From a virus, in IMG/VR virus record IMGVR_UViG_3300044742_000097, positions 1 through 64,000 of that record: a stretch of DNA of 64,000 bases; one strand, written 5' to 3'. The translations under genes were made by a program, and so were the position numbers. Of the stretch, positions 1 through 64,000 are shown one piece after another. Position 1 is the stretch's first letter. Each line of letters starts with the position of its first letter. The notes beneath the pieces are model-generated. The model made no database searches. It worked only from the letters and a program-made list of their open reading frames with translations, and was not told the DNA's origin.

Positions 1-1933
1 TGACCGCGCCCCCGTCTTTCTTCTTGAGCGGATCTTCCAGCGGAAGCTGAGGTTCCATCTGTGCCCGCATGACTTCGATCATCTTCCGAATACGCTCTAC
101 GTCAGCAATCCGATCGCCTGTGGTCGGTGGAGGGAGGTTCGTAGGCTCGCGGCCCGGGGCGAGCGGCCGACGATTCTGAAGCCGACGCAGATCGAGAGTC
201 CGACCGCCCTTGGCAAGTCCGTTCTCAGGCGTAGCGAAGTGCTCTCGAAACCGTTTCATCTCTTCTTCCGTTACCTGGGGTCCAAGCATCTTCCTTGCAA
301 CCTCATCCATGTCCTTTCGACTCTGGATCATCATCCTTTTCATCTGGTTTCCGATCGCGGGCTCAGCCGCCCTCTTTCCCAAAGTACCCAGTGCCTCCTG
401 GATCGCAGCAAGATCGCGGTTATAGGAATAGGCACCCGTGGCATTCGGTAGCGGGGCCGGAAGGTTCGAGTTTACAGGTGGAAGCTCGGTCACGCCTAGC
501 TGCGGATTAACCTGGCCTCCGTCCTCTCGCGCAAGTACGGGACCGTTGACTCTGGCAGACTTGAGCGCGATCTTCTGAAGCTGGTCCTCAATAGCCTCGT
601 GCGATTGGTGTGCGAACGGCTGAACCTCCCCGCCCTCTTCCATCCCCAGATACTTCATCGGGTCTTTCGCGTCTGGGCTGATCTTGCCCTTCGCCAGCGC
701 CGCGCCCTTGTGCTTTCGGATATTCGCTCGCAGCTGGTCGAGCTTGTCCGAGCCCGCTTCCGTCGATCCGTCTCCGAGCAGAGCCACGGTCTCCGCATCA
801 AACACGTACTCGCCTTCGGACAACAGAGCCTCGATGTCGTCGCTGCGTCCCGTGGGAGCAGCCCGACCGCCCTCTGCCTTTCCGTACATCGAGATCGGCC
901 GATCGTCCGTGGGAACGAACATGTGGTTTCCCCGACGCTCTCCGGTCGGATCGGCGCTTGGCGCTTGGGCCATCGGATCCACCGGCGGTTGGAAGAACAT
1001 GTGTTCGCCGCCGGACTTGCCGTACGACTTGTAGTCTCCCGTGTACGGAGTTTGCGTCCGGTTCATGGGAGGGGTCGGCGGAAGACTCACACCCGGATCG
1101 CCCCAGCCTGGAGGAGGACCCTGGTCACCCGAAGATCCGGCACCCGTCAGCATCCCGAGCCCGGTCACGCCGATACCGCCAAGCTTCAGAGCGTTCGCGA
1201 TGTTGATGCTTCCATCCGGATTGTGAAGCATGTTCTGGAATCCGCCTTGGAGCTGATCTCCCATGCGAGCGAAGAAGCCCGGATCTCCAGCCATGTTCGT
1301 CCCCGGTGCCATTACGCTTCCTCCGGGCATCATCGGACTCCACCCCGGAGCTAGAGCCCCGAGCCCGCCCGCGAACGAAGCAGGAACTCCCGTACCTGCC
1401 ATAAGAGCGGAACCGATCGGCGCACCCGCCGCGATACCCGCTGTTCCCGTCGTCGCGGCAGCTGGAGCCCAAGGGATACCGGATGCACCGAAGGCGCCGA
1501 GTGATTGACCGCTAAGGACGGAGCCCGCTCCGCTACCGCCCCCGGTGAATACGCCCCCACCCACGTTCGACGCTGACAGACCTCCGGCACCTCCCCCCAT
1601 GCCCGCGAAGGCCGCCGGACCAAGAACCGCGGCCAGACCCAGGAGCGCCGTCTGTTGAGAATGATCCTGAGCCTCCTGATGTCTCCGTGCTACGGCCTCC
1701 GGGGTAAGCTGAATCGGAGTGCCGCCTGCGCGCTCGGCCGGTGAATACCACTCGTTGCTCCCTGGAGAGGTTTCGACCGGAGTGTAGTATTCGTCATAGC
1801 CCGGCTCTCCAGGTTGAGGAGCTGGACCATACCCGGGAAGCCGCATGTAATCCCGCAGGTCCTGTCCCGTCTGGGAGGAGAGCTGCTGCCAGAACGGATC
1901 GGCGTCGTCGTAGTATCCAGTTGGAACCGGCAT
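1..1933 (-). CDS. Large Gly-rich virion-associated protein, C-terminus beyond window
   Basis: An open frame begins at ATG 1931-1933 behind a good ribosome binding site (TAGGAGTT) and stays open to base 1, giving 644 residues with no stop. The N-terminal third is Tyr/Pro-rich, the middle is Ala/Gly-rich like an internal or membrane-active virion protein, and around residues 330-420 there is a conserved-looking block with SDDIEALLSEGEYVFDAET followed by a Lys-rich helix. Similar blocks occur in large internal proteins of environmental podoviruses, from my knowledge of the family. It carries AEGGRAA, MEEGGEV and AKGGRT motifs of the kind found in other proteins here. It follows the tail-hub gene. 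It may continue into the partial gene at the right edge. Function as an internal or ejected protein is inferred. Confidence 0.7.
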   Translation of the reverse strand, partial: MPVPTGYYDDADPFWQQLSSQTGQDLRDYMRLPGYGPAPQPGEPGYDEYYTPVETSPGSNEWYSPAERAGGTPIQLTPEAVARRHQEAQDHSQQTALLGLAAVLGPAAFAGMGGGAGGLSASNVGGGVFTGGGSGAGSVLSGQSLGAFGASGIPWAPAAATTGTAGIAAGAPIGSALMAGTGVPASFAGGLGALAPGWSPMMPGGSVMAPGTNMAGDPGFFARMGDQLQGGFQNMLHNPDGSINIANALKLGGIGVTGLGMLTGAGSSGDQGPPPGWGDPGVSLPPTPPMNRTQTPYTGDYKSYGKSGGEHMFFQPPVDPMAQAPSADPTGERRGNHMFVPTDDRPISMYGKAEGGRAAPTGRSDDIEALLSEGEYVFDAETVALLGDGSTEAGSDKLDQLRANIRKHKGAALAKGKISPDAKDPMKYLGMEEGGEVQPFAHQSHEAIEDQLQKIALKSARVNGPVLAREDGGQVNPQLGVTELPPVNSNLPAPLPNATGAYSYNRDLAAIQEALGTLGKRAAEPAIGNQMKRMMIQSRKDMDEVARKMLGPQVTEEEMKRFREHFATPENGLAKGGRTLDLRRLQNRRPLAPGREPTNLPPPTTGDRIADVERIRKMIEVMRAQMEPQLPLEDPLKKKDGGAV

Positions 1934-1941
1934 CGTAACTC

Positions 1942-2178
1942 CTAAAGAGGCTCAATCACTTGATTGAACCGAATCGCCCATTCTTCCCAGTCGTCGAATT
2001 GGTCCGGCTGCGGAACGAGTATACCCCGGGATCTGAGACTCTGTCGAACGTGGTCTCCCCACTCTCTCCACTGAGACCCGTCCGCTATCTTCATCACTCG
2101 GACGAATGAGGAGAGGTTGTCGGCGGTATAGTCTACCCAGTCCCGAGTCTCTAGCCCGCGTGGATCGACTAGGTTCAC
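1942..2178 (-). CDS. Small hypothetical protein between tail hub and large virion protein
   Basis: A 78-residue product starts with GTG that overlaps the stop of the tail-hub gene (GTGA), so translation is probably coupled. It is Trp- and Asp-rich (DWVDY, WREWGDHV, DWEEWAIRF), with no membrane segment or leader. Its place inside the tail block suggests a virion or assembly role, but I do not recognise the family. Confidence 0.75.
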   Translation of the reverse strand: MNLVDPRGLETRDWVDYTADNLSSFVRVMKIADGSQWREWGDHVRQSLRSRGILVPQPDQFDDWEEWAIRFNQVIEPL

Positions 2179-3695
2179 TGCGTCTTCCTCTCACCAGACT
2201 TGTCGACGTGCGCGAGAGACTTGCCCATCTGGTAGTCTCCTCCCGGCGTATTCGACGCGATCCGGAAACTCATCAGACGCTTCGCATCCTTTACCCGAAC
2301 CATCTGATTCTCGGCATCCACGCCAGCTGGAGGCTCCTGCTGTTCGGTGATCGTCTGAGGGGCTCCCTCGTCTACGGCTGCGCGGGCGTTTGCGCGACCC
2401 TTCACTGTCAGAGTTAGGTCTCCAGTCTGGACAAAATCAGTCTCGATCTCTGCGACTCGGAGGACACCCTCTTCTGGCTTGTCCGCTCCGATGATCGAAA
2501 TCTCGGCCGTCTCGAAGTGCGACGGGACCGGCTCTGTCCCCGCCGAGTTAACTTGATCGACCCCGGTCTCGTGTTGCCAGAGGGTGAACCCGGTCGTACC
2601 CTCCTCAATTCCCGTCATGAACGGCTTGAAGTAGACCTTGGCGTAAAGACCATCCGACCGACCGCTGTTCGGAAGCTCCGTATCATACCAGTAGTTCTCG
2701 CGAACGTTGAAGACGACCGCGTGCGTACACTCCGTCGCCGAGCCACGAGGATAGCACCACCAGATCTCGCCGTAGCGTGGAACCTTGTAGGCGAAGACCT
2801 TCTGACGCTGCGCGAAGTTGAGTCCGTCGAAGAAGTAATTGAAGTTGTACTGATTCGGTATCTCGCGAAGCACGCCGTTATAAGCGAGGAACCGGTCGAC
2901 ACCAGGCCAGTAGTAGATGCCATCGTATTCGATCACGCCGCGCGAGGACAGAATCGAACTCTCACCGATCGTATCGAAGTCCCAGATCGGGGTGCCTCCC
3001 GCATTCAAAGTCATGATTAGGAGCGAATCGAGCGACCAGAGAAGAGCGGCTGGAACTCCGCCACCCCGAACTACCAGACCCTTGACGATCTTCTGCGGAG
3101 TAATGAAGTCCTCGTCCTGGCCCGCCGCGAGGTTGTTCGCCGTAGAATTCCATTGGACATATCCGCCCGAGCCAAATGCTACCAGATAGTTTCCGACCGT
3201 GATGATCCCTCCACTGACGGGGGTGTAGGTCGTATCGATAAGCGGCGTTGCTGCCGTAAGCTCGCCGTACCAAACCGGTTGTGCATCATCCGAAGCGATG
3301 TTAGCCAGGTTGGGGGCTCCGTGCGCGACGATCACGGTAGATCCACCCGCGATACTCACGTCGAAGATTGCGTCGAACTGCCAGACGTTATCGGCATTCG
3401 CGACAAAGGCCCCCGGGGTTCGATCGTTGAAAGTGGTCTGTACCCCAGCGTTGTTTATCAGCCGTTGAATCAGCAAGGAGGCTGATCCCAAGTGCATGTA
3501 CTGGAGAGCGTTGACCGTGAACGAGTTGATTCCGTAGACGATTTCGGTCATGTCCTCGACGACAGACCGATAACCCCCCATCTTCCGAGGAAGCCCACGC
3601 TGGAACCGACACCACTGACCGTCCAGGTAGTAGTTGCGGTCGAACCGCGTGCCGTCCCTCTGGACGCCCGGAGTCGAACGAAGAGGAATGATCAT
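2175..3695 (-). CDS. Tail-hub / DNA-stabilisation protein, P22 gp10-like
   Basis: The product has 506 residues and opens with PLRSTPGVQRDGTRFDRNYY, followed by many Gly/Trp/Tyr-rich beta repeats (GTPIWDF, GIYYWPGVDRF, YGEIWWCYPRG). This resembles the gp10-type packaged-DNA stabilisation or tail-hub proteins of podoviruses, which form a beta-propeller below the connector. The lengths are comparable (P22 gp10 is about 470 residues). Its neighbours support this: a fibre upstream and the adaptor two genes upstream. It overlaps both flanking genes by 4 bases. The assignment rests on pattern and synteny. Confidence 0.7.
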   Translation of the reverse strand: MIIPLRSTPGVQRDGTRFDRNYYLDGQWCRFQRGLPRKMGGYRSVVEDMTEIVYGINSFTVNALQYMHLGSASLLIQRLINNAGVQTTFNDRTPGAFVANADNVWQFDAIFDVSIAGGSTVIVAHGAPNLANIASDDAQPVWYGELTAATPLIDTTYTPVSGGIITVGNYLVAFGSGGYVQWNSTANNLAAGQDEDFITPQKIVKGLVVRGGGVPAALLWSLDSLLIMTLNAGGTPIWDFDTIGESSILSSRGVIEYDGIYYWPGVDRFLAYNGVLREIPNQYNFNYFFDGLNFAQRQKVFAYKVPRYGEIWWCYPRGSATECTHAVVFNVRENYWYDTELPNSGRSDGLYAKVYFKPFMTGIEEGTTGFTLWQHETGVDQVNSAGTEPVPSHFETAEISIIGADKPEEGVLRVAEIETDFVQTGDLTLTVKGRANARAAVDEGAPQTITEQQEPPAGVDAENQMVRVKDAKRLMSFRIASNTPGGDYQMGKSLAHVDKSGERKTQ

Positions 3696-5155
3696 CGAAT
3701 GGCCTTTATCGAGAAGTACAGTTCGTCCATGATGCTGGTCGTCAAGTTACCAGGGTCCGAGAGAACGAGATACTGACATCGAAAGATATCTCCCGCCACG
3801 CACGGGACGTACGCAGTTGGGATGCCGATCGAGGTCGAGCCCGGAATCGCGGGTGGAACCCACATCACCTCTGCAAACTGCACGGCCACTGCGTTCTTCT
3901 GGATCTGAACAAGAATAATCCAGTAGTTCTGACCCGCGGTGACGACGCGATGCACCCCGTTGAAGCTGACCTCTACGGCGGTGACTCCAGGAGGCACGAC
4001 AAAGCGCTCGTTGTTCGTAACGATATCGTGCCAGTCTCCTACGTCGATGATATCCGTATCGTCGAAGATTAGATTGGTTAGAGCACTGGCCGTCGTGAGG
4101 TTCTGGCCGTTGTTCCGACCGGTACAGAAGAGATTCCCAGCCTGAGCCGAGACGACGTTCGCGCCGTCGCAGTAGAGAATCCGTTGGCAGCCTGGAGGGA
4201 CGACGATACCCGTACCGGCGGAGGTCTTCACCGTCAGGGCGAACTGTCCGGTAGTCGCGTTGTTGACCCAGTACTCCTGAATAGAGTCGGGAACGATGAT
4301 GTTCCTCGCTCCAGTTAGGAGACCTGTGAACTTGTACGCGATTCGATTCTGCTGACTCGGACCAGTCAGGGTAAAGTCGCCCGTACCCGCGACGCTGATG
4401 GTGGTGTAGTCGAACGTGTCGGTCGTCACCGTCGAGAGGCCGATGGTGTAGTAGTCGGTCCCGTCGGTGTAGATGATCGCCGAGCTTAATGGGGCCAGGA
4501 CGAGAGTCGGGGATCCATTGATGTTTCCGGCGGCCGGGGTAATCGTGAGACTCCCCGTACCGTTGTTCCGAATCATCACGTTCCAATCGTCGCCGAGCGT
4601 AGCTGGATCGGGCAGTGTCGCGGCTCCCGCTCCTCCGGTCCACTGCTTGACTCGGGCTCGATCCGCGTCCACGATCGCGAGCGTACCGACCGCCTGCGTA
4701 TCCGTCCGAAAAGCGAAGTTCAACGTCGTCGTGATCGCCTTCAGTCCCGCCCCTGCGAGCGCGGCCGCTGACGCCGATGAAGCTCCGGTTCCGAACTGGA
4801 AGGTGCTCCAGGCTCCCGCCGGAGTCGAATTGTCGTTAAGATAGAACTCCCACACTTGCCCGGAGGGAACCGAGCCGATGACGTTACCGGCATTGTCATG
4901 AACGATGATCGTAAACGCCCCGACGTTGTTGACGAGAGTAGACTGACCGTTCCCCGCGATCGTCGCATCAGGAAACGTAATGACTCGATTCGCCTGATCG
5001 GAGGTTACGTGGATGATATCGGCGAATACCAGCTGTCCCGGTAGCGAGACCTCTGTCGGCCATTGCAGCTCTACGTCCGCCGTCATGACCAGCGGGAGAA
5101 ACGTGAGCTGGGCCGGAAAGATGTTCTGGCCGCCGAAGACTTCTGCGAATGGCAT
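3692..5155 (-). CDS. Tail fibre / receptor-binding-like protein
   Basis: The 487-residue protein is almost wholly beta-structured and rich in Thr, Gly, Asn and Val. An N-terminal part (about 1-130) is followed by repeated modules containing GxxTLPDPATLGDDWNVMIRN-like and GTGDFTLTGP-like segments. The C-terminal 130 residues (RFVVPPGVTAVEVSF to the end) look like a TNF/C1q-type jelly-roll, a common trimeric head of phage fibres. It lies between the adaptor and the tail hub and is probably a virion appendage that contacts the host. The precise role is inferred. Confidence 0.65.
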   Translation of the reverse strand: MPFAEVFGGQNIFPAQLTFLPLVMTADVELQWPTEVSLPGQLVFADIIHVTSDQANRVITFPDATIAGNGQSTLVNNVGAFTIIVHDNAGNVIGSVPSGQVWEFYLNDNSTPAGAWSTFQFGTGASSASAAALAGAGLKAITTTLNFAFRTDTQAVGTLAIVDADRARVKQWTGGAGAATLPDPATLGDDWNVMIRNNGTGSLTITPAAGNINGSPTLVLAPLSSAIIYTDGTDYYTIGLSTVTTDTFDYTTISVAGTGDFTLTGPSQQNRIAYKFTGLLTGARNIIVPDSIQEYWVNNATTGQFALTVKTSAGTGIVVPPGCQRILYCDGANVVSAQAGNLFCTGRNNGQNLTTASALTNLIFDDTDIIDVGDWHDIVTNNERFVVPPGVTAVEVSFNGVHRVVTAGQNYWIILVQIQKNAVAVQFAEVMWVPPAIPGSTSIGIPTAYVPCVAGDIFRCQYLVLSDPGNLTTSIMDELYFSIKAIR

Positions 5156-5156
5156 G

Positions 5157-5807
5157 TTACACCGTCCTTCGGATGGTCGTACGATCGATAACTCGTTGTA
5201 GATCCTGCGTGCTGAGCGCGGCTAGTTCACCAGCGTAGGAATCCTTCCACTGCTGAGTCCAGGGTCCGTCCTTCAGAAACGGTTCGGCCTGTACGAGCGA
5301 GCCGTAGAGCAAAGCCTGAGGAGCGTAGTCCGTAAGCCAGTTCGTCATGTTCACGGCGTCGAGTAGCGGCGGCTGCTGCCAGTAGTTCCACTCATACGGA
5401 TACGCTGCGATCGGAGTCGGGACGATGATGATGTGCTGATAGTCGTAGTCCGCGTAGAACTCCGGAACGTCCCGCACCGCTGTATTCGGCCAGTAGCTCC
5501 GACAGTACTCATACGGCCGGGGAAACAGAAACCGCCTCTCCTGGTCCGGAGGAGTCCCAATTCCGAAGTTGATAGAGGCCGTCGCCCGCCAACGATCGGG
5601 CTTAGCATAAATGCCGGCCCCCGCAACCATCGTATCCGTGACCGGGAGTAGAAGACCCAGGATCTTCAACTTCGTCGCGATGTCCCGCTCGGCCAGATTT
5701 ATCAGACTTGGGATCTGATCGAAGACCGTAGCATCAGACACGAAGCCCCTCTCCAGGTATCGTTGGATATCCTGGAAGAGAGACGGATAAGTCATGGACA
5801 CCGGCAT
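5157..5807 (-). CDS. Head-to-tail adaptor, SU10/gp6-like
   Basis: The 216-residue protein starts MPVSMTYPSLFQDIQRYLERG and contains the YAKPDRW signature, then FLFPRPYEY and the Tyr/Pro segment IIIVPTPIAAYPYEW. The C-terminal helices carry ALLYGSLVQAEPFL. This order of features is typical of the phage adaptor family that docks below the portal and joins it to the tail hub. The tail-hub gene two positions downstream supports the call. The start is an ATG, with no close overlap. Confidence 0.75.
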   Translation of the reverse strand: MPVSMTYPSLFQDIQRYLERGFVSDATVFDQIPSLINLAERDIATKLKILGLLLPVTDTMVAGAGIYAKPDRWRATASINFGIGTPPDQERRFLFPRPYEYCRSYWPNTAVRDVPEFYADYDYQHIIIVPTPIAAYPYEWNYWQQPPLLDAVNMTNWLTDYAPQALLYGSLVQAEPFLKDGPWTQQWKDSYAGELAALSTQDLQRVIDRTTIRRTV

Positions 5808-5819
5808 GTCGGTTCTCCG

Positions 5820-6149
5820 CTACTCCTGTGGATCGACAGGTTCCGTTGACTGACCCTTCCGGGCCGCGACCTTCGCTTTCGCATCGGCCACCGTAGCGAG
5901 AGCCGCATCCAACCGGGTCGTGAACTCGAAGAAGTCCTGAGGGGTTGGCTGAACTCCAGCCTCGGCCATCCCCTTGATTCGCTCGGCGAACTCCTTCAAA
6001 GCCTTAGCCGTCTTCGCTCCGCCCTGAACCAGTTGGATGAGATGTCCGATGATACGGAAAGTATCCGCATGATTCATCCCACCTCCCCCGAGACGCGGAT
6101 TCGAGATCAGAGTCTGAATCGCGAGAAGGGCCATGGTGATTGGGTCCAT
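5820..6149 (-). CDS. Small helical hypothetical protein
   Basis: A 109-residue mostly helical protein with a hydrophobic N-terminus (MALLAIQTLIS), a GGGG linker and an Ala/Lys-rich C-terminal coil. Its start shares bases with the stop of the upstream lipoprotein gene, suggesting coupled translation. It sits between the lysis genes and the adaptor. I do not recognise the family. The short hydrophobic start could be a weak membrane anchor. Confidence 0.6.
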   Translation of the reverse strand: MDPITMALLAIQTLISNPRLGGGGMNHADTFRIIGHLIQLVQGGAKTAKALKEFAERIKGMAEAGVQPTPQDFFEFTTRLDAALATVADAKAKVAARKGQSTEPVDPQE

Positions 6150-6559
6150 TAGTGTTGTGCTCCTCTGAGTGCGGCCTTGAGATCATCGATCACCGGACCC
6201 GACTTCGTAAGCCACGAATCGAGACTGGCCATTGTCGCGTTGAATCTTCCCTGCTCGGCTGCGTCCACCTTGAAGGCTGCGGTAGCCGCCTCAGCCTCCG
6301 TGTATGCCTTCAGTCCGGCTTTCGCGAACGCCCCGCCCTTCTCAGCCGCTGCGATCAATGGAGTCTGAACGTTGTCCGGAAGAGTGTCCGGCGCCAAGAG
6401 CGCGGCGATCTGCTCGACTCCAATCGTAACGGACCCATAGGCGGCGAGAGCCTTCTGCTGGACCGTCTCGGCCTGTGCGATCGGATTGAACTGAGCGCAC
6501 GCCGCGATCGTTACGATCGCCAGCGCTACCCAGACATCCGCGAATTTACGTAGGACCAT
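6149..6559 (-). CDS. Putative phage lipoprotein
   Basis: The 136-residue product has an N-terminal hydrophobic leader (VWVALAIVTIAAC) ending in a lipobox-like TIAAC. Signal peptidase II would cleave before Cys21 and leave a lipidated, Ala-rich helical domain in the periplasm. It stands directly after a membrane protein and an M15 peptidase, so an outer-membrane lysis (o-spanin-like) role is possible, although typical o-spanins are shorter and Pro-rich. It may instead be a superinfection or envelope protein. The lipobox is seen directly; the role is inferred. Confidence 0.6.
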   Translation of the reverse strand: MVLRKFADVWVALAIVTIAACAQFNPIAQAETVQQKALAAYGSVTIGVEQIAALLAPDTLPDNVQTPLIAAAEKGGAFAKAGLKAYTEAEAATAAFKVDAAEQGRFNATMASLDSWLTKSGPVIDDLKAALRGAQH

Positions 6560-6571
6560 GGGCTACTCCTT

Positions 6572-6982
6572 TTATTTACCAGCGAGAACTGTGGAACGAG
6601 TACCGACCGGGTTCAAGTCTGCGAGTGAGTTGATCGCATACCCGATGCTGACGGCGCTGATGAAGTTCAGCGTACCGGTGTCTATCAGCAGGAAGAACGC
6701 GATTGAGTTTCCGAACAGAGTCGTAAGCGTCTCCTGCCAGTGGCCCAGAAGGCCGCCGATGGTCGCCGTCGCGCCGTCCATCTTCGCCGCTCCCCACTGC
6801 TTGATCAGAGACACGACGGACCCCGCGATCATTAGAGCGTACAGAACGTATGGATTCGCGAGAGCGCTCTTGATTTCCCCAGTCTGATCCTGCGCGAGTA
6901 CGCCCCCGGCGAGTAGAACCATAGCCAAGAAGAACATTACCCCAATACGATCACTCAAAACGTCTTTCCAGTAAGCTTTCAT
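6572..6982 (-). CDS. Integral membrane protein, candidate holin
   Basis: The 136-residue protein has about three hydrophobic segments: VMFFLAMVLLAGGVLA near residues 15-30, VLYALMIAGSVVSLI near 47-62 and a longer one near 88-120 (SIAFFLLIDTGTLNFIS). A Lys/Gly-rich loop lies between the second and third. The next gene downstream encodes a lipoprotein and the one upstream an endolysin, a typical lysis order. It is somewhat longer than classical holins. The membrane location is clear; the holin role is inferred from context. Confidence 0.6.
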   Translation of the reverse strand: MKAYWKDVLSDRIGVMFFLAMVLLAGGVLAQDQTGEIKSALANPYVLYALMIAGSVVSLIKQWGAAKMDGATATIGGLLGHWQETLTTLFGNSIAFFLLIDTGTLNFISAVSIGYAINSLADLNPVGTRSTVLAGK

Positions 6983-6990
6983 AAATCCTC

Positions 6991-7407
6991 CTAAACGACC
7001 TTTTCAACGTGTGGCGCATCAAGAAAGGACTCGTCCGGGTCTCGCCCTACTGACCTGAAGTCCCCGTCCCAGTCCATTCCGAATCTAAGTTTGACCCCGT
7101 GGCGGTAAGCGACGGCCTGTACCACTCCCATGATACGCCCGAAGGCGATGAGGTCGTCCCAGTCGATTTTCGTACCTTCTTGGAAGTAAGTAGGCGCGAG
7201 GTCAACTGCGAGAGAAGGGATGGCGTTGTGCTTTCCATGTGGCCAATGAAGCTTGGTCGCTCCACGCTCGAAAGCGGCCTCCTGTGCCTCTTGACCTCGG
7301 TGACCCTCCAAGACCGTAAGGGGAACGATTTTCTCTGCCTCATAAACAACTTCCCGCAGATACGAGTCTACGGTTTCTAGACGCTCCATGGCGGCGGTAG
7401 ACAACAT
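6991..7407 (-). CDS. M15-family peptidoglycan endopeptidase (endolysin)
   Basis: The 138-residue protein matches M15 L-Ala-D-Glu or D-Ala-D-Ala peptidases. The zinc site is visible: His in GKHNAIPSLAVDLAP followed by Asp in AVDLAP (the SxHxxGxAxD-like motif), and the C-terminal His in DAPHVE. FGMDWDGDF between them carries the expected acidic residues. It has no leader, so it would need a holin to reach the wall. It is placed directly upstream of the candidate holin. It would cleave the peptide cross-links of the wall at the end of infection. Confidence 0.85.
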   Translation of the reverse strand: MLSTAAMERLETVDSYLREVVYEAEKIVPLTVLEGHRGQEAQEAAFERGATKLHWPHGKHNAIPSLAVDLAPTYFQEGTKIDWDDLIAFGRIMGVVQAVAYRHGVKLRFGMDWDGDFRSVGRDPDESFLDAPHVEKVV

Positions 7408-7764
7408 CTATTGCTTCAGCGCCGTAAGGGCTGCCTGTGCCGCCGACAGATCGTTCCGAGCCGCCTGAAGATCTCCCGCGTCTCGAACGGTCCAGCAGTC
7501 CGGAGACGCACCACACATGTCGCGCTTGAACTCCAAAGCGATGATCGCGTTCTGCAGATTCCGAACCGTGGCCGTAATGGTGATGATGTTCGCATCCTGG
7601 ATCGGCTTGATCTTCTGCTCTAGCTGCTTCTCGATCTCTCCAGCCAGTGCGGTCTCTGCGATCGGAGCCGCAAATAGCCAGATGGATCCTAGCGTAGCCG
7701 CGATAGAAGCCAGGGTACTTACGGATACCGTAATGCCCTGGTCCTTCGTCATGTTTATTCCCAT
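7408..7764 (-). CDS. Membrane-anchored coiled-coil protein, candidate i-spanin-like
   Basis: I start at ATG 7764, behind AGGAG. The 118-residue protein has one N-terminal membrane segment (TLASIAATLGSIWLFAAPIA) followed by a long helix with heptad-like spacing (EIEKQLEQKIKPIQDAN) and two Cys in CGASPDCW. A single membrane anchor plus a periplasmic coil resembles an inner-membrane spanin, and the gene touches the endolysin gene. Spanin function is a guess from topology and place. Confidence 0.55.
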   Translation of the reverse strand: MGINMTKDQGITVSVSTLASIAATLGSIWLFAAPIAETALAGEIEKQLEQKIKPIQDANIITITATVRNLQNAIIALEFKRDMCGASPDCWTVRDAGDLQAARNDLSAAQAALTALKQ

Positions 7765-7773
7765 CAAGTGCTC

Positions 7774-9567
7774 CTAGGGGTTGCCCTTCATGTACGTGAA
7801 AGTTCCGAGTAAGGACACGCCCTTCTGGTTGGCTGACGTCCAAGTCGTGCCGGTGCAGAGATTAGTCCCGCCGCGTAAGAATGAGAGGTTCCCGCTGGAG
7901 TTGATCGAGATACAGGCGCCTACCTCGTCCACGCTATTGTCCTGAACTGCGACGGGATACGAGGCAACCACGCTCGTATTTCCAGGACGTATCGCGGCCG
8001 GAACATCCGCCGTCGTTGATGCGAAGGTCGTCGCGTCGCTGGTGCAGGTTGCGGCGCTACGAGCCACGAGTTCCAGTGTGACGACGTCACCGATCGAGTA
8101 ATAGTCGAATGTCGCCGTGTAGTCCGTGGTACAGGCGTTCTGGAACGTAACTACGAATGAGCCTGTCTTTGGACTCATATCGACGCCGTTCGAGTCTACC
8201 GCAGTTGTGTCGATCTCGGTGAGTGAGCCGTCTCCGGCGATCTGAACGCGCTTCGTGTTCGACGTGCCGAGCAGCATCGGCTGACCGCTCCCGGTGAACA
8301 CGGCTACCTGGAATCCTGTCGGTCCGTTCGTCAGAAGAGCCGAGCTGAGATTGCCGGTCTGCTCGATCGAGATGTGGCGAGTTCCGTCGGTCGCTCGAAC
8401 GACCGCGCCCGCCGAAGTACCGGCATTGCTATTCAGCGCTTCGAGTCCGGTGACGACGTTGTTAGAAGACTCAGTCGCCTGGAACGTACCCTGAAGAACT
8501 CCAGACGTGATGGTATTCGCCGATCGATTCAGCGTGAGACATTCGCCGATCGCCGTGCGCGCATCGTCGGAGGTGCAGATCGCGAACACGCCAGCGTCAT
8601 TGCGAATGTCCCAGATCTTGAGATCCGTACCGGCGTTGCTATCCCTAAACTGTGCAACGGGGAGCGTCGAGTTCAGCAGGACAGCCGGAACCGATAGCGA
8701 GCCCACCGCAGAGAACGTAGCCTGATTCGCGGTGGTCGTGGTCCCCGTAGCTACGTCGAACTCGACCGCGCCTCCGTTCGTGTTAACTGATAGCGTATTG
8801 TCGATAGTCACCGGTCCTTGAATCGAGACTCCCGCCGTCGTACCGAAGGTGATTCCGCCGGACGTGAAGGCCACCACGTTCGTGCCGCCAGCGAGAATAT
8901 TCACGCCGTTCGCGGCGGGATGACGGAGCCCGGTATCTGGATCACCGACGAATGCGTAGGACGCGGTACTAATGGCCCCGTCGCCGGTGAAGATGTGACC
9001 AGCGGAGGTTAGATCATCACTCGCGGCTATGTACGTGAGTCCGGCGTCTCCGGCGAATGCTCCCATCGCGTTGTACTGGACTTGGGTGTCGGCTCCGGCT
9101 GCGGGCGTAGATGCTGCCGCCCAGGTACCATCACCCCTCCAAAACGTAGAACCACTCGCCAAAGTTCCGCTATTGAGATTGGTAATGGGAAGGTTGCCCG
9201 TGACGCCGTTCGCCAAATTAACCTGCGCCCACGCCGGATTGTTCGAAGCCCCCGTATTCGAGATGTACCGCGTAGCGGATGTATTCTTTGCCAGAGCGGA
9301 TAGGGTGTTCACCCCCGAAGCAAATAGCGTATCTCCCTGAACAGTCCCGGGAACCGAACTTCCAGCTCCGCATCCGGTACAACCCCCCATGACCACGAGG
9401 GCGTCATTGACGGTGACGCTGCCCGTCCCGTTGACGATGTCGCCGCGCAGATCCGATTGTCCATTGACCCGGATCGAACTGAATATCGTCGGCGTCTGCG
9501 CTTCGAGGATACCCCCGATAGCGAAGCCGAGCGTGACAAGAAGAACCTTGTTCCAGTTAATCTTCAT
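7774..9567 (-). CDS. Fibre-like protein with Sec-type leader
   Basis: The start is ATG 9567, overlapping the previous stop as ATGA. The 597-residue protein begins with a Lys-containing n-region and hydrophobic core ([17 protein letters not shown]) that looks like a Sec signal. Then come Gly/Thr/Asn-rich beta repeats with the fibre motif [12 protein letters not shown] and [11 protein letters not shown]. The last 130 residues ([19 protein letters not shown] onward) form a Cys-containing domain that recurs in the proteins at 12,744 and 13,438. It is probably an appendage or host-surface protein. A leader on a fibre is unusual. Confidence 0.65.
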
Positions 9568-10028
9568 TGCTTTACCCACCGTTGAATGACGCCGTCATAG
9601 ATGAAGAGTGCTCCGCACCGAGGAGGTACGATGAGGTCTCCGTTGATTGCAAAGCGATTCGCCGCTGTCGAGCCCGCCGCCTCATTGAGAATCGTTAGTG
9701 TGTCGACCAAGTCTCGATTCTGGATCGAGATGACCTTTCCGTCTGCACCTCCCGTCTTCCCTCCCAGGTCCGTGTCCCCTGTGAGAGTAACAGCCAGCCG
9801 AGAGACTGCAGCTATGTCCGTGGCCTCGTTGTTGATCGGACCAGCTCCCAGGGCGACGAAGGCGGCTCCAGCCCACACTATCGGTCCCGCCAGCGCTGCC
9901 TCTCTAATGGCGTCGACAGTAGTCCGTTTCGTAGTACCGGTCTGTACGATCGGTACCTGCTCGGTTCCGGACAGCGGCGCATCAGCCGCCGGCAGCCGAG
10001 AGATCTTAATTCCAGTAACAGTCGCCAT
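9564..10028 (-). CDS. Small tail-fibre-like appendage protein
   Basis: The 154-residue protein has the fibre signature [20 protein letters not shown] near its N-terminus, a repeat that often begins phage fibre stalks. A Gly/Ala-rich middle and a short beta C-terminus ([18 protein letters not shown]) follow. It is packed between two other fibre-like genes. It is likely a stalk or adaptor subunit of an appendage. Confidence 0.6.
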
Positions 10029-10037
10029 GATCTCTCC

Positions 10038-10808
10038 TCAGGGTCCGGTGACGCGATACATTACCAGGTTGTTCAGGGCGCAGTTACCGACCACGCCGGC
10101 CAGCTCCACTCGATACTGGAACGCCGCCGCCGTAAGTCCCGTGAAGTTCGCCGCAACCGCCCTAGTGTCAAGCGAGGGTGTCCCGCCAGTAGCCACCGCC
10201 ATACCCCCTGTAGTACCCACCAGCGGACCGATCGCCGTGATCGTAATGAGATGCCGGAAGTAGATCTGGTTCGTGCCTCCAGCTCCAAGTATGTCGAACA
10301 GAGTCTGCAGAAGCGTCGTGTCGGCGACATCTCTGAGCTGTACGGCCAGTGCCTGTCCCCCGGATACGCCCGTGAAGCGTGCGGACCCTTCGATAATGAA
10401 CTGATCTCCTACAGCCGCGGTAGTAGCCGCCGTGGGTATGTTGATTGCGTCCCCGACCGAAACCAGAGTCTGATTGCTCTTAGCGAGAACCGCAACCTGC
10501 GGTGCCGCTCCCACGGCCGGTGCCCAGGTTCCGTCCGCTCGCAGGAAGTTGGTCGTGCCTCCCCCGGACGCCGGAACAACACCCTGGGTCGCCGAGTCGA
10601 ACTGTAGCCCCGGGTCTGTAATGACATCGCCTCCCGCCGCTGCGACAGCCGCTGCGACCGCCACCGGGACGATTATGCCAGAGGCCAGGGTAACGAATGC
10701 GTTCGGTGTCGTCTGTCGAGAGGTGCCGCCTTGAGAAACGCAGACCAGTTCAGAGCCCGCAAGAACTCCGGCCAGTGGCATGTCCGAGTATTTCTGCCCG
10801 TCGGTCAT
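10038..10808 (-). CDS. Fibre-like structural protein
   Basis: The 256-residue product carries SDMPLAGVLAGSELVCVSQG at its start and NFLRADGTWAP in the middle, both recurrent in fibre stalks. A lectin-like beta C-terminal half follows (IEGSARFTGVSGGQALAVQL). Its start codon overlaps the previous stop (ATGA). It is likely part of the same appendage as its neighbours, but the receptor is unknown. Confidence 0.6.
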   Translation of the reverse strand: MTDGQKYSDMPLAGVLAGSELVCVSQGGTSRQTTPNAFVTLASGIIVPVAVAAAVAAAGGDVITDPGLQFDSATQGVVPASGGGTTNFLRADGTWAPAVGAAPQVAVLAKSNQTLVSVGDAINIPTAATTAAVGDQFIIEGSARFTGVSGGQALAVQLRDVADTTLLQTLFDILGAGGTNQIYFRHLITITAIGPLVGTTGGMAVATGGTPSLDTRAVAANFTGLTAAAFQYRVELAGVVGNCALNNLVMYRVTGP

Positions 10809-11212
10809 GCGGCCTCCTCTACGATCATGTCCTCAGCGTCGTCGGTCAACATACTCTCGTCTCCGTCTGTGAGCATCAAGAAGTCTTCTAGGGTTGCGAA
10901 CTCGACTTCGATTGGATGATCGCTCTCGGTGAAGATCAGGATTCGTTCATCGGCCTCGGTGCACAACGCGAAGTAATTGTCGATGTCGTTCGTCAGCGGA
11001 GAGTCCGGCCGCGTGAACGGGAGCGAGATGTCCTCCGTCTGTCGAGCGGGCAAGCGGTAAGGATCAAGAACGTCCAAGTCCGCCAGACAGACGCGAAGCC
11101 CCGGTGAATTCGGATCGGGATACAGGTCCTCGATCGAGAACTTCTCGTGGCACCGGTCGCAGGTCCCCAGCCCGTAGGTCGAGCGTCCGGTCGGATCTAG
11201 CCACTGACTCAT
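10805..11212 (-). CDS. Small zinc-ribbon-like virion protein
   Basis: The 135-residue protein has CDRCHEKFSIEDLYPDPNSP followed by a third Cys in LRVCLADLDVLDPYRLPAR, an arrangement that may bind zinc. The C-terminal half is acidic. I have seen this pattern in structural regions of environmental podoviruses, near connector and fibre genes. Overlaps of 4 bases on both sides suggest coupled translation with the connector gene upstream. A structural role is inferred. Confidence 0.6.
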   Translation of the reverse strand: MSQWLDPTGRSTYGLGTCDRCHEKFSIEDLYPDPNSPGLRVCLADLDVLDPYRLPARQTEDISLPFTRPDSPLTNDIDNYFALCTEADERILIFTESDHPIEVEFATLEDFLMLTDGDESMLTDDAEDMIVEEAA

Positions 11213-12258
11213 CGCGTATAGACTCCGATGTTCGGGGTGAGCATGGTCGAGCTAGTGTCAGACTCCCCATCCCACATGTCACTCCAAGCCGAGGCCGCCT
11301 CGATTGGCAGGTTGGGGTCGGGCTTAGCCTCCTTGTCGACCAGCGAGAGATCGAACCCGAGGTTCAGGACGAGTGCCCGGTATGCGCTCTGTCGGAACTG
11401 AATCTCCTGCGCCATCGTCCCTACGTCCTGCACCTGGTACTGGAGATACGCCACGAGGTTCCAGAACCGCGAGATCTCCCCCGGCCCGGGCCACATGGTC
11501 ACGATCTGCTGTGTCCGCTGCTTATTGAGCCAATACGAAGTCGGCTGCCCGAGCGAGGTCTTGTCGGGTAGACTTGCGTAGTTGTCGAGATTCAACTCGG
11601 CCATGTTGGTCTCGCTTGGAGTATTCGCGAGCACCAGCTCCTCGACGTTGAGGATCGTACCGCCTGTGGCCTGTAGGCGGTAGTAGGACCACTCCTCCAT
11701 TCCCTCGACATCGAACCAGAACCACTCGCCGTCTACGACGACCTGGGCCGTGGCCGTGTAGAAGGTCGTGAAAGCGACCCCGTCATTCGATCCCTGCATC
11801 GTATAGCTCCAGGTCCCCGAAGCGCCTGGAAGTATCCCGAACATCGGAACTCGGGTCGCACCGTCGGTTAGCTGAAGCTGAATCCACCCATTAGCCAGGG
11901 TAATGCACTCGGTGGCAAAATCCCCGTCGAACGCATTGTCCGCTGTACCGGCCGACGACGACCCTGTTCCGGAGAGCCGGTTGATGCGGCGGAGATTGAT
12001 CTCCATGATGTCCGTTACGCCGACGGGGAGTGGAACCGATTGCCGGGCTACGTAGAGGGGCAGGATTGTCTTCTGGATCAACCAGAGGGGAATACCTCTG
12101 TTCGCCATGGCTGAGAGACGAAGGAACAGCCAGTCATTGGCGACCTCGATCCGTTCCGGCGTTATCTCCTGCCGGACGATCTTGCAGACGCCGTAGGCGT
12201 TGTCTATGACCTTTCGGGTTGAGAACCGAGTAAGTCCGACTGTTCCAGACGTAGCCAT
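11209..12258 (-). CDS. Connector-like protein with inserted discoidin-like domain
   Basis: The 349-residue protein has a helical N-terminus (about 1-90, ending VPLPVGVTDIMEINLRR) and a helical C-terminus (about 235-349, with TMWPGPGEISRFWNLVAYLQ). Both look like a tail-connector or adaptor. Between them (about 95-215) lies a beta domain with DNAFDGDFATECIT, WSYTMQGSNDGVAF and WSYYRLQATGG, the pattern of F5/8-type C (discoidin) carbohydrate-binding domains. The insertion would face outward from the virion and could bind glycans. The domain calls are from motif reading. Confidence 0.65.
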   Translation of the reverse strand: MATSGTVGLTRFSTRKVIDNAYGVCKIVRQEITPERIEVANDWLFLRLSAMANRGIPLWLIQKTILPLYVARQSVPLPVGVTDIMEINLRRINRLSGTGSSSAGTADNAFDGDFATECITLANGWIQLQLTDGATRVPMFGILPGASGTWSYTMQGSNDGVAFTTFYTATAQVVVDGEWFWFDVEGMEEWSYYRLQATGGTILNVEELVLANTPSETNMAELNLDNYASLPDKTSLGQPTSYWLNKQRTQQIVTMWPGPGEISRFWNLVAYLQYQVQDVGTMAQEIQFRQSAYRALVLNLGFDLSLVDKEAKPDPNLPIEAASAWSDMWDGESDTSSTMLTPNIGVYTR

Positions 12259-12328
12259 GTTTTCTCCTGAAACATCGGTCTACTTAGAACAGCCGACCAG
12301 AAGTTGTAAAGTGCCACCTACTCGAAAA

Positions 12329-12733
12329 TCAGCAGCCCCTCAGACCCTTGTGTCCCTTCGGGGCCGGAGTATTCACGTGTTTCTTCAGCGCAGAGTCGAT
12401 CGCCTTTTTGTCCTGGGCGACATCCCCGCCTTTGGCATAGCGCTTGACTTTTCCGCCCTTCTTCAGGCCCAGTTCCTTCTCCTGCTGACGACGGCGATCG
12501 CCCTTCATGATCTCTGCCAGGGACATCTTGTTGTCGTCCTTGGGCGGGGGCGGGGGTTGCGCCTTGATCTTCGGGTCGGGGTCCTTGGGCTTCTCGACCT
12601 TGCCCCCCTCCGCATATCCTGGCCGCTGTCGCTCGTGCGGGCGAACCGAGATACGCGGACTGTCGTGCGCCGAGCCCGTAAAGCCGAAGCCTGACGGGAA
12701 CTCGAAGTCCTTGACGTACTTGGGACCGGACAT
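12329..12733 (-). CDS. Lys/Pro-rich small protein with KGG motifs
   Basis: I start at ATG 12733, behind GAGGAG; a longer in-frame start upstream is not supported. The 134-residue basic protein has YAEGGKVEKP, KKGGKVKRYAKGGD and a poly-Pro run. It begins with SGPKYVKDFEFPSGFGF. The three GG motifs match those in the two large edge proteins. It is probably a virion-associated, perhaps DNA-contacting or processed, protein. No catalytic motif is seen. Confidence 0.6.
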   Translation of the reverse strand: MSGPKYVKDFEFPSGFGFTGSAHDSPRISVRPHERQRPGYAEGGKVEKPKDPDPKIKAQPPPPPKDDNKMSLAEIMKGDRRRQQEKELGLKKGGKVKRYAKGGDVAQDKKAIDSALKKHVNTPAPKGHKGLRGC

Positions 12734-12743
12734 GTACTTCTCC

Positions 12744-13424
12744 TCAGTCTGCGTCGAGTGTGTAAACGAGCGCCGGACCCTGTCCGCTTCCGCCCGTGAT
12801 TCCCTTGGCCCCCGATGCGGTCCAGCTCGCGGTGCCAGTGCTGCAAGATGCGGCGGTCGCGAGCGTGTTCGCAAAGGTCATCGTAATGATTCCAGCTGCG
12901 TCGAACCGCATACATCCAGTTCCGAGCGATCCGTTATCCGTCACCGACACGTTCCGAACGAACTCGTTTCGAGCCGGTCGAATCGCCACTGGAAGCTGTG
13001 CGGCTGTAGATGCAAAGCTCGTCGTACCACTCGTGCAGCTGAAATTGTCGACGACGCGAACGACGACTAGGTTTCCCGTCAACGTGTAATTGAACGTCTG
13101 GGTCGCAGGGCTAGGCGACGTACAGTCGCTCGTATTCCACGTGACCTCGAACGTCCCGGTGGTCTGCGTGACTCCTCCGGCGGCCGGTGCTTGGAACGTC
13201 GGAGCAGATCCAGCGCCATTCGACGTCAGTACCTGAGTCGCAGAGCCGGGACCAGTGCCGCCGAGAGCGTTCGCACTCGCCTTATACTGGATGGAAAAGT
13301 TGGACCCTCCAGGCGCTCCACTGCCGCTCGTCGGTCCCTGAAGTCCGCCACCTCCAATCTGGGCCCACGCAAATGCAGCCGACAGCGCCAGCGCAAATGA
13401 GAGGGGAACGAGGTACTTCTTCAT
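12744..13424 (-). CDS. Secreted fibre-tip-like protein, paralogue A
   Basis: The 226-residue protein starts with a clear Sec leader (MKKYLVPLSFALALSAAFAW, then AQ). A conserved stalk follows (IGGGGLQGPTS, SNFSIQYK, STGGTGPG-like, ATQVLTSNGAGSAPTFQA). The C-terminal domain has Cys pairs and the segment FASTAAQLPVAIRP. It is a close paralogue of the next protein over residues 1-85, and its C-terminal domain matches the last part of the 7,774 protein. It may be exported, or the leader-like helix may be a virion anchor. Confidence 0.65.
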   Translation of the reverse strand: MKKYLVPLSFALALSAAFAWAQIGGGGLQGPTSGSGAPGGSNFSIQYKASANALGGTGPGSATQVLTSNGAGSAPTFQAPAAGGVTQTTGTFEVTWNTSDCTSPSPATQTFNYTLTGNLVVVRVVDNFSCTSGTTSFASTAAQLPVAIRPARNEFVRNVSVTDNGSLGTGCMRFDAAGIITMTFANTLATAASCSTGTASWTASGAKGITGGSGQGPALVYTLDAD

Positions 13425-13437
13425 ATCATGTCTCCGG

Positions 13438-14064
13438 TCAGATAATCGTGTAGGTGAAAATGCATTGCCAACTTGCGCCAGCCGTGCCGCCCTGCGCCGT
13501 GAACTGCATCATCGCTCTGTCGTTGGCGGCGTCAGCCACGATCTGGGCGCCCTGGGTCTGTGTCGAGAGAAGACTGACGCAGTCGCCGGAGACCTCATAG
13601 GCGTTCGCTAGGGCCGAGGCAACCGGAAGCGTCGCGCCTAGCTGCGTGAATGTCGACGTGGTCGTGATATCTACGGTCGCGGTGCACGAGACGTTAACCA
13701 CCGAGCCGACCCGCATGTACTGACACGGACCCATCGTCGTGGAGGTTCCGGCGCCGTCTACGTTCGCGACCGCCGTCAGGGTAGGAGTGTAGTTCCCAGA
13801 CGCCGTGACGCCACCGGCCGTTGCCTGGAATGTCGGCGCTGACCCGGCCCCGTTGGAGGTGAGAACCTGCGTCGCCGTTCCCGGACCGGTGCCCCCCAAC
13901 ACAATCCCGTTCTTGTACTGAATCGAGAAGTTGCTTCCCGCCGGAGCCCCGGAGCTGCTTGTCGGACCCTGCAGACCTCCGCCCCCAATCTGAGCCCACG
14001 CAATCGCAGCCGAGACGGCCAGAGCCAGCGCGGTAGAAATGATGTACTTATTCATAGATCCCAT
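13438..14064 (-). CDS. Secreted fibre-tip-like protein, paralogue B
   Basis: The start is uncertain: ATG 14064 is coupled to the previous stop (TGATG), while ATG 14055 gives the cleanest leader (NKYIISTALALAVSAAIAWA). The 208-residue protein shares the stalk IGGGGLQGPTSSSGAPAGSN with paralogue A. It then has a diverged C-terminal domain (CQYMRVGSVVNVSCTATVDI). Tandem duplication followed by C-terminal divergence is the simplest reading. It is likely an alternative or second adhesin. Confidence 0.6.
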   Translation of the reverse strand: MGSMNKYIISTALALAVSAAIAWAQIGGGGLQGPTSSSGAPAGSNFSIQYKNGIVLGGTGPGTATQVLTSNGAGSAPTFQATAGGVTASGNYTPTLTAVANVDGAGTSTTMGPCQYMRVGSVVNVSCTATVDITTTSTFTQLGATLPVASALANAYEVSGDCVSLLSTQTQGAQIVADAANDRAMMQFTAQGGTAGASWQCIFTYTII

Positions 14065-14432
14065 CAACCCGCGACGCCGATTTCGCCTTCACCCTGGATG
14101 CTCAGGGTTGAGACGACGCTGGCGACACCTGTGAAAAAGTCCGCAACGTCGAGCCTGACCGCCCCGTACCAATCGATGTACGAGTTCGCCGGGATGCTCA
14201 GAGCCGATCCGATGAATTCTGTGTTCGCGGCAGAACCGCCGGTCGCACCGATGAAGCCCGAGAACGTACGTGCGGCCACGTCGCGATTGATGATGCGAAT
14301 GTGCCGGAGAACGATGTAGTTCCCCGATGCGCCCGCGTTGACGCCTCCAGCCGCCGTCGGAGGATTGAGCAAGTTGCCCACCGCCGCGGGAACGGCGACA
14401 GGACCGAATCGAAAGACCTTGTTAGCAGCCAT
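14064..14432 (-). CDS. Small beta-structured virion-like protein
   Basis: The 122-residue protein begins MAANKVFRFGPVAVPAAVG and contains IVLRHIRIINRD, a pattern common in small phage structural proteins with a jelly-roll or Ig-like fold. There is no leader. It lies between a fibre-like paralogue and a 98-residue protein. Its exact place in the virion is unknown. Confidence 0.55.
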   Translation of the reverse strand: MAANKVFRFGPVAVPAAVGNLLNPPTAAGGVNAGASGNYIVLRHIRIINRDVAARTFSGFIGATGGSAANTEFIGSALSIPANSYIDWYGAVRLDVADFFTGVASVVSTLSIQGEGEIGVAG

Positions 14433-14441
14433 GCATATCTC

Positions 14442-14738
14442 CTAGAATGTCATTCGGCCCATCATCGTCATCGGCTCGCCGAGCGGAATTGCTGAAACGA
14501 ATGTGAACGTGATGTCTCCATTCTGTCCCAGAGTAGCCACGATCGGCGGATCGGGCTGCGTAATGATCTCAATGCTCGTCGGCACGAGAGTGGACAGGCC
14601 AGGAACTATCAACGTCCCCTCGCCGACGTTTGCAGCCGGAACCAAACCGAAAGGATCGGTCTGGAGATTGAAGGTCTGTTCGAGAGTCTCACCGTCACCG
14701 ATGAGCCCGAGAGTCCAGTAGCACCAGGGTCGTAGCAT
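14442..14738 (-). CDS. Small hypothetical structural-block protein
   Basis: A 98-residue protein opening MLRPWCYWTLGLIGDGETLE, then beta-rich and Pro-containing, with a Met-rich end (EPMTMMGRMTF). It has no leader. It is retained between two structural genes, with intergenic spacings of about 10 bases. I do not recognise the family. Confidence 0.5.
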   Translation of the reverse strand: MLRPWCYWTLGLIGDGETLEQTFNLQTDPFGLVPAANVGEGTLIVPGLSTLVPTSIEIITQPDPPIVATLGQNGDITFTFVSAIPLGEPMTMMGRMTF

Positions 14739-14751
14739 ATTCGGGGTCCTT

Positions 14752-15558
14752 CTAGGAACCGAGATAGTAAGACACGTTGACGCGGTTCAGAACGGCCAAT
14801 CCCGCCGCTGGCATGACGACAGTCGTCGCCGTATTCGCCAACAAGCTCTTCAACGGCGTTGTAGGACTGTAGTTCAGATCGAGAGACGAGCCACCCGCCA
14901 CCATCGCGTTTCCATAGCTCCACGCCGGGTTGCCGGGAAGATTCGTGCTTGTGGCGACGAGCGTCGCTGTTCCCGCCAGAACAGCAGTCGCGTTCCTCGT
15001 CAGATGGATGTTCGTGATGTAGTGGAACAGTCCCGCGACCGCCGGAAGCGTGGCCGTAGCCGCCGTGTTCGCCGCCGCCGTTGACGTGACGTGCAAGATA
15101 GACGGAACTGGTCGAGTGTAGATCAGATAGTCTGCGCGAGTGGCGCGCGCTGCGACCGTGATGCCTCCAGACGTGAAGGCCGAGACTCGCAGCCTGACTC
15201 GCCGGAACCCCGCGACACTCACGAGATACTGACCGGCGAGCGTAGTCGCTACCGTCACGGAGGCGACGTACTGCTCGGCGACCAGCACTCCGGCGAGCGA
15301 CTGAGCGAACACGAACATCGGAAGCGCGAAGTAGTTGGTTCCGTCTAGCGTGGCCTCGACGACGAACGTCAGAACGCCCGCAGCACTCCGAACGTCGAAC
15401 GCCGCGTTCACCGCGCCGTTGAGGTCCATAATGACTTCAGCGTTGACGGCGTTGAGCGTGTTGGTCGCGGTACGACCGTCGGTAACAACTCCACCGTTGA
15501 CCTGGTCGGCGAACCCGACGAGGATCTCGTTGGCGCGTGCGTCGTATAGTTGTGCCAT
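14752..15558 (-). CDS. Beta-rich structural protein
   Basis: The 268-residue protein has no leader and is rich in Ala, Val and Thr. Repeated beta segments (FVVEATLDGTNYFALPM, GQYLVSVAGFRRVRLRVSAF) are typical of phage appendage or head-decoration folds. FRRVRLRV is a pattern often seen in bacterial Ig-like virion domains. The next gene (collagen-like) starts at its stop. It could be the base to which the collagen fibre attaches. Confidence 0.55.
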   Translation of the reverse strand: MAQLYDARANEILVGFADQVNGGVVTDGRTATNTLNAVNAEVIMDLNGAVNAAFDVRSAAGVLTFVVEATLDGTNYFALPMFVFAQSLAGVLVAEQYVASVTVATTLAGQYLVSVAGFRRVRLRVSAFTSGGITVAARATRADYLIYTRPVPSILHVTSTAAANTAATATLPAVAGLFHYITNIHLTRNATAVLAGTATLVATSTNLPGNPAWSYGNAMVAGGSSLDLNYSPTTPLKSLLANTATTVVMPAAGLAVLNRVNVSYYLGS

Positions 15559-16448
15559 TACGCAGCCCTCATGTAGTTAATTACCAAGGGGCCAGCGGAC
15601 GGCGTAAGCGTCTGAAGCTGGAAGGTGAACGATCCCGTCCCTGGAACAGCCTGCATGCTGAGCGGGTCGATGCTGTCCGACGCGTTCGCCTGAGTCTCGG
15701 GCACTCCAGCCAGACCAACCATGATTCTGTCCGTGGGAAGCACCGCAGCATCCACGACGCTGACAGACTGAAAGCGACTCGCCGGAAATGGAAGCACGAC
15801 CGTTGCCTGCGTAATAGATCCGCCTCCCCCTCCACTACCCGCCGGACCCGTGGCACCGGGAGGTCCACGCTCACCCTCTTGACTGAGAGAGTCCATGTCC
15901 GACAAAAAGAAGAGTGCAGGTCCGGCTGGTCCTGCTGCTCCCTGGGCTCCAGCCGCGCCGGGATTGCCTGGAGGGCCGGGAAAGCTAATAGCATCTCCCT
16001 CTGAGCTACCGAAGCCCCCATCTGAGAGAAAGAACTGACCAGAGCCGTCTGGCCCAGATGGGCCGGGAGGTCCCTGCGGTCCCGGAGGGCCTGGGAAGCT
16101 GATGGCGTCGCTGTCCGAGCCTCCAAGTCCGAAGGCGCTGTCGGACATCATAAACTGACCGGAGGTGCTGTCGGCTCCCGCTGGCCCTGGAGGGCCGATT
16201 GGACCGGGCTCTCCTCTCATCCCCGGAGCACCGTCCTCCCCGAAGATGTCCCCGTCTCCCAGCATAAACAGTGCGATACCGGGAAGGCCCTGATCTCCTT
16301 GGGGTCCAGGTGGGCCGGGACCTCCTCCACCTGGAGACCAGAAGGTGTCGTAGTTCCGAGCAGTCAGCTTGGTGAGAACGTCCCCCGGGTCTCCGAGGGG
16401 CGGGATCGGCACCGCAACGATGCCGCCTGTTCCCATTCCAGATTGCAT
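15558..16448 (-). CDS. Collagen-like fibre protein with interleaved hydrophobic modules
   Basis: The 296-residue protein has GXY collagen repeats from about residue 38 to 215 (GPPGPQGDQGLPG and others). They are broken four times by a short hydrophobic/acidic module: ALFMLGDGDIFGEDG, GQFMMSDSAFGLGG, GQFFLSDGGFGSSEG and ALFFLSDMDSLSQEG. A Gly-rich hinge leads to an 80-residue beta C-terminal domain that could nucleate trimers. Collagen stalks are known in phage fibres; the regular interruption is less usual. Confidence 0.75.
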   Translation of the reverse strand: MQSGMGTGGIVAVPIPPLGDPGDVLTKLTARNYDTFWSPGGGGPGPPGPQGDQGLPGIALFMLGDGDIFGEDGAPGMRGEPGPIGPPGPAGADSTSGQFMMSDSAFGLGGSDSDAISFPGPPGPQGPPGPSGPDGSGQFFLSDGGFGSSEGDAISFPGPPGNPGAAGAQGAAGPAGPALFFLSDMDSLSQEGERGPPGATGPAGSGGGGGSITQATVVLPFPASRFQSVSVVDAAVLPTDRIMVGLAGVPETQANASDSIDPLSMQAVPGTGSFTFQLQTLTPSAGPLVINYMRAA

Positions 16449-16451
16449 GGG

Positions 16452-17000
16452 CTACCCCACCGCCGCCTGGAGTTGAGCTCGAACCGCCTGGAGGCGCGTG
16501 CGCTCGGTCGCTAGCTCCTCAGCACGTTTAGTAAGCTCTGCCCCTTGTGCGGCCAGTGAAGCTTGCTGTGCTGTGACGGCCGTCTCCATCTCGTCGGCGT
16601 GGGCTAGCTTCTCCTCGGCCGCTCGATCTTTCGAGGTAGCTGAGTCGAGGACCACAGACGCTTGTGTCATCCGCTTCTCGGCTTCCGCTCGAATGCGATC
16701 GGCGTCCTTTCCGGCCTCCGCAACGATGGCTCGGGCGTCAGTATCGGCCTTGGCTCTGAGAGCCGCCGCCACTCCCTCGGCCTCCTTTCGCAGATTCGCA
16801 AGCGCATCGTGCTCCTTCTGAATCTTCTCACGCAGCGCGACAATCTCACTCGCCGGAGCAGCGAGCTTGACCATAGCATCGGCCTCCTCGTACGCCTTCG
16901 TGAGAGCCTCGATGCGCTGGCGCACGGCCTCGGGGTTGTTGATCAAGGCGACGATCGCATCCAATGCCGATCGCTCGCCTGCGGTCAGTCCACTGCTCAT
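16452..17000 (-). CDS. Coiled-coil protein of the structural block
   Basis: The 182-residue protein is almost wholly helical and rich in Ala, Glu, Lys and Arg. Heptad-like spacing runs from about residue 20 to the end (EIVALREKIQKEHDALANLR, RIRAEAEKRMTQ). It has no leader or membrane segment. Such proteins can be virion rods, chaperones for fibres or internal proteins. Its place beside the collagen-like gene suggests a fibre partner or chaperone, which is inference. Confidence 0.6.
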   Translation of the reverse strand: MSSGLTAGERSALDAIVALINNPEAVRQRIEALTKAYEEADAMVKLAAPASEIVALREKIQKEHDALANLRKEAEGVAAALRAKADTDARAIVAEAGKDADRIRAEAEKRMTQASVVLDSATSKDRAAEEKLAHADEMETAVTAQQASLAAQGAELTKRAEELATERTRLQAVRAQLQAAVG

Positions 17001-17010
17001 GCGTTTCTCC

Positions 17011-17334
17011 TCAGCCGGTCGCGCCAGCTTGAATGATCGCCAAGCGCGCGCTTCCAGCCCCCGCCGTCTGATTCAGGCGGATGGCTCGTGGCGGATAGGC
17101 GTAGTTTCCGTCCTGATTCGCCGCGATCGCCGCCAGGGTGGGGTGCGGAAACCAGGTAGCCGTCGCCGGGTTGAACGTCGGAGAGAATGGATCGTCGAAC
17201 GTGTGCTCCACCGTAACGGTAGCAGCAGGCGTGATGATAACACCCAGTCCGATGTTTACCGGCGACTGATACTGGTCAATGGGGCAGACCGCACTAACAC
17301 TGACCCCATTGGTCGTAAGGTAAACGGGCCTCAC
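17011..17334 (-). CDS. Small capsid-region beta protein
   Basis: The 107-residue protein begins RPVYLTTNGVSVSAVCPIDQ and has FNPATATWFPHPTLAA. This resembles small phage proteins near the capsid gene that may decorate or cement the head. There is no leader. The gap to the next gene is only 2 bases, so they probably share an mRNA segment. The role is inferred. Confidence 0.55.
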   Translation of the reverse strand: MRPVYLTTNGVSVSAVCPIDQYQSPVNIGLGVIITPAATVTVEHTFDDPFSPTFNPATATWFPHPTLAAIAANQDGNYAYPPRAIRLNQTAGAGSARLAIIQAGATG

Positions 17335-17336
17335 GT

Positions 17337-18038
17337 CTAACGCTCCTGAAGAACAAGAATCTGATCGATGTCCATGTTCTTCGCGACCGCCTCTCCATTC
17401 TGAACGCCGATCGTCGGACCCATCAGAACTGAGGGAAGCGCCACAGGAGTGATTCTCGCCAGGACCGTGCCGTTGATTCCCGCCCAGAGATCCACTCCGC
17501 CGTCGTAGTAGAACTGGAACCGGTACGAGGTGGCCGCCGCGATCGTAACGCCGAGCGCGCCCGAAGTAGTCTCGACTGTCGCCGCGCGGCTGACGAAGGC
17601 GATGGTCGCGGCGCCGTCGTCCTTGCGGAAGAAGATGCCATTCGCCGGAGTCAGGAAGTCGTTCGCCGCGACTGCGATCTGCAGACCGATCGAGAAGTCC
17701 GACTGAGTGGCATCAGAAATCTGCGCGATGCGAGCTTGGAAGAACAGCTTCTTGCCGGCGACGATCTGGAAGTTTGGATTGTTTCGCTGAATGTATCGAT
17801 TGTCGTTGTCCGCCGCCGCGTTCGTTAGACGCAGCAGACCGCCGAGACCCGCCTGAACGGCAGTGGTCCCGGCGCCGACGCCACCTGTGGCCCAGTCGGT
17901 GACGAGGTAGTGGTCGAACTCGGTGAAGTCTCGAATGAAGTCGGACATGTCCGGCTCCATCAGAGATGCGAAGATATCCGAGACTGGGACGTTGCCGACG
18001 CCGCCAGGATACCGCGTGACGAGATTGTCGATAAGCAT
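17337..18038 (-). CDS. Lectin-like head or appendage protein
   Basis: The 233-residue protein has a TAGGAG ribosome binding site and no leader. After a short N-terminal region, residues 40-233 form a concanavalin-like beta sandwich pattern (YIQRNNPNFQIVAGKKLFFQ, NGIFFRKDDGAATIAFV, YRFQFYYDGG). Such domains serve as decoration proteins outside phage heads and may bind sugars. It lies immediately downstream of the major capsid gene, which fits decoration. Confidence 0.6.
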   Translation of the reverse strand: MLIDNLVTRYPGGVGNVPVSDIFASLMEPDMSDFIRDFTEFDHYLVTDWATGGVGAGTTAVQAGLGGLLRLTNAAADNDNRYIQRNNPNFQIVAGKKLFFQARIAQISDATQSDFSIGLQIAVAANDFLTPANGIFFRKDDGAATIAFVSRAATVETTSGALGVTIAAATSYRFQFYYDGGVDLWAGINGTVLARITPVALPSVLMGPTIGVQNGEAVAKNMDIDQILVLQER

Positions 18039-18069
18039 TGAATACTCCTACAGTTCGTTCTCTTCCGAA

Positions 18070-18105
18070 CCAGGAGCTGGAGGTTCTCTTCCCCCCAGCC
18101 CCTGG
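18070..18105 (-). terminator. Hairpin downstream of the major capsid gene
   Basis: On the minus strand CCAGGGGCTGG and CCAGCTCCTGG form an 11-pair stem with one G-T pair and a 14-base loop, 27 bases after the capsid stop. There is no T-run after it. It may therefore be an mRNA-stabilising or partial-termination hairpin that sets capsid dosage, not a full terminator. Confidence 0.5.
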
Positions 18106-18131
18106 AGTCTAGGACTTTGAGTTGCTGTGTA

Positions 18132-19049
18132 CTAGAGACCCGGTGTCCCCCAGTTGTCGCGGGGATCGGTCCAGCCCGGAATGTACCGTTCCGTGCTCTT
18201 GTAGCGCATCGAGTCGGTCTCGAAGTCACCCTCCATCGCCTTCTGGAGTCCACGGCGCATCATGAGCTGAACACCGCGGCGGACATTCCCGTTCTGGATC
18301 CACCAGGCTGTGGTCGAGGTAACGCGGCTGAGAACCGCGACTCCCTGCGACAGCATTCCGGTAGTGTTGATCGGGTTGATGTCGTTGTTCGCCGCACCCG
18401 TTCGCAACACGCTCTTGATGATGACTTCCGCCTGGAACATGTTGCTCGGGGAAACGATGAACTTCACGGGGTTGAGCCGGACCTTCTTGCCGTTGGCATC
18501 GACGGCGCTTCGGATCTGGATCAACATCTGCTCGGCCGAGGTCTGGCTGAGCGCCGCCGCCGTCGTCAACAGGTTTGAATAGACGCCACTCACCAGAGGG
18601 TGGCTGAGGCTATTCATCGGTTGACCGTCGCCGCCGGGGAACGCTGCGTTGAACGCGCGGTTGAAAATCTGCGCGACCAGCGTCTCCTTCGTCTCGATCA
18701 TGGACTGCGCGAGGTGCTCCGAGTAGATCTTGCCGATGGAGATGTGATCTCCGTCTTCGACCAAGATCCGCGTCAGAGCGAACGCCAAGCCGAAGACACG
18801 GTAGATGTACCGCTGTCTGAACAGCTCGCCGCCCTGTCCGTAAGTGACGGGGTCACCGTCCGGAACTTCGGGCGCGGCGTTGAAGCCGTACAGGACCGGC
18901 TCCTCGTGGTAGGCGCGCTTGATGCCGTCTCTCTGCTTGGCAACGTCCTTCCACTCGTCCTTGCGCTGATCGTAGATACCGTCGAACACTTCGTTGAGAA
19001 TGGGCTCGACCACCGACCGGAAGTCGGTACTACGCATTGGATTGGCCAT
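18132..19049 (-). CDS. Major capsid protein
   Basis: The 305-residue protein starts MANPMRSTDFRSVVEPILNE and has YRVFGLAFALTRILVEDGDH, RNDI-type loops and a long central region with RLNPVKFIVSPSNMFQAEVI. The C-terminal part has RRGVQLMMRRGLQKAMEGDF and DSMRYKSTERYIPGWTDPR. This is the pattern of a phage major-capsid (HK97-fold) family. Length, the upstream scaffold gene and the downstream hairpin all support it. It should be the most abundant virion protein. Confidence 0.85.
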   Translation of the reverse strand: MANPMRSTDFRSVVEPILNEVFDGIYDQRKDEWKDVAKQRDGIKRAYHEEPVLYGFNAAPEVPDGDPVTYGQGGELFRQRYIYRVFGLAFALTRILVEDGDHISIGKIYSEHLAQSMIETKETLVAQIFNRAFNAAFPGGDGQPMNSLSHPLVSGVYSNLLTTAAALSQTSAEQMLIQIRSAVDANGKKVRLNPVKFIVSPSNMFQAEVIIKSVLRTGAANNDINPINTTGMLSQGVAVLSRVTSTTAWWIQNGNVRRGVQLMMRRGLQKAMEGDFETDSMRYKSTERYIPGWTDPRDNWGTPGL

Positions 19050-19073
19050 TGTAGTGCTCCTCCTTCAGGTTGG

Positions 19074-19640
19074 TTAGACCGACACGATGTCGGCGGTGTA
19101 TTGATGTTCGGAGAACTGCACGAGGACGATCGGGAAGGGATCGCCCCAGTCGTTGTCCGGCCCTGGATTGAGACCGATCACGCGAAGACCCGCGTTCGCC
19201 GCCGCTGTGGATACGCCCAGCGCCACGGACGACAGTCCGGTAATGGTACTACCCGCAAGGGCAGTCCAATCGTACTGCTGTCCGAGGGCCGCACGTGTCA
19301 GCGTCGCGTCCGCCTGGATCTCGTAGACCAACCCCGGCTGGTCGATCGTCCAGTACGCCCTCATGTTCGAGGTCGTGGGAAGGACGGTATTCGCCACCCA
19401 TTGATTGGCCATGTTGTGATGGCCAAGGACATCCGTGTACTCGACGCCTTGGAAGACGCCGAGGGCACGAGTGCCCGCTGCAGCCGACGTCAGGAAACCG
19501 TTCACGTCTACTGAGACGGGACCGTTCTGAAATACGGCTGTGTTGTACGCCGATGCGATAGCCGCCAGTGGGCCCGGACGGACTGTGCCCGTCGGGGAAA
19601 ACACTGGCCGGATACCGAAGGGCGCGGCTAGTTGAGACAT
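19074..19640 (-). CDS. Capsid decoration / head protein
   Basis: The 188-residue protein starts MSQLAAPFGIRPVFSPTGTV and has NQWVANTVLPTTSNMRAYWT, a pattern seen in proteins encoded directly before the capsid gene in related podoviruses. It has no leader. It likely decorates or cements the head. A good ribosome binding site (GGAG) precedes it. Function is inferred from synteny. Confidence 0.6.
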   Translation of the reverse strand: MSQLAAPFGIRPVFSPTGTVRPGPLAAIASAYNTAVFQNGPVSVDVNGFLTSAAAGTRALGVFQGVEYTDVLGHHNMANQWVANTVLPTTSNMRAYWTIDQPGLVYEIQADATLTRAALGQQYDWTALAGSTITGLSSVALGVSTAAANAGLRVIGLNPGPDNDWGDPFPIVLVQFSEHQYTADIVSV

Positions 19641-19675
19641 TCGCCTGACTCCTTGGTGAAACTAGGTCTTTCCGC

Positions 19676-20242
19676 CTAGCGTTCCCCGGTCTGCCTAGCA
19701 AACCGAGGTGCTGGACGGTCCGCGACGATGTCTTCTGAGCCTTCCTCGATCTCGATTCGGATGCTCTTCTTGCCACGCTTGGCCTGGCGAGCCATCTGCT
19801 CGCGCATAACCTCGACGGCATCGTTGAGCTTCTCCTCTTCGAGCAACGGTTGATCGTGATGTGCCTCTTTCATGTACATCTGGTAGAGGCGAAGGGGCAA
19901 CTTGAAGGCAACCATCTCGTTTACGGTGATGAGCTCACCGTACGACCCCGACTTGACCGAGTCAATCTGAAAGCCGGGAATATCCGACTTCTTGACTGGC
20001 TCATATCCCAGGCGCATACGCGCGGGGATCGAGTCGGCAGGGTTGGTAGTGGTCAGCCATATGACGTGATACCCCTTGATCTTGGGAAGATTCGGAAGAA
20101 TCGATTGAAACAATGATTGGCGAAACTCGTCCAGTCTTTCCTGGTCGTCGAGTACACGACTATCCGCTGCCCTTGATCCATCCAGGCTACGATCACGCCG
20201 TACTTTGCTTCCTAGTCTCGCGTCGTTCAGTCTGCGTGCCAT
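19676..20242 (-). CDS. Conserved head-module protein of unknown function
   Basis: The 188-residue protein has a basic Arg/Asp-rich start (ARLGSKVRRDRSLDG), a central segment GYHVIWLTTTNPADSIPARM, and a basic/acidic end (KRGKKSIRIEIEEGSEDI). It follows the scaffold gene and precedes the decoration gene, a position occupied by an uncharacterised protein in similar phages. It may help capsid assembly. AGGAG precedes the start. Confidence 0.6.
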   Translation of the reverse strand: MARRLNDARLGSKVRRDRSLDGSRAADSRVLDDQERLDEFRQSLFQSILPNLPKIKGYHVIWLTTTNPADSIPARMRLGYEPVKKSDIPGFQIDSVKSGSYGELITVNEMVAFKLPLRLYQMYMKEAHHDQPLLEEEKLNDAVEVMREQMARQAKRGKKSIRIEIEEGSEDIVADRPAPRFARQTGER

Positions 20243-20270
20243 TAGAGGCTCCTGCTAAAAATCGTTGTTG

Positions 20271-21362
20271 TTAGGAGATGCCGTGCTCGCGATCATAGTC
20301 CCGATATCGCTTCAGGTACTTCTCGCGTAGCTCCAGATCATCCCACGCCCCAGCCTCTTTCAGAGCCTCGATGCGCTCACGGCTGAGGTACACTTCGTTC
20401 GCTCGGAGGTCACGACCAGGACCGCCTGTCCTGAACTTCGGACCCCCATTACCAGCGCGGACACCCTCGCGCTCTTTCCGCTTCTTCGACTTGGGACGCT
20501 CATCCTCATCCTCGTCGTCATCGATGTCCTCGTCCTCGGTGTCTCGACCGTTCTTGGCCTTCTTGCCCTTTACGCGCTTGGGCAGGACCTCGGCAATCCG
20601 ACTATCCAACTCGTCCCAGTACTCCTTGGTAGCCGGGTCGAACCCCTCATCGATCATCTCCAGATCGATCACGCGCGCGATCTTTGAGTCACGATCCTTC
20701 AGGTTGAAGTCGTACCAGTCGTTCCGCTTCGCCCAGGCACGAGCGTTGGCAACAACCTTCGGGTTCGGGGGCGGCGGCTTCTCCTGCTCAGGTGCTCTCT
20801 CGGAATCCTCCTTGGCAGCCTCGAAGTCCTTGAGCTGGTCGCGAAGCTGATCGCGAATCCTCTGCGCCTCCGCCAGCTCGTCACCCTTCGAATTGGTGAC
20901 GGCCTCGGCCATGACGCTCTCGGCCTTCCGAATGAGAGCCTTGTGCTGCGAAATCTTGGTGTCCAGGGCGGACTTGTCGGTCGAGTCCTGCCGACTGACG
21001 ATCTCCTGGATCTGCCGTTCGAGCTTGTCGTTGCGAGTCTCCAGGAACCGAACCTCGGTCCTGAGACGCGCTTCAGCTGCTTTGCGCTTCTGATTACGGG
21101 TCTTGTGCGAGGCTCTTTCCTGTTTCTTCTGCTCAGCCTCTGCCTCGGTCTCCTCGGAAGCACCAAGGCGCTCGTCCTCGGCTTCCGGCTCATCCTCGTC
21201 CTTGTCTTCCTGGTCCTCTTTCTTATCTCCCTTGTCCTTGGCTTCCTTTGGGTCCGGAAGATCCTCGTCCTTCTCGCTGATCGCGGGGACATCCAGGTTC
21301 TTCGGGTCATCCGTTACGATGACCAGTCCTTCCTCTTTCTCTTCTTTGTCTTCTTTAGCCAT
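20271..21362 (-). CDS. Scaffolding protein
   Basis: The 363-residue protein is highly charged. Residues 1-75 are acidic and Lys-rich, residues 80-215 form a coiled coil (LRTEVRFLETRNDKLERQIQ), then come a Pro linker and a basic C-terminal segment ending YLKRYRDYDREHGIS. This composition, and its place between portal and capsid, is that of a scaffold that organises capsid subunits before packaging and is then removed. No protease gene is obvious nearby. Confidence 0.75.
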   Translation of the reverse strand: MAKEDKEEKEEGLVIVTDDPKNLDVPAISEKDEDLPDPKEAKDKGDKKEDQEDKDEDEPEAEDERLGASEETEAEAEQKKQERASHKTRNQKRKAAEARLRTEVRFLETRNDKLERQIQEIVSRQDSTDKSALDTKISQHKALIRKAESVMAEAVTNSKGDELAEAQRIRDQLRDQLKDFEAAKEDSERAPEQEKPPPPNPKVVANARAWAKRNDWYDFNLKDRDSKIARVIDLEMIDEGFDPATKEYWDELDSRIAEVLPKRVKGKKAKNGRDTEDEDIDDDEDEDERPKSKKRKEREGVRAGNGGPKFRTGGPGRDLRANEVYLSRERIEALKEAGAWDDLELREKYLKRYRDYDREHGIS

Positions 21363-21378
21363 TCCAGTTTACCTCGGG

Positions 21379-21867
21379 TTACTCAAAGTAGGCAACCATC
21401 TCTAGTGGGTCGCCTTCGATTTCCCCGCTCAGGTCCACGTCTCTGAAGAGAGCGAACAAAGCGGGGTCTGGTGAGCCTGGTACGCGAACATGCCATCGAT
21501 CGCCGCCGTACATGGGGCAACGAATGAACATGCCTTCGTGTACCCAAGCTTTCTCGGGCCAGGGTTGCAGGGTGTCTCGGTTCTTGAACGCCACGGGACC
21601 GACGGCGATGACTTTCGCAACTTGAGTATTCCACTTCTCAACTTCGCGGGACTCCTGTGGAAGAATGAATCCCGTTTTCGTGCGGGTCATCGGCGTGCGG
21701 ATCTGAACTAGGACCTTGTCTCCGAAGGGCTTCAAACCGGGCTTGACGTTGGGAAAGGCATCCTCCAGGGAGCCATAATCCCAACCGCCGATCTTGGAGA
21801 CCTCAGATGGCCCCTCGTTCTTCCGCTGGAAGTCCGATGGTGTAACCGCCTTACTTGTTTTCGTCAT
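21379..21867 (-). CDS. GroES-like co-chaperonin
   Basis: I start at ATG 21867, inside the upstream gene's end. The 162-residue protein contains the Cpn10 core KPFGDKVLVQIRTPMTRTKT, GFILPQESR and VAKVIAVGPVAF, followed by MFIRCPMYGGDRW. Phage GroES-like proteins (T4 gp31 type) team with host GroEL to fold the capsid protein, and the scaffold and capsid genes are next. An extra N-terminal 45 residues and an insertion before the C-terminus differ from host GroES. Confidence 0.8.
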   Translation of the reverse strand: MTKTSKAVTPSDFQRKNEGPSEVSKIGGWDYGSLEDAFPNVKPGLKPFGDKVLVQIRTPMTRTKTGFILPQESREVEKWNTQVAKVIAVGPVAFKNRDTLQPWPEKAWVHEGMFIRCPMYGGDRWHVRVPGSPDPALFALFRDVDLSGEIEGDPLEMVAYFE

Positions 21868-22042
21868 CGTCCTCTGCCTCAAGCATCTCAGTTAACCATT
21901 GCTCGACGAGACCGAAGCCTTTCATCACGCCGTGGTGGACACCATACTCGAAGGACGTTTTGTCGACGACCGCTTCGGTGAGTGCCTCTACTGCATAGTT
22001 CTTGGCTTCGTCCTGCAACTTGGAAAGGAACTTATTGAGCAC
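21851..22042 (-). CDS. Small acidic hypothetical protein
   Basis: The 63-residue product starts at GTG 22042 behind TAGGAG. It is helical, with an acidic tail (EMLEAEDDDENK). Its end overlaps the GroES-like gene in another frame by 17 bases. I do not recognise it. Confidence 0.55.
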   Translation of the reverse strand: MLNKFLSKLQDEAKNYAVEALTEAVVDKTSFEYGVHHGVMKGFGLVEQWLTEMLEAEDDDENK

Positions 22043-22090
22043 GACTCTACTCCTACCGGGTGCCGATGTAAACCGGTCCCCTATGGGGTA

Positions 22091-22210
22091 CTACTTCTTC
22101 CCCTTAACGGGAGGCGCCTTAGCGGCACCGCGCACCTTTCCGGAGCCTGAAACCTTCTGTGTCGGCTTGCCTGTCGTTGCCAAACCGAAGTGCTGTCTGA
22201 CTGCGCCCAT
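22091..22210 (-). CDS. 39-residue basic protein
   Basis: A short frame from ATG 22210 to TAG 22091 is preceded by AAGGAGAAAGCC, a strong ribosome binding site. The product is Lys/Gly-rich (TGKPTQKVSGSGKVRGAAKA). It lies between portal and the GroES-like block, where no larger gene fits. Basic small proteins here may bind DNA or RNA, but no family is known to me. Confidence 0.55.
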   Translation of the reverse strand: MGAVRQHFGLATTGKPTQKVSGSGKVRGAAKAPPVKGKK

Positions 22211-22281
22211 TGGCTTTCTCCTTCGTCCATATTGAGGGGCTCGTGACGTAAAAAAGTCCAGTCTGCGTAGTGTTCGAGGTT

Positions 22282-22307
22282 ACCAGGTCTGGGTTAACCC
22301 AACTGGT
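22282..22307 (-). terminator. Hairpin after the portal gene
   Basis: Just after the portal stop the minus strand reads ACCAG, then a perfect TGGGTTAACCCA palindrome, then CTGGT. This makes a nested stem. A run of six T on the minus strand lies about 30 bases further down, too far for a standard terminator. It may attenuate transcription or protect mRNA ends. Confidence 0.4.
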
Positions 22308-22309
22308 CC

Positions 22310-24976
22310 CTAGCCTTTAGGGCGTCCGCCCGAGGGATTTTTGTTTGCTCCCGTACCGGTGGAGACCTTTACTTTCTCCGCTGACTGGATTTCGGCCGCT
22401 GCGACTCGAAGCGCGGTCAGGTTGTCCTGAGTGTTCCGACGTTCCTCCGAGCTCAGCTCGGCGGCAGCACGCTGATCTTCGGCCCGTTCCTGCGTAGCGA
22501 TCTCCTGGAGTCGAGCAACCAGCTCCTGAGCCTGCCTCGCATTCTCTTGGGCCTCTTGGATAGCCACCTCCCGCTCGCTTGCCGAAAGCTTTGTGAACTC
22601 CAGTTGACTCTTCGCCTGTCGATCGGCGGCCTTCGACTGGAAGTCCAATATCTTGTTCTCTTTGGTAAGACCCAGTTTCTCTTTCTCGCGCTGGTCTTTC
22701 ATCTGGTCTGCCTTCGCCTTGCGTTCGACCTCGGCACGCTTGTCCGGATCGCTCGGGAGGGTCTGAGGCGTGTACTGCTGGATAAGTGTCTGCGCCTGTT
22801 GTATGACCTGCGGGAGAACTCCAAAGACCGCAGCCTCTCTCTGGAGGATTCCATTGCTCGCCGCCGCCAGAACCCGGTCCAGATCTTTGCGAGTCTCCGG
22901 ATCGCGCTCCTTCATTATCAGGGTCATACCGTCCTCATCCACTTCGAGCGTCGCTCGGGTCAGCTCGTAGAATTCGTTTGCGTACCAGAGGACGAGATGT
23001 TCTTTCAGGTGGTCCAGAGCGGGCGGGAGGAAGACTGGAGCAACAATCGGAAGCTGCCCGAAGAGAGGCGACATGATCGCCTGAACCAGGACGGTGATAT
23101 GTGCCAGATGGTCCTGTAACGGGAACGCGGTCACCGGCCGACCAAGCGCCATGGCGACGTTCTCGTTGACCTGGTTCATCTCCTCCGGGGTAGGCTTCGG
23201 TACCAAGAACCGGTCTGGATTTGGTATCTTGGCTCTCTCCAGCAGGAACTTCTCGGTCTCTCTGACGTCGTACACGCCTGGGAGCGCGGCCGCGCGGTCC
23301 GCTATGATCTGTGCCTGTGCGATGCGCTGAACGTCGCTGAAGATCTCCGGATCGGCAGTCGGGATGCAATCAAGCGGACCCTCGAAGTCCGATCGCTGTG
23401 CCAGGACCTCTCCCACGTCATTCTTCAACTCGTCCTCGGTCAGATACATCTTGTTGATGCGATGGAGGATACGAATGAAATACGACATCGAGTGGAAGAG
23501 CCGCAAGTGAATTGCGGACATGACCTTCATGCCCTCTTCGATCAGCGCGAGAGTCGTGCCGACCGGGAGGTTCTTGTTGTCTTCCGATAGCTTGTCGAGA
23601 GCGACGTGGATCGCCTGTCTGCCAGCGTCTGTAAGGAACCCAAGAAGTTCCATCAGCGTCGCGGACGGCCCTGCGAACGGGATCGGCATCAGGAGCTTGC
23701 GGATGTCCGCGTCCCCTGCGACTCCGCCCTTGATCTCGATAACCTGCGTGGCGTTGACCGTCTCGTTCTGACCGCTGAAGTTCGCGCCCTTCAGACGTGC
23801 GAGTGTCGGAATGTTCTGAATATGCGCCGAATCGAGCAGTGCGCGCAGTGCGCCGGTCGCGGCGCCCGCAAGCGAGCCGATCGCCTGTCCAAGGCCGATA
23901 CCCTGCGCTCCACGCCATTGGAAGAAGATCCACTCGACCATCCACTGCATGCGGTCGTAGTTTGGATCTTCCTCCTCCCAGTTGCGTGTAATCGAAACGA
24001 CCTTGCTGCTCGGATGATCGATCGAGATCAGGTAAGGTGCGATGCCGTACTGTGGCTCCAGGTTTTCATAAACCGAAATCTCGCAAACATTCCGCTGGCC
24101 GTCGGAGTTCAGAGGATCGATCTTCTTGCCCTCGACCTTCTGCGCTGCCTTCTCCGACTCTGTTTCTTCAGGTGGAGTACTGGTCGGGACCGAATCGATG
24201 TTTCGATACATGCCCTCGCGAATGCGGGTCTCGAACTCGTCGGTGGTGACGGGCTCCCAATAGCATTGGCGCTCGGCCGTGTAGTAGTTCGAGGCTGCGG
24301 CCGGAATGCTGACGTAATCGAGCGGGACGAAGGTGGGAACCGGACGGCGACGACGCTTGGAGTAGTCTGGAATGAGTCGGAGATACATCGCGCCGCCTAG
24401 AGGCAGCTGCGAGAGGAGTTGTTCCAGTTCCGATCTGAACTCTGGCATCTGGAAGATACATTGCCAGTTCATGTAATTTTTCTTGCGTTCGGCCTTCCGT
24501 AGCCGCTCGGGCTCGACGTTCTCGCCAGGGACGAACATCTTCACCGGTCCGTTTGGAGGCATCAGCTCGCGGATCGCCCGACTGGCGAAGTCGAGACAGG
24601 CTTCCAGAAGCATCGGATGGACGACTCGGCTCGCACCCTGGAACTGTGCGCCGCCGGGAGCCTCCTTGCCCAGGCCCGTTCGTTTCTGCGCCTCGGCGTA
24701 TGCCTTGTCTCGATCCTTCCGCGCCTCCTTGTCTCGATCGACCTGTTCGAGGAGCCGCGTGGCCATGGAGCTTAGGGTGGTTTCTTGGAACTGACCGGCG
24801 ATGTTGTCGTAGAAGCCTGCCACCTGGTCGGCGGCCTCGTCCGACTCCTCACTAGCGATCTTCGCGATGGCTCCACCATCCTCGGTCATCTCGATATCGT
24901 CCGGAGGTGGCTCCTCCCCGATCGTAGCGATGATGCCCCCGTTCGCCCGCTGGATAGGCTCGATCAGATTTGCCAT
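22310..24976 (-). CDS. Portal protein
   Basis: The 888-residue protein lies next to TerL. The core has WRGAQGIGLGQAIGSLAGAA, ALRALLDSAHIQNIPTLARL and RLFHSMSYFIRILHRINKMY, which fit the clip, wing and stem of phage portals. The last 200 residues form a long helical, Gln/Glu/Lys-rich barrel-like tail. Its length resembles large podovirus portals. Twelve copies would form the DNA channel and bind TerL. GGAGTT precedes the start. Confidence 0.85.
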   Translation of the reverse strand: MANLIEPIQRANGGIIATIGEEPPPDDIEMTEDGGAIAKIASEESDEAADQVAGFYDNIAGQFQETTLSSMATRLLEQVDRDKEARKDRDKAYAEAQKRTGLGKEAPGGAQFQGASRVVHPMLLEACLDFASRAIRELMPPNGPVKMFVPGENVEPERLRKAERKKNYMNWQCIFQMPEFRSELEQLLSQLPLGGAMYLRLIPDYSKRRRRPVPTFVPLDYVSIPAAASNYYTAERQCYWEPVTTDEFETRIREGMYRNIDSVPTSTPPEETESEKAAQKVEGKKIDPLNSDGQRNVCEISVYENLEPQYGIAPYLISIDHPSSKVVSITRNWEEEDPNYDRMQWMVEWIFFQWRGAQGIGLGQAIGSLAGAATGALRALLDSAHIQNIPTLARLKGANFSGQNETVNATQVIEIKGGVAGDADIRKLLMPIPFAGPSATLMELLGFLTDAGRQAIHVALDKLSEDNKNLPVGTTLALIEEGMKVMSAIHLRLFHSMSYFIRILHRINKMYLTEDELKNDVGEVLAQRSDFEGPLDCIPTADPEIFSDVQRIAQAQIIADRAAALPGVYDVRETEKFLLERAKIPNPDRFLVPKPTPEEMNQVNENVAMALGRPVTAFPLQDHLAHITVLVQAIMSPLFGQLPIVAPVFLPPALDHLKEHLVLWYANEFYELTRATLEVDEDGMTLIMKERDPETRKDLDRVLAAASNGILQREAAVFGVLPQVIQQAQTLIQQYTPQTLPSDPDKRAEVERKAKADQMKDQREKEKLGLTKENKILDFQSKAADRQAKSQLEFTKLSASEREVAIQEAQENARQAQELVARLQEIATQERAEDQRAAAELSSEERRNTQDNLTALRVAAAEIQSAEKVKVSTGTGANKNPSGGRPKG

Positions 24977-24985
24977 TGCGAACTC

Positions 24986-26602
24986 CTAACCGTCGTACGG
25001 ATTGACTCGGCTCTTGATCTCATCGATCTCTTCCCTAGCCTCTCGCTCCCGCCGTGTATCTTCATCTTCAACAACCGTGAGAGGTCCGATGAACTCGTCC
25101 ATGAACTTGCGAACCGCCTGCGTAGTTGTATCCAGCAGATCGTCGTGCCTGACGGAGCCCGGCCCCGTGTACGTACACACCTGACTGATTAACGGCTCTG
25201 CCCACTGCTTGAACTCCCCTTTCCGCTTCTCGCTCTCGACCGCCCAAACCCTGCCGTGAGCCCAGAGCGGTGAGACGTAGTGTAGTCTCGATAGTTTGTC
25301 TGCTCGCCGGGGATTATAGCCCTCTGTGAAGATTTCCTCTACCTCCAACGCCTGTCTGAGAGATATACCACTCCCCTTCTCCTCGATGAGTATGAGGTCT
25401 ATCTTCTTCCCCTGAGGACCGGCTCTCTCCCCTATAGGCAAGATCTTCGGTCGCATCCTCGGCTCGTGAGGAGAAGCCCCATATCGTATCCGCCGGGCCT
25501 TCTTTACCCTCTTGATGAGCTGGGGTAGAGTCAACCAGTCTTCCCAGGCGTCAAGGAGTATGATATGACTCTCTATCTTCTTTTTACCGCTGCGAAAACG
25601 AATCGGCCGCTCGAACAATCCCCAAACCGAACAAGCGGTCGGATCTCGCAACTGCTTCTTCTTGTCGAACGTCTTCTCGGTAAATGCGGTATCCAGAGAG
25701 AGAATAATGAACTGGAACTTCGGAAGCGGCTTGTCCGCAGGCCAAACTCGCCACTCGGACCGCTTGACGAATCCCTCCTCCTCCGGATCCAGAACCTCGC
25801 CGTGTAGCTCCTGCCGTCCGACCTTCGTGCCTTCGTACTTCGCAACCGACTGAAAGAATAGCTTCGGCAGGTTCTTCTTGTTCTCGTAGGTGCTTCCGAC
25901 TACGTTCACGACCTCCTTGCTCGATACCAGCTCGCGAATGAACGGGCTGGGCTTCGGCGTACCGGTAACCAGAAGGCGTGGATGCGGGCCCAGGCGAAGA
26001 CCGAACATTATGTTGTCCCACGCCTCCTGGGGGTATAGCCAGCTCGCTATCTCGTCGAGCCAACCCGCTGCCGCCTGCGGTCCACGTAACCGCTCGGGCG
26101 TGTCGCCTGCGAACCCGCGTATTACAGATCCATTCCATAGGGTGATTGAAGGGAGGGCAAGATTACTCGCCACGATGAGTTTAGGGGGTATGACAGAATA
26201 CAGCCCCGTAGGACCCTCGAAGCAGACGTAACGAACGTCGTCTTTGGTGGGTGCCACCACGTAGTACTGACTGGAAAAGGCTGCGGCTTCCATACCGAGC
26301 CAATTGGAACCGACGAGTGTTTTACCCCAACCACGCCCAGACCTCGCTACCCAGATAGTCTTTTCAAATGTCTCGAACTCTTTCGGCGGCAGTTGCTTCT
26401 GCCTCGCCATAGCTCTCCACATCATCCTCCATCGAAGGAAAAGCAGCTCTTCCTGCGTGAACTGGGCTAGAGTATCTTTGTACTGTGTGAGCTGCGAGGA
26501 GATTTCCTGCGGCAGCCCCGTCAGCAGCGGAGAGTCGTAATTGAGAGCGACTCGCTGGTAGACCGTTGCGAAGTTGACCGTAACCGATCGAGTATGTTCC
26601 AT
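24986..26602 (-). CDS. terL: Terminase large subunit (packaging ATPase and nuclease)
   Basis: The 538-residue protein has Walker A ARSGRGWGKT near residue 90, Walker B-like AAGWLDEIA near 185, and coupling motif VTGTPKPS near 215. In the nuclease half, ILSLDTAF (near 300), DLILIEEKGSG (near 415) and HDDLLDTTTQA near the end supply the acidic RNase H-like residues. I start at ATG 26602, sharing one base with the previous stop. It packages DNA into the prohead through the portal. Confidence 0.92.
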   Translation of the reverse strand: MEHTRSVTVNFATVYQRVALNYDSPLLTGLPQEISSQLTQYKDTLAQFTQEELLFLRWRMMWRAMARQKQLPPKEFETFEKTIWVARSGRGWGKTLVGSNWLGMEAAAFSSQYYVVAPTKDDVRYVCFEGPTGLYSVIPPKLIVASNLALPSITLWNGSVIRGFAGDTPERLRGPQAAAGWLDEIASWLYPQEAWDNIMFGLRLGPHPRLLVTGTPKPSPFIRELVSSKEVVNVVGSTYENKKNLPKLFFQSVAKYEGTKVGRQELHGEVLDPEEEGFVKRSEWRVWPADKPLPKFQFIILSLDTAFTEKTFDKKKQLRDPTACSVWGLFERPIRFRSGKKKIESHIILLDAWEDWLTLPQLIKRVKKARRIRYGASPHEPRMRPKILPIGERAGPQGKKIDLILIEEKGSGISLRQALEVEEIFTEGYNPRRADKLSRLHYVSPLWAHGRVWAVESEKRKGEFKQWAEPLISQVCTYTGPGSVRHDDLLDTTTQAVRKFMDEFIGPLTVVEDEDTRREREAREEIDEIKSRVNPYDG

Positions 26603-26910
26603 CACTTAAACTGCATTTCGAGCTGAACCTCAGCACGCTTCCGTTTTTCAGCTCGATGGAGCCGTCGTTCCCGTATCCCAGCCTCTCTCGCCCGTGCCTC
26701 AGCCTGTTTCGCATCCCGGAGTCTCCTATTCGCCAGCTCCACCTCGTCCATTGCGATTGCACGGCGGATCGTCATCTCGGAGCAATGGAACTGCCCTGCC
26801 AGTTCCTCGACCTTCTGTCCGTTGAAGACGCGAACGATCTGCCCGTTCCTCCAAAGCCTCCGGATCTCCTCGATGTTCGCGGCGGTGAGAATGGCCCAGC
26901 GGCCTTTCAT
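26602..26910 (-). CDS. Small helix-turn-helix protein
   Basis: The 102-residue protein has a helix-turn-helix-like segment VEELAGQFHCSEMTIRRAIA, then a long basic helix (RLRDAKQAEARAREAGIRER). It is directly upstream of terL, so it could assist packaging or regulate late genes. A better small-terminase candidate lies at 30,995-31,561. DNA binding is inferred. Confidence 0.6.
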   Translation of the reverse strand: MKGRWAILTAANIEEIRRLWRNGQIVRVFNGQKVEELAGQFHCSEMTIRRAIAMDEVELANRRLRDAKQAEARAREAGIRERRLHRAEKRKRAEVQLEMQFK

Positions 26911-27095
26911 CTTGGCTCCCTCGTGATGCGGTATCCCTCGGGCGCGTCTACCCCGAGCTTGACCCGCCGTCCCTTGACCTCAAGTACAGTAATCGTAATC
27001 GTATCGACTTCCACCGCATCACTCCGGTTCGTTCCCGGGACGTGTTCGCGTTCGATGACGACGGCCTCAGTCAGATTACGGCTCAGGATGAGCAC
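26907..27095 (-). CDS. csrA: CsrA-like RNA-binding regulator
   Basis: The 62-residue protein matches CsrA: MLILSRNLTEAVVIE at the start, then DTITITVLEVKGRRVKLGVD, APEGY and ITREPR at the end. Arg6 and the C-terminal Arg that contact GGA-containing hairpins in CsrA are present. There is a short insertion (HVPGTNRSDAVEV) between strands 1 and 2. It starts at GTG one base after the RyR-domain gene stop and ends overlapping the next gene, so it is co-translated. It could redirect translation of host or phage mRNAs. Confidence 0.85.
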   Translation of the reverse strand: MLILSRNLTEAVVIEREHVPGTNRSDAVEVDTITITVLEVKGRRVKLGVDAPEGYRITREPR

Positions 27096-27096
27096 G

Positions 27097-27534
27097 TTAC
27101 AGGCCGAAGTAGCTTCGGACGATCGTCAGGAAGATCAGGTCTTTCGCCTGCTGAATCGGCGGAAGCTCCTCGAACGGAACCAAACAGGGGTGGGTCTTAG
27201 CTACGATATCCTTCGTCGGCCCGTAAACCCAGCCCTCTTTCAACCGATACGCCATCCACTCCCTGTGATTCTGGTCCGGGCTCTCTGCCGGGTTCTCCAG
27301 GACTCGGTTGATCCCGGCGATGACGCTGTCCCGGCTTTGATCCCAGGAGAGTGTCGGCTCGTCGATCGACCGGTTCAGCGCCTCGACCGCCCCGTGGATC
27401 AGCCGCGCGCAGTGCAGGACGGCTGCTTCCTTCGGCTCCACCAGGTCGTACCTGATTTTCGGTAGAAGGCGCTCGAACCCGTCGGCCTGCGCCCGCTCGA
27501 TCTCTTTATCCATTTCGGTCTTGCTCTCGTTCAT
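27097..27534 (-). CDS. RyR-domain protein
   Basis: I start at ATG 27534 because AAGGAG stands 9 bases upstream; an in-frame ATG at 27597 has a poorer site. The 145-residue protein ends with a RyR domain (about 90-145): HREWMAYRLKEGWVYGPTKD, KTHPCLVPFEELPP and AKDLIFLTIVRSY. The helical N-terminus has LHCARLIHGAVEAL. RyR domains bind small ligands or serve as sensor modules in bacterial conflict systems. The phage role is unknown. Confidence 0.75.
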   Translation of the reverse strand: MNESKTEMDKEIERAQADGFERLLPKIRYDLVEPKEAAVLHCARLIHGAVEALNRSIDEPTLSWDQSRDSVIAGINRVLENPAESPDQNHREWMAYRLKEGWVYGPTKDIVAKTHPCLVPFEELPPIQQAKDLIFLTIVRSYFGL

Positions 27535-27614
27535 ACGAAAATGCTCCTTCACTCTGGCTGTTGTTTCTCGACAGACTCTTTCTACGTCGTGTTTCATACG
27601 CCCCCCGGAAAGGA

Positions 27615-27634
27615 CCGTGCCTCCGCGGGCACGG
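27615..27634 (-). terminator. GC-rich hairpin between small late genes
   Basis: CCGTGCC and GGCACGG form a perfect 7-pair stem with a 6-base loop, directly after the stop of the 27,646 gene. No T-run follows. It may be an mRNA processing or stability hairpin. Confidence 0.4.
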
Positions 27635-27645
27635 CCCCGAATGGA

Positions 27646-27930
27646 CTAGCCCTTCTTGGAAGGCTCTTTCGGCTCCTCCTTCTTGGCGGGCGCGGACTCC
27701 TTCGATGCCATGGAAGGATTTGGGCTCTTCCCAGCAGCCAGCTCGGGATGCGCCAGCTCATGTTCCAGATCCGCGAGCGCGGCCTCGTTCTCCGAGGTGA
27801 TCGCGTCCGGGTTCTGGAGAACGGTCTCCAGATCGCCGACCTTCGTCAGGAATTCGGTGCTGGCCCGCTTGTTGATGGCCCGGGACTTGAGATTGCGAAC
27901 GGCTTGAAGTAGTTCCGACTGCGTTTTCAT
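27646..27930 (-). CDS. Small Lys/Glu-rich hypothetical protein
   Basis: I start at ATG 27930, behind a strong CCAGGAGAG site. The 94-residue protein is helical (SELLQAVRNLKSRAINKRAS) with a Lys/Pro/Glu tail (APAKKEEPKEPSKKG). The frame is open 60 codons further up to ATG 28110, which might be a fused or frameshifted partner. I do not recognise the family. Confidence 0.6.
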   Translation of the reverse strand: MKTQSELLQAVRNLKSRAINKRASTEFLTKVGDLETVLQNPDAITSENEAALADLEHELAHPELAAGKSPNPSMASKESAPAKKEEPKEPSKKG

Positions 27931-28006
27931 GACTTTCTCTCCTGGAATTGATGGATTGGACGCTAACTGACGTTTCCACTCCCGAAGTATCTGAACACAA
28001 GTCTGC

Positions 28007-28270
28007 CTAGTGGGCAGGTATACCAGATTCCGAGGGTAGTAAGCTCCGTGAGGGCCGTTCGGCGTCAGCCCCAGCTCTCTCACGACTGCAAAGTTCATCC
28101 GAATGCTCATTGTTCTTACTCGTTTTCAGGTTGTTGCGTGAGTAGGCGAAATACCGTCCCCAGTTCCCTCGCTCAGTCAGTGAAATCAGTAGCTCGGCCT
28201 GATCTCGGTCGGGCCAGCTCAAGTACTCCTTGAGCGAAGGGTCCAGGTGCGTATACTCACCGCCCGACAC
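28007..28270 (-). CDS. Doubtful small protein in a frame-shifted region
   Basis: A GTG-start frame gives 87 residues. The first 45 (YTHLDPSLKEYLSWPDRDQA) look protein-like and the rest does not. From 28,110 downward another frame looks better (MNFAVVRELGLTPNGPHGAY). No good ribosome binding site precedes either start. It may be one gene interrupted by a frameshift near 28,110-28,125, or two overlapping genes. Confidence 0.35.
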   Translation of the reverse strand: MSGGEYTHLDPSLKEYLSWPDRDQAELLISLTERGNWGRYFAYSRNNLKTSKNNEHSDELCSRERAGADAERPSRSLLPSESGIPAH

Positions 28271-28451
28271 GGGTGTTCAGACCGCTCCACATCTCGGGAA
28301 CGAAGATCCCAATCAGCCAGATCGCGACGAACACGATCACGAGCACGTAGATGACCTTCTTCATCTTCGCGTCGATGAAATCTACTTGCCCCAGCGCCCA
28401 CAAGAGGACGCCGACGACGAGTAGTACTCCGATGACTCCTAACAGACTCAT
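28257..28451 (-). CDS. Small two-segment membrane protein
   Basis: The 64-residue product has two hydrophobic segments, LLGVIGVLLVVGVLLWALG and VIYVLVIVFVAIWLIGIFVP, joined by a short polar turn with DAKMKK. Its start overlaps the stop of the previous gene. Hairpin membrane proteins of this kind occur widely in phages and bacteria with unknown role. A holin or antiholin is possible. Confidence 0.65.
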   Translation of the reverse strand: MSLLGVIGVLLVVGVLLWALGQVDFIDAKMKKVIYVLVIVFVAIWLIGIFVPEMWSGLNTRVGR

Positions 28452-28690
28452 GGCTGTGCTCCTGCTGCTGCTGCGTTTTCTGCGTTTTCGGTTTTAACTT
28501 GCTCCCTGCCCTCTGCAATGGACGAGGCTCTGACCTCCTTGACTAGCTCGTCCTTCATCGAGTTCGTAGCGTGGTGGATCTCCGCGATCCCCTTATGGTT
28601 TCTCAGCGACAAGTAGATCCCGGCTACGGTCCCCACGAGTGTGGAGACCGCAACCAAAAGTTGTGCTAAGGCTAAAAGCGTCTCGCTCAA
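28448..28690 (-). CDS. Small membrane protein with polar helical tail
   Basis: The 80-residue product has one N-terminal membrane segment (LLVAVSTLVGTVAGIYLSL) and then HHATNSMKDELVKEV, a motif I associate with a widespread phage family of unknown or possible holin function. Overlaps of 4 bases link it to the next gene. Confidence 0.65.
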   Translation of the reverse strand: MSETLLALAQLLVAVSTLVGTVAGIYLSLRNHKGIAEIHHATNSMKDELVKEVRASSIAEGREQVKTENAENAAAAGAQP

Positions 28691-28692
28691 GC

Positions 28693-29025
28693 CTACGGCA
28701 CCACTACGCCTGAGATGCTACCCCCCGTGAGCGGAGACACCACGGCCGGGCCGACCTCGACCGTTGTCTGCACGCGCAGATCCGGCCCGCCGAGCGCGTC
28801 GTGAAACACCGCAGCGAACATCCAACTGCCGTTCGACACGTTGCTCACGTCCTGGTCGAACTGGAACGCGGTCGGGACCACGTCGGGGCCGAGGGGCGCC
28901 CATGCCGACGCGGGCGCGGACGCCAGCTTCTGCTCCAGAGTAACCCCGCTGATGTTCTGGAAAGTGACCGGTGTGCTGTCTAGGCGCACCGTGGGAAGGA
29001 CTACTGTCAGTCTAACTGTTGCCAC
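28693..29025 (-). CDS. Small Ig-like or beta structural protein
   Basis: The 110-residue protein starts at GTG 29025 after GAGGAG. It is beta-rich (ATVRLTVVLPTVRLDSTPVT, GSWMFAAVFHDALG), a pattern fitting an Ig-like fold. It has no leader. It may be a virion surface domain. Confidence 0.55.
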   Translation of the reverse strand: MATVRLTVVLPTVRLDSTPVTFQNISGVTLEQKLASAPASAWAPLGPDVVPTAFQFDQDVSNVSNGSWMFAAVFHDALGGPDLRVQTTVEVGPAVVSPLTGGSISGVVVP

Positions 29026-29035
29026 AAACTACTCC

Positions 29036-29167
29036 TCATCGCTCTTTCGCGTGGATCGAGCCGCCAACAAGCGGCGATACGACCGGTGATGGAGACTCGC
29101 GTCTCCGAAGAAGAAACAAAACTGCCAAAAGCACTACTAAACCGAGTGCTATGCCTACGAGGATCAT
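29036..29167 (-). CDS. 43-residue single-pass membrane protein
   Basis: A short frame from ATG 29167 to TGA 29036 overlaps the previous stop as ATGA. One hydrophobic segment (LVGIALGLVVLLAVLFLL) is followed by RRRE, so the C-terminus should be cytoplasmic. It lies in a cluster of small membrane genes. No family is recognised. Confidence 0.6.
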   Translation of the reverse strand: MILVGIALGLVVLLAVLFLLRRRESPSPVVSPLVGGSIHAKER

Positions 29168-30201
29168 GGCGCTGCGCACTGCGCGTAGACCACGTCCGGA
29201 TCCACCCCCGCCAGAAGATGCAGCCCCGCACTCCCCTTCGGAATCAGGTAAAGATCCCTTTGGTCGTCTGCCCGGGTCCCCCAGGCGTTAACCTTCTGCG
29301 TTCCGTCGCACGCGGTCCCGGCGTCTACACTCCCAATGTCGTTGATGACCAGCGCATTCGCTACGGTCGAGATGGTATACGCTCTCAGAACCGCCGTCGC
29401 TCCTTTCGCCACTAGGCCAACCGGCGGCGCGGGGTCGGGGGACAGGATTCCAGGTATGAGTGTCGCCTCGTTCGAATACACTGACTCGTCTCCCACCGTA
29501 TTGAACGCGGTGACCGCGAAGTAGTACCGCACATTCGACGACAGACCCATCACGTCGTACGCCGTCGCGGTGGGGCTTGGAAGTGACACGTTGTTCGAAT
29601 ACACCCCGCTCTGCGTTCCCCAGAAAACCCTGTAGCCCCCCGGATTCGTGTACGGACTGCCGTCATCGTTCATCGTCGGCGGCGTCCAACTCAGCTGCGC
29701 TGGCTCGCCGGGGCTCGGCACGGTGGCAGGAGGAATTGTAGCGCTCCACGTCCAACTCGGCGCTGCTCCGGTCCTCTGCAAGCTCGCCGCCCCAACTACG
29801 CCGTTCTCCCACGTAACTTTCGCGGTCACTCCCATCAGTCCGCCGGTGCTGTCGATGTCCCCTGTTGCGACTATCGGAGCGTCCTTGTCGGCGAGCGTCG
29901 TGACCGTGATCTTCTCGGCCTTGGTCCCGTCGGCGTTCGTGCCGACTGTGGGGGCTATGGTGAAAGCCGGGCCGCTGACCCTATCGAACTGGTCCCAGAC
30001 TGCGTCTGCGGTGGGAAGCAGACTCAGCTCCACGCTCGCGAGACGCCTCGTCTCCTTGTTCGTGATCGTTGTCGTGTGTGACTCGTTCGCTCCGAGCTGC
30101 ACTGTAACGAGGGCCTGCGCTTGGATTGCTAGCGGGAGGAGGGCGGGTACGAGAAGGGAAATCGCTGATATGAAGGCTGTGGGTAGTGTTCGGGTATGCA
30201 T
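29164..30201 (-). CDS. Secreted FN3-domain protein
   Basis: I start at ATG 30201, eight bases after CCGGAG; an in-frame start 17 codons upstream lacks this. The 345-residue protein has a Sec leader (TAFISAISLLVPALLPLAIQ, then AQA). It then has an Ig-like region and one fibronectin type III domain (about 165-255) with GGYRVFWGTQSGVYSNNVSL and YYFAVTAFNTVGDES. The C-terminal 100 residues are unrecognised. FN3 domains on phages can bind surfaces. It is the first gene of the long late run. Confidence 0.75.
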   Translation of the reverse strand: MHTRTLPTAFISAISLLVPALLPLAIQAQALVTVQLGANESHTTTITNKETRRLASVELSLLPTADAVWDQFDRVSGPAFTIAPTVGTNADGTKAEKITVTTLADKDAPIVATGDIDSTGGLMGVTAKVTWENGVVGAASLQRTGAAPSWTWSATIPPATVPSPGEPAQLSWTPPTMNDDGSPYTNPGGYRVFWGTQSGVYSNNVSLPSPTATAYDVMGLSSNVRYYFAVTAFNTVGDESVYSNEATLIPGILSPDPAPPVGLVAKGATAVLRAYTISTVANALVINDIGSVDAGTACDGTQKVNAWGTRADDQRDLYLIPKGSAGLHLLAGVDPDVVYAQCAAP

Positions 30202-30472
30202 ATGGTAGTCTCCGGGTTTCGTAGCCGTAGTATACGCGAGGCGGGGAGTCAAGTGTCACAGTCTCCTCCATGGGGTCCTATAATATAGGGAGGGTGGAGG
30301 TCGTTTTATAGTGTCAGAGGGTTGCTTTTTGGTCATACGGGGCTGCACGGGTCCTGCGCACGACCACCCTGGGTGCAAACATGTGGTGAGTGGGGTGGGG
30401 GTCGTTGCATCCTGCAATTATCCAATCACGAGATCGTCCCAACCACGGGAACACGTCACACCACAGACAGAC
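30202..30472 (-). promoter_or_regulatory. Untranslated leader with candidate late promoter
   Basis: No gene is seen in this stretch. On the minus strand a TATACT box lies at 30,229-30,234 with GTGACA 19 bases upstream (30,254-30,259), a weak sigma70-like arrangement. A TTGACT only 12 bases away is too close. A near-perfect inverted repeat CCTATAATATAGG sits at 30,277-30,289. The region follows a terminator and precedes the long late block, so a promoter is expected here. Confidence 0.35.
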
Positions 30473-30498
30473 AAAAAGAGAGGGCGACTAGCGCCCTC
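30473..30498 (-). terminator. Rho-independent terminator
   Basis: On the minus strand GAGGGCG and CGCCCTC form a stem around CTAGT, and a T-run (TCTTTTT) follows directly. It ends the transcript of the 30,522-30,776 gene, perhaps with TerS, and separates it from the late block. Confidence 0.8.
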
Positions 30499-30521
30499 CC
30501 TCTTGCCTCGTGGTTCGAGGC

Positions 30522-30776
30522 TTAGCCTGCGAGTATCGCGCGAACCTCTTTCGCTTCCTTCGCCGTCAGATCCCAGCGCGAGCCCTTCGAGTGAAAGGCA
30601 ACCGCGCCTTCCTCTTCATCCTTCCGCCAGACGCGACGGAGCTTGACGCGCGCTCGCTTCGGTTCGATTCCGAGATCCGAGCAGATCCGCTTCAGCGGAA
30701 TCCGCGCGCTCGAACCGTTCGTTGCCTTCGCCGCTGTCGCGCGGGCCTTCCGTCCGACCTTGCCTTTCTTGGCCAT
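30522..30776 (-). CDS. Lys/Arg-rich protein with helical DNA-binding-like domain, paralogue 1
   Basis: I start at ATG 30776 behind CGGAGA; a longer frame lacks a site. The 84-residue basic protein has an N-terminal KKGKVGRKARATAAKATNG tail and a C-terminal domain RIPLKRICSDLGIEPKRARV, FHSKGSRWDLTAKEAKEVRA. The domain recurs at 34,859 and 57,467 (shared ARVKLR, RW, AKEVRA). A histone-like or nucleoid-binding role is inferred from composition and domain. Confidence 0.65.
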   Translation of the reverse strand: MAKKGKVGRKARATAAKATNGSSARIPLKRICSDLGIEPKRARVKLRRVWRKDEEEGAVAFHSKGSRWDLTAKEAKEVRAILAG

Positions 30777-30843
30777 GCTACTTTCTCCGCGGAGATTAGC
30801 GTCTCCGGATCGCGGGATAAGCGATTCGCTTACCTTGGATCTA

Positions 30844-30849
30844 ACTATA
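30844..30849 (-). promoter_or_regulatory. Possible -10 box for the small basic protein
   Basis: TATAGT on the minus strand lies about 70 bases before the start of the 30,522-30,776 gene, in an otherwise gene-free stretch of about 220 bases. No clear -35 box is visible. It would allow independent expression ending at the terminator at 30,473. Confidence 0.3.
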
Positions 30850-30994
30850 CTCGCCCGATCCGCGAAGAGTAGCCGATTTAACAATAACCAAGGATTTCCG
30901 ACGAACGGTAGTCGATTTAACCCAGCCATTATTTGGGTGGAGTTTGGAAGCTGGTTGGTTCGAGGTATCGTGGCCCGCGGAGCGGGACGCGTAG

Positions 30995-31561
30995 TTAGCT
31001 GGCGTTATCGGGCTGGGGTCGGATCATGTTCAGGAGGGAGTTGATGATGTCGCTCTTGTTCTCGACGCGCACGGCCTCACCCTTCGGTGTGGATAGGCTC
31101 ACACGCTGCGCACCATTCCAGTGGCTCGGGGCGCGATTCTGCAGCCAGTATTTCTGAGCAGCGGTCTCGGCTGGGAAGTATTTATCCACCTGCACGACCT
31201 GCGCACCACGCCTAGTCCGCACAACTTCATCGGTTGTCTTGGAGTAACCGACGGCATTCCTGTGCAGAGCTGCTACCACTTCTGCGTCAGATACCATTCG
31301 GCCTTCTTCGATGGCCTTCGACATTGCAGGGTAGTAGGCTTTCCAGGATGCCAGGAGTTCGGCGGACACACCCATCACCACGGCCATCTCGTCATCAGTC
31401 ATGCCTCGCATGGCGATGGCTTTCACATGATCTATGCGATCCGGCCAGAAAATGGTAGTTGGCACAACCTCAGGAGTTGTACGCTTGGCTCTTGTAAACC
31501 TTGCCTTGACACCACCAGTTGTGCGCCTAGTGGATTTTCGGACGCCTGTCTTTCGTGCCAT
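30995..31561 (-). CDS. Terminase small subunit-like protein
   Basis: The 188-residue protein has a basic start, then VKAIAMRGMTDDEMAVVMGV with SAELLASWKAYYPAM (helix-turn-helix, about 50-80), VSDAEVVAALHRNAVGYSKT, and AAQKYWLQNRAPSHWN. This sequence order is typical of small terminase subunits, which choose the packaging start. It is separated from terL by about 4.4 kb, which is unusual but seen in some phages. GGGAG precedes ATG 31561. Confidence 0.75.
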   Translation of the reverse strand: MARKTGVRKSTRRTTGGVKARFTRAKRTTPEVVPTTIFWPDRIDHVKAIAMRGMTDDEMAVVMGVSAELLASWKAYYPAMSKAIEEGRMVSDAEVVAALHRNAVGYSKTTDEVVRTRRGAQVVQVDKYFPAETAAQKYWLQNRAPSHWNGAQRVSLSTPKGEAVRVENKSDIINSLLNMIRPQPDNAS

Positions 31562-31908
31562 TCAAGTGCTCCCTGTAACCAATTCGCCAGAACCCTGCAG
31601 ATACCAATACTATACCACTACATCCCGAACAAGTCTAACTGCTGTTTACTCCAACTCCTCCATACTCAGCCCCACTCCACTCTCCCTCTATAGGGGTGTT
31701 TACGCTGTATTGATGCGCTTGCTTTATTAAACGCTCGTTCCGCGACCTAGTAGGTATCGATTAAATTGTATGATCCGTGTATTAAAGATCAATATAATTA
31801 GTAACTACCCTCCTATATACCTCTAACACTAGAAAGACCATTAAATAAACCAATCTATTCAACTATCCCCTTTAATTTCAACGACTTATCTCTTATTCAC
31901 CGCCAATC
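31562..31908. other. AT-rich divergent intergenic region
   Basis: About 350 bases without a gene, much richer in A and T than its surroundings, especially 31,720-31,905. It separates the leftward late genes from the rightward early genes. It could carry promoters for both directions and may be an origin of replication. I see no clear iterons. Confidence 0.5.
31765..31792 (-). promoter_or_regulatory. Candidate leftward promoter
   Basis: On the minus strand TTGATC, 16 bases and TACAAT resemble a sigma70 promoter. It would drive TerS with a leader of about 200 bases. The boxes match the consensus at 4 and 5 of 6 positions. Confidence 0.4.
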
Positions 31909-31937
31909 TTAACAACGTGCCGCCGTTGTTTTATACT
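31909..31937 (+). promoter_or_regulatory. Candidate early rightward promoter
   Basis: TTAACA, a 17-base spacer and TATACT stand about 33 bases before the first early gene start. The match to sigma70 is good, which suggests host RNA polymerase transcribes the early genes at once. No phage polymerase gene is seen in the window. Confidence 0.6.
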
Positions 31938-31970
31938 ACGCTCCGCGGCTACGAACTCGAAGGAACGACC

Positions 31971-32471
31971 ATGACATTGCCCACTTCTATCGACACGAAG
32001 GCGAAAGTCCTCACGGTACTAAGGCGTGTCCACGAACTTGCCCATTTAGCGTTGGAAGGTGACGAGAGGTTCGCAGTAGCTGCAGGACTAACGCCCAAGA
32101 CGTTCCTAGCCGAGTACTGCAACGGCTATCCGACCGAATGGGTCAGACGCCTAGTAGCCGAAGGCAAGGTATGGGAAAGCGAGACGTATCTCAAGCCCAA
32201 CCCCCGAGTACGCACACACGCGCTGCCTACGCGATATGACATCGACAAGCCCCGCGTCTCCGGAACTATCCAGCGATATACATCCACGTACAAAGTGAGA
32301 GGGAAGGACAAGCTCTTACTGTGGTATGCGGCAGCCAACAGAGACCTGACCGGGTCGCTAGGAGAACCAACGGGACTCATCCTCATACTCGACTTCTTCC
32401 GCTCCCGTCCAGTACAGCGTATTTGGAAGCGGCTACATCCAGGCTGGCGATTACCAGAGGACGCAGACTAA
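31971..32471 (+). CDS. First early protein, function unknown
   Basis: I start at ATG 31971 after GAAGGAACG; the frame is open 18 codons further upstream, where the promoter lies. The 166-residue protein has KVLTVLRRVHELAHLALEGD, CNGYPTEWVRRLVAEGKVW, and a C-terminal ILILDFFRSRPVQRIWKRLH. It is first behind the strong promoter, so it may act early against the host. The family is unknown. Confidence 0.7.
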   Translation: MTLPTSIDTKAKVLTVLRRVHELAHLALEGDERFAVAAGLTPKTFLAEYCNGYPTEWVRRLVAEGKVWESETYLKPNPRVRTHALPTRYDIDKPRVSGTIQRYTSTYKVRGKDKLLLWYAAANRDLTGSLGEPTGLILILDFFRSRPVQRIWKRLHPGWRLPEDAD

Positions 32472-32692
32472 TGGCAAGAAAGCTAACACCCCACGAGTCG
32501 AAATACCGCCGCGACCAGAGGGAGCTATACAAGATCGTGGACGAACAGGTGGAAACTCTATACAAGGCACACGTCCTGCGCGTCGGGCTCGAACCTAATC
32601 CCGTCAAGCGCGCAGCTATCATCGACAAGATCTACCTGCGAGTCTGTAAAACAATCGGCGTCGCACCCAGAGAGAAGGATCTGCTATCATGA
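32471..32692 (+). CDS. Small basic early protein
   Basis: The 73-residue product starts at ATG overlapping the previous stop (TAATG) and is helical and charged (ARKLTPHESKYRRDQRELYK). It ends overlapping the next start (ATGA). Coupled translation continues through at least ten genes. No family is recognised. Confidence 0.65.
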   Translation: MARKLTPHESKYRRDQRELYKIVDEQVETLYKAHVLRVGLEPNPVKRAAIIDKIYLRVCKTIGVAPREKDLLS

Positions 32693-32886
32693 AATACCTA
32701 CTCACCCTCCAGCTCATACTACTTGGCGTACAGGTTGTCGCGCTCATCGTACAGATGCGCATATACGGCCAGCTCATGCGCACCATACACGAGAGAACTA
32801 GCAAGAGCAGCGAAGACATCTACTCCGTCGAACGCCTGCGGAACGCCGTAACCAACCTCACGAAACTCAGGGAGAAGAACCCATGA
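32689..32886 (+). CDS. Small membrane-anchored early protein
   Basis: The 65-residue protein has one N-terminal membrane segment (LLTLQLILLGVQVVALIVQM) and a polar C-terminal helix (RTSKSSEDIYSVERLRNAV). It is coupled to its neighbours by ATGA overlaps. Possibly it acts at the inner membrane early in infection. Confidence 0.6.
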   Translation: MKYLLTLQLILLGVQVVALIVQMRIYGQLMRTIHERTSKSSEDIYSVERLRNAVTNLTKLREKNP

Positions 32887-32993
32887 TCTGGATATTACTG
32901 ACATTCTTCCCAATGATCGCCGTCCTCGTCATACGCGTTGACGCGATATACCGCGTGCTTATCGAAATCAGGGATATGAATGCTCGCAGGTAA
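32883..32993 (+). CDS. 36-residue membrane protein
   Basis: ATG 32883 overlaps the previous stop; the product is WILLTFFPMIAVLVIRVD-like with a short basic end (MNARR). One membrane segment. Its end overlaps the start of the next small gene in another frame. Confidence 0.5.
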   Translation: MIWILLTFFPMIAVLVIRVDAIYRVLIEIRDMNARR

Positions 32994-33120
32994 GCCGCAC
33001 ATCTATTTCAGGCGGGGCTACTGGCGAGTTAGCCCTATGGGGAAGCCATACTACCTGAAATCTCCCTATTGGATACCCGCACACCGATTCGTCCACCGAC
33101 TAAACGAGAAGAGGAAATGA
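32980..33120 (+). CDS. 46-residue basic aromatic protein
   Basis: ATG 32980 lies within the end of the previous gene and the stop overlaps the next start (ATGA). The product is rich in Tyr, Arg and Pro (HIYFRRGYWRVSPMGKPYYL). Its place in the coupled chain supports it, but no ribosome binding site is obvious. Confidence 0.45.
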   Translation: MLAGKPHIYFRRGYWRVSPMGKPYYLKSPYWIPAHRFVHRLNEKRK

Positions 33121-33320
33121 AGAGCAGACGCCAGGTTAAGAAAGAACAGGCACGCGCAAGCGGTAAGCGAGCGGCCGCGAAACGCGTGGAGAACGATCTC
33201 AACGCGATCAAGCTACAGGAGATAGCCGCGATCATCGAAGCGCGCAGGAGCGACCGAGACCGGCGCTCAGACTCGCAGCTATTCCACGAGATCGAACGCA
33301 TAATCAGAGGAGAACCGTAG
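33117..33320 (+). CDS. Small basic helical early protein
   Basis: ATG 33117 overlaps the previous stop. The 67-residue product is highly basic (KSRRQVKKEQARASGKRAAA) with an acidic helical end. It may bind nucleic acid. No family is known. Confidence 0.55.
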   Translation: MKSRRQVKKEQARASGKRAAAKRVENDLNAIKLQEIAAIIEARRSDRDRRSDSQLFHEIERIIRGEP

Positions 33321-33511
33321 TGGGTTGGACATTCCGCAATCGGAATGCGCTCGGGGATATCTATTTCAATCCCGGGAGCCGCTTGCGTATTTCATCCGAA
33401 CTCGGAAGGCGAGGGCCGTTCATCCTTTGGATACGCTGGGGATGGAGGGCTCAGTGGCAATTCGCAATTCTAAAACGTAGACCATTCTTCTTTTGGCTCA
33501 GGAGACCGTAA
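33320..33511 (+). CDS. Small Arg/Trp/Phe-rich early protein
   Basis: GTG 33320 follows GAGGAGAACC. The 63-residue product is basic and aromatic (FILWIRWGWRAQWQFAILKR, FFFWLRR). It may associate with membranes through its aromatic face. It touches genes on both sides. Confidence 0.5.
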   Translation: MGWTFRNRNALGDIYFNPGSRLRISSELGRRGPFILWIRWGWRAQWQFAILKRRPFFFWLRRP

Positions 33512-33729
33512 TGGAAGAAATCGACATCTCATTCAATCACTGGTTTAACCAAGCGCAGCCTATAGCCGCGATCATGCAGGAAGCGCTCGAAGGACCTGTG
33601 GGAGCTAGCTTAGCCAAAGCGATTAAGGCTCAGCTCAAGCACGCATTCACTCATGGGTACGCGCGAGGCGTAGCGGCAGAGGTCGCGAAGCCTCTACCCG
33701 ACCATCCCCAGCTCGGGCCAGTGCGATAA
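33511..33729 (+). CDS. Small helical early protein
   Basis: ATG 33511 overlaps the previous stop (TAATG). The 72-residue protein is helical (EIDISFNHWFNQAQPIAAIM, KAIKAQLKHAFTHGYARG). I cannot assign a family. Confidence 0.55.
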   Translation: MEEIDISFNHWFNQAQPIAAIMQEALEGPVGASLAKAIKAQLKHAFTHGYARGVAAEVAKPLPDHPQLGPVR

Positions 33730-33896
33730 TGCTCGATCCCCTCTGGAGGTGCAAGGACGGACGCCAGCTAAAGGCGGGGCAGATGACGAACTCGCATCTA
33801 GCCAATTGCATTGCGAAGATCGAGCGGTCGAAGAACTGGAGGAAGCATTGGCTGCCTCGCCTTCTATTGGAACAAGAGATTCGGAGATTGAAATGA
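33729..33896 (+). CDS. 55-residue basic early protein
   Basis: ATG 33729 overlaps the previous stop (TAATG) and its own stop overlaps the next start. The product has two Cys and many Lys, Arg and Trp (MLDPLWRCKDGRQLKAGQ, RSKNWRKHWLPRLLLEQE). A small domain like this may bind nucleic acids. Confidence 0.5.
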   Translation: MLDPLWRCKDGRQLKAGQMTNSHLANCIAKIERSKNWRKHWLPRLLLEQEIRRLK

Positions 33897-34060
33897 AAGT
33901 CTCAGACATACTGGAACAGATAGGAAACGAGCTGATGGATGAGGTACCCAAGCAGCACATGTCGCTGGATTTTTACAAGAAGCTCATGTCCTGGTCGGGA
34001 CGCTTAGCCGCTTGTGTAATCGAGACGCGCATACTCGAATCAGTAGCGGAGAAGAAATGA
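33893..34060 (+). CDS. 55-residue early protein
   Basis: ATG 33893 overlaps the previous stop. The product is helical with an acidic/amphipathic pattern (KVSDILEQIGNELMDEVPKQ). No family is recognised. Confidence 0.5.
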   Translation: MKVSDILEQIGNELMDEVPKQHMSLDFYKKLMSWSGRLAACVIETRILESVAEKK

Positions 34061-34326
34061 GATACTGCGCATTACTCGCACTATTCGCACTACCCGCGTA
34101 CGCCGAGCGGCCTACCGTCGAGCCGTACATCGACTATGCGCACCTTAGCTCCATACAGCTACACAGCGACGCGAGCATGGACTCGATCAAGATAGGCTTT
34201 ACAATAGCCAAAGGCAAATGGGAGATCGACCTAGCACAGGGCGTCAAGGTCGTTAACGGTACGCGCAATCCGACTGAGAGCGCGACCTCATTCGCAGTTC
34301 GGGTGTATCCGTGGAGGAAGAAATGA
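34057..34326 (+). CDS. Small exported early protein
   Basis: ATG 34057 overlaps the previous stop (ATGA). The 89-residue protein has a Sec leader RYCALLALFALPAYA and a mature part with beta strands (VEPYIDYAHLSSIQLHSD, IKIGFTIAKGKWEIDLAQGV). An early periplasmic or outer-membrane role such as blocking a second phage is possible. Confidence 0.6.
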   Translation: MRYCALLALFALPAYAERPTVEPYIDYAHLSSIQLHSDASMDSIKIGFTIAKGKWEIDLAQGVKVVNGTRNPTESATSFAVRVYPWRKK

Positions 34327-34508
34327 GACGATACGATCTGGTTCAGGGGTCCACGCAGATCAAGCTAGTGGAGGCGATGAACGACTTCCTCGAATATCAC
34401 CCAGGCTGGACTCCACAGGGAGGGTTTCAGGTTGTGGCCGATACGCTTGGAACCTATTACGTTCAAGCCGTCTACCTATACAAGCCAGGAGAAGCGAATG
34501 AAGCCTGA
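34323..34508 (+). CDS. DUF1737-like small protein
   Basis: ATG 34323 overlaps the previous stop. The 61-residue protein has the pattern of DUF1737: a helix (KLVEAMNDFLEYHPGW), TPQGGFQVV and YYVQAVYLY. Function of the family is unknown; it is common in phages and bacteria. Confidence 0.6.
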   Translation: MRRYDLVQGSTQIKLVEAMNDFLEYHPGWTPQGGFQVVADTLGTYYVQAVYLYKPGEANEA

Positions 34509-34785
34509 TCTATCCAAGGTACGCGAGCTAACGCCCGCCGAGATCGCCGAACGCAGGCACATGCGGGATAACCGGATTCCGATACCCAAGCGCAAGAAGA
34601 GAAAGAAGCGCAAGATTCGCATTGAGCACGGGCGGAATACCGTTGTAGCGACAGTCTCTATAACTCCGGAGCTAAAGATACGGGCCCAACGCGACCTAGG
34701 CGGGGGCAGCTTTACAAAGGCCGTCATTTCGAGTCTACTTGAGGCGCTTCTAGCCTTCGATAAGGCGAAGGAACGCAATCGCTGA
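34498..34785 (+). CDS. Small basic protein, ribbon-helix-helix-like
   Basis: ATG 34498 lies inside the end of the previous gene. The 95-residue protein has a Lys/Arg run (PKRKKRKKRKIRIEHG) and a C-terminal TVVATVSITPELKIRAQRDL with SFTKAVISSLLEALLA. This fits a ribbon-helix-helix repressor fold. It is the last gene before a promoter, so it might regulate early genes. Confidence 0.5.
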   Translation: MKPDLSKVRELTPAEIAERRHMRDNRIPIPKRKKRKKRKIRIEHGRNTVVATVSITPELKIRAQRDLGGGSFTKAVISSLLEALLAFDKAKERNR

Positions 34786-34807
34786 ATTAAGGCTAGACCT
34801 GCTGCTT

Positions 34808-34823
34808 CAGGATCGCTTATACT
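34808..34823 (+). promoter_or_regulatory. Promoter-like motif, copy 1
   Basis: CAGGATCGCTTATACTATCCCTGACGG matches two other intergenic sites (CAGG, six bases, TATACT). A weak TAGACC lies 18 bases upstream of TATACT. It precedes the 34,859 gene and is likely a middle or early promoter. Confidence 0.5.
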
Positions 34824-34858
34824 ATCCCTGACGGCGTAGACCCTAACCGGAGGATGAA

Positions 34859-35368
34859 ATGGAAAATACGAGAATAAGGCCAAAAGGTGATGGATCGCTC
34901 GGCTGGGCTTATCGGCCGGACGCCGTTACGGTAGCCGCACTGACGCGGGGTAGGTCCAAGCTCAATAAGAGCAACTTCACTCTAGGGATGGGCCGACCGC
35001 ATATGGGCGGTAGTGGTAATCTGAAGGACGCGCTCGAAGCGGCCAGAGGCAAGCCGAGAGCGCATAGGAGAAAGAAAGTGGCAAAGAGAGTAACGCCATC
35101 GAAGAAGAAGTCGGTGGCCCCAGTGTCCAAGAAGAGAACGCTTCAGGCGAAGACGACATCGAAGAAGCGGACAGTCGAGGCCAAGAGCAACGGGAAGATG
35201 ATCCCGCTGAAGACGCTCTGCAGCCAGCTGGATCTCGACCCGAAGGCGACACGCGTCAAACTCAGACGCATGATCGCTAACGACGAGATCGATTTCCACC
35301 CGCACTCAGCGCGTTGGGAGTTCACGCCCTCTCAGGCGAAGGAGGTACGCGCGGCACTCGGCGAGTAA
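34859..35368 (+). CDS. Lys-rich DNA-binding-like protein, paralogue 2
   Basis: ATG 34859 follows CGGAGG. The 169-residue protein has an N-terminal domain of 65 residues, a Lys/Ser/Thr-rich middle (KKVAKRVTPSKKKSV), and the C-terminal helical domain MIPLKTLCSQLDLDPKATRV with FHPHSARWEFTPSQAKEVRA. It shares that domain with the 30,522 and 57,467 proteins. The Lys-rich stretch recalls histone H1-like proteins. It has its own promoter and terminator, so it may be made in large amounts. Confidence 0.7.
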   Translation: MENTRIRPKGDGSLGWAYRPDAVTVAALTRGRSKLNKSNFTLGMGRPHMGGSGNLKDALEAARGKPRAHRRKKVAKRVTPSKKKSVAPVSKKRTLQAKTTSKKRTVEAKSNGKMIPLKTLCSQLDLDPKATRVKLRRMIANDEIDFHPHSARWEFTPSQAKEVRAALGE

Positions 35369-35406
35369 CCGCGATCCCTGGGAGGTGACATGGTTCTAGT
35401 GGGTAG

Positions 35407-35441
35407 GGGCGTCTCGGCTAGTACGGGACGCCCTTTTTCTT
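35407..35441 (+). terminator. Rho-independent terminator
   Basis: GGGCGTC and GACGCCC flank a 13-base loop and are followed by TTTTTCTTTT. This ends the single-gene transcript of the Lys-rich protein upstream. Confidence 0.85.
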
Positions 35442-35458
35442 TTCAAGCACCGCGAATC

Positions 35459-35482
35459 CATCACGACAGGGCGGGTTATACT
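35459..35482 (+). promoter_or_regulatory. Promoter-like motif, copy 2
   Basis: CATCACGACAGGGCGGGTTATACT shares CATCACG, CAGGG and TATACT, at identical spacing, with copy 3. It lies between a terminator and the 35,528 gene. A normal -35 box is absent, so the conserved upstream block may be bound by an activator. Confidence 0.55.
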
Positions 35483-35527
35483 AGAGGCGCGGCTACGCGG
35501 CCGCGTGAAAGAAGAAAGGAGACTGCA

Positions 35528-35737
35528 ATGAGACCTCGAATCGGAAATGTACTGCCCAATGGGGCGATCGTCCTCGAAATCAACGATCACGTCATCCTCG
35601 CCAAGAACAATACCGGGACGAAGGATGAATACGTGACCTGGCGTTGGGACGGTAAGGACCCGGCGTCGACAGTCTTCGGCCACTACTTCGAGCGCCTCCA
35701 CAACGCGGCGCTGGACTTCGAGGAGCGGCCGCGATGA
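35528..35737 (+). CDS. Small hypothetical protein
   Basis: ATG 35528 follows AAAGGAGAC. The 69-residue protein has GNVLPNGAIVLEINDHVILA and YVTWRWDGKDPAS, a beta-rich pattern. It overlaps the next start by 4 bases. It is common in style to small early phage proteins, with unknown role. Confidence 0.6.
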   Translation: MRPRIGNVLPNGAIVLEINDHVILAKNNTGTKDEYVTWRWDGKDPASTVFGHYFERLHNAALDFEERPR

Positions 35738-35934
35738 AAGGCGCAGTCGTAACGATCACCTGCCCGCCTCTTCCGATGAAGATCGCGGGCTACAAGCTCC
35801 ACTACCGTCAGAACGAGGACGGCTCGTGGTATGTCTGGGCTACGCATAAGGGCATCCTCCAAAGCGAGAGCGTCATGAACATGGCCGAAGCCTGGCACTC
35901 CTGGTGTTGGCTAATGGGGAAGGGATGGAGATGA
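35734..35934 (+). CDS. Small hypothetical protein
   Basis: The 66-residue product starts with ATGA overlap and is rich in Trp (GSWYVWATHKGILQSE, HSWCWLMGKGWR). No family is recognised. Confidence 0.55.
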   Translation: MKGAVVTITCPPLPMKIAGYKLHYRQNEDGSWYVWATHKGILQSESVMNMAEAWHSWCWLMGKGWR

Positions 35935-36044
35935 GGAAGTTCAAAGAGTGGATAGAGGATCGGGCTAAGAGCCCAGCGGGTATCTGGCTCATCCTCATCG
36001 TAGGCGTCATCGAGATAGGCGTCCTGATCTGGGTCGCCTGGTAA
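35931..36044 (+). CDS. 37-residue membrane protein
   Basis: ATG 35931 overlaps the previous stop. A short polar helix (RKFKEWIEDRAKSP) leads to one membrane segment (IWLILIVGVIEIGVLIWVAW). Possibly an inner-membrane early protein. Confidence 0.55.
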   Translation: MRKFKEWIEDRAKSPAGIWLILIVGVIEIGVLIWVAW

Positions 36045-36054
36045 GGAGATTGAC

Positions 36055-36240
36055 ATGTTCGTATTGATACTATTGGGATGGAGCGGGTCGGCTGCGATCC
36101 GCGTCGGCGGGTATCCGACGAAAGAGGCGTGCGAGGCGCAGAAGCTGATCGCCGTCGCCACGATTCGTCAGGACCGAGGAACGAACTGGACGGACGGTTG
36201 GACTGCGGTCTGCCTTCGGATCGTAGTCGTAACCCCATGA
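36055..36240 (+). CDS. Small protein with Cys pair
   Basis: ATG 36055 follows AAGGAGATTGAC. The 61-residue product has a short hydrophobic start (FVLILLGWSGSAA), then YPTKEACEAQKLIAV and WTAVCLRI. The start could be a leader, with Cys residues that pair in the periplasm. No family is recognised. Confidence 0.55.
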   Translation: MFVLILLGWSGSAAIRVGGYPTKEACEAQKLIAVATIRQDRGTNWTDGWTAVCLRIVVVTP

Positions 36241-36530
36241 GGGTCTGGGTAGTGATCTATCGAGCGGGCGACGACGACCGAGTTGATGGGGGAGTCGAGG
36301 ACGACTTCTTTGTCGTTGCCTATAAGAACATAAACAAGGCTCAGCTCGAATGCCGCGGCCACCTCCGTGCGATCTTCGAGGGCGAGCCCGAGATCCACGG
36401 GACAGACTGGACCGACGAGATCGAATGGGCTGAGACTACCCGAAAGGGGGACAAGCTTCGCAAGTTCTTGGGGAGACCCAAGGCAGACGTAGAAGGTTGG
36501 TTCGACGTGCTTCAAGTCGAGGTCGTATAA
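36237..36530 (+). CDS. Small hypothetical protein
   Basis: ATG 36237 overlaps the previous stop. The 97-residue protein is acidic, alpha/beta in pattern (MRVWVVIYRAGDDDRVDGG, FFVVAYKNINKAQLECRG). The family is unknown. A gene-free gap of 137 bases follows. Confidence 0.55.
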   Translation: MRVWVVIYRAGDDDRVDGGVEDDFFVVAYKNINKAQLECRGHLRAIFEGEPEIHGTDWTDEIEWAETTRKGDKLRKFLGRPKADVEGWFDVLQVEVV

Positions 36531-36667
36531 CCAGCGCAACGGGGACGGCGCTTGCCCATTACAGTACCAGTTCGACTTTCGTTCTGAGCTTGGCCGCACA
36601 GAACACCGAGAGTCGATCTATGGGCAGGCGTCGTCTCCTCCTTAAACTTAAAACCAAGGAGACTAGT

Positions 36668-36934
36668 ATGACCTCGATCGTCATAGCTCGGGCGCAGCTC
36701 AAGAAAGCCAAAGAAATCATCGAACTCGGTGAGAACCGAGCCATGGCAGCCGAGGGGAACGTCGGGCATTGTCGCGAGTGCCTGAGTAATCGGGAGTTCG
36801 ATGAGATGTGGGGTTATATCGCGATTGCCATGAAGGCTCTCGGTAACGCGCCGCTCCCGTCGATACGGGGCGCGGTACTCAAGAAGAGTATCAACCACTC
36901 GATTCTCAACGACCATGACAGGAGAAAGAAATGA
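36668..36934 (+). CDS. Small helical protein
   Basis: ATG 36668 lies after AAGGAGACTAGT; the frame is open further upstream but this site fits best. The 88-residue product is helical with Cys-x2-Cys (VGHCRECLSN). It overlaps the next gene. Confidence 0.55.
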   Translation: MTSIVIARAQLKKAKEIIELGENRAMAAEGNVGHCRECLSNREFDEMWGYIAIAMKALGNAPLPSIRGAVLKKSINHSILNDHDRRKK

Positions 36935-37341
36935 AACCAGCGGTCTGGATAATGATTGTCTCGTTCATCGGGCTCGGCATGATCATCGCAGCCGCGCTTT
37001 ACTGGAAGGGGCCGAAGAAGAAACCACCTCTCCGCGGCGGGGTCCTGTCCGCGGCCAAGCCCTTGCCTCAGCCTGAGGAGTTGTACCCCCTCCAGCCCGG
37101 CGAGTTGGATACTCGGGGCGTCTCGCCCGAGCTGCTAGCGCAGATGGAGGCGGCTGGGATGAATACGACGCACGAGCGATGGGATGACTTCGAGAGCGCG
37201 AGGCTCGCGCGCGAGGGACGACGCGGACCGAAGCACGCACTCGCAGGCGAGCTACGCAGCGCAGAGAAACGGAAGCCCGCGCGTGACGTGCTTGAGGAGA
37301 ATGGATTCACTCCTCCCCTCGACCCGGGAGAAAAGAAATGA
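36931..37341 (+). CDS. Membrane-anchored small protein
   Basis: The 136-residue protein has one N-terminal membrane segment (VWIMIVSFIGLGMIIAAALY), followed by a basic, then Pro/Glu-rich cytoplasmic part. Its end overlaps thyX. The role is unknown. Confidence 0.55.
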   Translation: MKPAVWIMIVSFIGLGMIIAAALYWKGPKKKPPLRGGVLSAAKPLPQPEELYPLQPGELDTRGVSPELLAQMEAAGMNTTHERWDDFESARLAREGRRGPKHALAGELRSAEKRKPARDVLEENGFTPPLDPGEKK

Positions 37342-38141
37342 CGATTGAAGTACTCGACCACGGCTACGTTCGTCTGGTTTCATATACTCAGCCAGTACCA
37401 ATTGGCGTGAGACCGACCTACGGGTACGATGGGCCCGCGATCGGCGAGGAAGTCGGCCGCTCTCTGGGCTGGACAGGTGATCTGGAGATCGTTCGGGCTG
37501 CGCGCGTCTCGTACAACGCGGACTGGCGAGACGAGACCGACCTCACCGAGCCGTCGAAGGACGCAAAGCTCATTCGCTATCTGTGGAAGAATGCTCATAC
37601 CAGTCCGTTCGAGGCGATGACGTTCTCGTTCGAGGTGCAGGCTCCGATCTTCGTCTTCCGGCAGTGGCATCGGCATCGGACGCAGAGCTACAACGAGGTC
37701 TCGGCTCGCTACACGGAGCTACCCGATCTGTTCTACGTCCCAGACTTCGACCAAGTACGCGCGCAGTCGAAGACGAACAAGCAGGGTCGGGACGAGCTGC
37801 TTGACGAGAGAAGTATCGAGGCGTTTCGGCGAGAGGTCGTCATCCATAGTAACGCTGCCTACTACCGATACCAAGAGTTCCTCGCTCTAGGTGTAGCGCG
37901 TGAGCTAGCCCGTCTGGTCCTCCCCGTGAATACGTATAGCCGGATGTACGCGAGCGCGAACCTTCTGAACTGGTTCCGGTTCCTTACCCTCCGCATGGAC
38001 GCGCACGCGCAGTACGAGATCAGGACATACGCCGGAGCGATCTGTGAACTGCTCGGAACGGTCTGTCCGATAGCGGTAGACACGTTCAAGGATTCGCTAG
38101 GCTACGTCTCGCGCGGACTCGGAGAGGTGAAAAAGGAGTAA
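37338..38141 (+). CDS. thyX: Flavin-dependent thymidylate synthase
   Basis: The 267-residue protein carries the ThyX signature RHRTQSYNEVSARY (about 112-125), preceded by HTSPFEAMTFSFEV. It methylates dUMP to dTMP with methylene-tetrahydrofolate and FAD. Length is normal. It sits among small genes, away from the other nucleotide genes, with a promoter-like motif just after it. A second, ThyA-type, enzyme is encoded at 49,055. Confidence 0.92.
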   Translation: MTIEVLDHGYVRLVSYTQPVPIGVRPTYGYDGPAIGEEVGRSLGWTGDLEIVRAARVSYNADWRDETDLTEPSKDAKLIRYLWKNAHTSPFEAMTFSFEVQAPIFVFRQWHRHRTQSYNEVSARYTELPDLFYVPDFDQVRAQSKTNKQGRDELLDERSIEAFRREVVIHSNAAYYRYQEFLALGVARELARLVLPVNTYSRMYASANLLNWFRFLTLRMDAHAQYEIRTYAGAICELLGTVCPIAVDTFKDSLGYVSRGLGEVKKE

Positions 38142-38143
38142 AA

Positions 38144-38167
38144 CATCACGTCAGGGTACGTTATACT
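38144..38167 (+). promoter_or_regulatory. Promoter-like motif, copy 3
   Basis: CATCACGTCAGGGTACGTTATACT matches copy 2, and the bases after it (ATCCCT, ACGG) match copy 1. A CGGAGG/CCTCCG inverted repeat lies just downstream in the leader. It precedes the 38,220 gene. Confidence 0.55.
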
Positions 38168-38219
38168 ATCCCTACGGAGGATCGCCCCTCCGGTGAGATG
38201 GTAAACTAAGGAGACTGAA

Positions 38220-38423
38220 ATGGGTGCTACGAGACTTATGCTACGAGTCGTCCAGAAGGACGCAGAGGGGAAGGAACATACACTCCCCGGGTTCTATACC
38301 AACGGCGACGCGACCGTCGGTGACCTCATGGCCATCGAGGAGAAGCTGAACAAGGTCGCGGCCTACGGGGTCAAATTCTCCCTCGTCAGCTGGTGGGACA
38401 AGGAGGAGAAGGTCGATGGCTAA
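38220..38423 (+). CDS. Small hypothetical protein
   Basis: ATG 38220 follows AAGGAGACTGAA. The 67-residue product is alpha/beta (MLRVVQKDAEGKEHTLPGF, KFSLVSWWDKEEK). Its end overlaps the next gene by 8 bases. The family is unknown. Confidence 0.6.
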   Translation: MGATRLMLRVVQKDAEGKEHTLPGFYTNGDATVGDLMAIEEKLNKVAAYGVKFSLVSWWDKEEKVDG

Positions 38424-38631
38424 CGCACCGCATCGAACCAAGACCTACCTCGCGATGGCGATCAAGGAGTTCGCCGACAACCTCGCGAAGAAGGGAATGC
38501 CTCCACTCGACGATAGCGTACGCGTGGAGCACGTCAGCGGCGGCGACTCGAACCTTGGGTGCATCGTAAAGATCATCGACGGAAACGGGCCGCCATACTT
38601 CTACGAGATCCGCATTCGGGAGTTCACATGA
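38416..38631 (+). CDS. Small hypothetical protein
   Basis: The 71-residue product begins MANAPHRTKTYLAMAIKEFA and ends in beta strands (CIVKIIDGNGPPYFYEIRIR). A ribosome binding site (AAGGAGGAGAAGG) lies within the previous gene. It overlaps the next start by 4 bases. The family is unknown. Confidence 0.6.
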   Translation: MANAPHRTKTYLAMAIKEFADNLAKKGMPPLDDSVRVEHVSGGDSNLGCIVKIIDGNGPPYFYEIRIREFT

Positions 38632-39062
38632 GTGGCTGGAACCTCCCGCCGGGGTGTACGACGGCGGATATCGACCGCGCCATGGGACTCGACGAGCCTT
38701 GCCGAATGTGCTGGCAATTCCCCGACGACTGCTCGTGCGAAGAGTGCCCGATCTGTAAGGAGTACGGAAATCCCGACTGCTTCCATGGGGGAAAGGGCCA
38801 CGAGCTGAATCGCGAGGGGTTCTCCTGGCTCGCGTCGAAGTCTCACTCGATGGGGTACAGCTGGAATGGCGAGAGGATCTGGTTCTGGCCGAACCCCGAG
38901 GTCGCGATCGGCTCGCGCGGTCGGCGGACGCTCTGGGAGATCGAGGAGATGCTTCAGGCCCAGGACCATGAAGTCTTCGTGCAGTTCTATGAAGAGGAGA
39001 AGCGTCTGCGGGACGAGGAGGTCGAGGCCGAACGAATCTCAGACAAGTGGAGGGGCCGATGA
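38628..39062 (+). CDS. Cys-rich probable zinc protein
   Basis: ATG 38628 overlaps the previous stop. The 144-residue protein has a Cys cluster (CRMCWQFPDDCSCEECPICK) followed by CFHGGKGH, which may bind two zinc ions. The C-terminal half is helical and acidic. Zinc binding is inferred from spacing; the partner is unknown. Confidence 0.6.
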   Translation: MSGWNLPPGCTTADIDRAMGLDEPCRMCWQFPDDCSCEECPICKEYGNPDCFHGGKGHELNREGFSWLASKSHSMGYSWNGERIWFWPNPEVAIGSRGRRTLWEIEEMLQAQDHEVFVQFYEEEKRLRDEEVEAERISDKWRGR

Positions 39063-39691
39063 GCGATCTCCCAGTAAAGCCAGGGCCAAGACTCCCGATC
39101 GAGTATGAGGAAGCCGTCCGTAACCTCGAAGCCTGTACCACCCTCGACGATGCTAAGTACTGGGACAACATGTCCGACGCGCTCGCCGCCTACGCGAAAA
39201 TGTACAACGACGACGAGGCGGGCCGCAAGTCCAAGAAGCTTAAGCTCCACTCTTACCGGAAAATGGGAAAGATCGCCCAGATTCTGAGGCCGGGCGTAGG
39301 AACTGGCCGACTAGCTCGCGCAGTAAAAGGTCGAGTCGGCTTTCAGAAGGGGCCACAGTCAGTGCTCATCGAACACGGACTGGACCGAAACCGGACGAAC
39401 CAGGCCATACACGCGGCGAATCTCGGGGAAGAGGAGTTTACAGAGGTCGTCAATAGGACGAATCCACCCTCGCCTCGATCGCTATATCGCCAGGTGGTGG
39501 GCTCTCCGGCTTGGAATGCTCTTAATCAGTCACTATATGGACTTCGCGCGTTCGCTCGGAAGAACGACGCGGCAAACGTAGCCCAAGAACTCAGACCAAA
39601 TGAAGCCGCAATCGCTCGGCTGGCCATTATCGAGTTGCTAGAATGGCTCGATCGCTTCGAGCAAGCTTTACCGAAGGAGACCAAACCATGA
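39059..39691 (+). CDS. Conserved phage helical protein, DNA-binding-like
   Basis: ATG 39059 overlaps the previous stop. The 210-residue protein has TTLDDAKYWDNMSDALAAYA and KLKLHSYRKMGKIAQILRPG, a pattern widespread in phages and plasmids. It then has GLDRNRTNQAIHAANLGEEE and a helical C-terminus. It may be a regulator or replication accessory. Function is not known to me. Confidence 0.6.
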   Translation: MSDLPVKPGPRLPIEYEEAVRNLEACTTLDDAKYWDNMSDALAAYAKMYNDDEAGRKSKKLKLHSYRKMGKIAQILRPGVGTGRLARAVKGRVGFQKGPQSVLIEHGLDRNRTNQAIHAANLGEEEFTEVVNRTNPPSPRSLYRQVVGSPAWNALNQSLYGLRAFARKNDAANVAQELRPNEAAIARLAIIELLEWLDRFEQALPKETKP

Positions 39692-39906
39692 AAGTCCATG
39701 AGCTAATGAACTTCCTCCTGCATCAGTCGGGAGACGCCGAGGTCCGGATCGGTTCCTCATTCGAGGATGGGCCGTATAGTCATACAGCCATCGGAGGTAT
39801 CCACCGATCGGGCAAAGGGAACGACGTGATCCTGACCGGGGGCGACGAGTCGTGGTGTGACGAAGGTCCCGAGGACCTGGAGGTCTTATGGCCGGACGGA
39901 AAGTGA
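39688..39906 (+). CDS. Small conserved-type phage protein
   Basis: ATG 39688 overlaps the previous stop. The 72-residue protein has VHELMNFLLHQSGDAEVRIG, typical of a family of small early phage proteins of unknown function, and an acidic C-terminus. It overlaps the next gene by 19 bases. Confidence 0.6.
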   Translation: MKVHELMNFLLHQSGDAEVRIGSSFEDGPYSHTAIGGIHRSGKGNDVILTGGDESWCDEGPEDLEVLWPDGK

Positions 39907-40238
39907 AAAAGGACAAGCCAATCATCCTCAAGAAGAAGAAGAGGGTGAGTACGCTACCCAAACCAATTGAACTCTTCCGGATTCTCTTACAGCCGGACCA
40001 GACCACGCGGATCGAGATACGCGCCGTCCCTTCGATGGACCCAGGGGCGATCGGGTTCATCCTCGCGGATATCACGGCCAACTTCGCGAGGCTCTACCAT
40101 GAGGCGCTGGGCTGCACCGAGGAGGAGGCGCAGAACCGGATCATCGAACTCTTCACAGCCGAGGTCGCGCATCCGACGGTCGAGCACGTCCACGGTTACG
40201 AGTATGAACAAGGCAAGGGAGCAAATCTCGATGGCTAA
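39888..40238 (+). CDS. Small hypothetical protein with basic start
   Basis: The 116-residue product begins AGRKVKKDKPIILKKKKR and has a helical C-terminal half (DITANFARLYHEALGCTEEE), like DUF5076-type proteins. GAGG upstream lies within the previous gene. Function is unknown. Confidence 0.55.
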   Translation: MAGRKVKKDKPIILKKKKRVSTLPKPIELFRILLQPDQTTRIEIRAVPSMDPGAIGFILADITANFARLYHEALGCTEEEAQNRIIELFTAEVAHPTVEHVHGYEYEQGKGANLDG

Positions 40239-40422
40239 CGGATTCCGTCGCGACCAGCGGGTCCGGGTACGTAAGGCGTTCCGGTCATGGTATCCGGGGC
40301 TGGACGAGGGGCGGGTGACCGAGCCGACCTCGCTTGGCATCGCCGTCAAGGTATTCTTCAAGACCAAGCGGAGGATCGAGAACAATCTCTGGATCGACAT
40401 GAACCACCTGGAGAAGCGATGA
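40231..40422 (+). CDS. Small basic beta protein
   Basis: ATG 40231 overlaps the previous gene. The 63-residue protein is basic with beta strands (RRDQRVRVRKAFRSWYPGLD, GIAVKVFFKTKRR), like a small SH3-type barrel that could bind nucleic acids. The end overlaps the next start. Confidence 0.55.
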   Translation: MANGFRRDQRVRVRKAFRSWYPGLDEGRVTEPTSLGIAVKVFFKTKRRIENNLWIDMNHLEKR

Positions 40423-40904
40423 GCGTCCAACGGATAATGCGACTGAAGGCTCGGCCCTTGATCCGCGCGCTGAAGGCCCTACGTCGCGCAGGGGAGCGGA
40501 TGCCGTCCGTATCGACGGGAGGGTATCGGGTATCCCTCCAACGGGATACGGGGCGCCTCTATGCGCGGTCGCGCGGCCGTTACCTCGGCTCGGTCGGCGC
40601 GTCCGGGGTCTACCGTCCCGCTCGGGCCTCCACTGCGGTGGATAGGGCCTCCATCCAGGTACTCATAGAGGACCCGCTGAACGTCGCGCGCGGCGCGGCT
40701 ATGCTTTCGGAGGAGCCTCGCTGTTTCGTATGTGGCCGTCCCCTATCCCAAGAGGATATCCACCGGGGGATCGGTCCCAAGTGTTGGGAGAAGGGAGAGT
40801 TCTGGAGGCTTGAGAAAGAAGCTTCCGTTGGAGTTCGCAAGTCGGGTAGAATGAAGCCCGTCCGTAGTAGTAAAACCAAAATCAGGAGACACAGTCATGG
40901 CTAA
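40419..40904 (+). CDS. Zinc-finger protein, DUF6011-like
   Basis: ATG 40419 overlaps the previous stop. The 161-residue basic protein has CFVCGRPLSQEDIHRGIGPK followed by CW, the pattern of the DUF6011 zinc domain. The N-terminal 80 residues are Arg-rich. It may bind nucleic acids. The next gene starts within its last codons. Confidence 0.6.
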   Translation: MSVQRIMRLKARPLIRALKALRRAGERMPSVSTGGYRVSLQRDTGRLYARSRGRYLGSVGASGVYRPARASTAVDRASIQVLIEDPLNVARGAAMLSEEPRCFVCGRPLSQEDIHRGIGPKCWEKGEFWRLEKEASVGVRKSGRMKPVRSSKTKIRRHSHG

Positions 40905-41118
40905 GTCCATAGGAAAGAATGTTTCGTATGAGGTGAGCGCGAAGAACCAGCTCGTCATTACCGTCGATCTGAACAAGACCCACGGCATGTCGAAGACGGG
41001 CAAGACGGCGACGATCGCGACTACCCAGGGGAACACGAAGATCCTCGACAAGAACGAGGGCGAGGTGATCTTCGGACTCAACGTCTACAAGTATCCGACA
41101 GAGGGGGATGAGGAATAG
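40897..41118 (+). CDS. Small beta-rich conserved-type protein
   Basis: The 73-residue protein has KNVSYEVSAKNQLVITVDLN and KTATIATTQGNTKI, a pattern common in small phage proteins of unknown function. It is the last gene before a structured intergenic region and terminator. Confidence 0.6.
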   Translation: MAKSIGKNVSYEVSAKNQLVITVDLNKTHGMSKTGKTATIATTQGNTKILDKNEGEVIFGLNVYKYPTEGDEE

Positions 41119-41222
41119 CCCAGCGCAGAGGAGAGTAGGTCTCCCTTCCCTGCGAGGGGAGGTATGCCAGACGCCTTAAAGTCTGGAACTGGAAGCCGGG
41201 GGCGAACCGGTAACTGGGACGG
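41119..41222 (+). other. Structured intergenic RNA region
   Basis: No gene here. In order there is CTCCC with GGGAG (around 41,140-41,162), a CCAGAC/GTCTGG stem (around 41,169-41,188), and a CCGG-rich segment. A strong terminator follows directly. It could be a 3' untranslated structure or a small RNA. Confidence 0.4.
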
Positions 41223-41250
41223 CGGGGGCTTCGGCCCCCGTTCGCTTTTA
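41223..41250 (+). terminator. Rho-independent terminator with TTCG loop
   Basis: CGGGGGC, TTCG and GCCCCCG form a very stable stem-loop, followed by TTCGCTTTTA. It ends the 38-41 kb gene run, close to the start of the 41,264 gene. Confidence 0.8.
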
Positions 41251-41263
41251 CAGGAGACAGAAA

Positions 41264-41989
41264 ATGATAACGATTGAAGAGATGAAGAAGATCGTCGCGA
41301 CCATGACGTACAAGCCGAAGGCGACCATCGACATTCGACAGAGCTTTGCGGACGAGTTTCCGATGCTGGAGATCGCCCTTCGGGTGGTTGACGCGATCGA
41401 TATGGTCTCGGCGACGAAGTTCCACCAGAGGGAGAGGATTCCCGGTCGGGTCCGGGTGACCGAGGAGACCTTCATCGATTGGGTCTTCCGGATGATCGTG
41501 AAGGCCGAGCGTCACGAGGTAATGGAATTCTTCCGGGTAAAGGACAAGCATTGGATCGAGCCTCATCCGAAGGAGTCGGAGAGCCTGCGCGAGATCGAAC
41601 AGCGTCGCTACATGAACCACAAGCTGATGCGAGAGCATACGGATGGGCTCAACCGTCGAGCGATGGAGATAAATCCCGATGTCGTCTCGCTCTATGGATT
41701 CGGTGGACCGCCGGAGAAGTACAACTACGATGAGGCTTACTTCAAGTCCAAGTACGAGGAATACAAGGTGCCGAGCCTCAGCCAGGAGCAGCTCGATAAG
41801 ATGATGAAGGACATCCAGCCCATAGTCACCGACTACCAGAAGAAGACGAAGTTTCTGGCTCTGTATGGATTTGGACCGAAGGCCCCGCTAAAGGCCACGC
41901 CAGAGGGCAAGCGCAAGAAGGCGAAGCGGGCACGGGCAGCTCATAAGAAGGGATTCAGTAACAAGCCGTGGGATGCGCTACGCAAGTGA
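41264..41989 (+). CDS. Hypothetical protein with basic tail
   Basis: ATG 41264 follows CAGGAGACAG. The 241-residue protein has a first domain (about 1-110) with YKPKATIDIRQSFADEFPML and RMIVKAERHEVMEFF. Residues 130-200 are mixed and the last 40 are very basic (GKRKKAKRARAAHKKGF). It may bind nucleic acids. The family is not recognised. Confidence 0.6.
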   Translation: MITIEEMKKIVATMTYKPKATIDIRQSFADEFPMLEIALRVVDAIDMVSATKFHQRERIPGRVRVTEETFIDWVFRMIVKAERHEVMEFFRVKDKHWIEPHPKESESLREIEQRRYMNHKLMREHTDGLNRRAMEINPDVVSLYGFGGPPEKYNYDEAYFKSKYEEYKVPSLSQEQLDKMMKDIQPIVTDYQKKTKFLALYGFGPKAPLKATPEGKRKKAKRARAAHKKGFSNKPWDALRK

Positions 41990-41995
41990 GGGACT

Positions 41996-42187
41996 ATGAA
42001 CAAGTACATGACGATTCTGGAGCTTCCCCGTAACCCGTGGATTCTCGGGTCGCTTCTGGCTGCCTACGAGCGGAGGCAGAAAGCGCCTGCGGATCGGAAG
42101 CCCTACGGATCCAAGTACAAGTACGTTCCCGCCGACGAGAAGACTCACGCGTGGCCCGGTCGATCTCCGTACTCATACGACTACTAG
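41996..42187 (+). CDS. Small hypothetical protein
   Basis: The 63-residue protein has MTILELPRNPWILGSLLAAY and a basic, Tyr-rich end (YGSKYKYVPADEKTHAWPGR). It follows the previous gene by 6 bases. No family is recognised. Confidence 0.55.
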   Translation: MNKYMTILELPRNPWILGSLLAAYERRQKAPADRKPYGSKYKYVPADEKTHAWPGRSPYSYDY

Positions 42188-42385
42188 ACTTGCAAGTACG
42201 GGGCGGATCGCGGGATCGGCCTAGACCCTAGGCGCGGCGCGGTCCTACGGGCGAGCGTAGGGCTCTATAGGCCGCGCGCGAGACCGGACCCGCTATAGGG
42301 CTAGCGGCTCGGCTCGAACGTCGCGCCTCGGCGAGCTTATAGCGGCTCGCGCGATCGTCAATTAGCGTCTGGAGCGCGGTCGGCG
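42188..42385. other. GC-rich, palindrome-rich noncoding region
   Basis: About 200 bases without a gene. They hold many short inverted repeats: CCTACG/CGTAGG (6 bases), CCGCTATA with TATAGCGG (8 bases), GGCCTAGACCCTAGGC and several CTATAG and CTAG sites. The composition differs from the coding neighbours. It might be an origin, a protein-binding site or a structured RNA. Confidence 0.4.
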
Positions 42386-42556
42386 TATACTTGATCTCGT
42401 CCGTTTATGGTAAGTGGAATAGACGTGCCAGCCACCAGGACCTAGGAGGCTCGATATGACCCGTTGGTAAAGGGGTTACAAACGCCAGCTAGCACAACTC
42501 AGTCAAAGACGCAACTTTGATAACGATAGGGAGGGGGACCACGAGGTCCCTCTTCT
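42386..42556 (+). ncRNA. Candidate small RNA with four-codon reading frame
   Basis: A TATACT box at 42,386-42,391 and a terminator at 42,533-42,556 would delimit an RNA of about 160 bases. It contains a strong site CTAGGAGG followed by ATG ACC CGT TGG TAA (MTRW) and a CAAAG/CTTTG stem. No ordinary protein gene fits. A regulatory RNA or leader is possible; no family is recognised and the promoter lacks a good -35 box. Confidence 0.35.
42533..42556. terminator. Terminator between convergent transcripts
   Basis: GGGGGACC, ACGA and GGTCCCTC form a stem. TCTTCTT follows on the plus strand. It lies between the plus-strand run and the end of the minus-strand primase gene, so it may act in both directions. 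The T-run is imperfect. Confidence 0.65.
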
Positions 42557-42562
42557 TGTATA

Positions 42563-44668
42563 CTAGTGAAGTGCCCAGTAGCACTCGACGTCAGACTCCT
42601 CGCCCGCTCCGATGAGTTGAGCCTCGACTAGCTGGTCGATGATCTCGGAGAATTCTCTGACCTGGAGATGTCGATTGAGCTTCTGGAGTACCGAGTAGGG
42701 CATGAGACCCCGACGCATAAGATCTTTGTATTTGTTCGGAGCCTTGTGGATATAGCGCTGGGGCGAACGAATGAACCGCTCGACTCCCTTCGACTCACGC
42801 TCGCGGAATGTCCGCGCGGTGGACTCGCCGATCCTAGCTGACCAGCAGGAGATACCCCACCGAACCATCTGGATAGCCCACGCCCCGATCGCCGACGATA
42901 TGAGAGGCCGCTTAGGGTTGACGCCTACGGCCACGATACCGGCGATAATCAGTGCGTTCTGATTCGCTCGGCCCCAGATCTCGTTGTCTCCCTCGCCCGC
43001 GCTGTGCTGTCGAGCCTCCTCGTCGAAGTCACGGAACTTAGACCAGACGTGTGCCGACTCGAATTGGATCTCTATAGGCAGCTTCCTCGAATCCATTTCC
43101 TTCATGATCTTCACCTTCTGGCCGATCGAAGCGGGGAACACGTCGGCGCGTTCGAGGTTGGCTTTCGGAGCCGCGTCACCCGAGTCGAATAGGATGAACC
43201 GATTAAGCAGGCCCATCGCTAGATCCGAGACGGTCACCGAGTCGATTAGCTGTGCGGGCTGCGCGGCCGCCATTAGACCGAGCCAAGGCCGGTCGAGTGC
43301 GGGGATCTCTGTCTTCCGGCCCGGGAACGCAGGCACATGCGCGTTCGCCTTACCATAGAGTGCGAGGAGCCACGTGATGATTTGGTAGTCGAACGATCCG
43401 GGGTTCTTCGTGGCTTTGAGTCTTCGTGCCGCTTCGTCCCAGAGCCAACACGCCATACCAGGAGGTTCACCGAGCTTATCGAGCAGAGCGTAGTATGACT
43501 GGAACCCCTGGAAGACCGACCCGCTGAGCTTTACGCGTGTGGCGAATTCGTACACGCTATTCAGCGAAGACTCCTTGCCTCCCGCGGTCGGCGCGAGTAG
43601 CATGAAGTAAGGTTGAAGCGGGGTTGCCCAACCCTGTACGACGTACTTATTGCACGAGGCCAGCGCCGTACACATCAGACCAACTGAGATATCGAACGAT
43701 GGCTGTGACAGATAGGATCGCTTAGCGGCCCACTTCGCTAGCTCACCCACCATACCCGGAACGTCCCGCAGAGCCGGATCCAACTCGGGGATCGTGACTG
43801 CGATCTCTCCATTCATGAGCTGTGGAGGAGCCTGGAACTTCCGCGTAGGAGCTAACCACTCGCGCAACTTCTTCACCGTATCGCCCTTGATCCACTGCGC
43901 TAGTGTTCTCCAGCCTGCGATCCGATCTCCCTTCTTGAAGTGCTCGATCGTATTCTTGACAGTGAGCTTCCGATCTCCGGGTTCATCGTCTGCCTGCCGG
44001 ATACACTTAAGGATCGCTTCCATGAACTCGGTCACGTCCTTCTCGTCCCAACCGCTCCACATCAGAGCCCCGGTAAGCGAGTGGATATAGTCGTGACGTG
44101 CGCCCGAGGTCGGGAAGTGTCTCAGGAGGACAGCTGCTCCCGCAACTCGATCGACCAGCTTCTCTAGCTGTATCTTTGTGATTGGAGTAAATGGAAGATC
44201 GGTATTGATTTCGTACCTCTCACGATCCGGATGCATAGAGGGTGGAAGTACCGACTGTGATCCGGTCGAACGGATCTCAATAATCTTGCCGTCCTCCTTG
44301 GTCATCCGCGAGAGCGAGACCGCACCCTTACATTTATACAAGTAGTGGGACCCCGGCCGACTCAACCTCCCGTACACGAAGGTTTCAGGTAAGTAGTACT
44401 CAGCGAACTGTGATGCCTCGTCCCAATCGAGGTCGATATCCACAATCCAGTTACTAGGCTCTCCCCACAAGCCGCCGAGGTTGTAGCCCGACTTGAAGAA
44501 CTGTGGGAGGGTCTTCTCAGTTACACGCAAGGAATTCCAACCTTCTCCTCCAGAGGGGATCTTCGTACCGGGCCTCAACGGTACGGGCTTTATCCCTAGC
44601 TCAAGCCAAGAGCGTGCCGCTCCAACCGTATCAAGTTTACTTTTCGTCGTCTTTCCGTTACGCTTCAA
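42563..44668 (-). CDS. Primase-polymerase / helicase-like replication protein
   Basis: A TTG start (GGAG upstream) gives 701 residues. The N-terminal part (about 15-180) fits an archaeo-eukaryotic primase (prim-pol) domain: ARSWLELGIKPVPLRPGTKI, GYNLGGLWGEPSNWIVDIDL and SRPGSHYLYKC. The C-terminal part (about 310-600) resembles the DUF3987 helicase-like family, with Walker A-like LAPTAGGKESSLNSV. It should prime and unwind phage DNA. It is the only minus-strand gene inside the plus-strand block, with its own leader at 44,669-44,843. Confidence 0.8.
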   Translation of the reverse strand: MKRNGKTTKSKLDTVGAARSWLELGIKPVPLRPGTKIPSGGEGWNSLRVTEKTLPQFFKSGYNLGGLWGEPSNWIVDIDLDWDEASQFAEYYLPETFVYGRLSRPGSHYLYKCKGAVSLSRMTKEDGKIIEIRSTGSQSVLPPSMHPDRERYEINTDLPFTPITKIQLEKLVDRVAGAAVLLRHFPTSGARHDYIHSLTGALMWSGWDEKDVTEFMEAILKCIRQADDEPGDRKLTVKNTIEHFKKGDRIAGWRTLAQWIKGDTVKKLREWLAPTRKFQAPPQLMNGEIAVTIPELDPALRDVPGMVGELAKWAAKRSYLSQPSFDISVGLMCTALASCNKYVVQGWATPLQPYFMLLAPTAGGKESSLNSVYEFATRVKLSGSVFQGFQSYYALLDKLGEPPGMACWLWDEAARRLKATKNPGSFDYQIITWLLALYGKANAHVPAFPGRKTEIPALDRPWLGLMAAAQPAQLIDSVTVSDLAMGLLNRFILFDSGDAAPKANLERADVFPASIGQKVKIMKEMDSRKLPIEIQFESAHVWSKFRDFDEEARQHSAGEGDNEIWGRANQNALIIAGIVAVGVNPKRPLISSAIGAWAIQMVRWGISCWSARIGESTARTFRERESKGVERFIRSPQRYIHKAPNKYKDLMRRGLMPYSVLQKLNRHLQVREFSEIIDQLVEAQLIGAGEESDVECYWALH

Positions 44669-44707
44669 TTCGTCTTACTCCGACAGTAGGTTTTGTCGAT
44701 CCTTATA

Positions 44708-44745
44708 GAGACGGTTTGGGTTCCTCCAGCCGTCTCTCTTTTTTT
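44708..44745 (+). terminator. Plus-strand terminator in the primase-kinase divergent gap
   Basis: GAGACGG and CCGTCTC form a perfect 7-pair stem, followed by TCTTTTTTT. Its direction is plus-strand although no plus-strand gene lies just upstream. It would stop transcripts running antisense through the primase gene. The same sequence would form a hairpin in the primase mRNA leader. Confidence 0.7.
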
Positions 44746-44843
44746 AGGGGCAAAACATTCTGCACCCTTCATCTTCCCAAGCGCCGCAGCGAACGAGTAT
44801 CTTACGCTCGACGACTAACCAAAAAAACTTGCGGAGACAGACA

Positions 44844-45383
44844 ATGCCCCTAGTAGTCTTAGAGGGAGCCGATGGCTCCGGAAAGAGTACGCTTGCGCAC
44901 AAATTACTCAAAGGGACCGGGCAACCGACCCTCTTGGTAAAGCGGTCCGGCCCACCCGGATCCATCGAAACCCTTGTCTTCATGTCTGAATGGCTATCCC
45001 AGCAGGGTAGGATCGGACTCAACATTATAGCCGATCGACACCCCATTATATCAGAAGCCATATACGGTCCAGTAGTGCGCAAGGCACCAGGTCCGTACTG
45101 GAGTATGGAGGACGCTTACCGAGCGCTCAAGCGTCACAACATCCTTCTGGTCTACTGCCGAACGGATATGGGCAAGCTACTCGAAGGAGCCCAGCAAGAG
45201 GACCAGATGGCCGGAGTCCATCAATACTACTGGGACCTCGTGAAAGAGTACGACCGGTGGATGGACTACTTCCAAGACAAGGGAATCGCTTTCTACCAGT
45301 ATAATTGGGCGAACGACCAGGACGCCACGAAGGCCATTAAGAACATCCGAACATTCTGGGAGGGGAAATGGAAGATCGACTAA
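44844..45383 (+). CDS. Deoxynucleoside monophosphate / thymidylate kinase-like
   Basis: ATG 44844 follows GCGGAGACAG. The 179-residue protein begins VVLEGADGSGKSTLAHKLL (P-loop, residues 5-14). The later IIADRHPIISEAIYGP and the C-terminal helix resemble thymidylate kinases. It would phosphorylate dNMPs, possibly a modified one, to diphosphates. It opens the nucleotide gene cluster. Substrate is not shown by sequence. Confidence 0.75.
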   Translation: MPLVVLEGADGSGKSTLAHKLLKGTGQPTLLVKRSGPPGSIETLVFMSEWLSQQGRIGLNIIADRHPIISEAIYGPVVRKAPGPYWSMEDAYRALKRHNILLVYCRTDMGKLLEGAQQEDQMAGVHQYYWDLVKEYDRWMDYFQDKGIAFYQYNWANDQDATKAIKNIRTFWEGKWKID

Positions 45384-45973
45384 GAGACATCTTCGATCAC
45401 AAGGTCGTATCGAGCACGGAGTTTCGGGGAGTGCAGAGCGTACTTGGTATGCTCGATCCGAAGCTGGTTATCGTAGCGGACTGGAAGACTCGCGAGGGGA
45501 CGATCGAGTTGCACAAGGGGCTCCATTGGATAAACCTGGAGCTGGCCGAGTTCCTAGGCGCGTCGAGTTCTGAGCAGTTCGAGGAGCTAGCGGACGTGCT
45601 CCACTTCCTCGTGGAGTTCTGTATTCTGTGCGGAATCGATCACACCGTCATCGACGAGGAGAAGGACCTGGACCGTCTGGATGTGGTCTTCAATGCGTCC
45701 CTCGGCGATCCGTTCGTATTCGAGGACGCACACACGAACGCCCGATTTACCATGCACTCTGTTCTTCACGTCGCCGAGCTGCTAAAGAACAAACCGTGGA
45801 AACAGACCCTCAAGCTCGAACGAAACGAGAAGGATTTCATCCGACGGGTAAAGGGAATGTGGTACTGGTACGGAGCGACTTGTCGTACGGCGGGCATGAC
45901 TCCGCAGAACCTCTATGACGAATTCGTCCGGAAAGAAGAAATCAATCACAACCGAGTGGCTACTGGAGTATGA
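45368..45973 (+). CDS. Dimeric dUTPase-like protein
   Basis: The 201-residue protein is all-helical with HWINLELAEFLGASS, EQFEELADVLHFLVEFCIL (the E-x-x-D metal motif) and LERNEKDFIRRVKGMWYWYG. This matches the dimeric all-alpha NTP pyrophosphatase (dUTPase) family of phages. It converts dUTP to dUMP, protecting DNA from uracil and feeding thymidylate-type synthesis. It overlaps the kinase gene by 16 bases. Confidence 0.75.
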   Translation: MEDRLRDIFDHKVVSSTEFRGVQSVLGMLDPKLVIVADWKTREGTIELHKGLHWINLELAEFLGASSSEQFEELADVLHFLVEFCILCGIDHTVIDEEKDLDRLDVVFNASLGDPFVFEDAHTNARFTMHSVLHVAELLKNKPWKQTLKLERNEKDFIRRVKGMWYWYGATCRTAGMTPQNLYDEFVRKEEINHNRVATGV

Positions 45974-46452
45974 TCTTCTTCAGGGAGAGTCCAAAGAAGC
46001 GACGAGGACGATGGGCGTACTGCGATCACTGTCGACGGTTTCCTTGTATTTATCCGGAGTGCCAAAATGCTAACCCGCCTAATCCGCCACCTGGTCCGAA
46101 CCGAGCCGGTGTTCCGCGGCGGACTCTACAAGCTGTTCAACGGACTGACTTGGGAGGAGAAACGGCTACCGTCGTTGACCTACGACGACATAGGCTACAA
46201 AAACAACAAGGACGGACAGCTCCGGAAGAACTATATCAACCAGGAGGAGCTAGAGCGCGTAGACTCTATCTTGAAGCGACGGGCTGGTGGACGAGGCCAT
46301 CACAATACTTCAGTCGCTCTGAGTTTTCGTGGCGAAAAGAAGGCAAGCAAGTCCCAGGGGTGGTGCTTACTTTCACTCGTTGTAAGCCGAATGAGAAGCC
46401 CGGCCCGGGAAGTCGTCGAGATTCACTACCGTTCGACGGAAGCGATTTTTAA
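45970..46452 (+). CDS. Doubtful small Cys protein, overlapping next gene
   Basis: ATG 45970 overlaps the dUTPase stop (ATGA). The first 33 residues (SPKKRRGRWAYCDHCRRFPC) look like a small zinc-binding protein. After 46,067 the frame overlaps the better 46,067 gene for about 386 bases, without protein-like composition. Perhaps only the first part matters, or this is a frame-shifted relic. Confidence 0.35.
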   Translation: MIFFRESPKKRRGRWAYCDHCRRFPCIYPECQNANPPNPPPGPNRAGVPRRTLQAVQRTDLGGETATVVDLRRHRLQKQQGRTAPEELYQPGGARARRLYLEATGWWTRPSQYFSRSEFSWRKEGKQVPGVVLTFTRCKPNEKPGPGSRRDSLPFDGSDF

Positions 46453-46864
46453 GTTCCACGCAGACCTCGTTCTCCTGAATTGGGTCTTCGAGCGACTTTC
46501 ACTAAATCCGGACGCCGTGAAGTTCCGATTCGCGAACATACACCTGTCCGGCGTGTACCTCCCGGTCCTCTTTCAGTACTGGGATCAGGCGGACTTTATT
46601 GACTTCGTAGACCGGACCGATCCGGACTTCTTCAAGCGGGGACTCCGCTGGTTCCTCCGATCCTCGTACAAGAAAGACCAGTGGTTCCCCTTCTCGCCAG
46701 AGAACGTCATGCACAAGCTTAACTGGGAGCGCGGCGATCCGAAGGCGGCCGTGAAAATACTTGATCCGTTGTTCCGCAAATACGGGTATGATTTACCTCG
46801 CCTTCATCACCAGAAGGAAACTTACGTGACGCGCCGAAAACAAAGTATGGAGGAAGAACAATGA
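46067..46864 (+). CDS. Conserved-type phage protein in nucleotide cluster
   Basis: ATG 46067 follows CCGGAGTGCC. The 265-residue protein has VEIHYRSTEAIFKFHADLVL, FRFANIHLSGVYLPVLFQYW and FFKRGLRWFLRSSY. I do not recognise a catalytic motif with certainty. The pattern vaguely recalls the thymidylate-synthase-like superfamily, and its neighbours are nucleotide enzymes. A role in making or modifying nucleotides is inferred from context only. Confidence 0.55.
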   Translation: MLTRLIRHLVRTEPVFRGGLYKLFNGLTWEEKRLPSLTYDDIGYKNNKDGQLRKNYINQEELERVDSILKRRAGGRGHHNTSVALSFRGEKKASKSQGWCLLSLVVSRMRSPAREVVEIHYRSTEAIFKFHADLVLLNWVFERLSLNPDAVKFRFANIHLSGVYLPVLFQYWDQADFIDFVDRTDPDFFKRGLRWFLRSSYKKDQWFPFSPENVMHKLNWERGDPKAAVKILDPLFRKYGYDLPRLHHQKETYVTRRKQSMEEEQ

Positions 46865-47217
46865 AGCTCTGCTTAATAGGTTCGACCCGGTTCATGGAAC
46901 TCTACGTCGCAACGAATCGAGCACTTACGCTCCGGGGACACGTCGTCTATACCGTCGCGACGATTTCCACGGCCTCGGCAATGAAGCCGACCGAGGAGTC
47001 TCCGATCACTCCCGAGGAGAAAGAGATCCTTGACCTGGTCCATCTCAAGAAGATCCAAGAGTCAGAGGCGGTCGTACTCATCACGGACGAGACCAACTAC
47101 TTCGGCGACTCGACCCGCCGCGAGATGCTCTGGGCACAGATGAACGCGAAGCCGATCTACACGATCTTCCAGCTCGATCTGATCGGTGGAGTACTTCACC
47201 CGAAGGAGTTCCTATGA
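46861..47217 (+). CDS. Nucleoside deoxyribosyltransferase-like protein
   Basis: ATG 46861 overlaps the previous stop. The 118-residue protein has a Rossmann-like start (KLCLIGSTRFMELYVATNRA), a GHVVYTV strand, and ESEAVVLITDETNYFGDSTR followed by REMLWAQMNAKPI. This fits the superfamily of 2-deoxyribosyltransferases and nucleotide hydrolases. Such enzymes exchange or remove bases from nucleotides and may recycle or destroy unwanted ones. Substrate unknown. Confidence 0.55.
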   Translation: MKLCLIGSTRFMELYVATNRALTLRGHVVYTVATISTASAMKPTEESPITPEEKEILDLVHLKKIQESEAVVLITDETNYFGDSTRREMLWAQMNAKPIYTIFQLDLIGGVLHPKEFL

Positions 47218-48137
47218 GACCTCTTTGCATATACCATGGGAACTGCGCGGACGGATTCGGCTCGGCCTGGGTCGTGTGGCGATTCTTCGGTGGCTTCGTG
47301 GAACTCTTCCCCGGGATTTATCAGAATCCGCCACCGGACGTGAAGGACCGGGACGTGATCATCGTAGACTTCTCCTACAAGCGGCCGGTCATGCAGGAGA
47401 TCGCGGCGAAGGCCAAATCGGTTCTCGTTCTCGATCACCACAAGACAGCGATGGAAGATCTTACGCCGAAGGACAATTTCATTGCGATGTTCAACCCCAC
47501 CTGGGAGGGGTTCCAGGGGAACGTCGCACAGGACGTGGTTGAGGGAGCTGGGACACAGATCTACGTCGTCTTCGACATGAACCGATCTGGGTCGGGGATT
47601 ACCTGGGACTTCTTTTACCCCGACGAGAAACGACCGACACTCATCAACCACATCGAAGATCGCGACCTTTGGAAGTTCGCGCTACCTCATACTCGGGAGA
47701 TTCAGGCGGCTCTGTTCTCCTACGAGTACGAGATCGACCTCTGGGACCAGCTTATCAACGACGTGAACCTGTTCGGAACCGATGACATGGTTATGGAAGG
47801 GGCGGCGATCGAGCGGAAGCATCACAAGGATATCGCCGAGCTTCTCAAGGTCACTACCCGAGACATGATCATCGGCGGCGTCGTCGTCCCGGTCGCGAAC
47901 CTGCCCTATACCATGACCTCGGACGCGGGGCATAAGCTGTGTGAGAAGTTCGACGCACCGTTCGCGGCTTGTTACTGGGATACTCCGGAGGGTCGGCAGT
48001 TCTCGCTTCGGTCTCGTGAGGGCGGCACGGACGTAGGAGAGATAGCGAAACAGTACGGAGGCGGCGGACATAAGAACGCGTCAGGCTTTCGTATCCCCTG
48101 GGGCGAACATGATCTAGCGCAAGGCGAGCCTCCGTGA
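47214..48137 (+). CDS. DHH-family phosphoesterase
   Basis: The 307-residue protein has IYHGNCADGFGSAWVVWRFF, VIIVDFSYKRP, SVLVLDHHKTA (the DHH motif) and, near the end, GGGGHKNASGF of the DHHA1 domain. It belongs to the RecJ/NrnA superfamily of Mn-dependent exonucleases or oligoribonucleases. It may degrade short oligonucleotides to recycle nucleotides. The start and stop overlap neighbours. Confidence 0.8.
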   Translation: MRPLCIYHGNCADGFGSAWVVWRFFGGFVELFPGIYQNPPPDVKDRDVIIVDFSYKRPVMQEIAAKAKSVLVLDHHKTAMEDLTPKDNFIAMFNPTWEGFQGNVAQDVVEGAGTQIYVVFDMNRSGSGITWDFFYPDEKRPTLINHIEDRDLWKFALPHTREIQAALFSYEYEIDLWDQLINDVNLFGTDDMVMEGAAIERKHHKDIAELLKVTTRDMIIGGVVVPVANLPYTMTSDAGHKLCEKFDAPFAACYWDTPEGRQFSLRSREGGTDVGEIAKQYGGGGHKNASGFRIPWGEHDLAQGEPP

Positions 48138-48316
48138 ACCGCGTCGAGATCCTAGAACAGGTCAAGCGATTCGGGCGAGCAGTCCGGTCTATTCCCGATA
48201 CGAGAATCAAGATCGAAGGCGAGCAGCCGATGACCGAAGCGCAGGCAATCGCGTGGATCGAGCGACAGAGCCTCATCCAGTGCCCATGCTGTGGAAAATA
48301 CAGGAAGAAGAAATGA
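48134..48316 (+). CDS. Small zinc-ribbon-like protein
   Basis: A GTG start overlaps the previous stop (GTGA). The 60-residue protein has RVEILEQVKRFGRAVRS and ends CPCCGKYRKKK, a possible half zinc knuckle. It is coupled on both sides. The role is unknown. Confidence 0.5.
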   Translation: MNRVEILEQVKRFGRAVRSIPDTRIKIEGEQPMTEAQAIAWIERQSLIQCPCCGKYRKKK

Positions 48317-48696
48317 GAATCGCAATCACGGGTGTTCCACACGGGGGCAAGACCTATACGGCCAAGCTCCTCAGCGCCGTCCTCGAAATCCCCTATAGTG
48401 GGACAGACGACGTAATGCACCTGGAGTGGAGCGAGGGCAGCCGGATCGTGAGCGAGTGGTTCGATAAGCCGGGGCCGTGGATCATTGAAGGTGTTGTTGT
48501 GCCTCGGGCAATCCGGAAGTGGAGGGCTCGATTCGCGGACGACAAGCCAATCCCAGATCCGCCCTTCGACAAGCTCATCGTCTTACGGGGGACGGGATCG
48601 ACGCTGCTTCGCGGTCAGGAAATCATGGGCAAGCAGGTCCTCGGACTCATCGACACGTACAAAGACTGGATCGGAGAGAGGTGGATAGAAATATGA
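48313..48696 (+). CDS. P-loop kinase-like protein
   Basis: ATG 48313 overlaps the previous stop. The 127-residue protein begins RIAITGVPHGGKTYTAKLLS with a P-loop (GVPHGGKT). Then come IPYSGTDDVMHLEW and PWIIEGVVVPRAIRKW, like small adenylate or nucleotide kinases. It could phosphorylate a nucleotide or, as in some modified-DNA phages, a base substituent. This is speculative. Confidence 0.65.
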   Translation: MRIAITGVPHGGKTYTAKLLSAVLEIPYSGTDDVMHLEWSEGSRIVSEWFDKPGPWIIEGVVVPRAIRKWRARFADDKPIPDPPFDKLIVLRGTGSTLLRGQEIMGKQVLGLIDTYKDWIGERWIEI

Positions 48697-49058
48697 TACT
48701 GCTAGAATTTCCGCTAGAGGCACTCCAAACCCTAGGGCCAGATCAGCTCCCTCGGGTACGGGTAGCGTTTCCGCAGGGGTCGCAGATTCTCCACCTGGGA
48801 TCGACCGGGCCGGACAAGCCCATCTGTCTCTGTGTCCTCGCGCCACTCCGACCGAAGAACGCCGACGGCACCGTCAAGGAGCTTGCTCCTCACGAGGTAG
48901 CGGTCCTGGAGTTCATCGTCGCGGTTCCGGGCAATCTTGTGCCAGAGGGATACGTCTTCCGCGCTCCGGTCCGAACACCCGAGGGCGGACTAATTTATCT
49001 ATTCGAGAAAAGAGACACCTCCCCACTACTCGTTCCAGGAAGGATAGCACGAGCATGA
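48693..49058 (+). CDS. DUF7352-like small protein
   Basis: ATG 48693 overlaps the previous stop. The 121-residue beta-rich protein has EFPLEALQTLGPDQLPRVRV, GSQILHLGSTGPDKPICLCV and EVAVLEFIVAVPGN, a pattern recurrent in phage early regions (DUF7352-like). Function unknown. It overlaps the ThyA-like gene. Confidence 0.55.
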   Translation: MILLEFPLEALQTLGPDQLPRVRVAFPQGSQILHLGSTGPDKPICLCVLAPLRPKNADGTVKELAPHEVAVLEFIVAVPGNLVPEGYVFRAPVRTPEGGLIYLFEKRDTSPLLVPGRIARA

Positions 49059-49906
49059 GAACCTACGCAAATTTCGAGCGGGCCATCGAATCGATCGGAG
49101 ACCTCATGCGAGTCATGTCGTACGAGGTCAAGGGGGCAAGGTGGCAGTCGATCGACGTATCGACGAAGCCAGAGATGCGGATGAAGGAGGTCCTCAATGT
49201 CTCCTTTCAGGTCATGACGCAGGGGATCGAGGAACCGACTTACTACCACAACGACATCCAACCAAACTATCCGTGGGCCGAAGACCATTTTCAGGAGCGG
49301 GTCGCGGGGCAGCCTCTGAATCCCGGCGAGCAGTGGAAGAACTGGCCCTGGGCCCTCTCGGCCGACAAATTCCGAACCGAAGGCGAGAAGTTCAGCCATA
49401 CCTACATGGAACGGTACTGGCCGAAGAACGCGGGCTCTAAACCGGGCGAGCTTACCTCCAATGGCTTCGACTGTGGAGAATTCGCTCGACACGGGATTCG
49501 GTACAAGTACGGAGACCTTAACGATGTCGTCAACCATCTACTGGGAGATCCGCTCTCGCGACAAGCGTACCTCCCTATCTGGTTTCCGGAGGACACCGGC
49601 GTTGTCCATGGCGAGCGCGTTCCGTGTAGCCTGGGCTACCACTGGATTCTCCGTAACGGATATCTCCATACCACGTATTACATCCGCTCCTGCGATTTCT
49701 ACCGTCACTTCCGAGACGATCTATACCTGAGCATCCGCCTCTCGATCTGGCTCCTCCAGCAGCTCCGAGAGACAGAACAGGCGTCGGATCATCGCCGCTG
49801 GAACGACGTGAAACTCGGTTTCTTCGTTTTCCACTGCGTATCCATGCATATGTTCGTAAACGACTGGAACAAGCTGTATGGCCAAGCTGATTCTGAAAGT
49901 CCCTGA
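49055..49906 (+). CDS. ThyA-type synthase, possible deoxynucleotide hydroxymethylase
   Basis: The 283-residue protein aligns without gaps to the ThyA active site. Catalytic Cys191 lies in GERVPCSLGYHWILRNG, and 20 residues on IRSCDFYRHFRDDLYLSIRL matches the ThyA phosphate and base motif (RSxD). Where ThyA has Asn (the last N of LGLPFN) this has Asp222. In T4 dCMP hydroxymethylase an Asp is found at the equivalent place and favours cytosine. With thyX already present, a modified-base role is likely. Substrate and product are inferred. Confidence 0.75.
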   Translation: MRTYANFERAIESIGDLMRVMSYEVKGARWQSIDVSTKPEMRMKEVLNVSFQVMTQGIEEPTYYHNDIQPNYPWAEDHFQERVAGQPLNPGEQWKNWPWALSADKFRTEGEKFSHTYMERYWPKNAGSKPGELTSNGFDCGEFARHGIRYKYGDLNDVVNHLLGDPLSRQAYLPIWFPEDTGVVHGERVPCSLGYHWILRNGYLHTTYYIRSCDFYRHFRDDLYLSIRLSIWLLQQLRETEQASDHRRWNDVKLGFFVFHCVSMHMFVNDWNKLYGQADSESP

Positions 49907-50237
49907 GGATCTTACGTTCCAGCGAATCTACGATCGTGAGAGGAACGGACTCCGGTGTGTCGAATACCAGTGCGAGCGATACCCCGACCTACGTATCCGG
50001 TCGCAAGGTCCTCCCGCCAACTGGTGGGACTGGACGGCGTACTACGTCCTCGATTCAGCCCTAAACATCGAGGGGTTTATGAATCTGCGTAGAGCCTACA
50101 ACTTTCTGATGTCAAGACCCAGGAGGGTAGTCCGTGACAAGAATATCCCGCGACGAGATGCTGATGGACATCGCATTAGTCGTAAAGCTGAGAAGCACGT
50201 GTCTTCGACGTCAGGTCGGAGCCGTCCTTGCCGTTGA
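49878..50237 (+). CDS. Small protein overlapping dCMP deaminase
   Basis: The 119-residue product starts AKLILKVPEDLTFQRIYDRE and has WWDWTAYYVLDSALNIEG. Its last 35 residues overlap the dCMP deaminase gene in another frame and look basic and disordered. The first part is convincing as a gene; the family is unknown. Confidence 0.55.
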   Translation: MAKLILKVPEDLTFQRIYDRERNGLRCVEYQCERYPDLRIRSQGPPANWWDWTAYYVLDSALNIEGFMNLRRAYNFLMSRPRRVVRDKNIPRRDADGHRISRKAEKHVSSTSGRSRPCR

Positions 50238-50568
50238 CGGTCGTGTTCTATCCTCCGGATACAACGGAGCGCCCGGCGGCCTTCCGCATTGCATTCCTCA
50301 GACATGCAGTGACGAGCGGCCGTGTATCGATACCGTCCATGGCGAGGCTAATGCGATCGCCTTTGCCGCCCGCTACGGAATCCGGATTGAGGGATCCACG
50401 CTTTACACCACGGCATCCCCTTGTCGGGCCTGCGCAATCCTCCTTATCAACGCTGGCATCATTCGCGTGGTCTATGACGAACGCTACCGAGATACTACGC
50501 CGATCGAAGTGATGGAAAAGGCCGGAGTCGTCGTCGAGCGTTGGGTTCCAGTCGATGCCCTCCCTTAA
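50134..50568 (+). CDS. dCMP deaminase
   Basis: A GTG start gives 144 residues with the family start RISRDEMLMDIALVVKLRST, then GYNGAPGGLPHC, the catalytic HGEANAI and zinc-binding ASPCRACA. It turns dCMP into dUMP, which ThyX can methylate or the ThyA-type enzyme may use. Length is normal. It is followed at once by the DNA polymerase. Confidence 0.9.
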   Translation: MTRISRDEMLMDIALVVKLRSTCLRRQVGAVLAVDGRVLSSGYNGAPGGLPHCIPQTCSDERPCIDTVHGEANAIAFAARYGIRIEGSTLYTTASPCRACAILLINAGIIRVVYDERYRDTTPIEVMEKAGVVVERWVPVDALP

Positions 50569-53110
50569 TCCTGCCTGTGAGAAGTGCGGTCTCTATAAGA
50601 CCACCACGGGGACCGTCTGTTTGGCAGGTGAGGGGCCGAGAGACGCTAAGGTCATGGTCGTCGGCGAGGCTCCCGGTCGTGAAGAGGAAAGGACCGGCCG
50701 ACCGTTCATGGGATCATCGGGAAAGAAGCTGCGAGAGGAGCTACGCAAGAATGGTCTGGACGTATTCATTACTAACACGGTTCGCTGTCGACCACCGGAC
50801 AATCGGACTCCTAGTGCGGCAGAAATCAAGGCTTGTCGTGAGTACCTCGACTACGAGATTGGGCGAATCAAGCCTGAGATCGTTGTATCGCTCGGAGCTA
50901 CACCCACGAAAGCTCTCTTCAAGGGCGTCGCGGCAGTCTCGAAACATCACGGGAAGCTAATCCCTCCCGACAAGCACCCGTTCACAGGCTACGTCTCCTA
51001 CCACCCCGCGGCTATGCTCTATAACCCCGGTCTGGAGGTAGACTTCCAACGGGATATCGCCCGGCTTGCGCGGATCGTACGCGACGAACCTCCGCCGGAC
51101 AATACGCTTAACTGGAGTATTCTCAGGAGAGGGAACCTTCAGAAGTTCCTCCGTGAGTTCCGCGCGGCACCTGAGTTCTCGTTCGACTTGGAAACCTCCG
51201 GCCTCTTCATGCACGACGGAAAAGGCTGGATCAACTGCGTCGGTATCGGCCTGAAGAATCGGACGTGGGTTATCCCGAGGATGCGACCGGGCTGGTATCC
51301 GTCGCGAGCTAATCCAAAAAAGCTCAAGTTCCACCGAGGCTCGCCGTGGTGTCGTGGGAAGTCCTTCGAGTTCCTCATGCGGATGATTATCGGCATGGCG
51401 ATCCGGGGGAACAAGGGAGTCATTGCACAGAACGGAAAGTTCGATAACCTCTGGCTACAGCGCTACGTCAAGCGTCGCTTTAGGATCACGTTCGATACGA
51501 TGCTCGCGAGCCACACGCTCGACGAGAACGAGGACCATGATCTTAAGTCGATGTCCCGTAAGCACCTAGACGTGCCCGAGTACGATCTGACGACCGCCGA
51601 GAAGCGCGGCATAGTCGATCCGATGAAGCTGTTTCAGTATAACGCCCGGGACTGCGGATATACCCTCCGCCTGAAGAAGGTCTTTCAGGAAAGGCTTGAG
51701 GAAGAAAAAGACCTGTTCCGGCTGTTCTATGAGCTCGTCATGCCAGCCGTCCGGGCAATGGAGGATATCGAGCTAGAGGGTAAGACGATGAACGTCGAAG
51801 CCCTGGATATGCTCGGGCTCGATCTTCTGTCCCGAGAGATCAAGCTCAAACGAGCGCTGAATAAGCTCGTCGGCAAAGAAGTAAACTGGGGATCGCCGAA
51901 GCAAGTTGGTGTGGTGCTCTACGAGGACCTCGGGATCAAGTGCACTCTCAAGACCCCGAAGGGAGCAAACTCCACGTCCGAGGCGGCGATTCTCGATCTC
52001 AAGGGGAAGCACCCGGTCGTCGACAAACTCATAGAGTATCGCGAAGTCGCGAAATTCAGGAGTACCTATGTCATCGGTTTCAAAGAACTTATGGTCGATG
52101 ACCGGCTCTACATTTCCTACAAGATACACGGTACAGTTACCGGAAGGTACTCTTCTCGCATTCACTCAATACCGCGAGATGGTTCAGTTCGGAATCTGGT
52201 TATCGCTCCTCCCGGGTGGAAGTTCTTCCAGGCCGACATCTCACAAGCCGAGTTGAGGATTATTGCCCAGATGTCGGGCGACCTCGAAATGAGGAAGTGC
52301 TTCTTGGAGGGAATCGACATCCACTGGCGAACTCTCATGTTCGCTATCGCGGCCGGTTATATCAAGGGCGACTATGCGCAGCGGGTAAAGGAGACGGCGA
52401 ACCAGCTAATCCTTGGACACAAGGACGAGGACATATCCATTACCGAGGCGTGCGAGATCTGCCTCGATTACGGACACGAGAAAGCGATCGAGGTCTGGCC
52501 TGGCTGGAAAGAAGGTCGCAAGAAAGCCAAGGCGATCAACTTCGGGTACGTCTATGGGATGTATGAGAAGAAGTTCGTCCAGACCGCCAAAGAGAAATAT
52601 CAATGGGAGCCGACATGGGACGAGGCACACGCCTGTCGAGAAGGCTACTTTCAGCTATACTCCGACTTACCCCGCTGGCACGAAAAGCAGAAAAAGCTCG
52701 TAAAGCTGAACGGCTTCGTCAGGACCTTCTTTGGCAGGAGGCGGAGGCTGCCCGGAATCGAATCAAGCGAGAAAGGGCTTCGCATGGAAGCCGAGCGGCA
52801 AGCGATCAACTCTCCGGTTCAAGGGACGATTGGTGACTGGAAGGCCGCGGTGCTCGTAGAGATGCACGAATTAGATCACGATAAGCTCCGCCTGGTCGGC
52901 GAGCATCACGACGCGCTCCTCGGGTTGGTTCGCGACGGCTGCGAGGACGAGATGTTGCCGAGGGTAATCGAAATCATCCGAAAGCCCCGATTGCTCCGTA
53001 CCTTCAAGATCCGCATGGAGATCCCGATGGACGGCGAGATAGAGGTTGGCCCGTGGGGGGCTGGAAAGAAATACACGCCACCACTTCCAACCGTCGGCAA
53101 AGCGGCGTAG
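50555..53110 (+). CDS. Uracil-DNA glycosylase (family 4) fused to family A DNA polymerase
   Basis: The 851-residue protein has an N-terminal family-4 UDG (1-180): Cys8-x2-Cys11, VGEAPGREEERTGRPF, Cys78 and Cys94 (4Fe-4S ligands) and SYHPAAML. Then a 3'-5' exonuclease (about 200-390: FSFDLETSG, NGKFDNLW, YNARDCGYTL). Last a family A polymerase: motif A QADISQAELR, motif B KAKAINFGYVYG and motif C EHHDAL, where the usual Glu after Asp is Ala. An insertion lies between motifs A and B. UDG-type fusions to PolA are known in some phages. It replicates phage DNA and may remove or sense uracil. Confidence 0.9.
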   Translation: MPSLNPACEKCGLYKTTTGTVCLAGEGPRDAKVMVVGEAPGREEERTGRPFMGSSGKKLREELRKNGLDVFITNTVRCRPPDNRTPSAAEIKACREYLDYEIGRIKPEIVVSLGATPTKALFKGVAAVSKHHGKLIPPDKHPFTGYVSYHPAAMLYNPGLEVDFQRDIARLARIVRDEPPPDNTLNWSILRRGNLQKFLREFRAAPEFSFDLETSGLFMHDGKGWINCVGIGLKNRTWVIPRMRPGWYPSRANPKKLKFHRGSPWCRGKSFEFLMRMIIGMAIRGNKGVIAQNGKFDNLWLQRYVKRRFRITFDTMLASHTLDENEDHDLKSMSRKHLDVPEYDLTTAEKRGIVDPMKLFQYNARDCGYTLRLKKVFQERLEEEKDLFRLFYELVMPAVRAMEDIELEGKTMNVEALDMLGLDLLSREIKLKRALNKLVGKEVNWGSPKQVGVVLYEDLGIKCTLKTPKGANSTSEAAILDLKGKHPVVDKLIEYREVAKFRSTYVIGFKELMVDDRLYISYKIHGTVTGRYSSRIHSIPRDGSVRNLVIAPPGWKFFQADISQAELRIIAQMSGDLEMRKCFLEGIDIHWRTLMFAIAAGYIKGDYAQRVKETANQLILGHKDEDISITEACEICLDYGHEKAIEVWPGWKEGRKKAKAINFGYVYGMYEKKFVQTAKEKYQWEPTWDEAHACREGYFQLYSDLPRWHEKQKKLVKLNGFVRTFFGRRRRLPGIESSEKGLRMEAERQAINSPVQGTIGDWKAAVLVEMHELDHDKLRLVGEHHDALLGLVRDGCEDEMLPRVIEIIRKPRLLRTFKIRMEIPMDGEIEVGPWGAGKKYTPPLPTVGKAA

Positions 53111-53135
53111 ACTTCGCAGCTCTAGGAGAACAACA

Positions 53136-53423
53136 ATGACGCCCGCACAAATCGAACGACTTGGCTTACTCGCAGAAGAAGCTGCCGAAGTCATCCAGGC
53201 GGTAGGAAAGATCCTCCGTCACGGATTCAGCTCGTACAACCCAGACGATCCAGAGCAAAGGACCAACGACGTAACCCTGGCAATGGAACTCGGCGACATG
53301 GAGTATGCGATTAATCTGCTTGTAACTGCTAACGACATTTCGGTCGAAAACGTCGCTCGCGGCCGGGAACTGGCAAATCGAAAGAAGCCACAATACCTCC
53401 ATTACCAGATTCCACGAGGCTAA
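53136..53423 (+). CDS. MazG-like nucleotide pyrophosphohydrolase
   Basis: ATG 53136 follows TAGGAGAAC. The 95-residue helical protein has GLLAEEAAEVIQAVGKILRH and ELGDMEYAINLL, the E-x-x-E and E-x-x-D metal motifs of MazG-like proteins. It may hydrolyse unusual or signalling nucleotides. It is close to the family's small phage forms. Confidence 0.75.
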   Translation: MTPAQIERLGLLAEEAAEVIQAVGKILRHGFSSYNPDDPEQRTNDVTLAMELGDMEYAINLLVTANDISVENVARGRELANRKKPQYLHYQIPRG

Positions 53424-53424
53424 C

Positions 53425-54426
53425 ATGCCAAAAACGTCATATAGCGAAATCAAGCTCGCTCGGAAGTGTGCCAAAGCCTGGTACTACCGATACGTGGAGA
53501 ACCTGAAGCGGAAACGGCCGTCCAGACCAGCGTTCATCGGTACGATCCTCCACGAAATGATCGACGTGTGGATCAAGGCCAGGATACTTCCGAATTACAT
53601 GAACGATCCTTGGAAGATCCTGGAGAAGTACAAGCGCGAGTACAAGGAGCTGTTCAAGTCTGAGAAAGAGGAGTTCGGGGACGTTCCACTCACGGCAGAG
53701 AAGCTGTTCGAGGGATACCTCCGACGCTGGCGCAAGGACGGCCTGACCTACGAGCGCAGTGAAGCGCCGATAGTCACGGATCTCACGAAGGACATCCGAC
53801 TCATCGGATTCATCGATGCAATCGCGATCGATAAGAGCGGCCGCCGGTTCGCGATCGACCACAAATTCCATAGGGTACTGCCCGGCCCCGAGGATCGATT
53901 CGCCGATATCCAAACCCTGCTCTATTTCTGGGCCTGGAATCAGTCGCACCCGAAGGCCGAACATCTCGACGGCGTTCTTTGGGACTACGGTCGGATGAAG
54001 ATGCCCGCCGTCCCCGAGCTACTGAAGAACGGCGAGCTGACGAAGCGAGCGAACATCGATACCGATCAGCACACTTACCTGGAAGCGATCGAGGAGCACG
54101 GCCTCAATCGAAAGAAGTACCAGGACATACTCGACAAGCTCGAAGGCAAGGAGCGTACATTCTTCGAGCGCGTCCCACTACCGGCACCTCCCAAGAAGAT
54201 GGTTGAGTCCGTAGTCGAGGACGCCCGCGCTACCGCCGTGATCCGTAAGACGCTCCGCGAGATCGCGCCGAGGAGTCAGAGCGGCTTTAACTGCCGCACC
54301 TGTGATTACCGTTCCGTCTGCGAGGCTGAGGTTCGCGGACTCGATCATCAGTTCGTGAGAAAGAGAGACTACATTATCGAAGAACATCAAGGAGATTGGG
54401 GCGATGCCGAAGAAGATCTTGCGTAA
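53425..54426 (+). CDS. Cas4/RecB-type PD-(D/E)XK nuclease
   Basis: The 333-residue protein begins SYSEIKLARKCAKAWYYRYV, has GFIDAIAIDKSG and FAIDHKFH (the D-x-n-D-x-K core), and ends CRTCDYRSVCEAEV. Cys14 and the last three Cys could hold a Fe-S cluster, as in Cas4 and AddB. It is likely an exonuclease used in recombination or replication, next to the Sak4-like protein. No CRISPR array is seen. Confidence 0.8.
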   Translation: MPKTSYSEIKLARKCAKAWYYRYVENLKRKRPSRPAFIGTILHEMIDVWIKARILPNYMNDPWKILEKYKREYKELFKSEKEEFGDVPLTAEKLFEGYLRRWRKDGLTYERSEAPIVTDLTKDIRLIGFIDAIAIDKSGRRFAIDHKFHRVLPGPEDRFADIQTLLYFWAWNQSHPKAEHLDGVLWDYGRMKMPAVPELLKNGELTKRANIDTDQHTYLEAIEEHGLNRKKYQDILDKLEGKERTFFERVPLPAPPKKMVESVVEDARATAVIRKTLREIAPRSQSGFNCRTCDYRSVCEAEVRGLDHQFVRKRDYIIEEHQGDWGDAEEDLA

Positions 54427-55264
54427 GACCAAGAAGAACCGACTTCCCTCTGTGGTCCGAGGAATCAAGAGCATTAAGGAGCTGGCCGAGAATATCGTTG
54501 CGCTGTTCTATGGGAAGTCCGGCCGAGGGAAGACCAAGACGGCGGCGACGTTCCCCGGCCCGATCCTTTTCATCGACATCAATAACGAGAGAGGACTCAA
54601 GACTATCCGAAAGGTCAGGGGAGTTGAAGTCGCGAAGGTCCAGAGCTGGGAGGACTTCACCGACCTCTACTGGTGGCTACGCGGAGGCACAAAATTCAAG
54701 ACGGTCGTCCTAGACCAGATCACGGGACTCCAGGACCTCTGTATGAAGGCGGTCCGAGAACACTTCAGGATGGACGACGACGAAGCCTTTCAGGGTTTCA
54801 AGAAGTTCGGCAAGCTATCGGGAGACATGAAGCAGTGGCTCCAGTCGTACCGAGAGCTATCCGATACGTACAACGTCGTCTTCATAGCTCACGAGCGGGC
54901 GTTCGACTCCGACAGCGAGGGAGACGTCAACGACCTGGACCCCTCTGTGTCGGCCCGGGTCATGCCCTCGATCGGCTCGTTCATCGAAGGCGCCTGTGAT
55001 ATTATCGGACAGTGCTATATCCGAAAGTCCAAGGAGAAAAACAAGAAGACTGGGAAGCCGATCGTCCGAACCGAGTACTGCATGCGCGTAGGTCCTCACC
55101 CGATCTATGCGACCAAGATTCGACGCCCACCGGACTATGGCAAGCTGCCAGAGTTCATCGTCGATCCCTCTTACCAGAAGCTCGTGGCCATCGAGGCTGG
55201 TGAGAATTTCAACAACGTTGTGAAGAAGGAGAAGAAGCATGGCAAGACCGAAGCCCGCGCGTAA
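54404..55264 (+). CDS. Sak4-like RecA-fold ATPase
   Basis: The 286-residue protein has Walker A YGKSGRGKTKTAATF (about 36-50), FKTVVLDQITGLQDL as Walker B, and a C-terminal core VRTEYCMRVGPHPIYATK. This is typical of Sak4-type phage recombinases. It likely promotes single-strand annealing with the DUF669-like partner. It overlaps both neighbours. Confidence 0.75.
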   Translation: MPKKILRKTKKNRLPSVVRGIKSIKELAENIVALFYGKSGRGKTKTAATFPGPILFIDINNERGLKTIRKVRGVEVAKVQSWEDFTDLYWWLRGGTKFKTVVLDQITGLQDLCMKAVREHFRMDDDEAFQGFKKFGKLSGDMKQWLQSYRELSDTYNVVFIAHERAFDSDSEGDVNDLDPSVSARVMPSIGSFIEGACDIIGQCYIRKSKEKNKKTGKPIVRTEYCMRVGPHPIYATKIRRPPDYGKLPEFIVDPSYQKLVAIEAGENFNNVVKKEKKHGKTEARA

Positions 55265-56081
55265 GGGCAAAAAGAAGAAGTCAGTTACTGTCTCAATGAG
55301 CGGCGTCGAGTCCGGCGGCCGTTCGATCGAGGATGGCTGGGCGCATGGCCGAGTCAAAGAGGCCGAGCTGACTACCTCGAAGAACGACAACGAGATGTTC
55401 GCCTTGAAGTGGGACGTAACCCGCGGAAAGGAGAAGGCGACGGTATTCGACAACGTCGTTCTCACGCCCAACGCGCTTTGGAAAGCGAAGACCCTGCTCG
55501 AAGCCTGCGGCGTCGAAGTCCCAGACGACGACATGGAACTCACCGAGGACATGTTCGTGGATCTCGAATGCGATGTCGAGATCACCAACGAGGAGTTCGA
55601 GGACAAGGTCCGTCCACGCATCACCGGCTTCCGTGCGCCCGAGGGAACGGATGATGAAGACGAAGAGGACGATGACGACGAAGACGAGGATGAAGAGGAG
55701 GACGAGGACGAAGATGACGAGGAGGAGGCACCTCCCAAGAAAAAGGGCAAGAAGAAGCCCAAGCCTCAAGAGGACGACCCTGAAGAGGACGAGGAGGAAG
55801 ACGACTCCGACGATGACGATGATGAAGACGACGAAGATGACGAGGAGGAGTCCGACGACGACGATGAGGATGAGGACGACGAGGAGGAAGACGAGAAGCC
55901 CAAGAAGAAGAGCAAGAAGAAAGCAAAGAAGCTCCGCGCGGGCATGAAGGTCAAGTTCAAGGACGACAAAGACAAGGCTCGGTCCGGCGTCATTACCTCG
56001 ATCGACGGCGACATCGTCTACGTCGAGGACTCCAAGCAGACGGAGTGGGAGCTGGAAGAGGACGAGATCGAACTCGCCTGA
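55239..56081 (+). CDS. DUF669-like ssDNA-binding protein with extreme acidic tail
   Basis: The 280-residue protein has a first domain of about 130 residues with GRVKEAELTTSKNDNEMFAL and TVFDNVVLTPNALWKAKTLL, the pattern of DUF669 proteins that pair with Sak4. Residues 138-230 are almost all Asp/Glu, broken by KKKGKKKPKP-type islands. The last 50 form a small basic/beta domain (GMKVKFKDDKDKARSGVITS). An SSB-like role with a long acidic tail is inferred. Confidence 0.7.
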   Translation: MARPKPARKGKKKKSVTVSMSGVESGGRSIEDGWAHGRVKEAELTTSKNDNEMFALKWDVTRGKEKATVFDNVVLTPNALWKAKTLLEACGVEVPDDDMELTEDMFVDLECDVEITNEEFEDKVRPRITGFRAPEGTDDEDEEDDDDEDEDEEEDEDEDDEEEAPPKKKGKKKPKPQEDDPEEDEEEDDSDDDDDEDDEDDEEESDDDDEDEDDEEEDEKPKKKSKKKAKKLRAGMKVKFKDDKDKARSGVITSIDGDIVYVEDSKQTEWELEEDEIELA

Positions 56082-56084
56082 TTC

Positions 56085-57470
56085 GTGCTCCGAACTGAGT
56101 TAAGGCCCTACCAGGGCGAAGCCGTTTCGCGTGCTTTAGAGTACGACGGCTTCGCTCTCATTCCCGAGCAGCGTACCGGGAAGTGTTTGATCGCGTTCGC
56201 TGTAGCCGATGCTCGAAAGCCCGATGTCCTTTTCGTAGTTTGCCCGAAGAAGGCTATCAGGGTTTGGAGAGAGCAGCTAAAGGAACATATCAAGTTCGAC
56301 TGGCCTTGCGAAAAGGTTCTAATCCACTACGAGGGGCTTTGCCGATCCGCGAAGGATCGCAGGTGGTGGAGGAATCGGTTTCGCAAGACCTGGGCAGGTA
56401 AGAAGATCCTCACGATCGTAGACGAGGGGCACCGGATCAAGGGCCGAGGATCGCTCCAGTCTACCATGATCCGCTCGCTCGGTAAGATGTCCAAGTACCG
56501 TCTGCTCTTGACGGGGACGCCCGTCGACAAGGTCCGCGAGGACGCCTGGGCGATCATGGATTTCGTACAGCATGGAGCCCTGGAAGATACCTGGGAAGAA
56601 TTCTCAGACCGCTATCTCAAGTACGACGTAGCTCAGAACAAGAAGAGCAAGAGGTTCTACAAGATCGTCACGGGATACCGGAACTCCAAGCGGTTCCGAA
56701 AGATCTTCCAACAATACAGCTACCGGGTAACGCTACGAGAAGCCCAGAGGAGTACCGGGCTGCGGCCCTACCTCGTTCGGAGGCGCGTTGTTCGGTTCGA
56801 CCTTAAGCCCGAGTCGCGCCGGATCTACAACGAGCTAGAAACCGATCTAAAGACCGAGGTGCGAAAGAAGAAAGTCAGTACCCCGTTGGTTGTTACCCTC
56901 GTCTCGAAGCTCCAACAGCTGACGGGCGGGTATCTGATCCATAAGGAACCAATATACGATGAAGACGATATCCCCGTCCTTACTCCCCGGGGGAAACCGA
57001 AAATAATCAAAAGCATCATTCCCATCGGACGGGAAAAGCTGATAGAGTTAGTCAAAGTCGTAAAGCGCTACCCGAAACGAAAGAAGCTTGTTATATGCGT
57101 CCAGTACACTCACGAGATCGAACGCATCGGCCGTCAGATAGAGAGGCTGGGCCGCTCATGGAAGAGGCTAGCGGGTGGAGAGTACTTCGACGGCAAGTTC
57201 GACGCCGATACGATACTGATGCAGATCCGGTCCGGAGAAGCAGTGGACTTGGCGGAGGCCGATACGTTCCTCATGTACAGTTGGGACTACTCCAACATCA
57301 GTCATGAGCAAGCGAAGTTCCGAATCCTAGAATTCACCACGAAGCGGGTTACTTACATCTACTTCATGGCGAACGAGAGCGTAGACGAACAGATCTACGA
57401 AGCAGTCCGAAAGAAGAAGAGCATAACAAGTCTGGTAATCGATAAATACCGAAAGCGGAAGAAACGATGA
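56085..57470 (+). CDS. SF2 (SNF2-like) helicase
   Basis: A GTG start gives 461 residues. Motifs are ELRPYQGEAVSR (Q), PEQRTGKCLIAF (Walker A variant, Cys after Lys), FVVCPKKA (Ia), TIVDEGHRIKGRGS (DEGH in place of DEAH), LLLTGTPVDK (III), and late DLAEADTFLMYSWDYSNISH with QAKFRILEF. It likely remodels or unwinds replication intermediates. It is next to recombination genes. Confidence 0.85.
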   Translation: MLRTELRPYQGEAVSRALEYDGFALIPEQRTGKCLIAFAVADARKPDVLFVVCPKKAIRVWREQLKEHIKFDWPCEKVLIHYEGLCRSAKDRRWWRNRFRKTWAGKKILTIVDEGHRIKGRGSLQSTMIRSLGKMSKYRLLLTGTPVDKVREDAWAIMDFVQHGALEDTWEEFSDRYLKYDVAQNKKSKRFYKIVTGYRNSKRFRKIFQQYSYRVTLREAQRSTGLRPYLVRRRVVRFDLKPESRRIYNELETDLKTEVRKKKVSTPLVVTLVSKLQQLTGGYLIHKEPIYDEDDIPVLTPRGKPKIIKSIIPIGREKLIELVKVVKRYPKRKKLVICVQYTHEIERIGRQIERLGRSWKRLAGGEYFDGKFDADTILMQIRSGEAVDLAEADTFLMYSWDYSNISHEQAKFRILEFTTKRVTYIYFMANESVDEQIYEAVRKKKSITSLVIDKYRKRKKR

Positions 57471-57904
57471 AGATGTCCAAAGTACTCGAAGCCATCCGGG
57501 AGGAACTGAAGAAGCCCCTCCCCGAGCCGAGAGTTGTTGTAACCAAGAAGGAGAGAAAGAAAGTGGCCAAGAAAGCAAAGAAGATCGAGGACGACGACGA
57601 GGACACCGGTCGCGACGATGACGACGAGGATGAAGGCGACGAGGACGACGACGAGGACGACGCCCCCAAGTCCAAGAAGGGCAAGAAGGCGGCCAAGTCC
57701 GCAAAGGGCAAGTCTTCCAAGAAGTCGAAGTCGTCCGACGACGGCGTTTCCATCCAGGAGCTGGCCGAAGAGGCCGGAATCAACGCGCAGTCCGCTCGCG
57801 TGAAGCTCCGCGACGCCGAGTTGGGCAAGCCCGACGGCGGCCGCTGGCGCTGGAAGGAAGGGTCCAAGGACCTCAAGGCCGCACGCAAGGCGCTGGGTCT
57901 CTAG
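57467..57904 (+). CDS. Lys/Asp-rich protein with helical domain, paralogue 3
   Basis: The 145-residue protein starts KMSKVLEAIREELKKPLPEP, has alternating acidic (DDDDEDEGDEDDDEDD) and Lys-rich (KSKKGKKAAKSAKG) runs, and ends in the shared domain VSIQELAEEAGINAQSARVK, GGRWRWKEG and LKAARKALG. It matches the domain of the 30,522 and 34,859 proteins. It may bind DNA through the domain. It is the last gene of the replication run. Confidence 0.65.
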   Translation: MKMSKVLEAIREELKKPLPEPRVVVTKKERKKVAKKAKKIEDDDEDTGRDDDDEDEGDEDDDEDDAPKSKKGKKAAKSAKGKSSKKSKSSDDGVSIQELAEEAGINAQSARVKLRDAELGKPDGGRWRWKEGSKDLKAARKALGL

Positions 57905-57932
57905 TCGATCACGGACGCTGGAACAAGGTTCC

Positions 57933-57969
57933 GTGGTAGCGTACGGCCGGGAACGGAAACAGCTACCAC
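57933..57969 (+). terminator. Stem-loop between gene runs
   Basis: GTGGTAGC and GCTACCAC, separated by 21 bases, form a perfect 8-pair stem in the 110-base gap. No T-run follows. A protein-binding or RNA-processing site is also possible. Confidence 0.4.
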
Positions 57970-58014
57970 CCGTCGGTGAGTACACTACGGGGCGTCCTTT
58001 CCAGGAGAGCAATG

Positions 58015-58227
58015 ATGGCTCGTAAGAAAACAACTCGAAAGAATCATGGCATTATCGCCATTCATCTCGATGGCTTCTGGAACCCTACCAAGGGTCACCC
58101 GGAGTATCGAGGCTCGCTGAAACTCGGAACGGACGAACTCGACGTGTCGCTCTGGGTCAAGCAGAGACACCCAGGCTCGCCGATTCCAATGCGAATGACG
58201 GGTGAGGTTACTCTCAAGCCGAGATGA
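58015..58227 (+). CDS. Small basic beta protein
   Basis: Two adjacent ATG codons stand after CCAGGAGAGC; I use the second at 58015. The 70-residue product has ARKKTTRKNHGIIAIHLDGF and YRGSLKLGTDELDVSLWVKQ, a beta-rich basic pattern. It overlaps the next start. No family is recognised. Confidence 0.55.
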   Translation: MARKKTTRKNHGIIAIHLDGFWNPTKGHPEYRGSLKLGTDELDVSLWVKQRHPGSPIPMRMTGEVTLKPR

Positions 58228-58691
58228 ACCGCAGAGGATTTCTCAAGTCCCTTGGGGGTGCCGCTATCGCAGCGGCGCTTCCTTTGCCTGCTGTTTCGGA
58301 ATCGACCTTTACTCCTACCTGGACTGAAGTCTCTCGCCGCATCTACACCGATGAGCTGGGCGCGGCGATTGGCGCTCGGTACTCTGAGCTGCTGGCGCTA
58401 TCGTTGAGACAGACGAAAGAGGAGCTCATAGCGCAGATCGCAACCCGTCTCTACACCGAACCACGTTTAGAAAAACTATGTCGGAAACTAATCTCTGGGA
58501 TTGGCTGCGACCCTACCTCCCTCGTGGCCACTATACCAGAATCGAGACCGGAGACACCGGTCCGGGAACCCCTGACGTACACTACCGTATCCAGAGTGCT
58601 TCGGGGTGGCTCGAACTCAAAGATGCTCGACATCCCAACGCAGACGTTCCCTTCCCCAACGAACGAGTCGGACTACATCGAAGCCAGATAA
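58224..58691 (+). CDS. Tat-leader protein overlapping the nuclease gene
   Basis: ATG 58224 overlaps the previous stop. The first 25 residues form a textbook Tat leader: NRRGFLKSLGGAAIAAALPL then PAVSE. A helical part follows (ALSLRQTKEELIAQIATRLY). The last 70 residues overlap the next gene in another frame for 214 bases. A leader with twin Arg in a phage early gene is unusual. The mature function is unknown. Confidence 0.55.
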   Translation: MNRRGFLKSLGGAAIAAALPLPAVSESTFTPTWTEVSRRIYTDELGAAIGARYSELLALSLRQTKEELIAQIATRLYTEPRLEKLCRKLISGIGCDPTSLVATIPESRPETPVREPLTYTTVSRVLRGGSNSKMLDIPTQTFPSPTNESDYIEAR

Positions 58692-58906
58692 TCTGGATCC
58701 GAGAGCACGTCGAGTTCGGCGGGCTGGTGTATGTCGTCGCCCGGGTCGGCGCACGGATCTATTTCATCCCGGGCAAGTATGGGAACTCCTTCAACGGAGC
58801 ACCCCTCCATCGCCTCAAGCACTTCTCTGTTCTAACCATCGACCAAACCGATCCGGGTTATGCTCTAAAGAAAATCAAACAAACCCTTGAAGGAGACAGA
58901 CGCTAA
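58478..58906 (+). CDS. PD-(D/E)XK / VRR-NUC-like nuclease
   Basis: The 142-residue protein has DWLRPYLPRGHYTRIETGD, then GTPDVHYRIQSASGWLELKD, matching the D-x-n-E-x-K core of small phage nucleases. The middle has YVVARVGARIYFIPGKYG. It may cut branched DNA or serve in recombination. The start is ATG 58478 with a weak binding site. Confidence 0.65.
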   Translation: MSETNLWDWLRPYLPRGHYTRIETGDTGPGTPDVHYRIQSASGWLELKDARHPNADVPFPNERVGLHRSQIIWIREHVEFGGLVYVVARVGARIYFIPGKYGNSFNGAPLHRLKHFSVLTIDQTDPGYALKKIKQTLEGDRR

Positions 58907-59268
58907 TGGACATTCGAATCTGCACCTATCTCGATCCCCGTCAGATCGCCCGATGCACCGAGTGTGGTGTAACCGCCGATCTCTGCCTGTGTCCACAGGT
59001 AAGTGAGCTCGCCCACCGCCGACTCTCGACCCCAGCCGGGAAATTCCTCCAGTCGGTCTTCGCACAGGCCGAAACCAGCCAGCCCAGCGACAACCTATTC
59101 GAGCGTTTGAATTGGGAGTTCGGTGATCTCGGAATGAAACTCGTCAGACACAATCGAACTCGCGATCCCTCTCCTGAGGAGATCTATGCCGCTATGGTGA
59201 AGATCGCCGCCGGTCTCACTCGCCTCGCGACCGAGGGAACGGACGAATACGCCTATCCATCAGGGTGA
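58906..59268 (+). CDS. Small Cys protein of unknown function
   Basis: ATG 58906 overlaps the previous stop (TAATG) after GGAGACAGACG. The 120-residue protein has a Cys cluster (CTECGVTADLCLC) that may bind zinc and a helical C-terminal part (PSPEEIYAAMVKIAAGLTRL). The family is unknown. Confidence 0.6.
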   Translation: MDIRICTYLDPRQIARCTECGVTADLCLCPQVSELAHRRLSTPAGKFLQSVFAQAETSQPSDNLFERLNWEFGDLGMKLVRHNRTRDPSPEEIYAAMVKIAAGLTRLATEGTDEYAYPSG

Positions 59269-59299
59269 ATTCTGTGTAAATTGATGTTCTCAAAGCGCG

Positions 59300-59305
59300 T
59301 ATAAT
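59300..59305 (+). promoter_or_regulatory. Candidate promoter -10 box
   Basis: TATAAT at this place lies about 45 bases before the 59,351 gene in an 82-base gap. No strong -35 box is seen (TTGATG lies only 13 bases away). A GCGCGG-AATT-CCCCGCGC inverted repeat follows in the leader. Confidence 0.45.
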
Positions 59306-59350
59306 CGGAGATACGGCGCGGAATTCCCCGCGCTCGGTGAGGAGACTAAA

Positions 59351-59533
59351 ATGGGAAAGCCAAAGAGAGATGACCGCGACACGAAGGAGTTCACGCGGCG
59401 AGTCAAGAAGGTAGGGAAACACGTCGTAGAGCTTCGGAAGCTGATCCAGACGGACAAGCAGGCTAAGGACCTGGATCGGATGACCGACGCGCTTACGTCG
59501 ATTGAGAGGGATCAGAAGCCGCTACCCGCGTGA
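59351..59533 (+). CDS. Small basic helical protein
   Basis: ATG 59351 follows GAGGAGACTAAA. The 60-residue product is basic and helical (RDDRDTKEFTRRVKKVGKHV). No family is recognised. Confidence 0.6.
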   Translation: MGKPKRDDRDTKEFTRRVKKVGKHVVELRKLIQTDKQAKDLDRMTDALTSIERDQKPLPA

Positions 59534-59536
59534 GCC

Positions 59537-60076
59537 ATGGAGGCTCCAAGCGTCCGGTTCATTCCGACGGATCGGAGTACCGAGCACGGCTGGAACGGGA
59601 ACAAACCAGCCCTCTGCTTCATGGGCGAACGGTGCGCCCACTGCGTAGTGTTCCTAGAAACCGAGGTTGGAACGATCGACCTACCCCTGGAGGTGGTAGC
59701 CGCCTGTCGACCGGTCTCTGACCCTTTCGGACCTGGCGTTCCGTATGCGCCCGCGAAGTTTGTCGATCGCGTACTCAAGAGCGGGAAGCCTCTATCGCTG
59801 GAGGCCCGCTCGCTGTTGCAGTCGATGAACGGAAAGCGGAAGTCCTTGCCCCCGAACAGACCAAAGGTCGAGGTCAGGGTCTCTGCTACTGCCCCCCCGA
59901 AGGCTCCTCTGAAGACCGCCGGAGCCGAGCTAATCATCAAGTTAGCCACGGAGTGGAAGCTACCTAGCCCCAAGCTCCGTCGGTATCTCAGATCCCAGGG
60001 CCTACACGCTCCTTACACAGAGGAGAGGTCCCTGCGCGCGGTCCTCAAGAAACTGAAAAAAGGAAAGTCGAAATGA
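59537..60076 (+). CDS. Basic protein with C-terminal helical domain
   Basis: The 179-residue protein has a first part with CFMGERCAHCVVFLET (a possible metal site), a Pro/Lys linker, and a C-terminal domain LIIKLATEWKLPSPKLRRYL with LRAVLKKLKKG. The last domain recalls the helical domain of the Lys-rich paralogues, at low similarity. It may bind DNA. It overlaps the next start. Confidence 0.55.
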   Translation: MEAPSVRFIPTDRSTEHGWNGNKPALCFMGERCAHCVVFLETEVGTIDLPLEVVAACRPVSDPFGPGVPYAPAKFVDRVLKSGKPLSLEARSLLQSMNGKRKSLPPNRPKVEVRVSATAPPKAPLKTAGAELIIKLATEWKLPSPKLRRYLRSQGLHAPYTEERSLRAVLKKLKKGKSK

Positions 60077-60462
60077 AAAGGAGAAGATCCAAACGGGTGG
60101 GCAGGTGCCGACTCTGCGGAGACTCGGGCGAGCTTACGCAAGGGCTCGACTCGAAGTGCTACAGCAGTACTCGACACTGGTCGGCTAACAAGACAGAACC
60201 AGAAAGAGATAAGTACCAAGCCAAGCTCCGTCTCCGTCTCGTACGGATGAAGGCGCTCGATGATGGTACCGTTACGTTCAACCACATCGGAGAGACTGCC
60301 AATGATAAAGTTCGTCGCACTTATCGAGGGGCCAGACCTAGAGCGAAAGCTAAGCCTGCTCCTCGACGCGGCCAAGGTCGCGGGGGTTCCCATGGAGCTG
60401 GGAGTAGTCGTCGCCGACCTGCCCTCTCGGCGGAAGTCCCAGCGAAAAGGACGATCAACTAA
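60073..60462 (+). CDS. Zinc-finger-like basic protein
   Basis: ATG 60073 overlaps the previous stop. The first 75 residues have RRSKRVGRCRLCGDSGELTQ and KCYSSTRHW, a possible zinc site. After 60,302 the frame overlaps the next gene for 161 bases with low-complexity Arg/Ala/Gly. It probably encodes a small basic nucleic-acid-binding protein. Confidence 0.5.
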   Translation: MKRRRSKRVGRCRLCGDSGELTQGLDSKCYSSTRHWSANKTEPERDKYQAKLRLRLVRMKALDDGTVTFNHIGETANDKVRRTYRGARPRAKAKPAPRRGQGRGGSHGAGSSRRRPALSAEVPAKRTIN

Positions 60463-60694
60463 GGGAGCCAAGCGACCGAAGCGGCACCCAGGTAAGATGT
60501 CCGTGAAGCTCGGGACTCGCCCGGAGGGACCGCCTAGGCTGGTCGAGGTTCACCAGACTCTCTACAAGGAGTTCGGCACCGTACCCTTCGAGAAGCGACT
60601 GGCCAAGGGAGTCCTCATCAAGAAACTGAAGATGACGGGAGCCTCGGGCCAGGTCTCGGCCTTGATGAATCGGGGGGGTCTGGTCCCGGCGTAG
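60302..60694 (+). CDS. Small protein with helical C-terminal domain
   Basis: ATG 60302 follows GGAGAGACTGCC. The 130-residue protein has IKFVALIEGPDLERKLSLLL, a Lys/Arg linker, and VLIKKLKMTGASGQVSALMN at the end, similar in style to helix-turn-helix ends. It is the last gene before a terminator. Function unknown. Confidence 0.55.
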   Translation: MIKFVALIEGPDLERKLSLLLDAAKVAGVPMELGVVVADLPSRRKSQRKGRSTKGAKRPKRHPGKMSVKLGTRPEGPPRLVEVHQTLYKEFGTVPFEKRLAKGVLIKKLKMTGASGQVSALMNRGGLVPA

Positions 60695-60716
60695 GACCGA
60701 TGGGGAGGAAGCGTTT

Positions 60717-60744
60717 GGGGGGCCTTCGGGCTCCCCTCTTTTTT
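60717..60744 (+). terminator. Rho-independent terminator with TTCG loop
   Basis: GGGGGGCC, TTCG, GGCTCCCC and TCTTTTTT form a strong terminator. A ribosome binding site for the 60,757 gene follows at once, so some read-through or a separate promoter is needed. Confidence 0.85.
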
Positions 60745-60756
60745 CAGGAGATAGCG

Positions 60757-60984
60757 ATGGGCAAGAAGAAATTCACGTCAGGTCAGAAGGCAGCTCGTAA
60801 AGAGAAGCGTGTTGCGGAGATGGTCGAGAGCTTTGTGGAGGACTTGGACTCAGATATCGATGCTCAGGTCCGAGAGCTATCGATCGAGGACTACGTGAGA
60901 TGGTTATCCGAATTCACGGAGGCAGTCAATACCATGCTCCGGGGACGGATCGAGGCGGCCAAGGAAGACGTGGAGAGGGGTTAA
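60757..60984 (+). CDS. Last plus-strand protein, small and acidic
   Basis: ATG 60757 follows CAGGAGATAGC. The 75-residue protein has a basic start (KKKFTSGQKAARKEKR) and an acidic helical end. Its stop overlaps, on the other strand, the stop of the convergent gene (a TTAA palindrome). No family is recognised. Confidence 0.6.
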   Translation: MGKKKFTSGQKAARKEKRVAEMVESFVEDLDSDIDAQVRELSIEDYVRWLSEFTEAVNTMLRGRIEAAKEDVERG

Positions 60985-61442
60985 CGGGGCTTTCTGGCTT
61001 GGGTATGGAGACGGTCTAGCCGGTCCTTAGCCTCATGGTATACCGTACCCGATAGAGCAAGTCGCGGGTTGACGCCGCGTCCGGGCCTAGGCCGCGTTTT
61101 GGAGGGGGGGGTCTTAGCGCGGGTAGCGGGTCTACCCGACAACGCCGCTCCCGGCCGCGTAGGCTTCGCCGCTAGGCCGCTCCCGGCGTAGACCGAGGCG
61201 CCTAGCGCGCCGACGCGAGCTGTGGAGCCTAGGGTGGAGGCTTTACCCGGTCCCGGGGATCTCGGAGCCCTACCCGTTAGAGCCTCCAGCCCAGAGCCGG
61301 TAATGCGGCCTCCCCCAGCGTAACCCTGGGAGTCCGAGATGAACTTCCGAGCCACTGCCTTACTTGGTCCGCCCTTCCGAGGCTTCATACCATGCGCGAT
61401 GGCTTGGAAGAATCGTTCCTGCTTCTTGCTCTTAAAGGGCAT
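60981..61442 (-). CDS. Basic Gly/Pro-rich late protein
   Basis: The 153-residue protein begins PFKSKKQERFFQAIAHGMKP, a start known to me from other phage virion-region proteins, then has a GYAGGGRITGSG motif and a Lys/Pro/Arg-rich low-complexity tail. It overlaps the start of the large minus-strand protein upstream by 11 bases. It is the last gene of the late block. A DNA-binding or virion role is possible. Confidence 0.6.
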   Translation of the reverse strand: MPFKSKKQERFFQAIAHGMKPRKGGPSKAVARKFISDSQGYAGGGRITGSGLEALTGRAPRSPGPGKASTLGSTARVGALGASVYAGSGLAAKPTRPGAALSGRPATRAKTPPSKTRPRPGRGVNPRLALSGTVYHEAKDRLDRLHTQARKPR

Positions 61443-64000
61443 CGTAGGACTCCCTGAATGAGCCTTCGATCAGCCACCGGAGTTCGGCAGCCTCGGCCCA
61501 GGTCAGCTCCGGATATGCTTGCTTGAGATCGTCGATCTGGTACTCGCGTCGATCGTCCAGGATCGAGTCGTCGGCGGCAAGTTCATCGAAGATCTTCCGA
61601 ACTTGTGAAGACGCTTCCAGGTCCTCGGGATCGTAGACCAGCTCTTGCTCGCTCTCCTGCTTGATTCGCTTGCGAAGCTCCTCTTTAACCTGCTCAATCG
61701 GAACTCCCAGCTCGTCGGCGGCCTCCTGAATAGTGTGCTGCATGTTTTCGTTCTCGACATGATACTCGACCAGGTCCTTCGTACTCGACCGAGCCGGTGG
61801 CATCTCGTCTTGGTCATGGACGTATTCGGCTTCTCGCAGATAGTTCCGCTCGCCCCGGACCCACGACATGACGTTATCGATCGGATCAGACATTTGATCC
61901 GAGAGGTCCTTGTCGGTCCCCTGGCTGTAATCGATTCCATGCTCGTTGAGTACGTCCAAGAGTTGCTGAATATCCTCGAACTCGGACGACTCTCCTGGCT
62001 TGGTCGGGTTTGGCTCTAGACCCTCGGCCATGTGATTGACGAGGTTCCGCCAGGCGGCTGCGGCGGTCGGTCCCCAGGCTCCGCGCTCGTAGCCCTCCTT
62101 GTCATTCATCCGAGCGATCACGCCCATGATCGGAGCGGCTACGTCTTCGACGGCCGCAGCTACCGGAGCGTCCGCTCCCGAGAGCAAAGCCATCGGATCG
62201 AACTGGATCGGATTCGCGAGCGAGGCCATGCCCTTAAGCACGTCCCGCCTGGACACCGGCGTCTCTGCTAGTGAGGGCTTGGCTTTCCCTTCTAACTCCT
62301 GCAGCTGAACCTCTAACGGCGGCTGCTCGATCGACTCGACCGGATTCGCTGACGTATCGAGAGGAGCCAACTCCTTTCCGGTGCCCTCGACATTCGGGTT
62401 CGACAGCATCCCCGAGACCATCTTACGCAGATCCATCAGGCTGACGCCCTTCGGCGGGACCTTGCCGCCCTTCGCGTGCTTGGTCGGTTCCTCCTGTACG
62501 TCTTCGAGCTTATAGATCAAGTCGTAGATGCGCTTGGCCTTCTCGTCGTTCTTGATGAATCCCTTCTCGTCCATCTGCCCCGATCGAATACCATGCGACA
62601 GGTCGTCAGCGATATCACCAAGCCTCTCCCGTAGCTTACCGATGATTCGATCCGCTCTGACTATCCGACCACCTTTCGCCTTTTTTGTGGGTTTGTAGGG
62701 AGAGATATGCTCAATTCCGATCCGCTTCAGCAGTTCGGGATCTAGCTCGGTTTCCGGTCGATCGAGACTATCCAGAATCTTTTGCAGCTCCTGAACATCA
62801 GCCTTTAGTTTCGGCTTGAAAGGAACTATCTTCCCACCCTTCGCTTTCCGAACCATCGAAGTCTCCTCTTTCGGAGACTCGATTATACTCGTCCTTGCTT
62901 CCAGAGCGTCAAGCAACTTCTCGGCTTCTTCAAGCGAAACCGCGCCCGATTTCACCGCCCCGAGCAGTTGACTCTTCCGTAGTCCTGGGCCGATAACGGG
63001 ATCCATCTCGAAGCTTTCGTCAGAGGTCTGCCGAACATCTCCGTGCTCGCTGTCCTCGGGGTGGTCGCCCTGGCTCATGATCTTGTCGACGGCACTGCGA
63101 AGCGCCGTACCGAAGGCCGTGCCTTGGAGATAGTTCAACGGAGAGGCTTCGATCATCGGTCCAAAGAACTCGATACCAGCTCGGGGAACCAGAGACGCGG
63201 CTTGACCGATCCGACCGAGAACCGGACCGGCAGCCTCACGAGCGTACTTGCCTGCTGCTGCGAACGGAGCCTTCAGCGCCTTGAACGTCCCGCCCGGGAC
63301 CGGCGGCTGTGTAAGCATCGTCGCAGCGCTCTCAAGCGCGTACTCGCCTGGGGTGTCCGCCGGATCGTAGTCCATCCGAGCCATGATCTCGTCCAGCGCC
63401 TTATCGCTGCGCGCCCCAGCCTCCTGCGACCACTGCGGTCCGCGAGTCCCGAACCACTGCGCGAACCAATCTGGAAGCTCCAGGGTTTGGTCTACGATCC
63501 CCGGCAGCGGAGCCGGTGCGCTGTGTACGCTCGGGTCATGGATGAAAGGCAGTCGGACATTACCCTCCTCGTCGGTCGCGTAGAGACTCGACGCTCCGGT
63601 GCCCAAAAACCGACGGGTGTCCTGCTTGCTCTGTGTCCGCGCGGAACCGAGGTCCGCGATCCGTTGCGCGTAGTCCTCTGGGTACTGATCCTTAAGCGCT
63701 CGCTTGGTCTCGTCGGGAACACCGCCGGGGAGCATGAACTCGTTCCACCAAGTCGCTAGATTACGCAGCTCATCAAGGCCGGTCGGTCCCTTGTCTACCG
63801 CGCCACCCTCAGCCTTCTTGGCTCTACCTCCCTTTGCCATACCCTCGGGCTCCTCTTCCTGGTCTAGCATTTCAAGACCAGCTGCAGCGGCGGGCGCGGC
63901 CCACAGCGAAACACCAGCATCCTTAATCCGCTGCTTGACCTCGGGCGTTAGCTTTAGTGCGGGGAACGACTCGACTCCCTCCAACCCGAGCTTGGGATTG
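61432..64000 (-). CDS. Large virion-associated protein, N-terminus beyond window
   Basis: The frame is open from the right edge to the stop at 61,432 (about 855 residues seen). No true start is visible; a TTG at 63,984 is only an internal codon. Features include AGVSLWAAPAAAAGLEMLDQ near the edge, four KGG motifs (MAKGGRAKKAEGG, KAKGGKIV, KAKGGRIV, HAKGGKVP), an Ala-rich stretch, and RRDVLKGMASLANP, a Tat-like segment that here is internal. It may be the same gene as the one cut at base 1. An internal, ejected or pilot protein is likely. Confidence 0.7.
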   Translation of the reverse strand, partial: NPKLGLEGVESFPALKLTPEVKQRIKDAGVSLWAAPAAAAGLEMLDQEEEPEGMAKGGRAKKAEGGAVDKGPTGLDELRNLATWWNEFMLPGGVPDETKRALKDQYPEDYAQRIADLGSARTQSKQDTRRFLGTGASSLYATDEEGNVRLPFIHDPSVHSAPAPLPGIVDQTLELPDWFAQWFGTRGPQWSQEAGARSDKALDEIMARMDYDPADTPGEYALESAATMLTQPPVPGGTFKALKAPFAAAGKYAREAAGPVLGRIGQAASLVPRAGIEFFGPMIEASPLNYLQGTAFGTALRSAVDKIMSQGDHPEDSEHGDVRQTSDESFEMDPVIGPGLRKSQLLGAVKSGAVSLEEAEKLLDALEARTSIIESPKEETSMVRKAKGGKIVPFKPKLKADVQELQKILDSLDRPETELDPELLKRIGIEHISPYKPTKKAKGGRIVRADRIIGKLRERLGDIADDLSHGIRSGQMDEKGFIKNDEKAKRIYDLIYKLEDVQEEPTKHAKGGKVPPKGVSLMDLRKMVSGMLSNPNVEGTGKELAPLDTSANPVESIEQPPLEVQLQELEGKAKPSLAETPVSRRDVLKGMASLANPIQFDPMALLSGADAPVAAAVEDVAAPIMGVIARMNDKEGYERGAWGPTAAAAWRNLVNHMAEGLEPNPTKPGESSEFEDIQQLLDVLNEHGIDYSQGTDKDLSDQMSDPIDNVMSWVRGERNYLREAEYVHDQDEMPPARSSTKDLVEYHVENENMQHTIQEAADELGVPIEQVKEELRKRIKQESEQELVYDPEDLEASSQVRKIFDELAADDSILDDRREYQIDDLKQAYPELTWAEAAELRWLIEGSFRESYDAL

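Follow-up and report, generated by a model that had tools for sequence, protein, structure and literature searches.

Enzymes of the thymidylate synthase (TS) fold that carry Asp at position 177 are already known as a route to modified cytosine. According to the MetaGPA account (PMC8670742), exchanging Asn177 for Asp changes the substrate of TS from dUMP to dCMP, phage contigs with modified cytosine mostly have Asp at 177, and of all positions it is Asp at 177 and an altered residue 147 that show the strongest association with modified cytosine in environmental phages. 5-Hydroxy-dCMP synthases also belong to the TS superfamily (PMC13390438), and in T4 gp42, the dCMP hydroxymethylase, Asp145 activates water and is required for hydroxylation, the D145N variant being inactive (PMC6400193).

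The gene examined here, A, lies in the window, by which we mean the first 64,000 of the 70,145 bases of a virus record (Table 1). Its ORF runs from an ATG that overlaps the stop codon of the preceding ORF; a full-length relative with 80% identity was found on another contig, and 69 A sequences were aligned. The original prediction of a ThyA-type homologue was borne out by TS-family matches in PHROG (PHROG 160, thymidylate synthase, E 1.4e-26), in the PDB, where the profile of the 69 relatives matched solved TS-fold enzymes (best E 6e-11), and with the AlphaFold model (mean pLDDT 90), whose top structure matches were TS-fold proteins (MilA, AfhB, T4 gp42 and many thymidylate synthases). The single sequence matched Pfam PF00303 with an E of 1.4e-4, under the curated cut-off. 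These profile and fold matches, together with the catalytic Cys and Arg, place A, though divergent, within the thymidylate synthase superfamily. A profile search, which had been proposed as a check, did return TS-fold enzymes, but T4 gp42 ranked well behind AfhB and MilA, AfhB being slightly ahead of the nearly equal MilA. In a core-domain tree A formed its own clade (100/100), and the tree did not settle its placement relative to AfhB, MilA and SPO1 gp29.

Table 1. Positions of the genes and residues discussed, in the window unless another record is named
Feature	Position	Strand	Evidence
A, divergent TS-fold protein, 283 aa	49055..49906	+	ORF (ATG to stop), profiles, AlphaFold model, 69-sequence alignment
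A, Arg188 codon	49616-49618		
A, Cys191 codon	49625-49627		
A, Arg211 codon	49685-49687		
A, Asp222 codon	49718-49720		
B, unannotated second TS-fold paralog, 265 aa	46067..46864	+	family profile, AlphaFold, Foldseek, linkage to A
B, invariant Tyr56	46232		
B, invariant Cys100	46364		
B, invariant Arg122	46430		
B, invariant Asp133	46463		
ThyX, FAD-dependent thymidylate synthase; dTMP source encoded by this genome	37338..38141	+	Pfam 4e-50; NCBIfam 2e-54
P-loop (thymidylate-kinase-like) nucleotide kinase	44829..45383	+	PHROG 761 1.3e-16
All-alpha NTP pyrophosphohydrolase (dUTPase_2)	45368..45973	+	Pfam PF08761 2.6e-6
Small P-loop kinase-like protein, between B and A	48313..48696	+	weak: Pfam AAA_18 E 0.011, below cut-off
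dCMP deaminase	50134..50568	+	Pfam PF00383 7e-21; PHROG 174 2e-50
DNA polymerase A with N-terminal uracil-DNA-glycosylase domain	50555..53110	+	domain search
Third paralog, locus L010	2504-3167		
Third paralog, locus L101	10859-11552		
Third paralog, locus L102	10569-11139		
Third paralog, locus L104	10604-11267		
Third paralog, PMBT14 (L088)	10815-11379		

As had been predicted, A aligns with E. coli ThyA without gaps from Cys191, which falls on Cys146, to RSCD211-214, which falls on Arg166-Asp169, and the spacings of 20 residues from Cys191 to Arg211 and of 11 from Arg211 to Asp222 equal those of Cys146-Arg166-Asn177. The prediction was equally right that Asp222 occupies the position of ThyA Asn177 (Asp in all 69 relatives), that T4 gp42 has an Asp there (Asp179, with Asp likewise in MilA and AfhB), and that A lacks ThyA's LG and PFN residues, RHFRDD standing in their place. 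Invariant in the 69 A sequences, with ThyA equivalents in brackets, were Asp222 (N177, as D), Cys191 (C146), Arg211 (R166), Arg169 (R126), Tyr117 (Y94), Trp97 (W80) and His265 (H207); the invariance of Asp222, Cys191 and Arg211 indicates that the pattern is not due to chance. Arg188, three residues before the catalytic Cys191, is also invariant in the family and occupies the place of T4 Asp145, so A has the equivalents of gp42 Asp179 and Cys148 but not that of Asp145. Asp214, the pterin residue of TS and gp42, is kept in 68/69, whereas the AfhB-like sequences have Asn here (RSxN, 4/4 examined). Glu76 (Glu or Asp in 68/69) is a candidate for T4 Glu60, a residue of folate activation, in a region of uncertain alignment; Asn71, put at the Glu58 position by a first MAFFT alignment, was discarded, comparison with AfhB-like sequences making Glu76 more likely. 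The A family has Ser/Thr192 at the position of ThyA His147, and the chain stops shortly past the counterpart of His207, with no ThyA-type tail, leaving it with neither the Asn177 nor the His147 nor the C-terminal tail of ThyA.

Both positions associated with modified cytosine are thus altered in A, 177 to Asp222 and 147 to Ser/Thr192. These two replacements and the missing tail make it very improbable that A synthesises dTMP, as do the ThyX of the window and a natural control in Microbacterium phage Huwbert, where A (gene 67) has as its neighbour a canonical, Asn-bearing ThyA (gene 68). ThyX, which the original prediction placed beside A, is indeed encoded by this phage, at a distance of 11 kb, so the two are not adjacent, and since it co-occurs in only 8/44 relatives we rejected it as a general partner of A. 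Judged from its residues, recognition of cytosine by A is the best inference, and a modified cytosine nucleotide would most likely be its product. Of the modified pyrimidine proposed earlier, 5-hydroxymethyl-dCMP being the example given, the cytosine part agrees with Asp222 and with the gene cassette described below; the hydroxymethyl part is less certain, because invariant Arg188 sits at the T4 Asp145 site, and by profile AfhB is the nearest solved match, slightly ahead of MilA. The Asp is shared by T4 gp42, MilA, the Xp12-like AXL1 protein and AfhB and therefore does not reveal the group added, for which 5-hydroxymethyl is our default guess and 5-hydroxy the main alternative.

The original prediction had overlooked B, a paralogous partner gene of A whose product every annotated record examined lists as hypothetical. 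The B family (62 sequences, mostly 10-15% identical to the B of the window) has exactly four invariant columns, Tyr, Cys, Arg and Asp, which fall on ThyA Tyr94, Cys146, Arg166 and Asn177 (as Asp), the Asp lying at Arg+11 as in TS. In the AlphaFold model of B (pLDDT 93) these residues are placed as in A: a strand begins with the Cys, the next strand ends with the Arg, and the Asp comes early in the helix that follows, the active-site geometry of both models being judged from secondary structure and alignments. Foldseek comparison of the B model with the PDB ranked T4 dCMP hydroxymethylase first (E 4e-6); all of the listed top 50 were TS folds, the highest TM-scores being modest (about 0.42-0.44). 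Among viral models, uncharacterised proteins came first, followed by thymidylate synthases and dCMP hydroxymethylases. Alignment of the B profile with reference TS proteins by hhalign brought Cys, Arg-Ser and Asp into register at P values of 3e-5 to 7e-6, as against 0.03 or worse for unrelated families aligned with A, B or the TS references; direct comparison of the A and B profiles was weak (P 0.0005 to 0.008). Because searches against Pfam (all 62 members) and NCBIfam (one sequence) gave scattered chance hits and no TS match, and the B profile found no match among PDB sequences, the relation of B to TS is visible only by fold and profile-profile comparison. B nonetheless has the fold and profile matches and the catalytic Cys and Arg of the TS superfamily, and lacks conserved counterparts of ThyA Trp80, Asp169 and His207.

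In 51 of the 55 A loci for which 5 kb or more of upstream sequence was available, B lies upstream of A on the same strand. A B-seeded search, which used two sub-alignments of B on the DNA collection, yielded 72 loci with A downstream in 71, the remaining contig ending at B; counted from the hit tables, more than half of these contigs were absent from the A-seeded set and some were common to both. In Serratia phage Serbin, Strzyga, Pseudomonas phage PMBT14, KimJongPhill and Gordonia phage MaVan the reading frames of B and A share 1-4 bases; in the window, 2.2 kb and other genes separate the two. Cultured phages of Serratia, Pseudomonas, Brevundimonas, Gordonia, Mycobacterium, Microbacterium and Streptomyces carry the pair, which is widespread in proteobacterial and actinobacterial phages. 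It is essentially viral, since 84,980 species genomes held only nine A homologs, all in metagenome-assembled genomes (seven with B). We found no earlier description of this conserved tandem pair in the literature, and we consider it a stronger finding than the residue reading of A alone.

B is not required everywhere, as four A loci (L009, L011, L015 and L057) are without it. The same loci, which may be related to one another, are also without the nucleotide kinase (Fisher p 0.0006), and this joint absence fits B and the kinase working together in a nucleotide pathway. DNA methyltransferase genes occupy the slot upstream of A in all four: a C5-type methyltransferase-like gene in L009 (6450-7703) and L015 (5921-7135), matching PF00145 at about 1e-18 and having GHPECGxFSQ, not PCQ, and an amino-methyltransferase (PF01555) in L011 (7123-8001) and L057 (7084-7998). 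L011 has, in addition, a C5-methyltransferase-like ORF (4963-7123) with an apparent intein-like insert that starts directly after the HPEC motif.

Two further arrangements were seen. Locus L065 has tandem B genes (5869-7045 and 6984-7968), both upstream of A. A third, shorter TS-like paralog of about 190 aa, with GDFCLVGG and FYRSLELIGGFAYDL, was found 3' of A in L010, L101-L104 and PMBT14; it keeps the Tyr, Cys, Arg and Asp, and in PMBT14 it overlaps the gene annotated as dCMP deaminase.

Other genes of nucleotide metabolism surround the pair. The nucleotide kinase is upstream of A in 45/55 loci and the pyrophosphatase, of a family homologous to T4 gp56 dCTPase (profile E 1.3e-14), is near it in 36/55; downstream are dCMP deaminase (62/62) and PolA (51/62). 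This cassette is the set required to remove dCTP, modify dCMP and feed a polymerase, and it suits a cytosine-modification pathway. No DHFR was found in 44 records, and neither a glycosyltransferase nor a carbamoyltransferase among the scanned subset of window proteins. In Gordonia phage MaVan (L091), gene 42 (6825-7583), annotated as lysin B, occupies an odd position between A and dCMP deaminase, and in the replication region of the window the ORFs at 55239-56081 and 57467-57904 contain long acidic (D/E) low-complexity stretches.

Our best reading is a two-component, TS-fold, dCMP-C5-modifying system, with dCMP as the presumed substrate. Given the homology, folds, conserved residues, linkage and cassette observed here, we think it somewhat probable that A and B act together on dCMP, presumably in physical contact, to add a C5 group, and that the modified cytosine enters phage DNA. 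The gp56-like pyrophosphatase would clear dCTP and yield dCMP. In both A and B the Cys would add to ring C6, the Arg would hold the phosphate and the Cys, and the Asp would pair with the N3/N4 edge of cytosine, A with B placing the group on C5 at the nucleotide level. The phage kinase or kinases would then phosphorylate the modified dCMP, and PolA would incorporate the product, giving modified cytosine in DNA. In a separate branch, dCMP deaminase would make dUMP, which ThyX would use for dTMP. B could also act apart from A, or on another substrate. A literature search found no biochemistry or base composition for any phage carrying the pair, and the published accounts of PMBT14, Strzyga and a Knuthellervirus relative do not mention base composition.

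The original prediction with B added would be that A works by itself as a T4 gp42-type dCMP hydroxymethylase, producing 5-hydroxymethyl-dCMP from methylene-tetrahydrofolate, with B an accessory or regulatory homolog; we regard this as doubtful. A keeps Asp222, Ser/Thr192 (T4 Thr149; Thr in MilA), Trp97 and Asp214 (T4 Asp171), and its Trp97 (69/69), Asp214 and acidic Glu76 resemble those of folate-dependent members; MilA, a CMP hydroxymethylase, is its best single-sequence PDB match, and the absence of DHFR is expected if folate is not oxidised. However, the residue at T4 Asp145, Asp also in MilA and SPO1 gp29, is the invariant Arg188, T4 gp42 is a distant profile match (8e-6 vs 6e-11 for AfhB), and B retains catalytic-type residues that would be needless in a mere accessory protein.

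AfhB (9iqu, 9iqc) being the best PDB profile match of A, with a TMt of 0.73-0.76 to its model, one may instead suppose that A works, with B, as a flavin-dependent dCMP 5-hydroxylase similar to AfhB or the Mosigvirus 5-hydroxy-dCMP synthase, making 5-hydroxy-dCMP. A and AfhB have in common [YW]AEDxF, which stands at an equal distance from G in both, an Arg at Tyr+3, (Y/W)P, and HxFxxD near a C-terminus without the TS tail. This reading too appears unlikely, as AfhB has Asn at Asp214 of A and Tyr at Trp97, and the core tree does not join the two.

A more elaborate form of joint action, which we offer quite tentatively and think distinctly unlikely, is a heteromeric A-B enzyme with two catalytic centres that would carry out successive C5 steps on dCMP and yield a hypermodified cytosine nucleotide before DNA synthesis. 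A would make the first product, Arg188 positioning a non-water nucleophile, and B, with Cys-addition chemistry and no folate site, would attach something else to the exocyclic carbon.

That A is a dCMP methylase of the Xp12 kind, making 5-methyl-dCMP, is improbable. A ThyA in which Asp replaces Asn177 methylates dCMP (work cited in PMC8670742), and A lacks the hydroxylation Asp of T4; yet the Xp12-like AXL1 protein has Pro at 147, a long C-terminal region and DHFR two genes away, whereas A has Ser/Thr at 147, no tail and no DHFR in 44 records. Equally, B is most unlikely to be a degenerate leftover tied to A solely by operon inheritance: it has no conserved equivalents of three ThyA residues and is missing from four related loci, but its linkage to A is maintained in proteobacterial and actinobacterial phages alike, the same four residues are kept in the third paralog, and their invariance at about 10-15% identity points to selection, not decay.

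If the two-component reading is true, it would add a two-component branch to pyrimidine C5 chemistry, many phages would carry a probably unrecognised cytosine modification, and the 'thymidylate synthase' annotations on these genes would need correcting. As cultured phages carry the pair, its chemistry is directly testable by mass spectrometry.

Each described system matches this locus in part. The MetaGPA modified-cytosine contigs resemble A loci in Asp at 177, an altered 147 and co-occurring dCMP deaminase and pyrophosphohydrolase domains; they differ in that the available part of that account (PMC8670742), which also describes a carbamoyltransferase partner, makes no mention of a second TS-fold gene. 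ThyA (PF00303) has the fold and the catalytic Cys-Arg core in common with A, but its Asn177, His147, LGLPFN and C-terminal tail are missing there. MilA (5b6d), a CMP 5-hydroxymethylase and the top single-sequence and fold match, has Asp in the same place; unlike A, it serves antibiotic synthesis with ribo-CMP as its substrate, carries an Asp at Cys-3 and belongs to no phage pair. T4 gp42 corresponds to A at Asp179/Asp222, Cys148/Cys191, Thr149/Ser192 and Trp82/Trp97, and its phage has a gp56-type dCTPase, but sequence similarity is very low, Asp145 stands against the invariant Arg188, and no B partner is annotated beside gp42. AfhB (phage HY126) differs from A in its Asn for Asp214, its Glu for Arg188 and its separate clade; like the Mosigvirus 5-hydroxy-dCMP synthase, it shares with A the TS fold, the Cys nucleophile, the base-position Asp, the short C-terminus and [YW]AEDxF.
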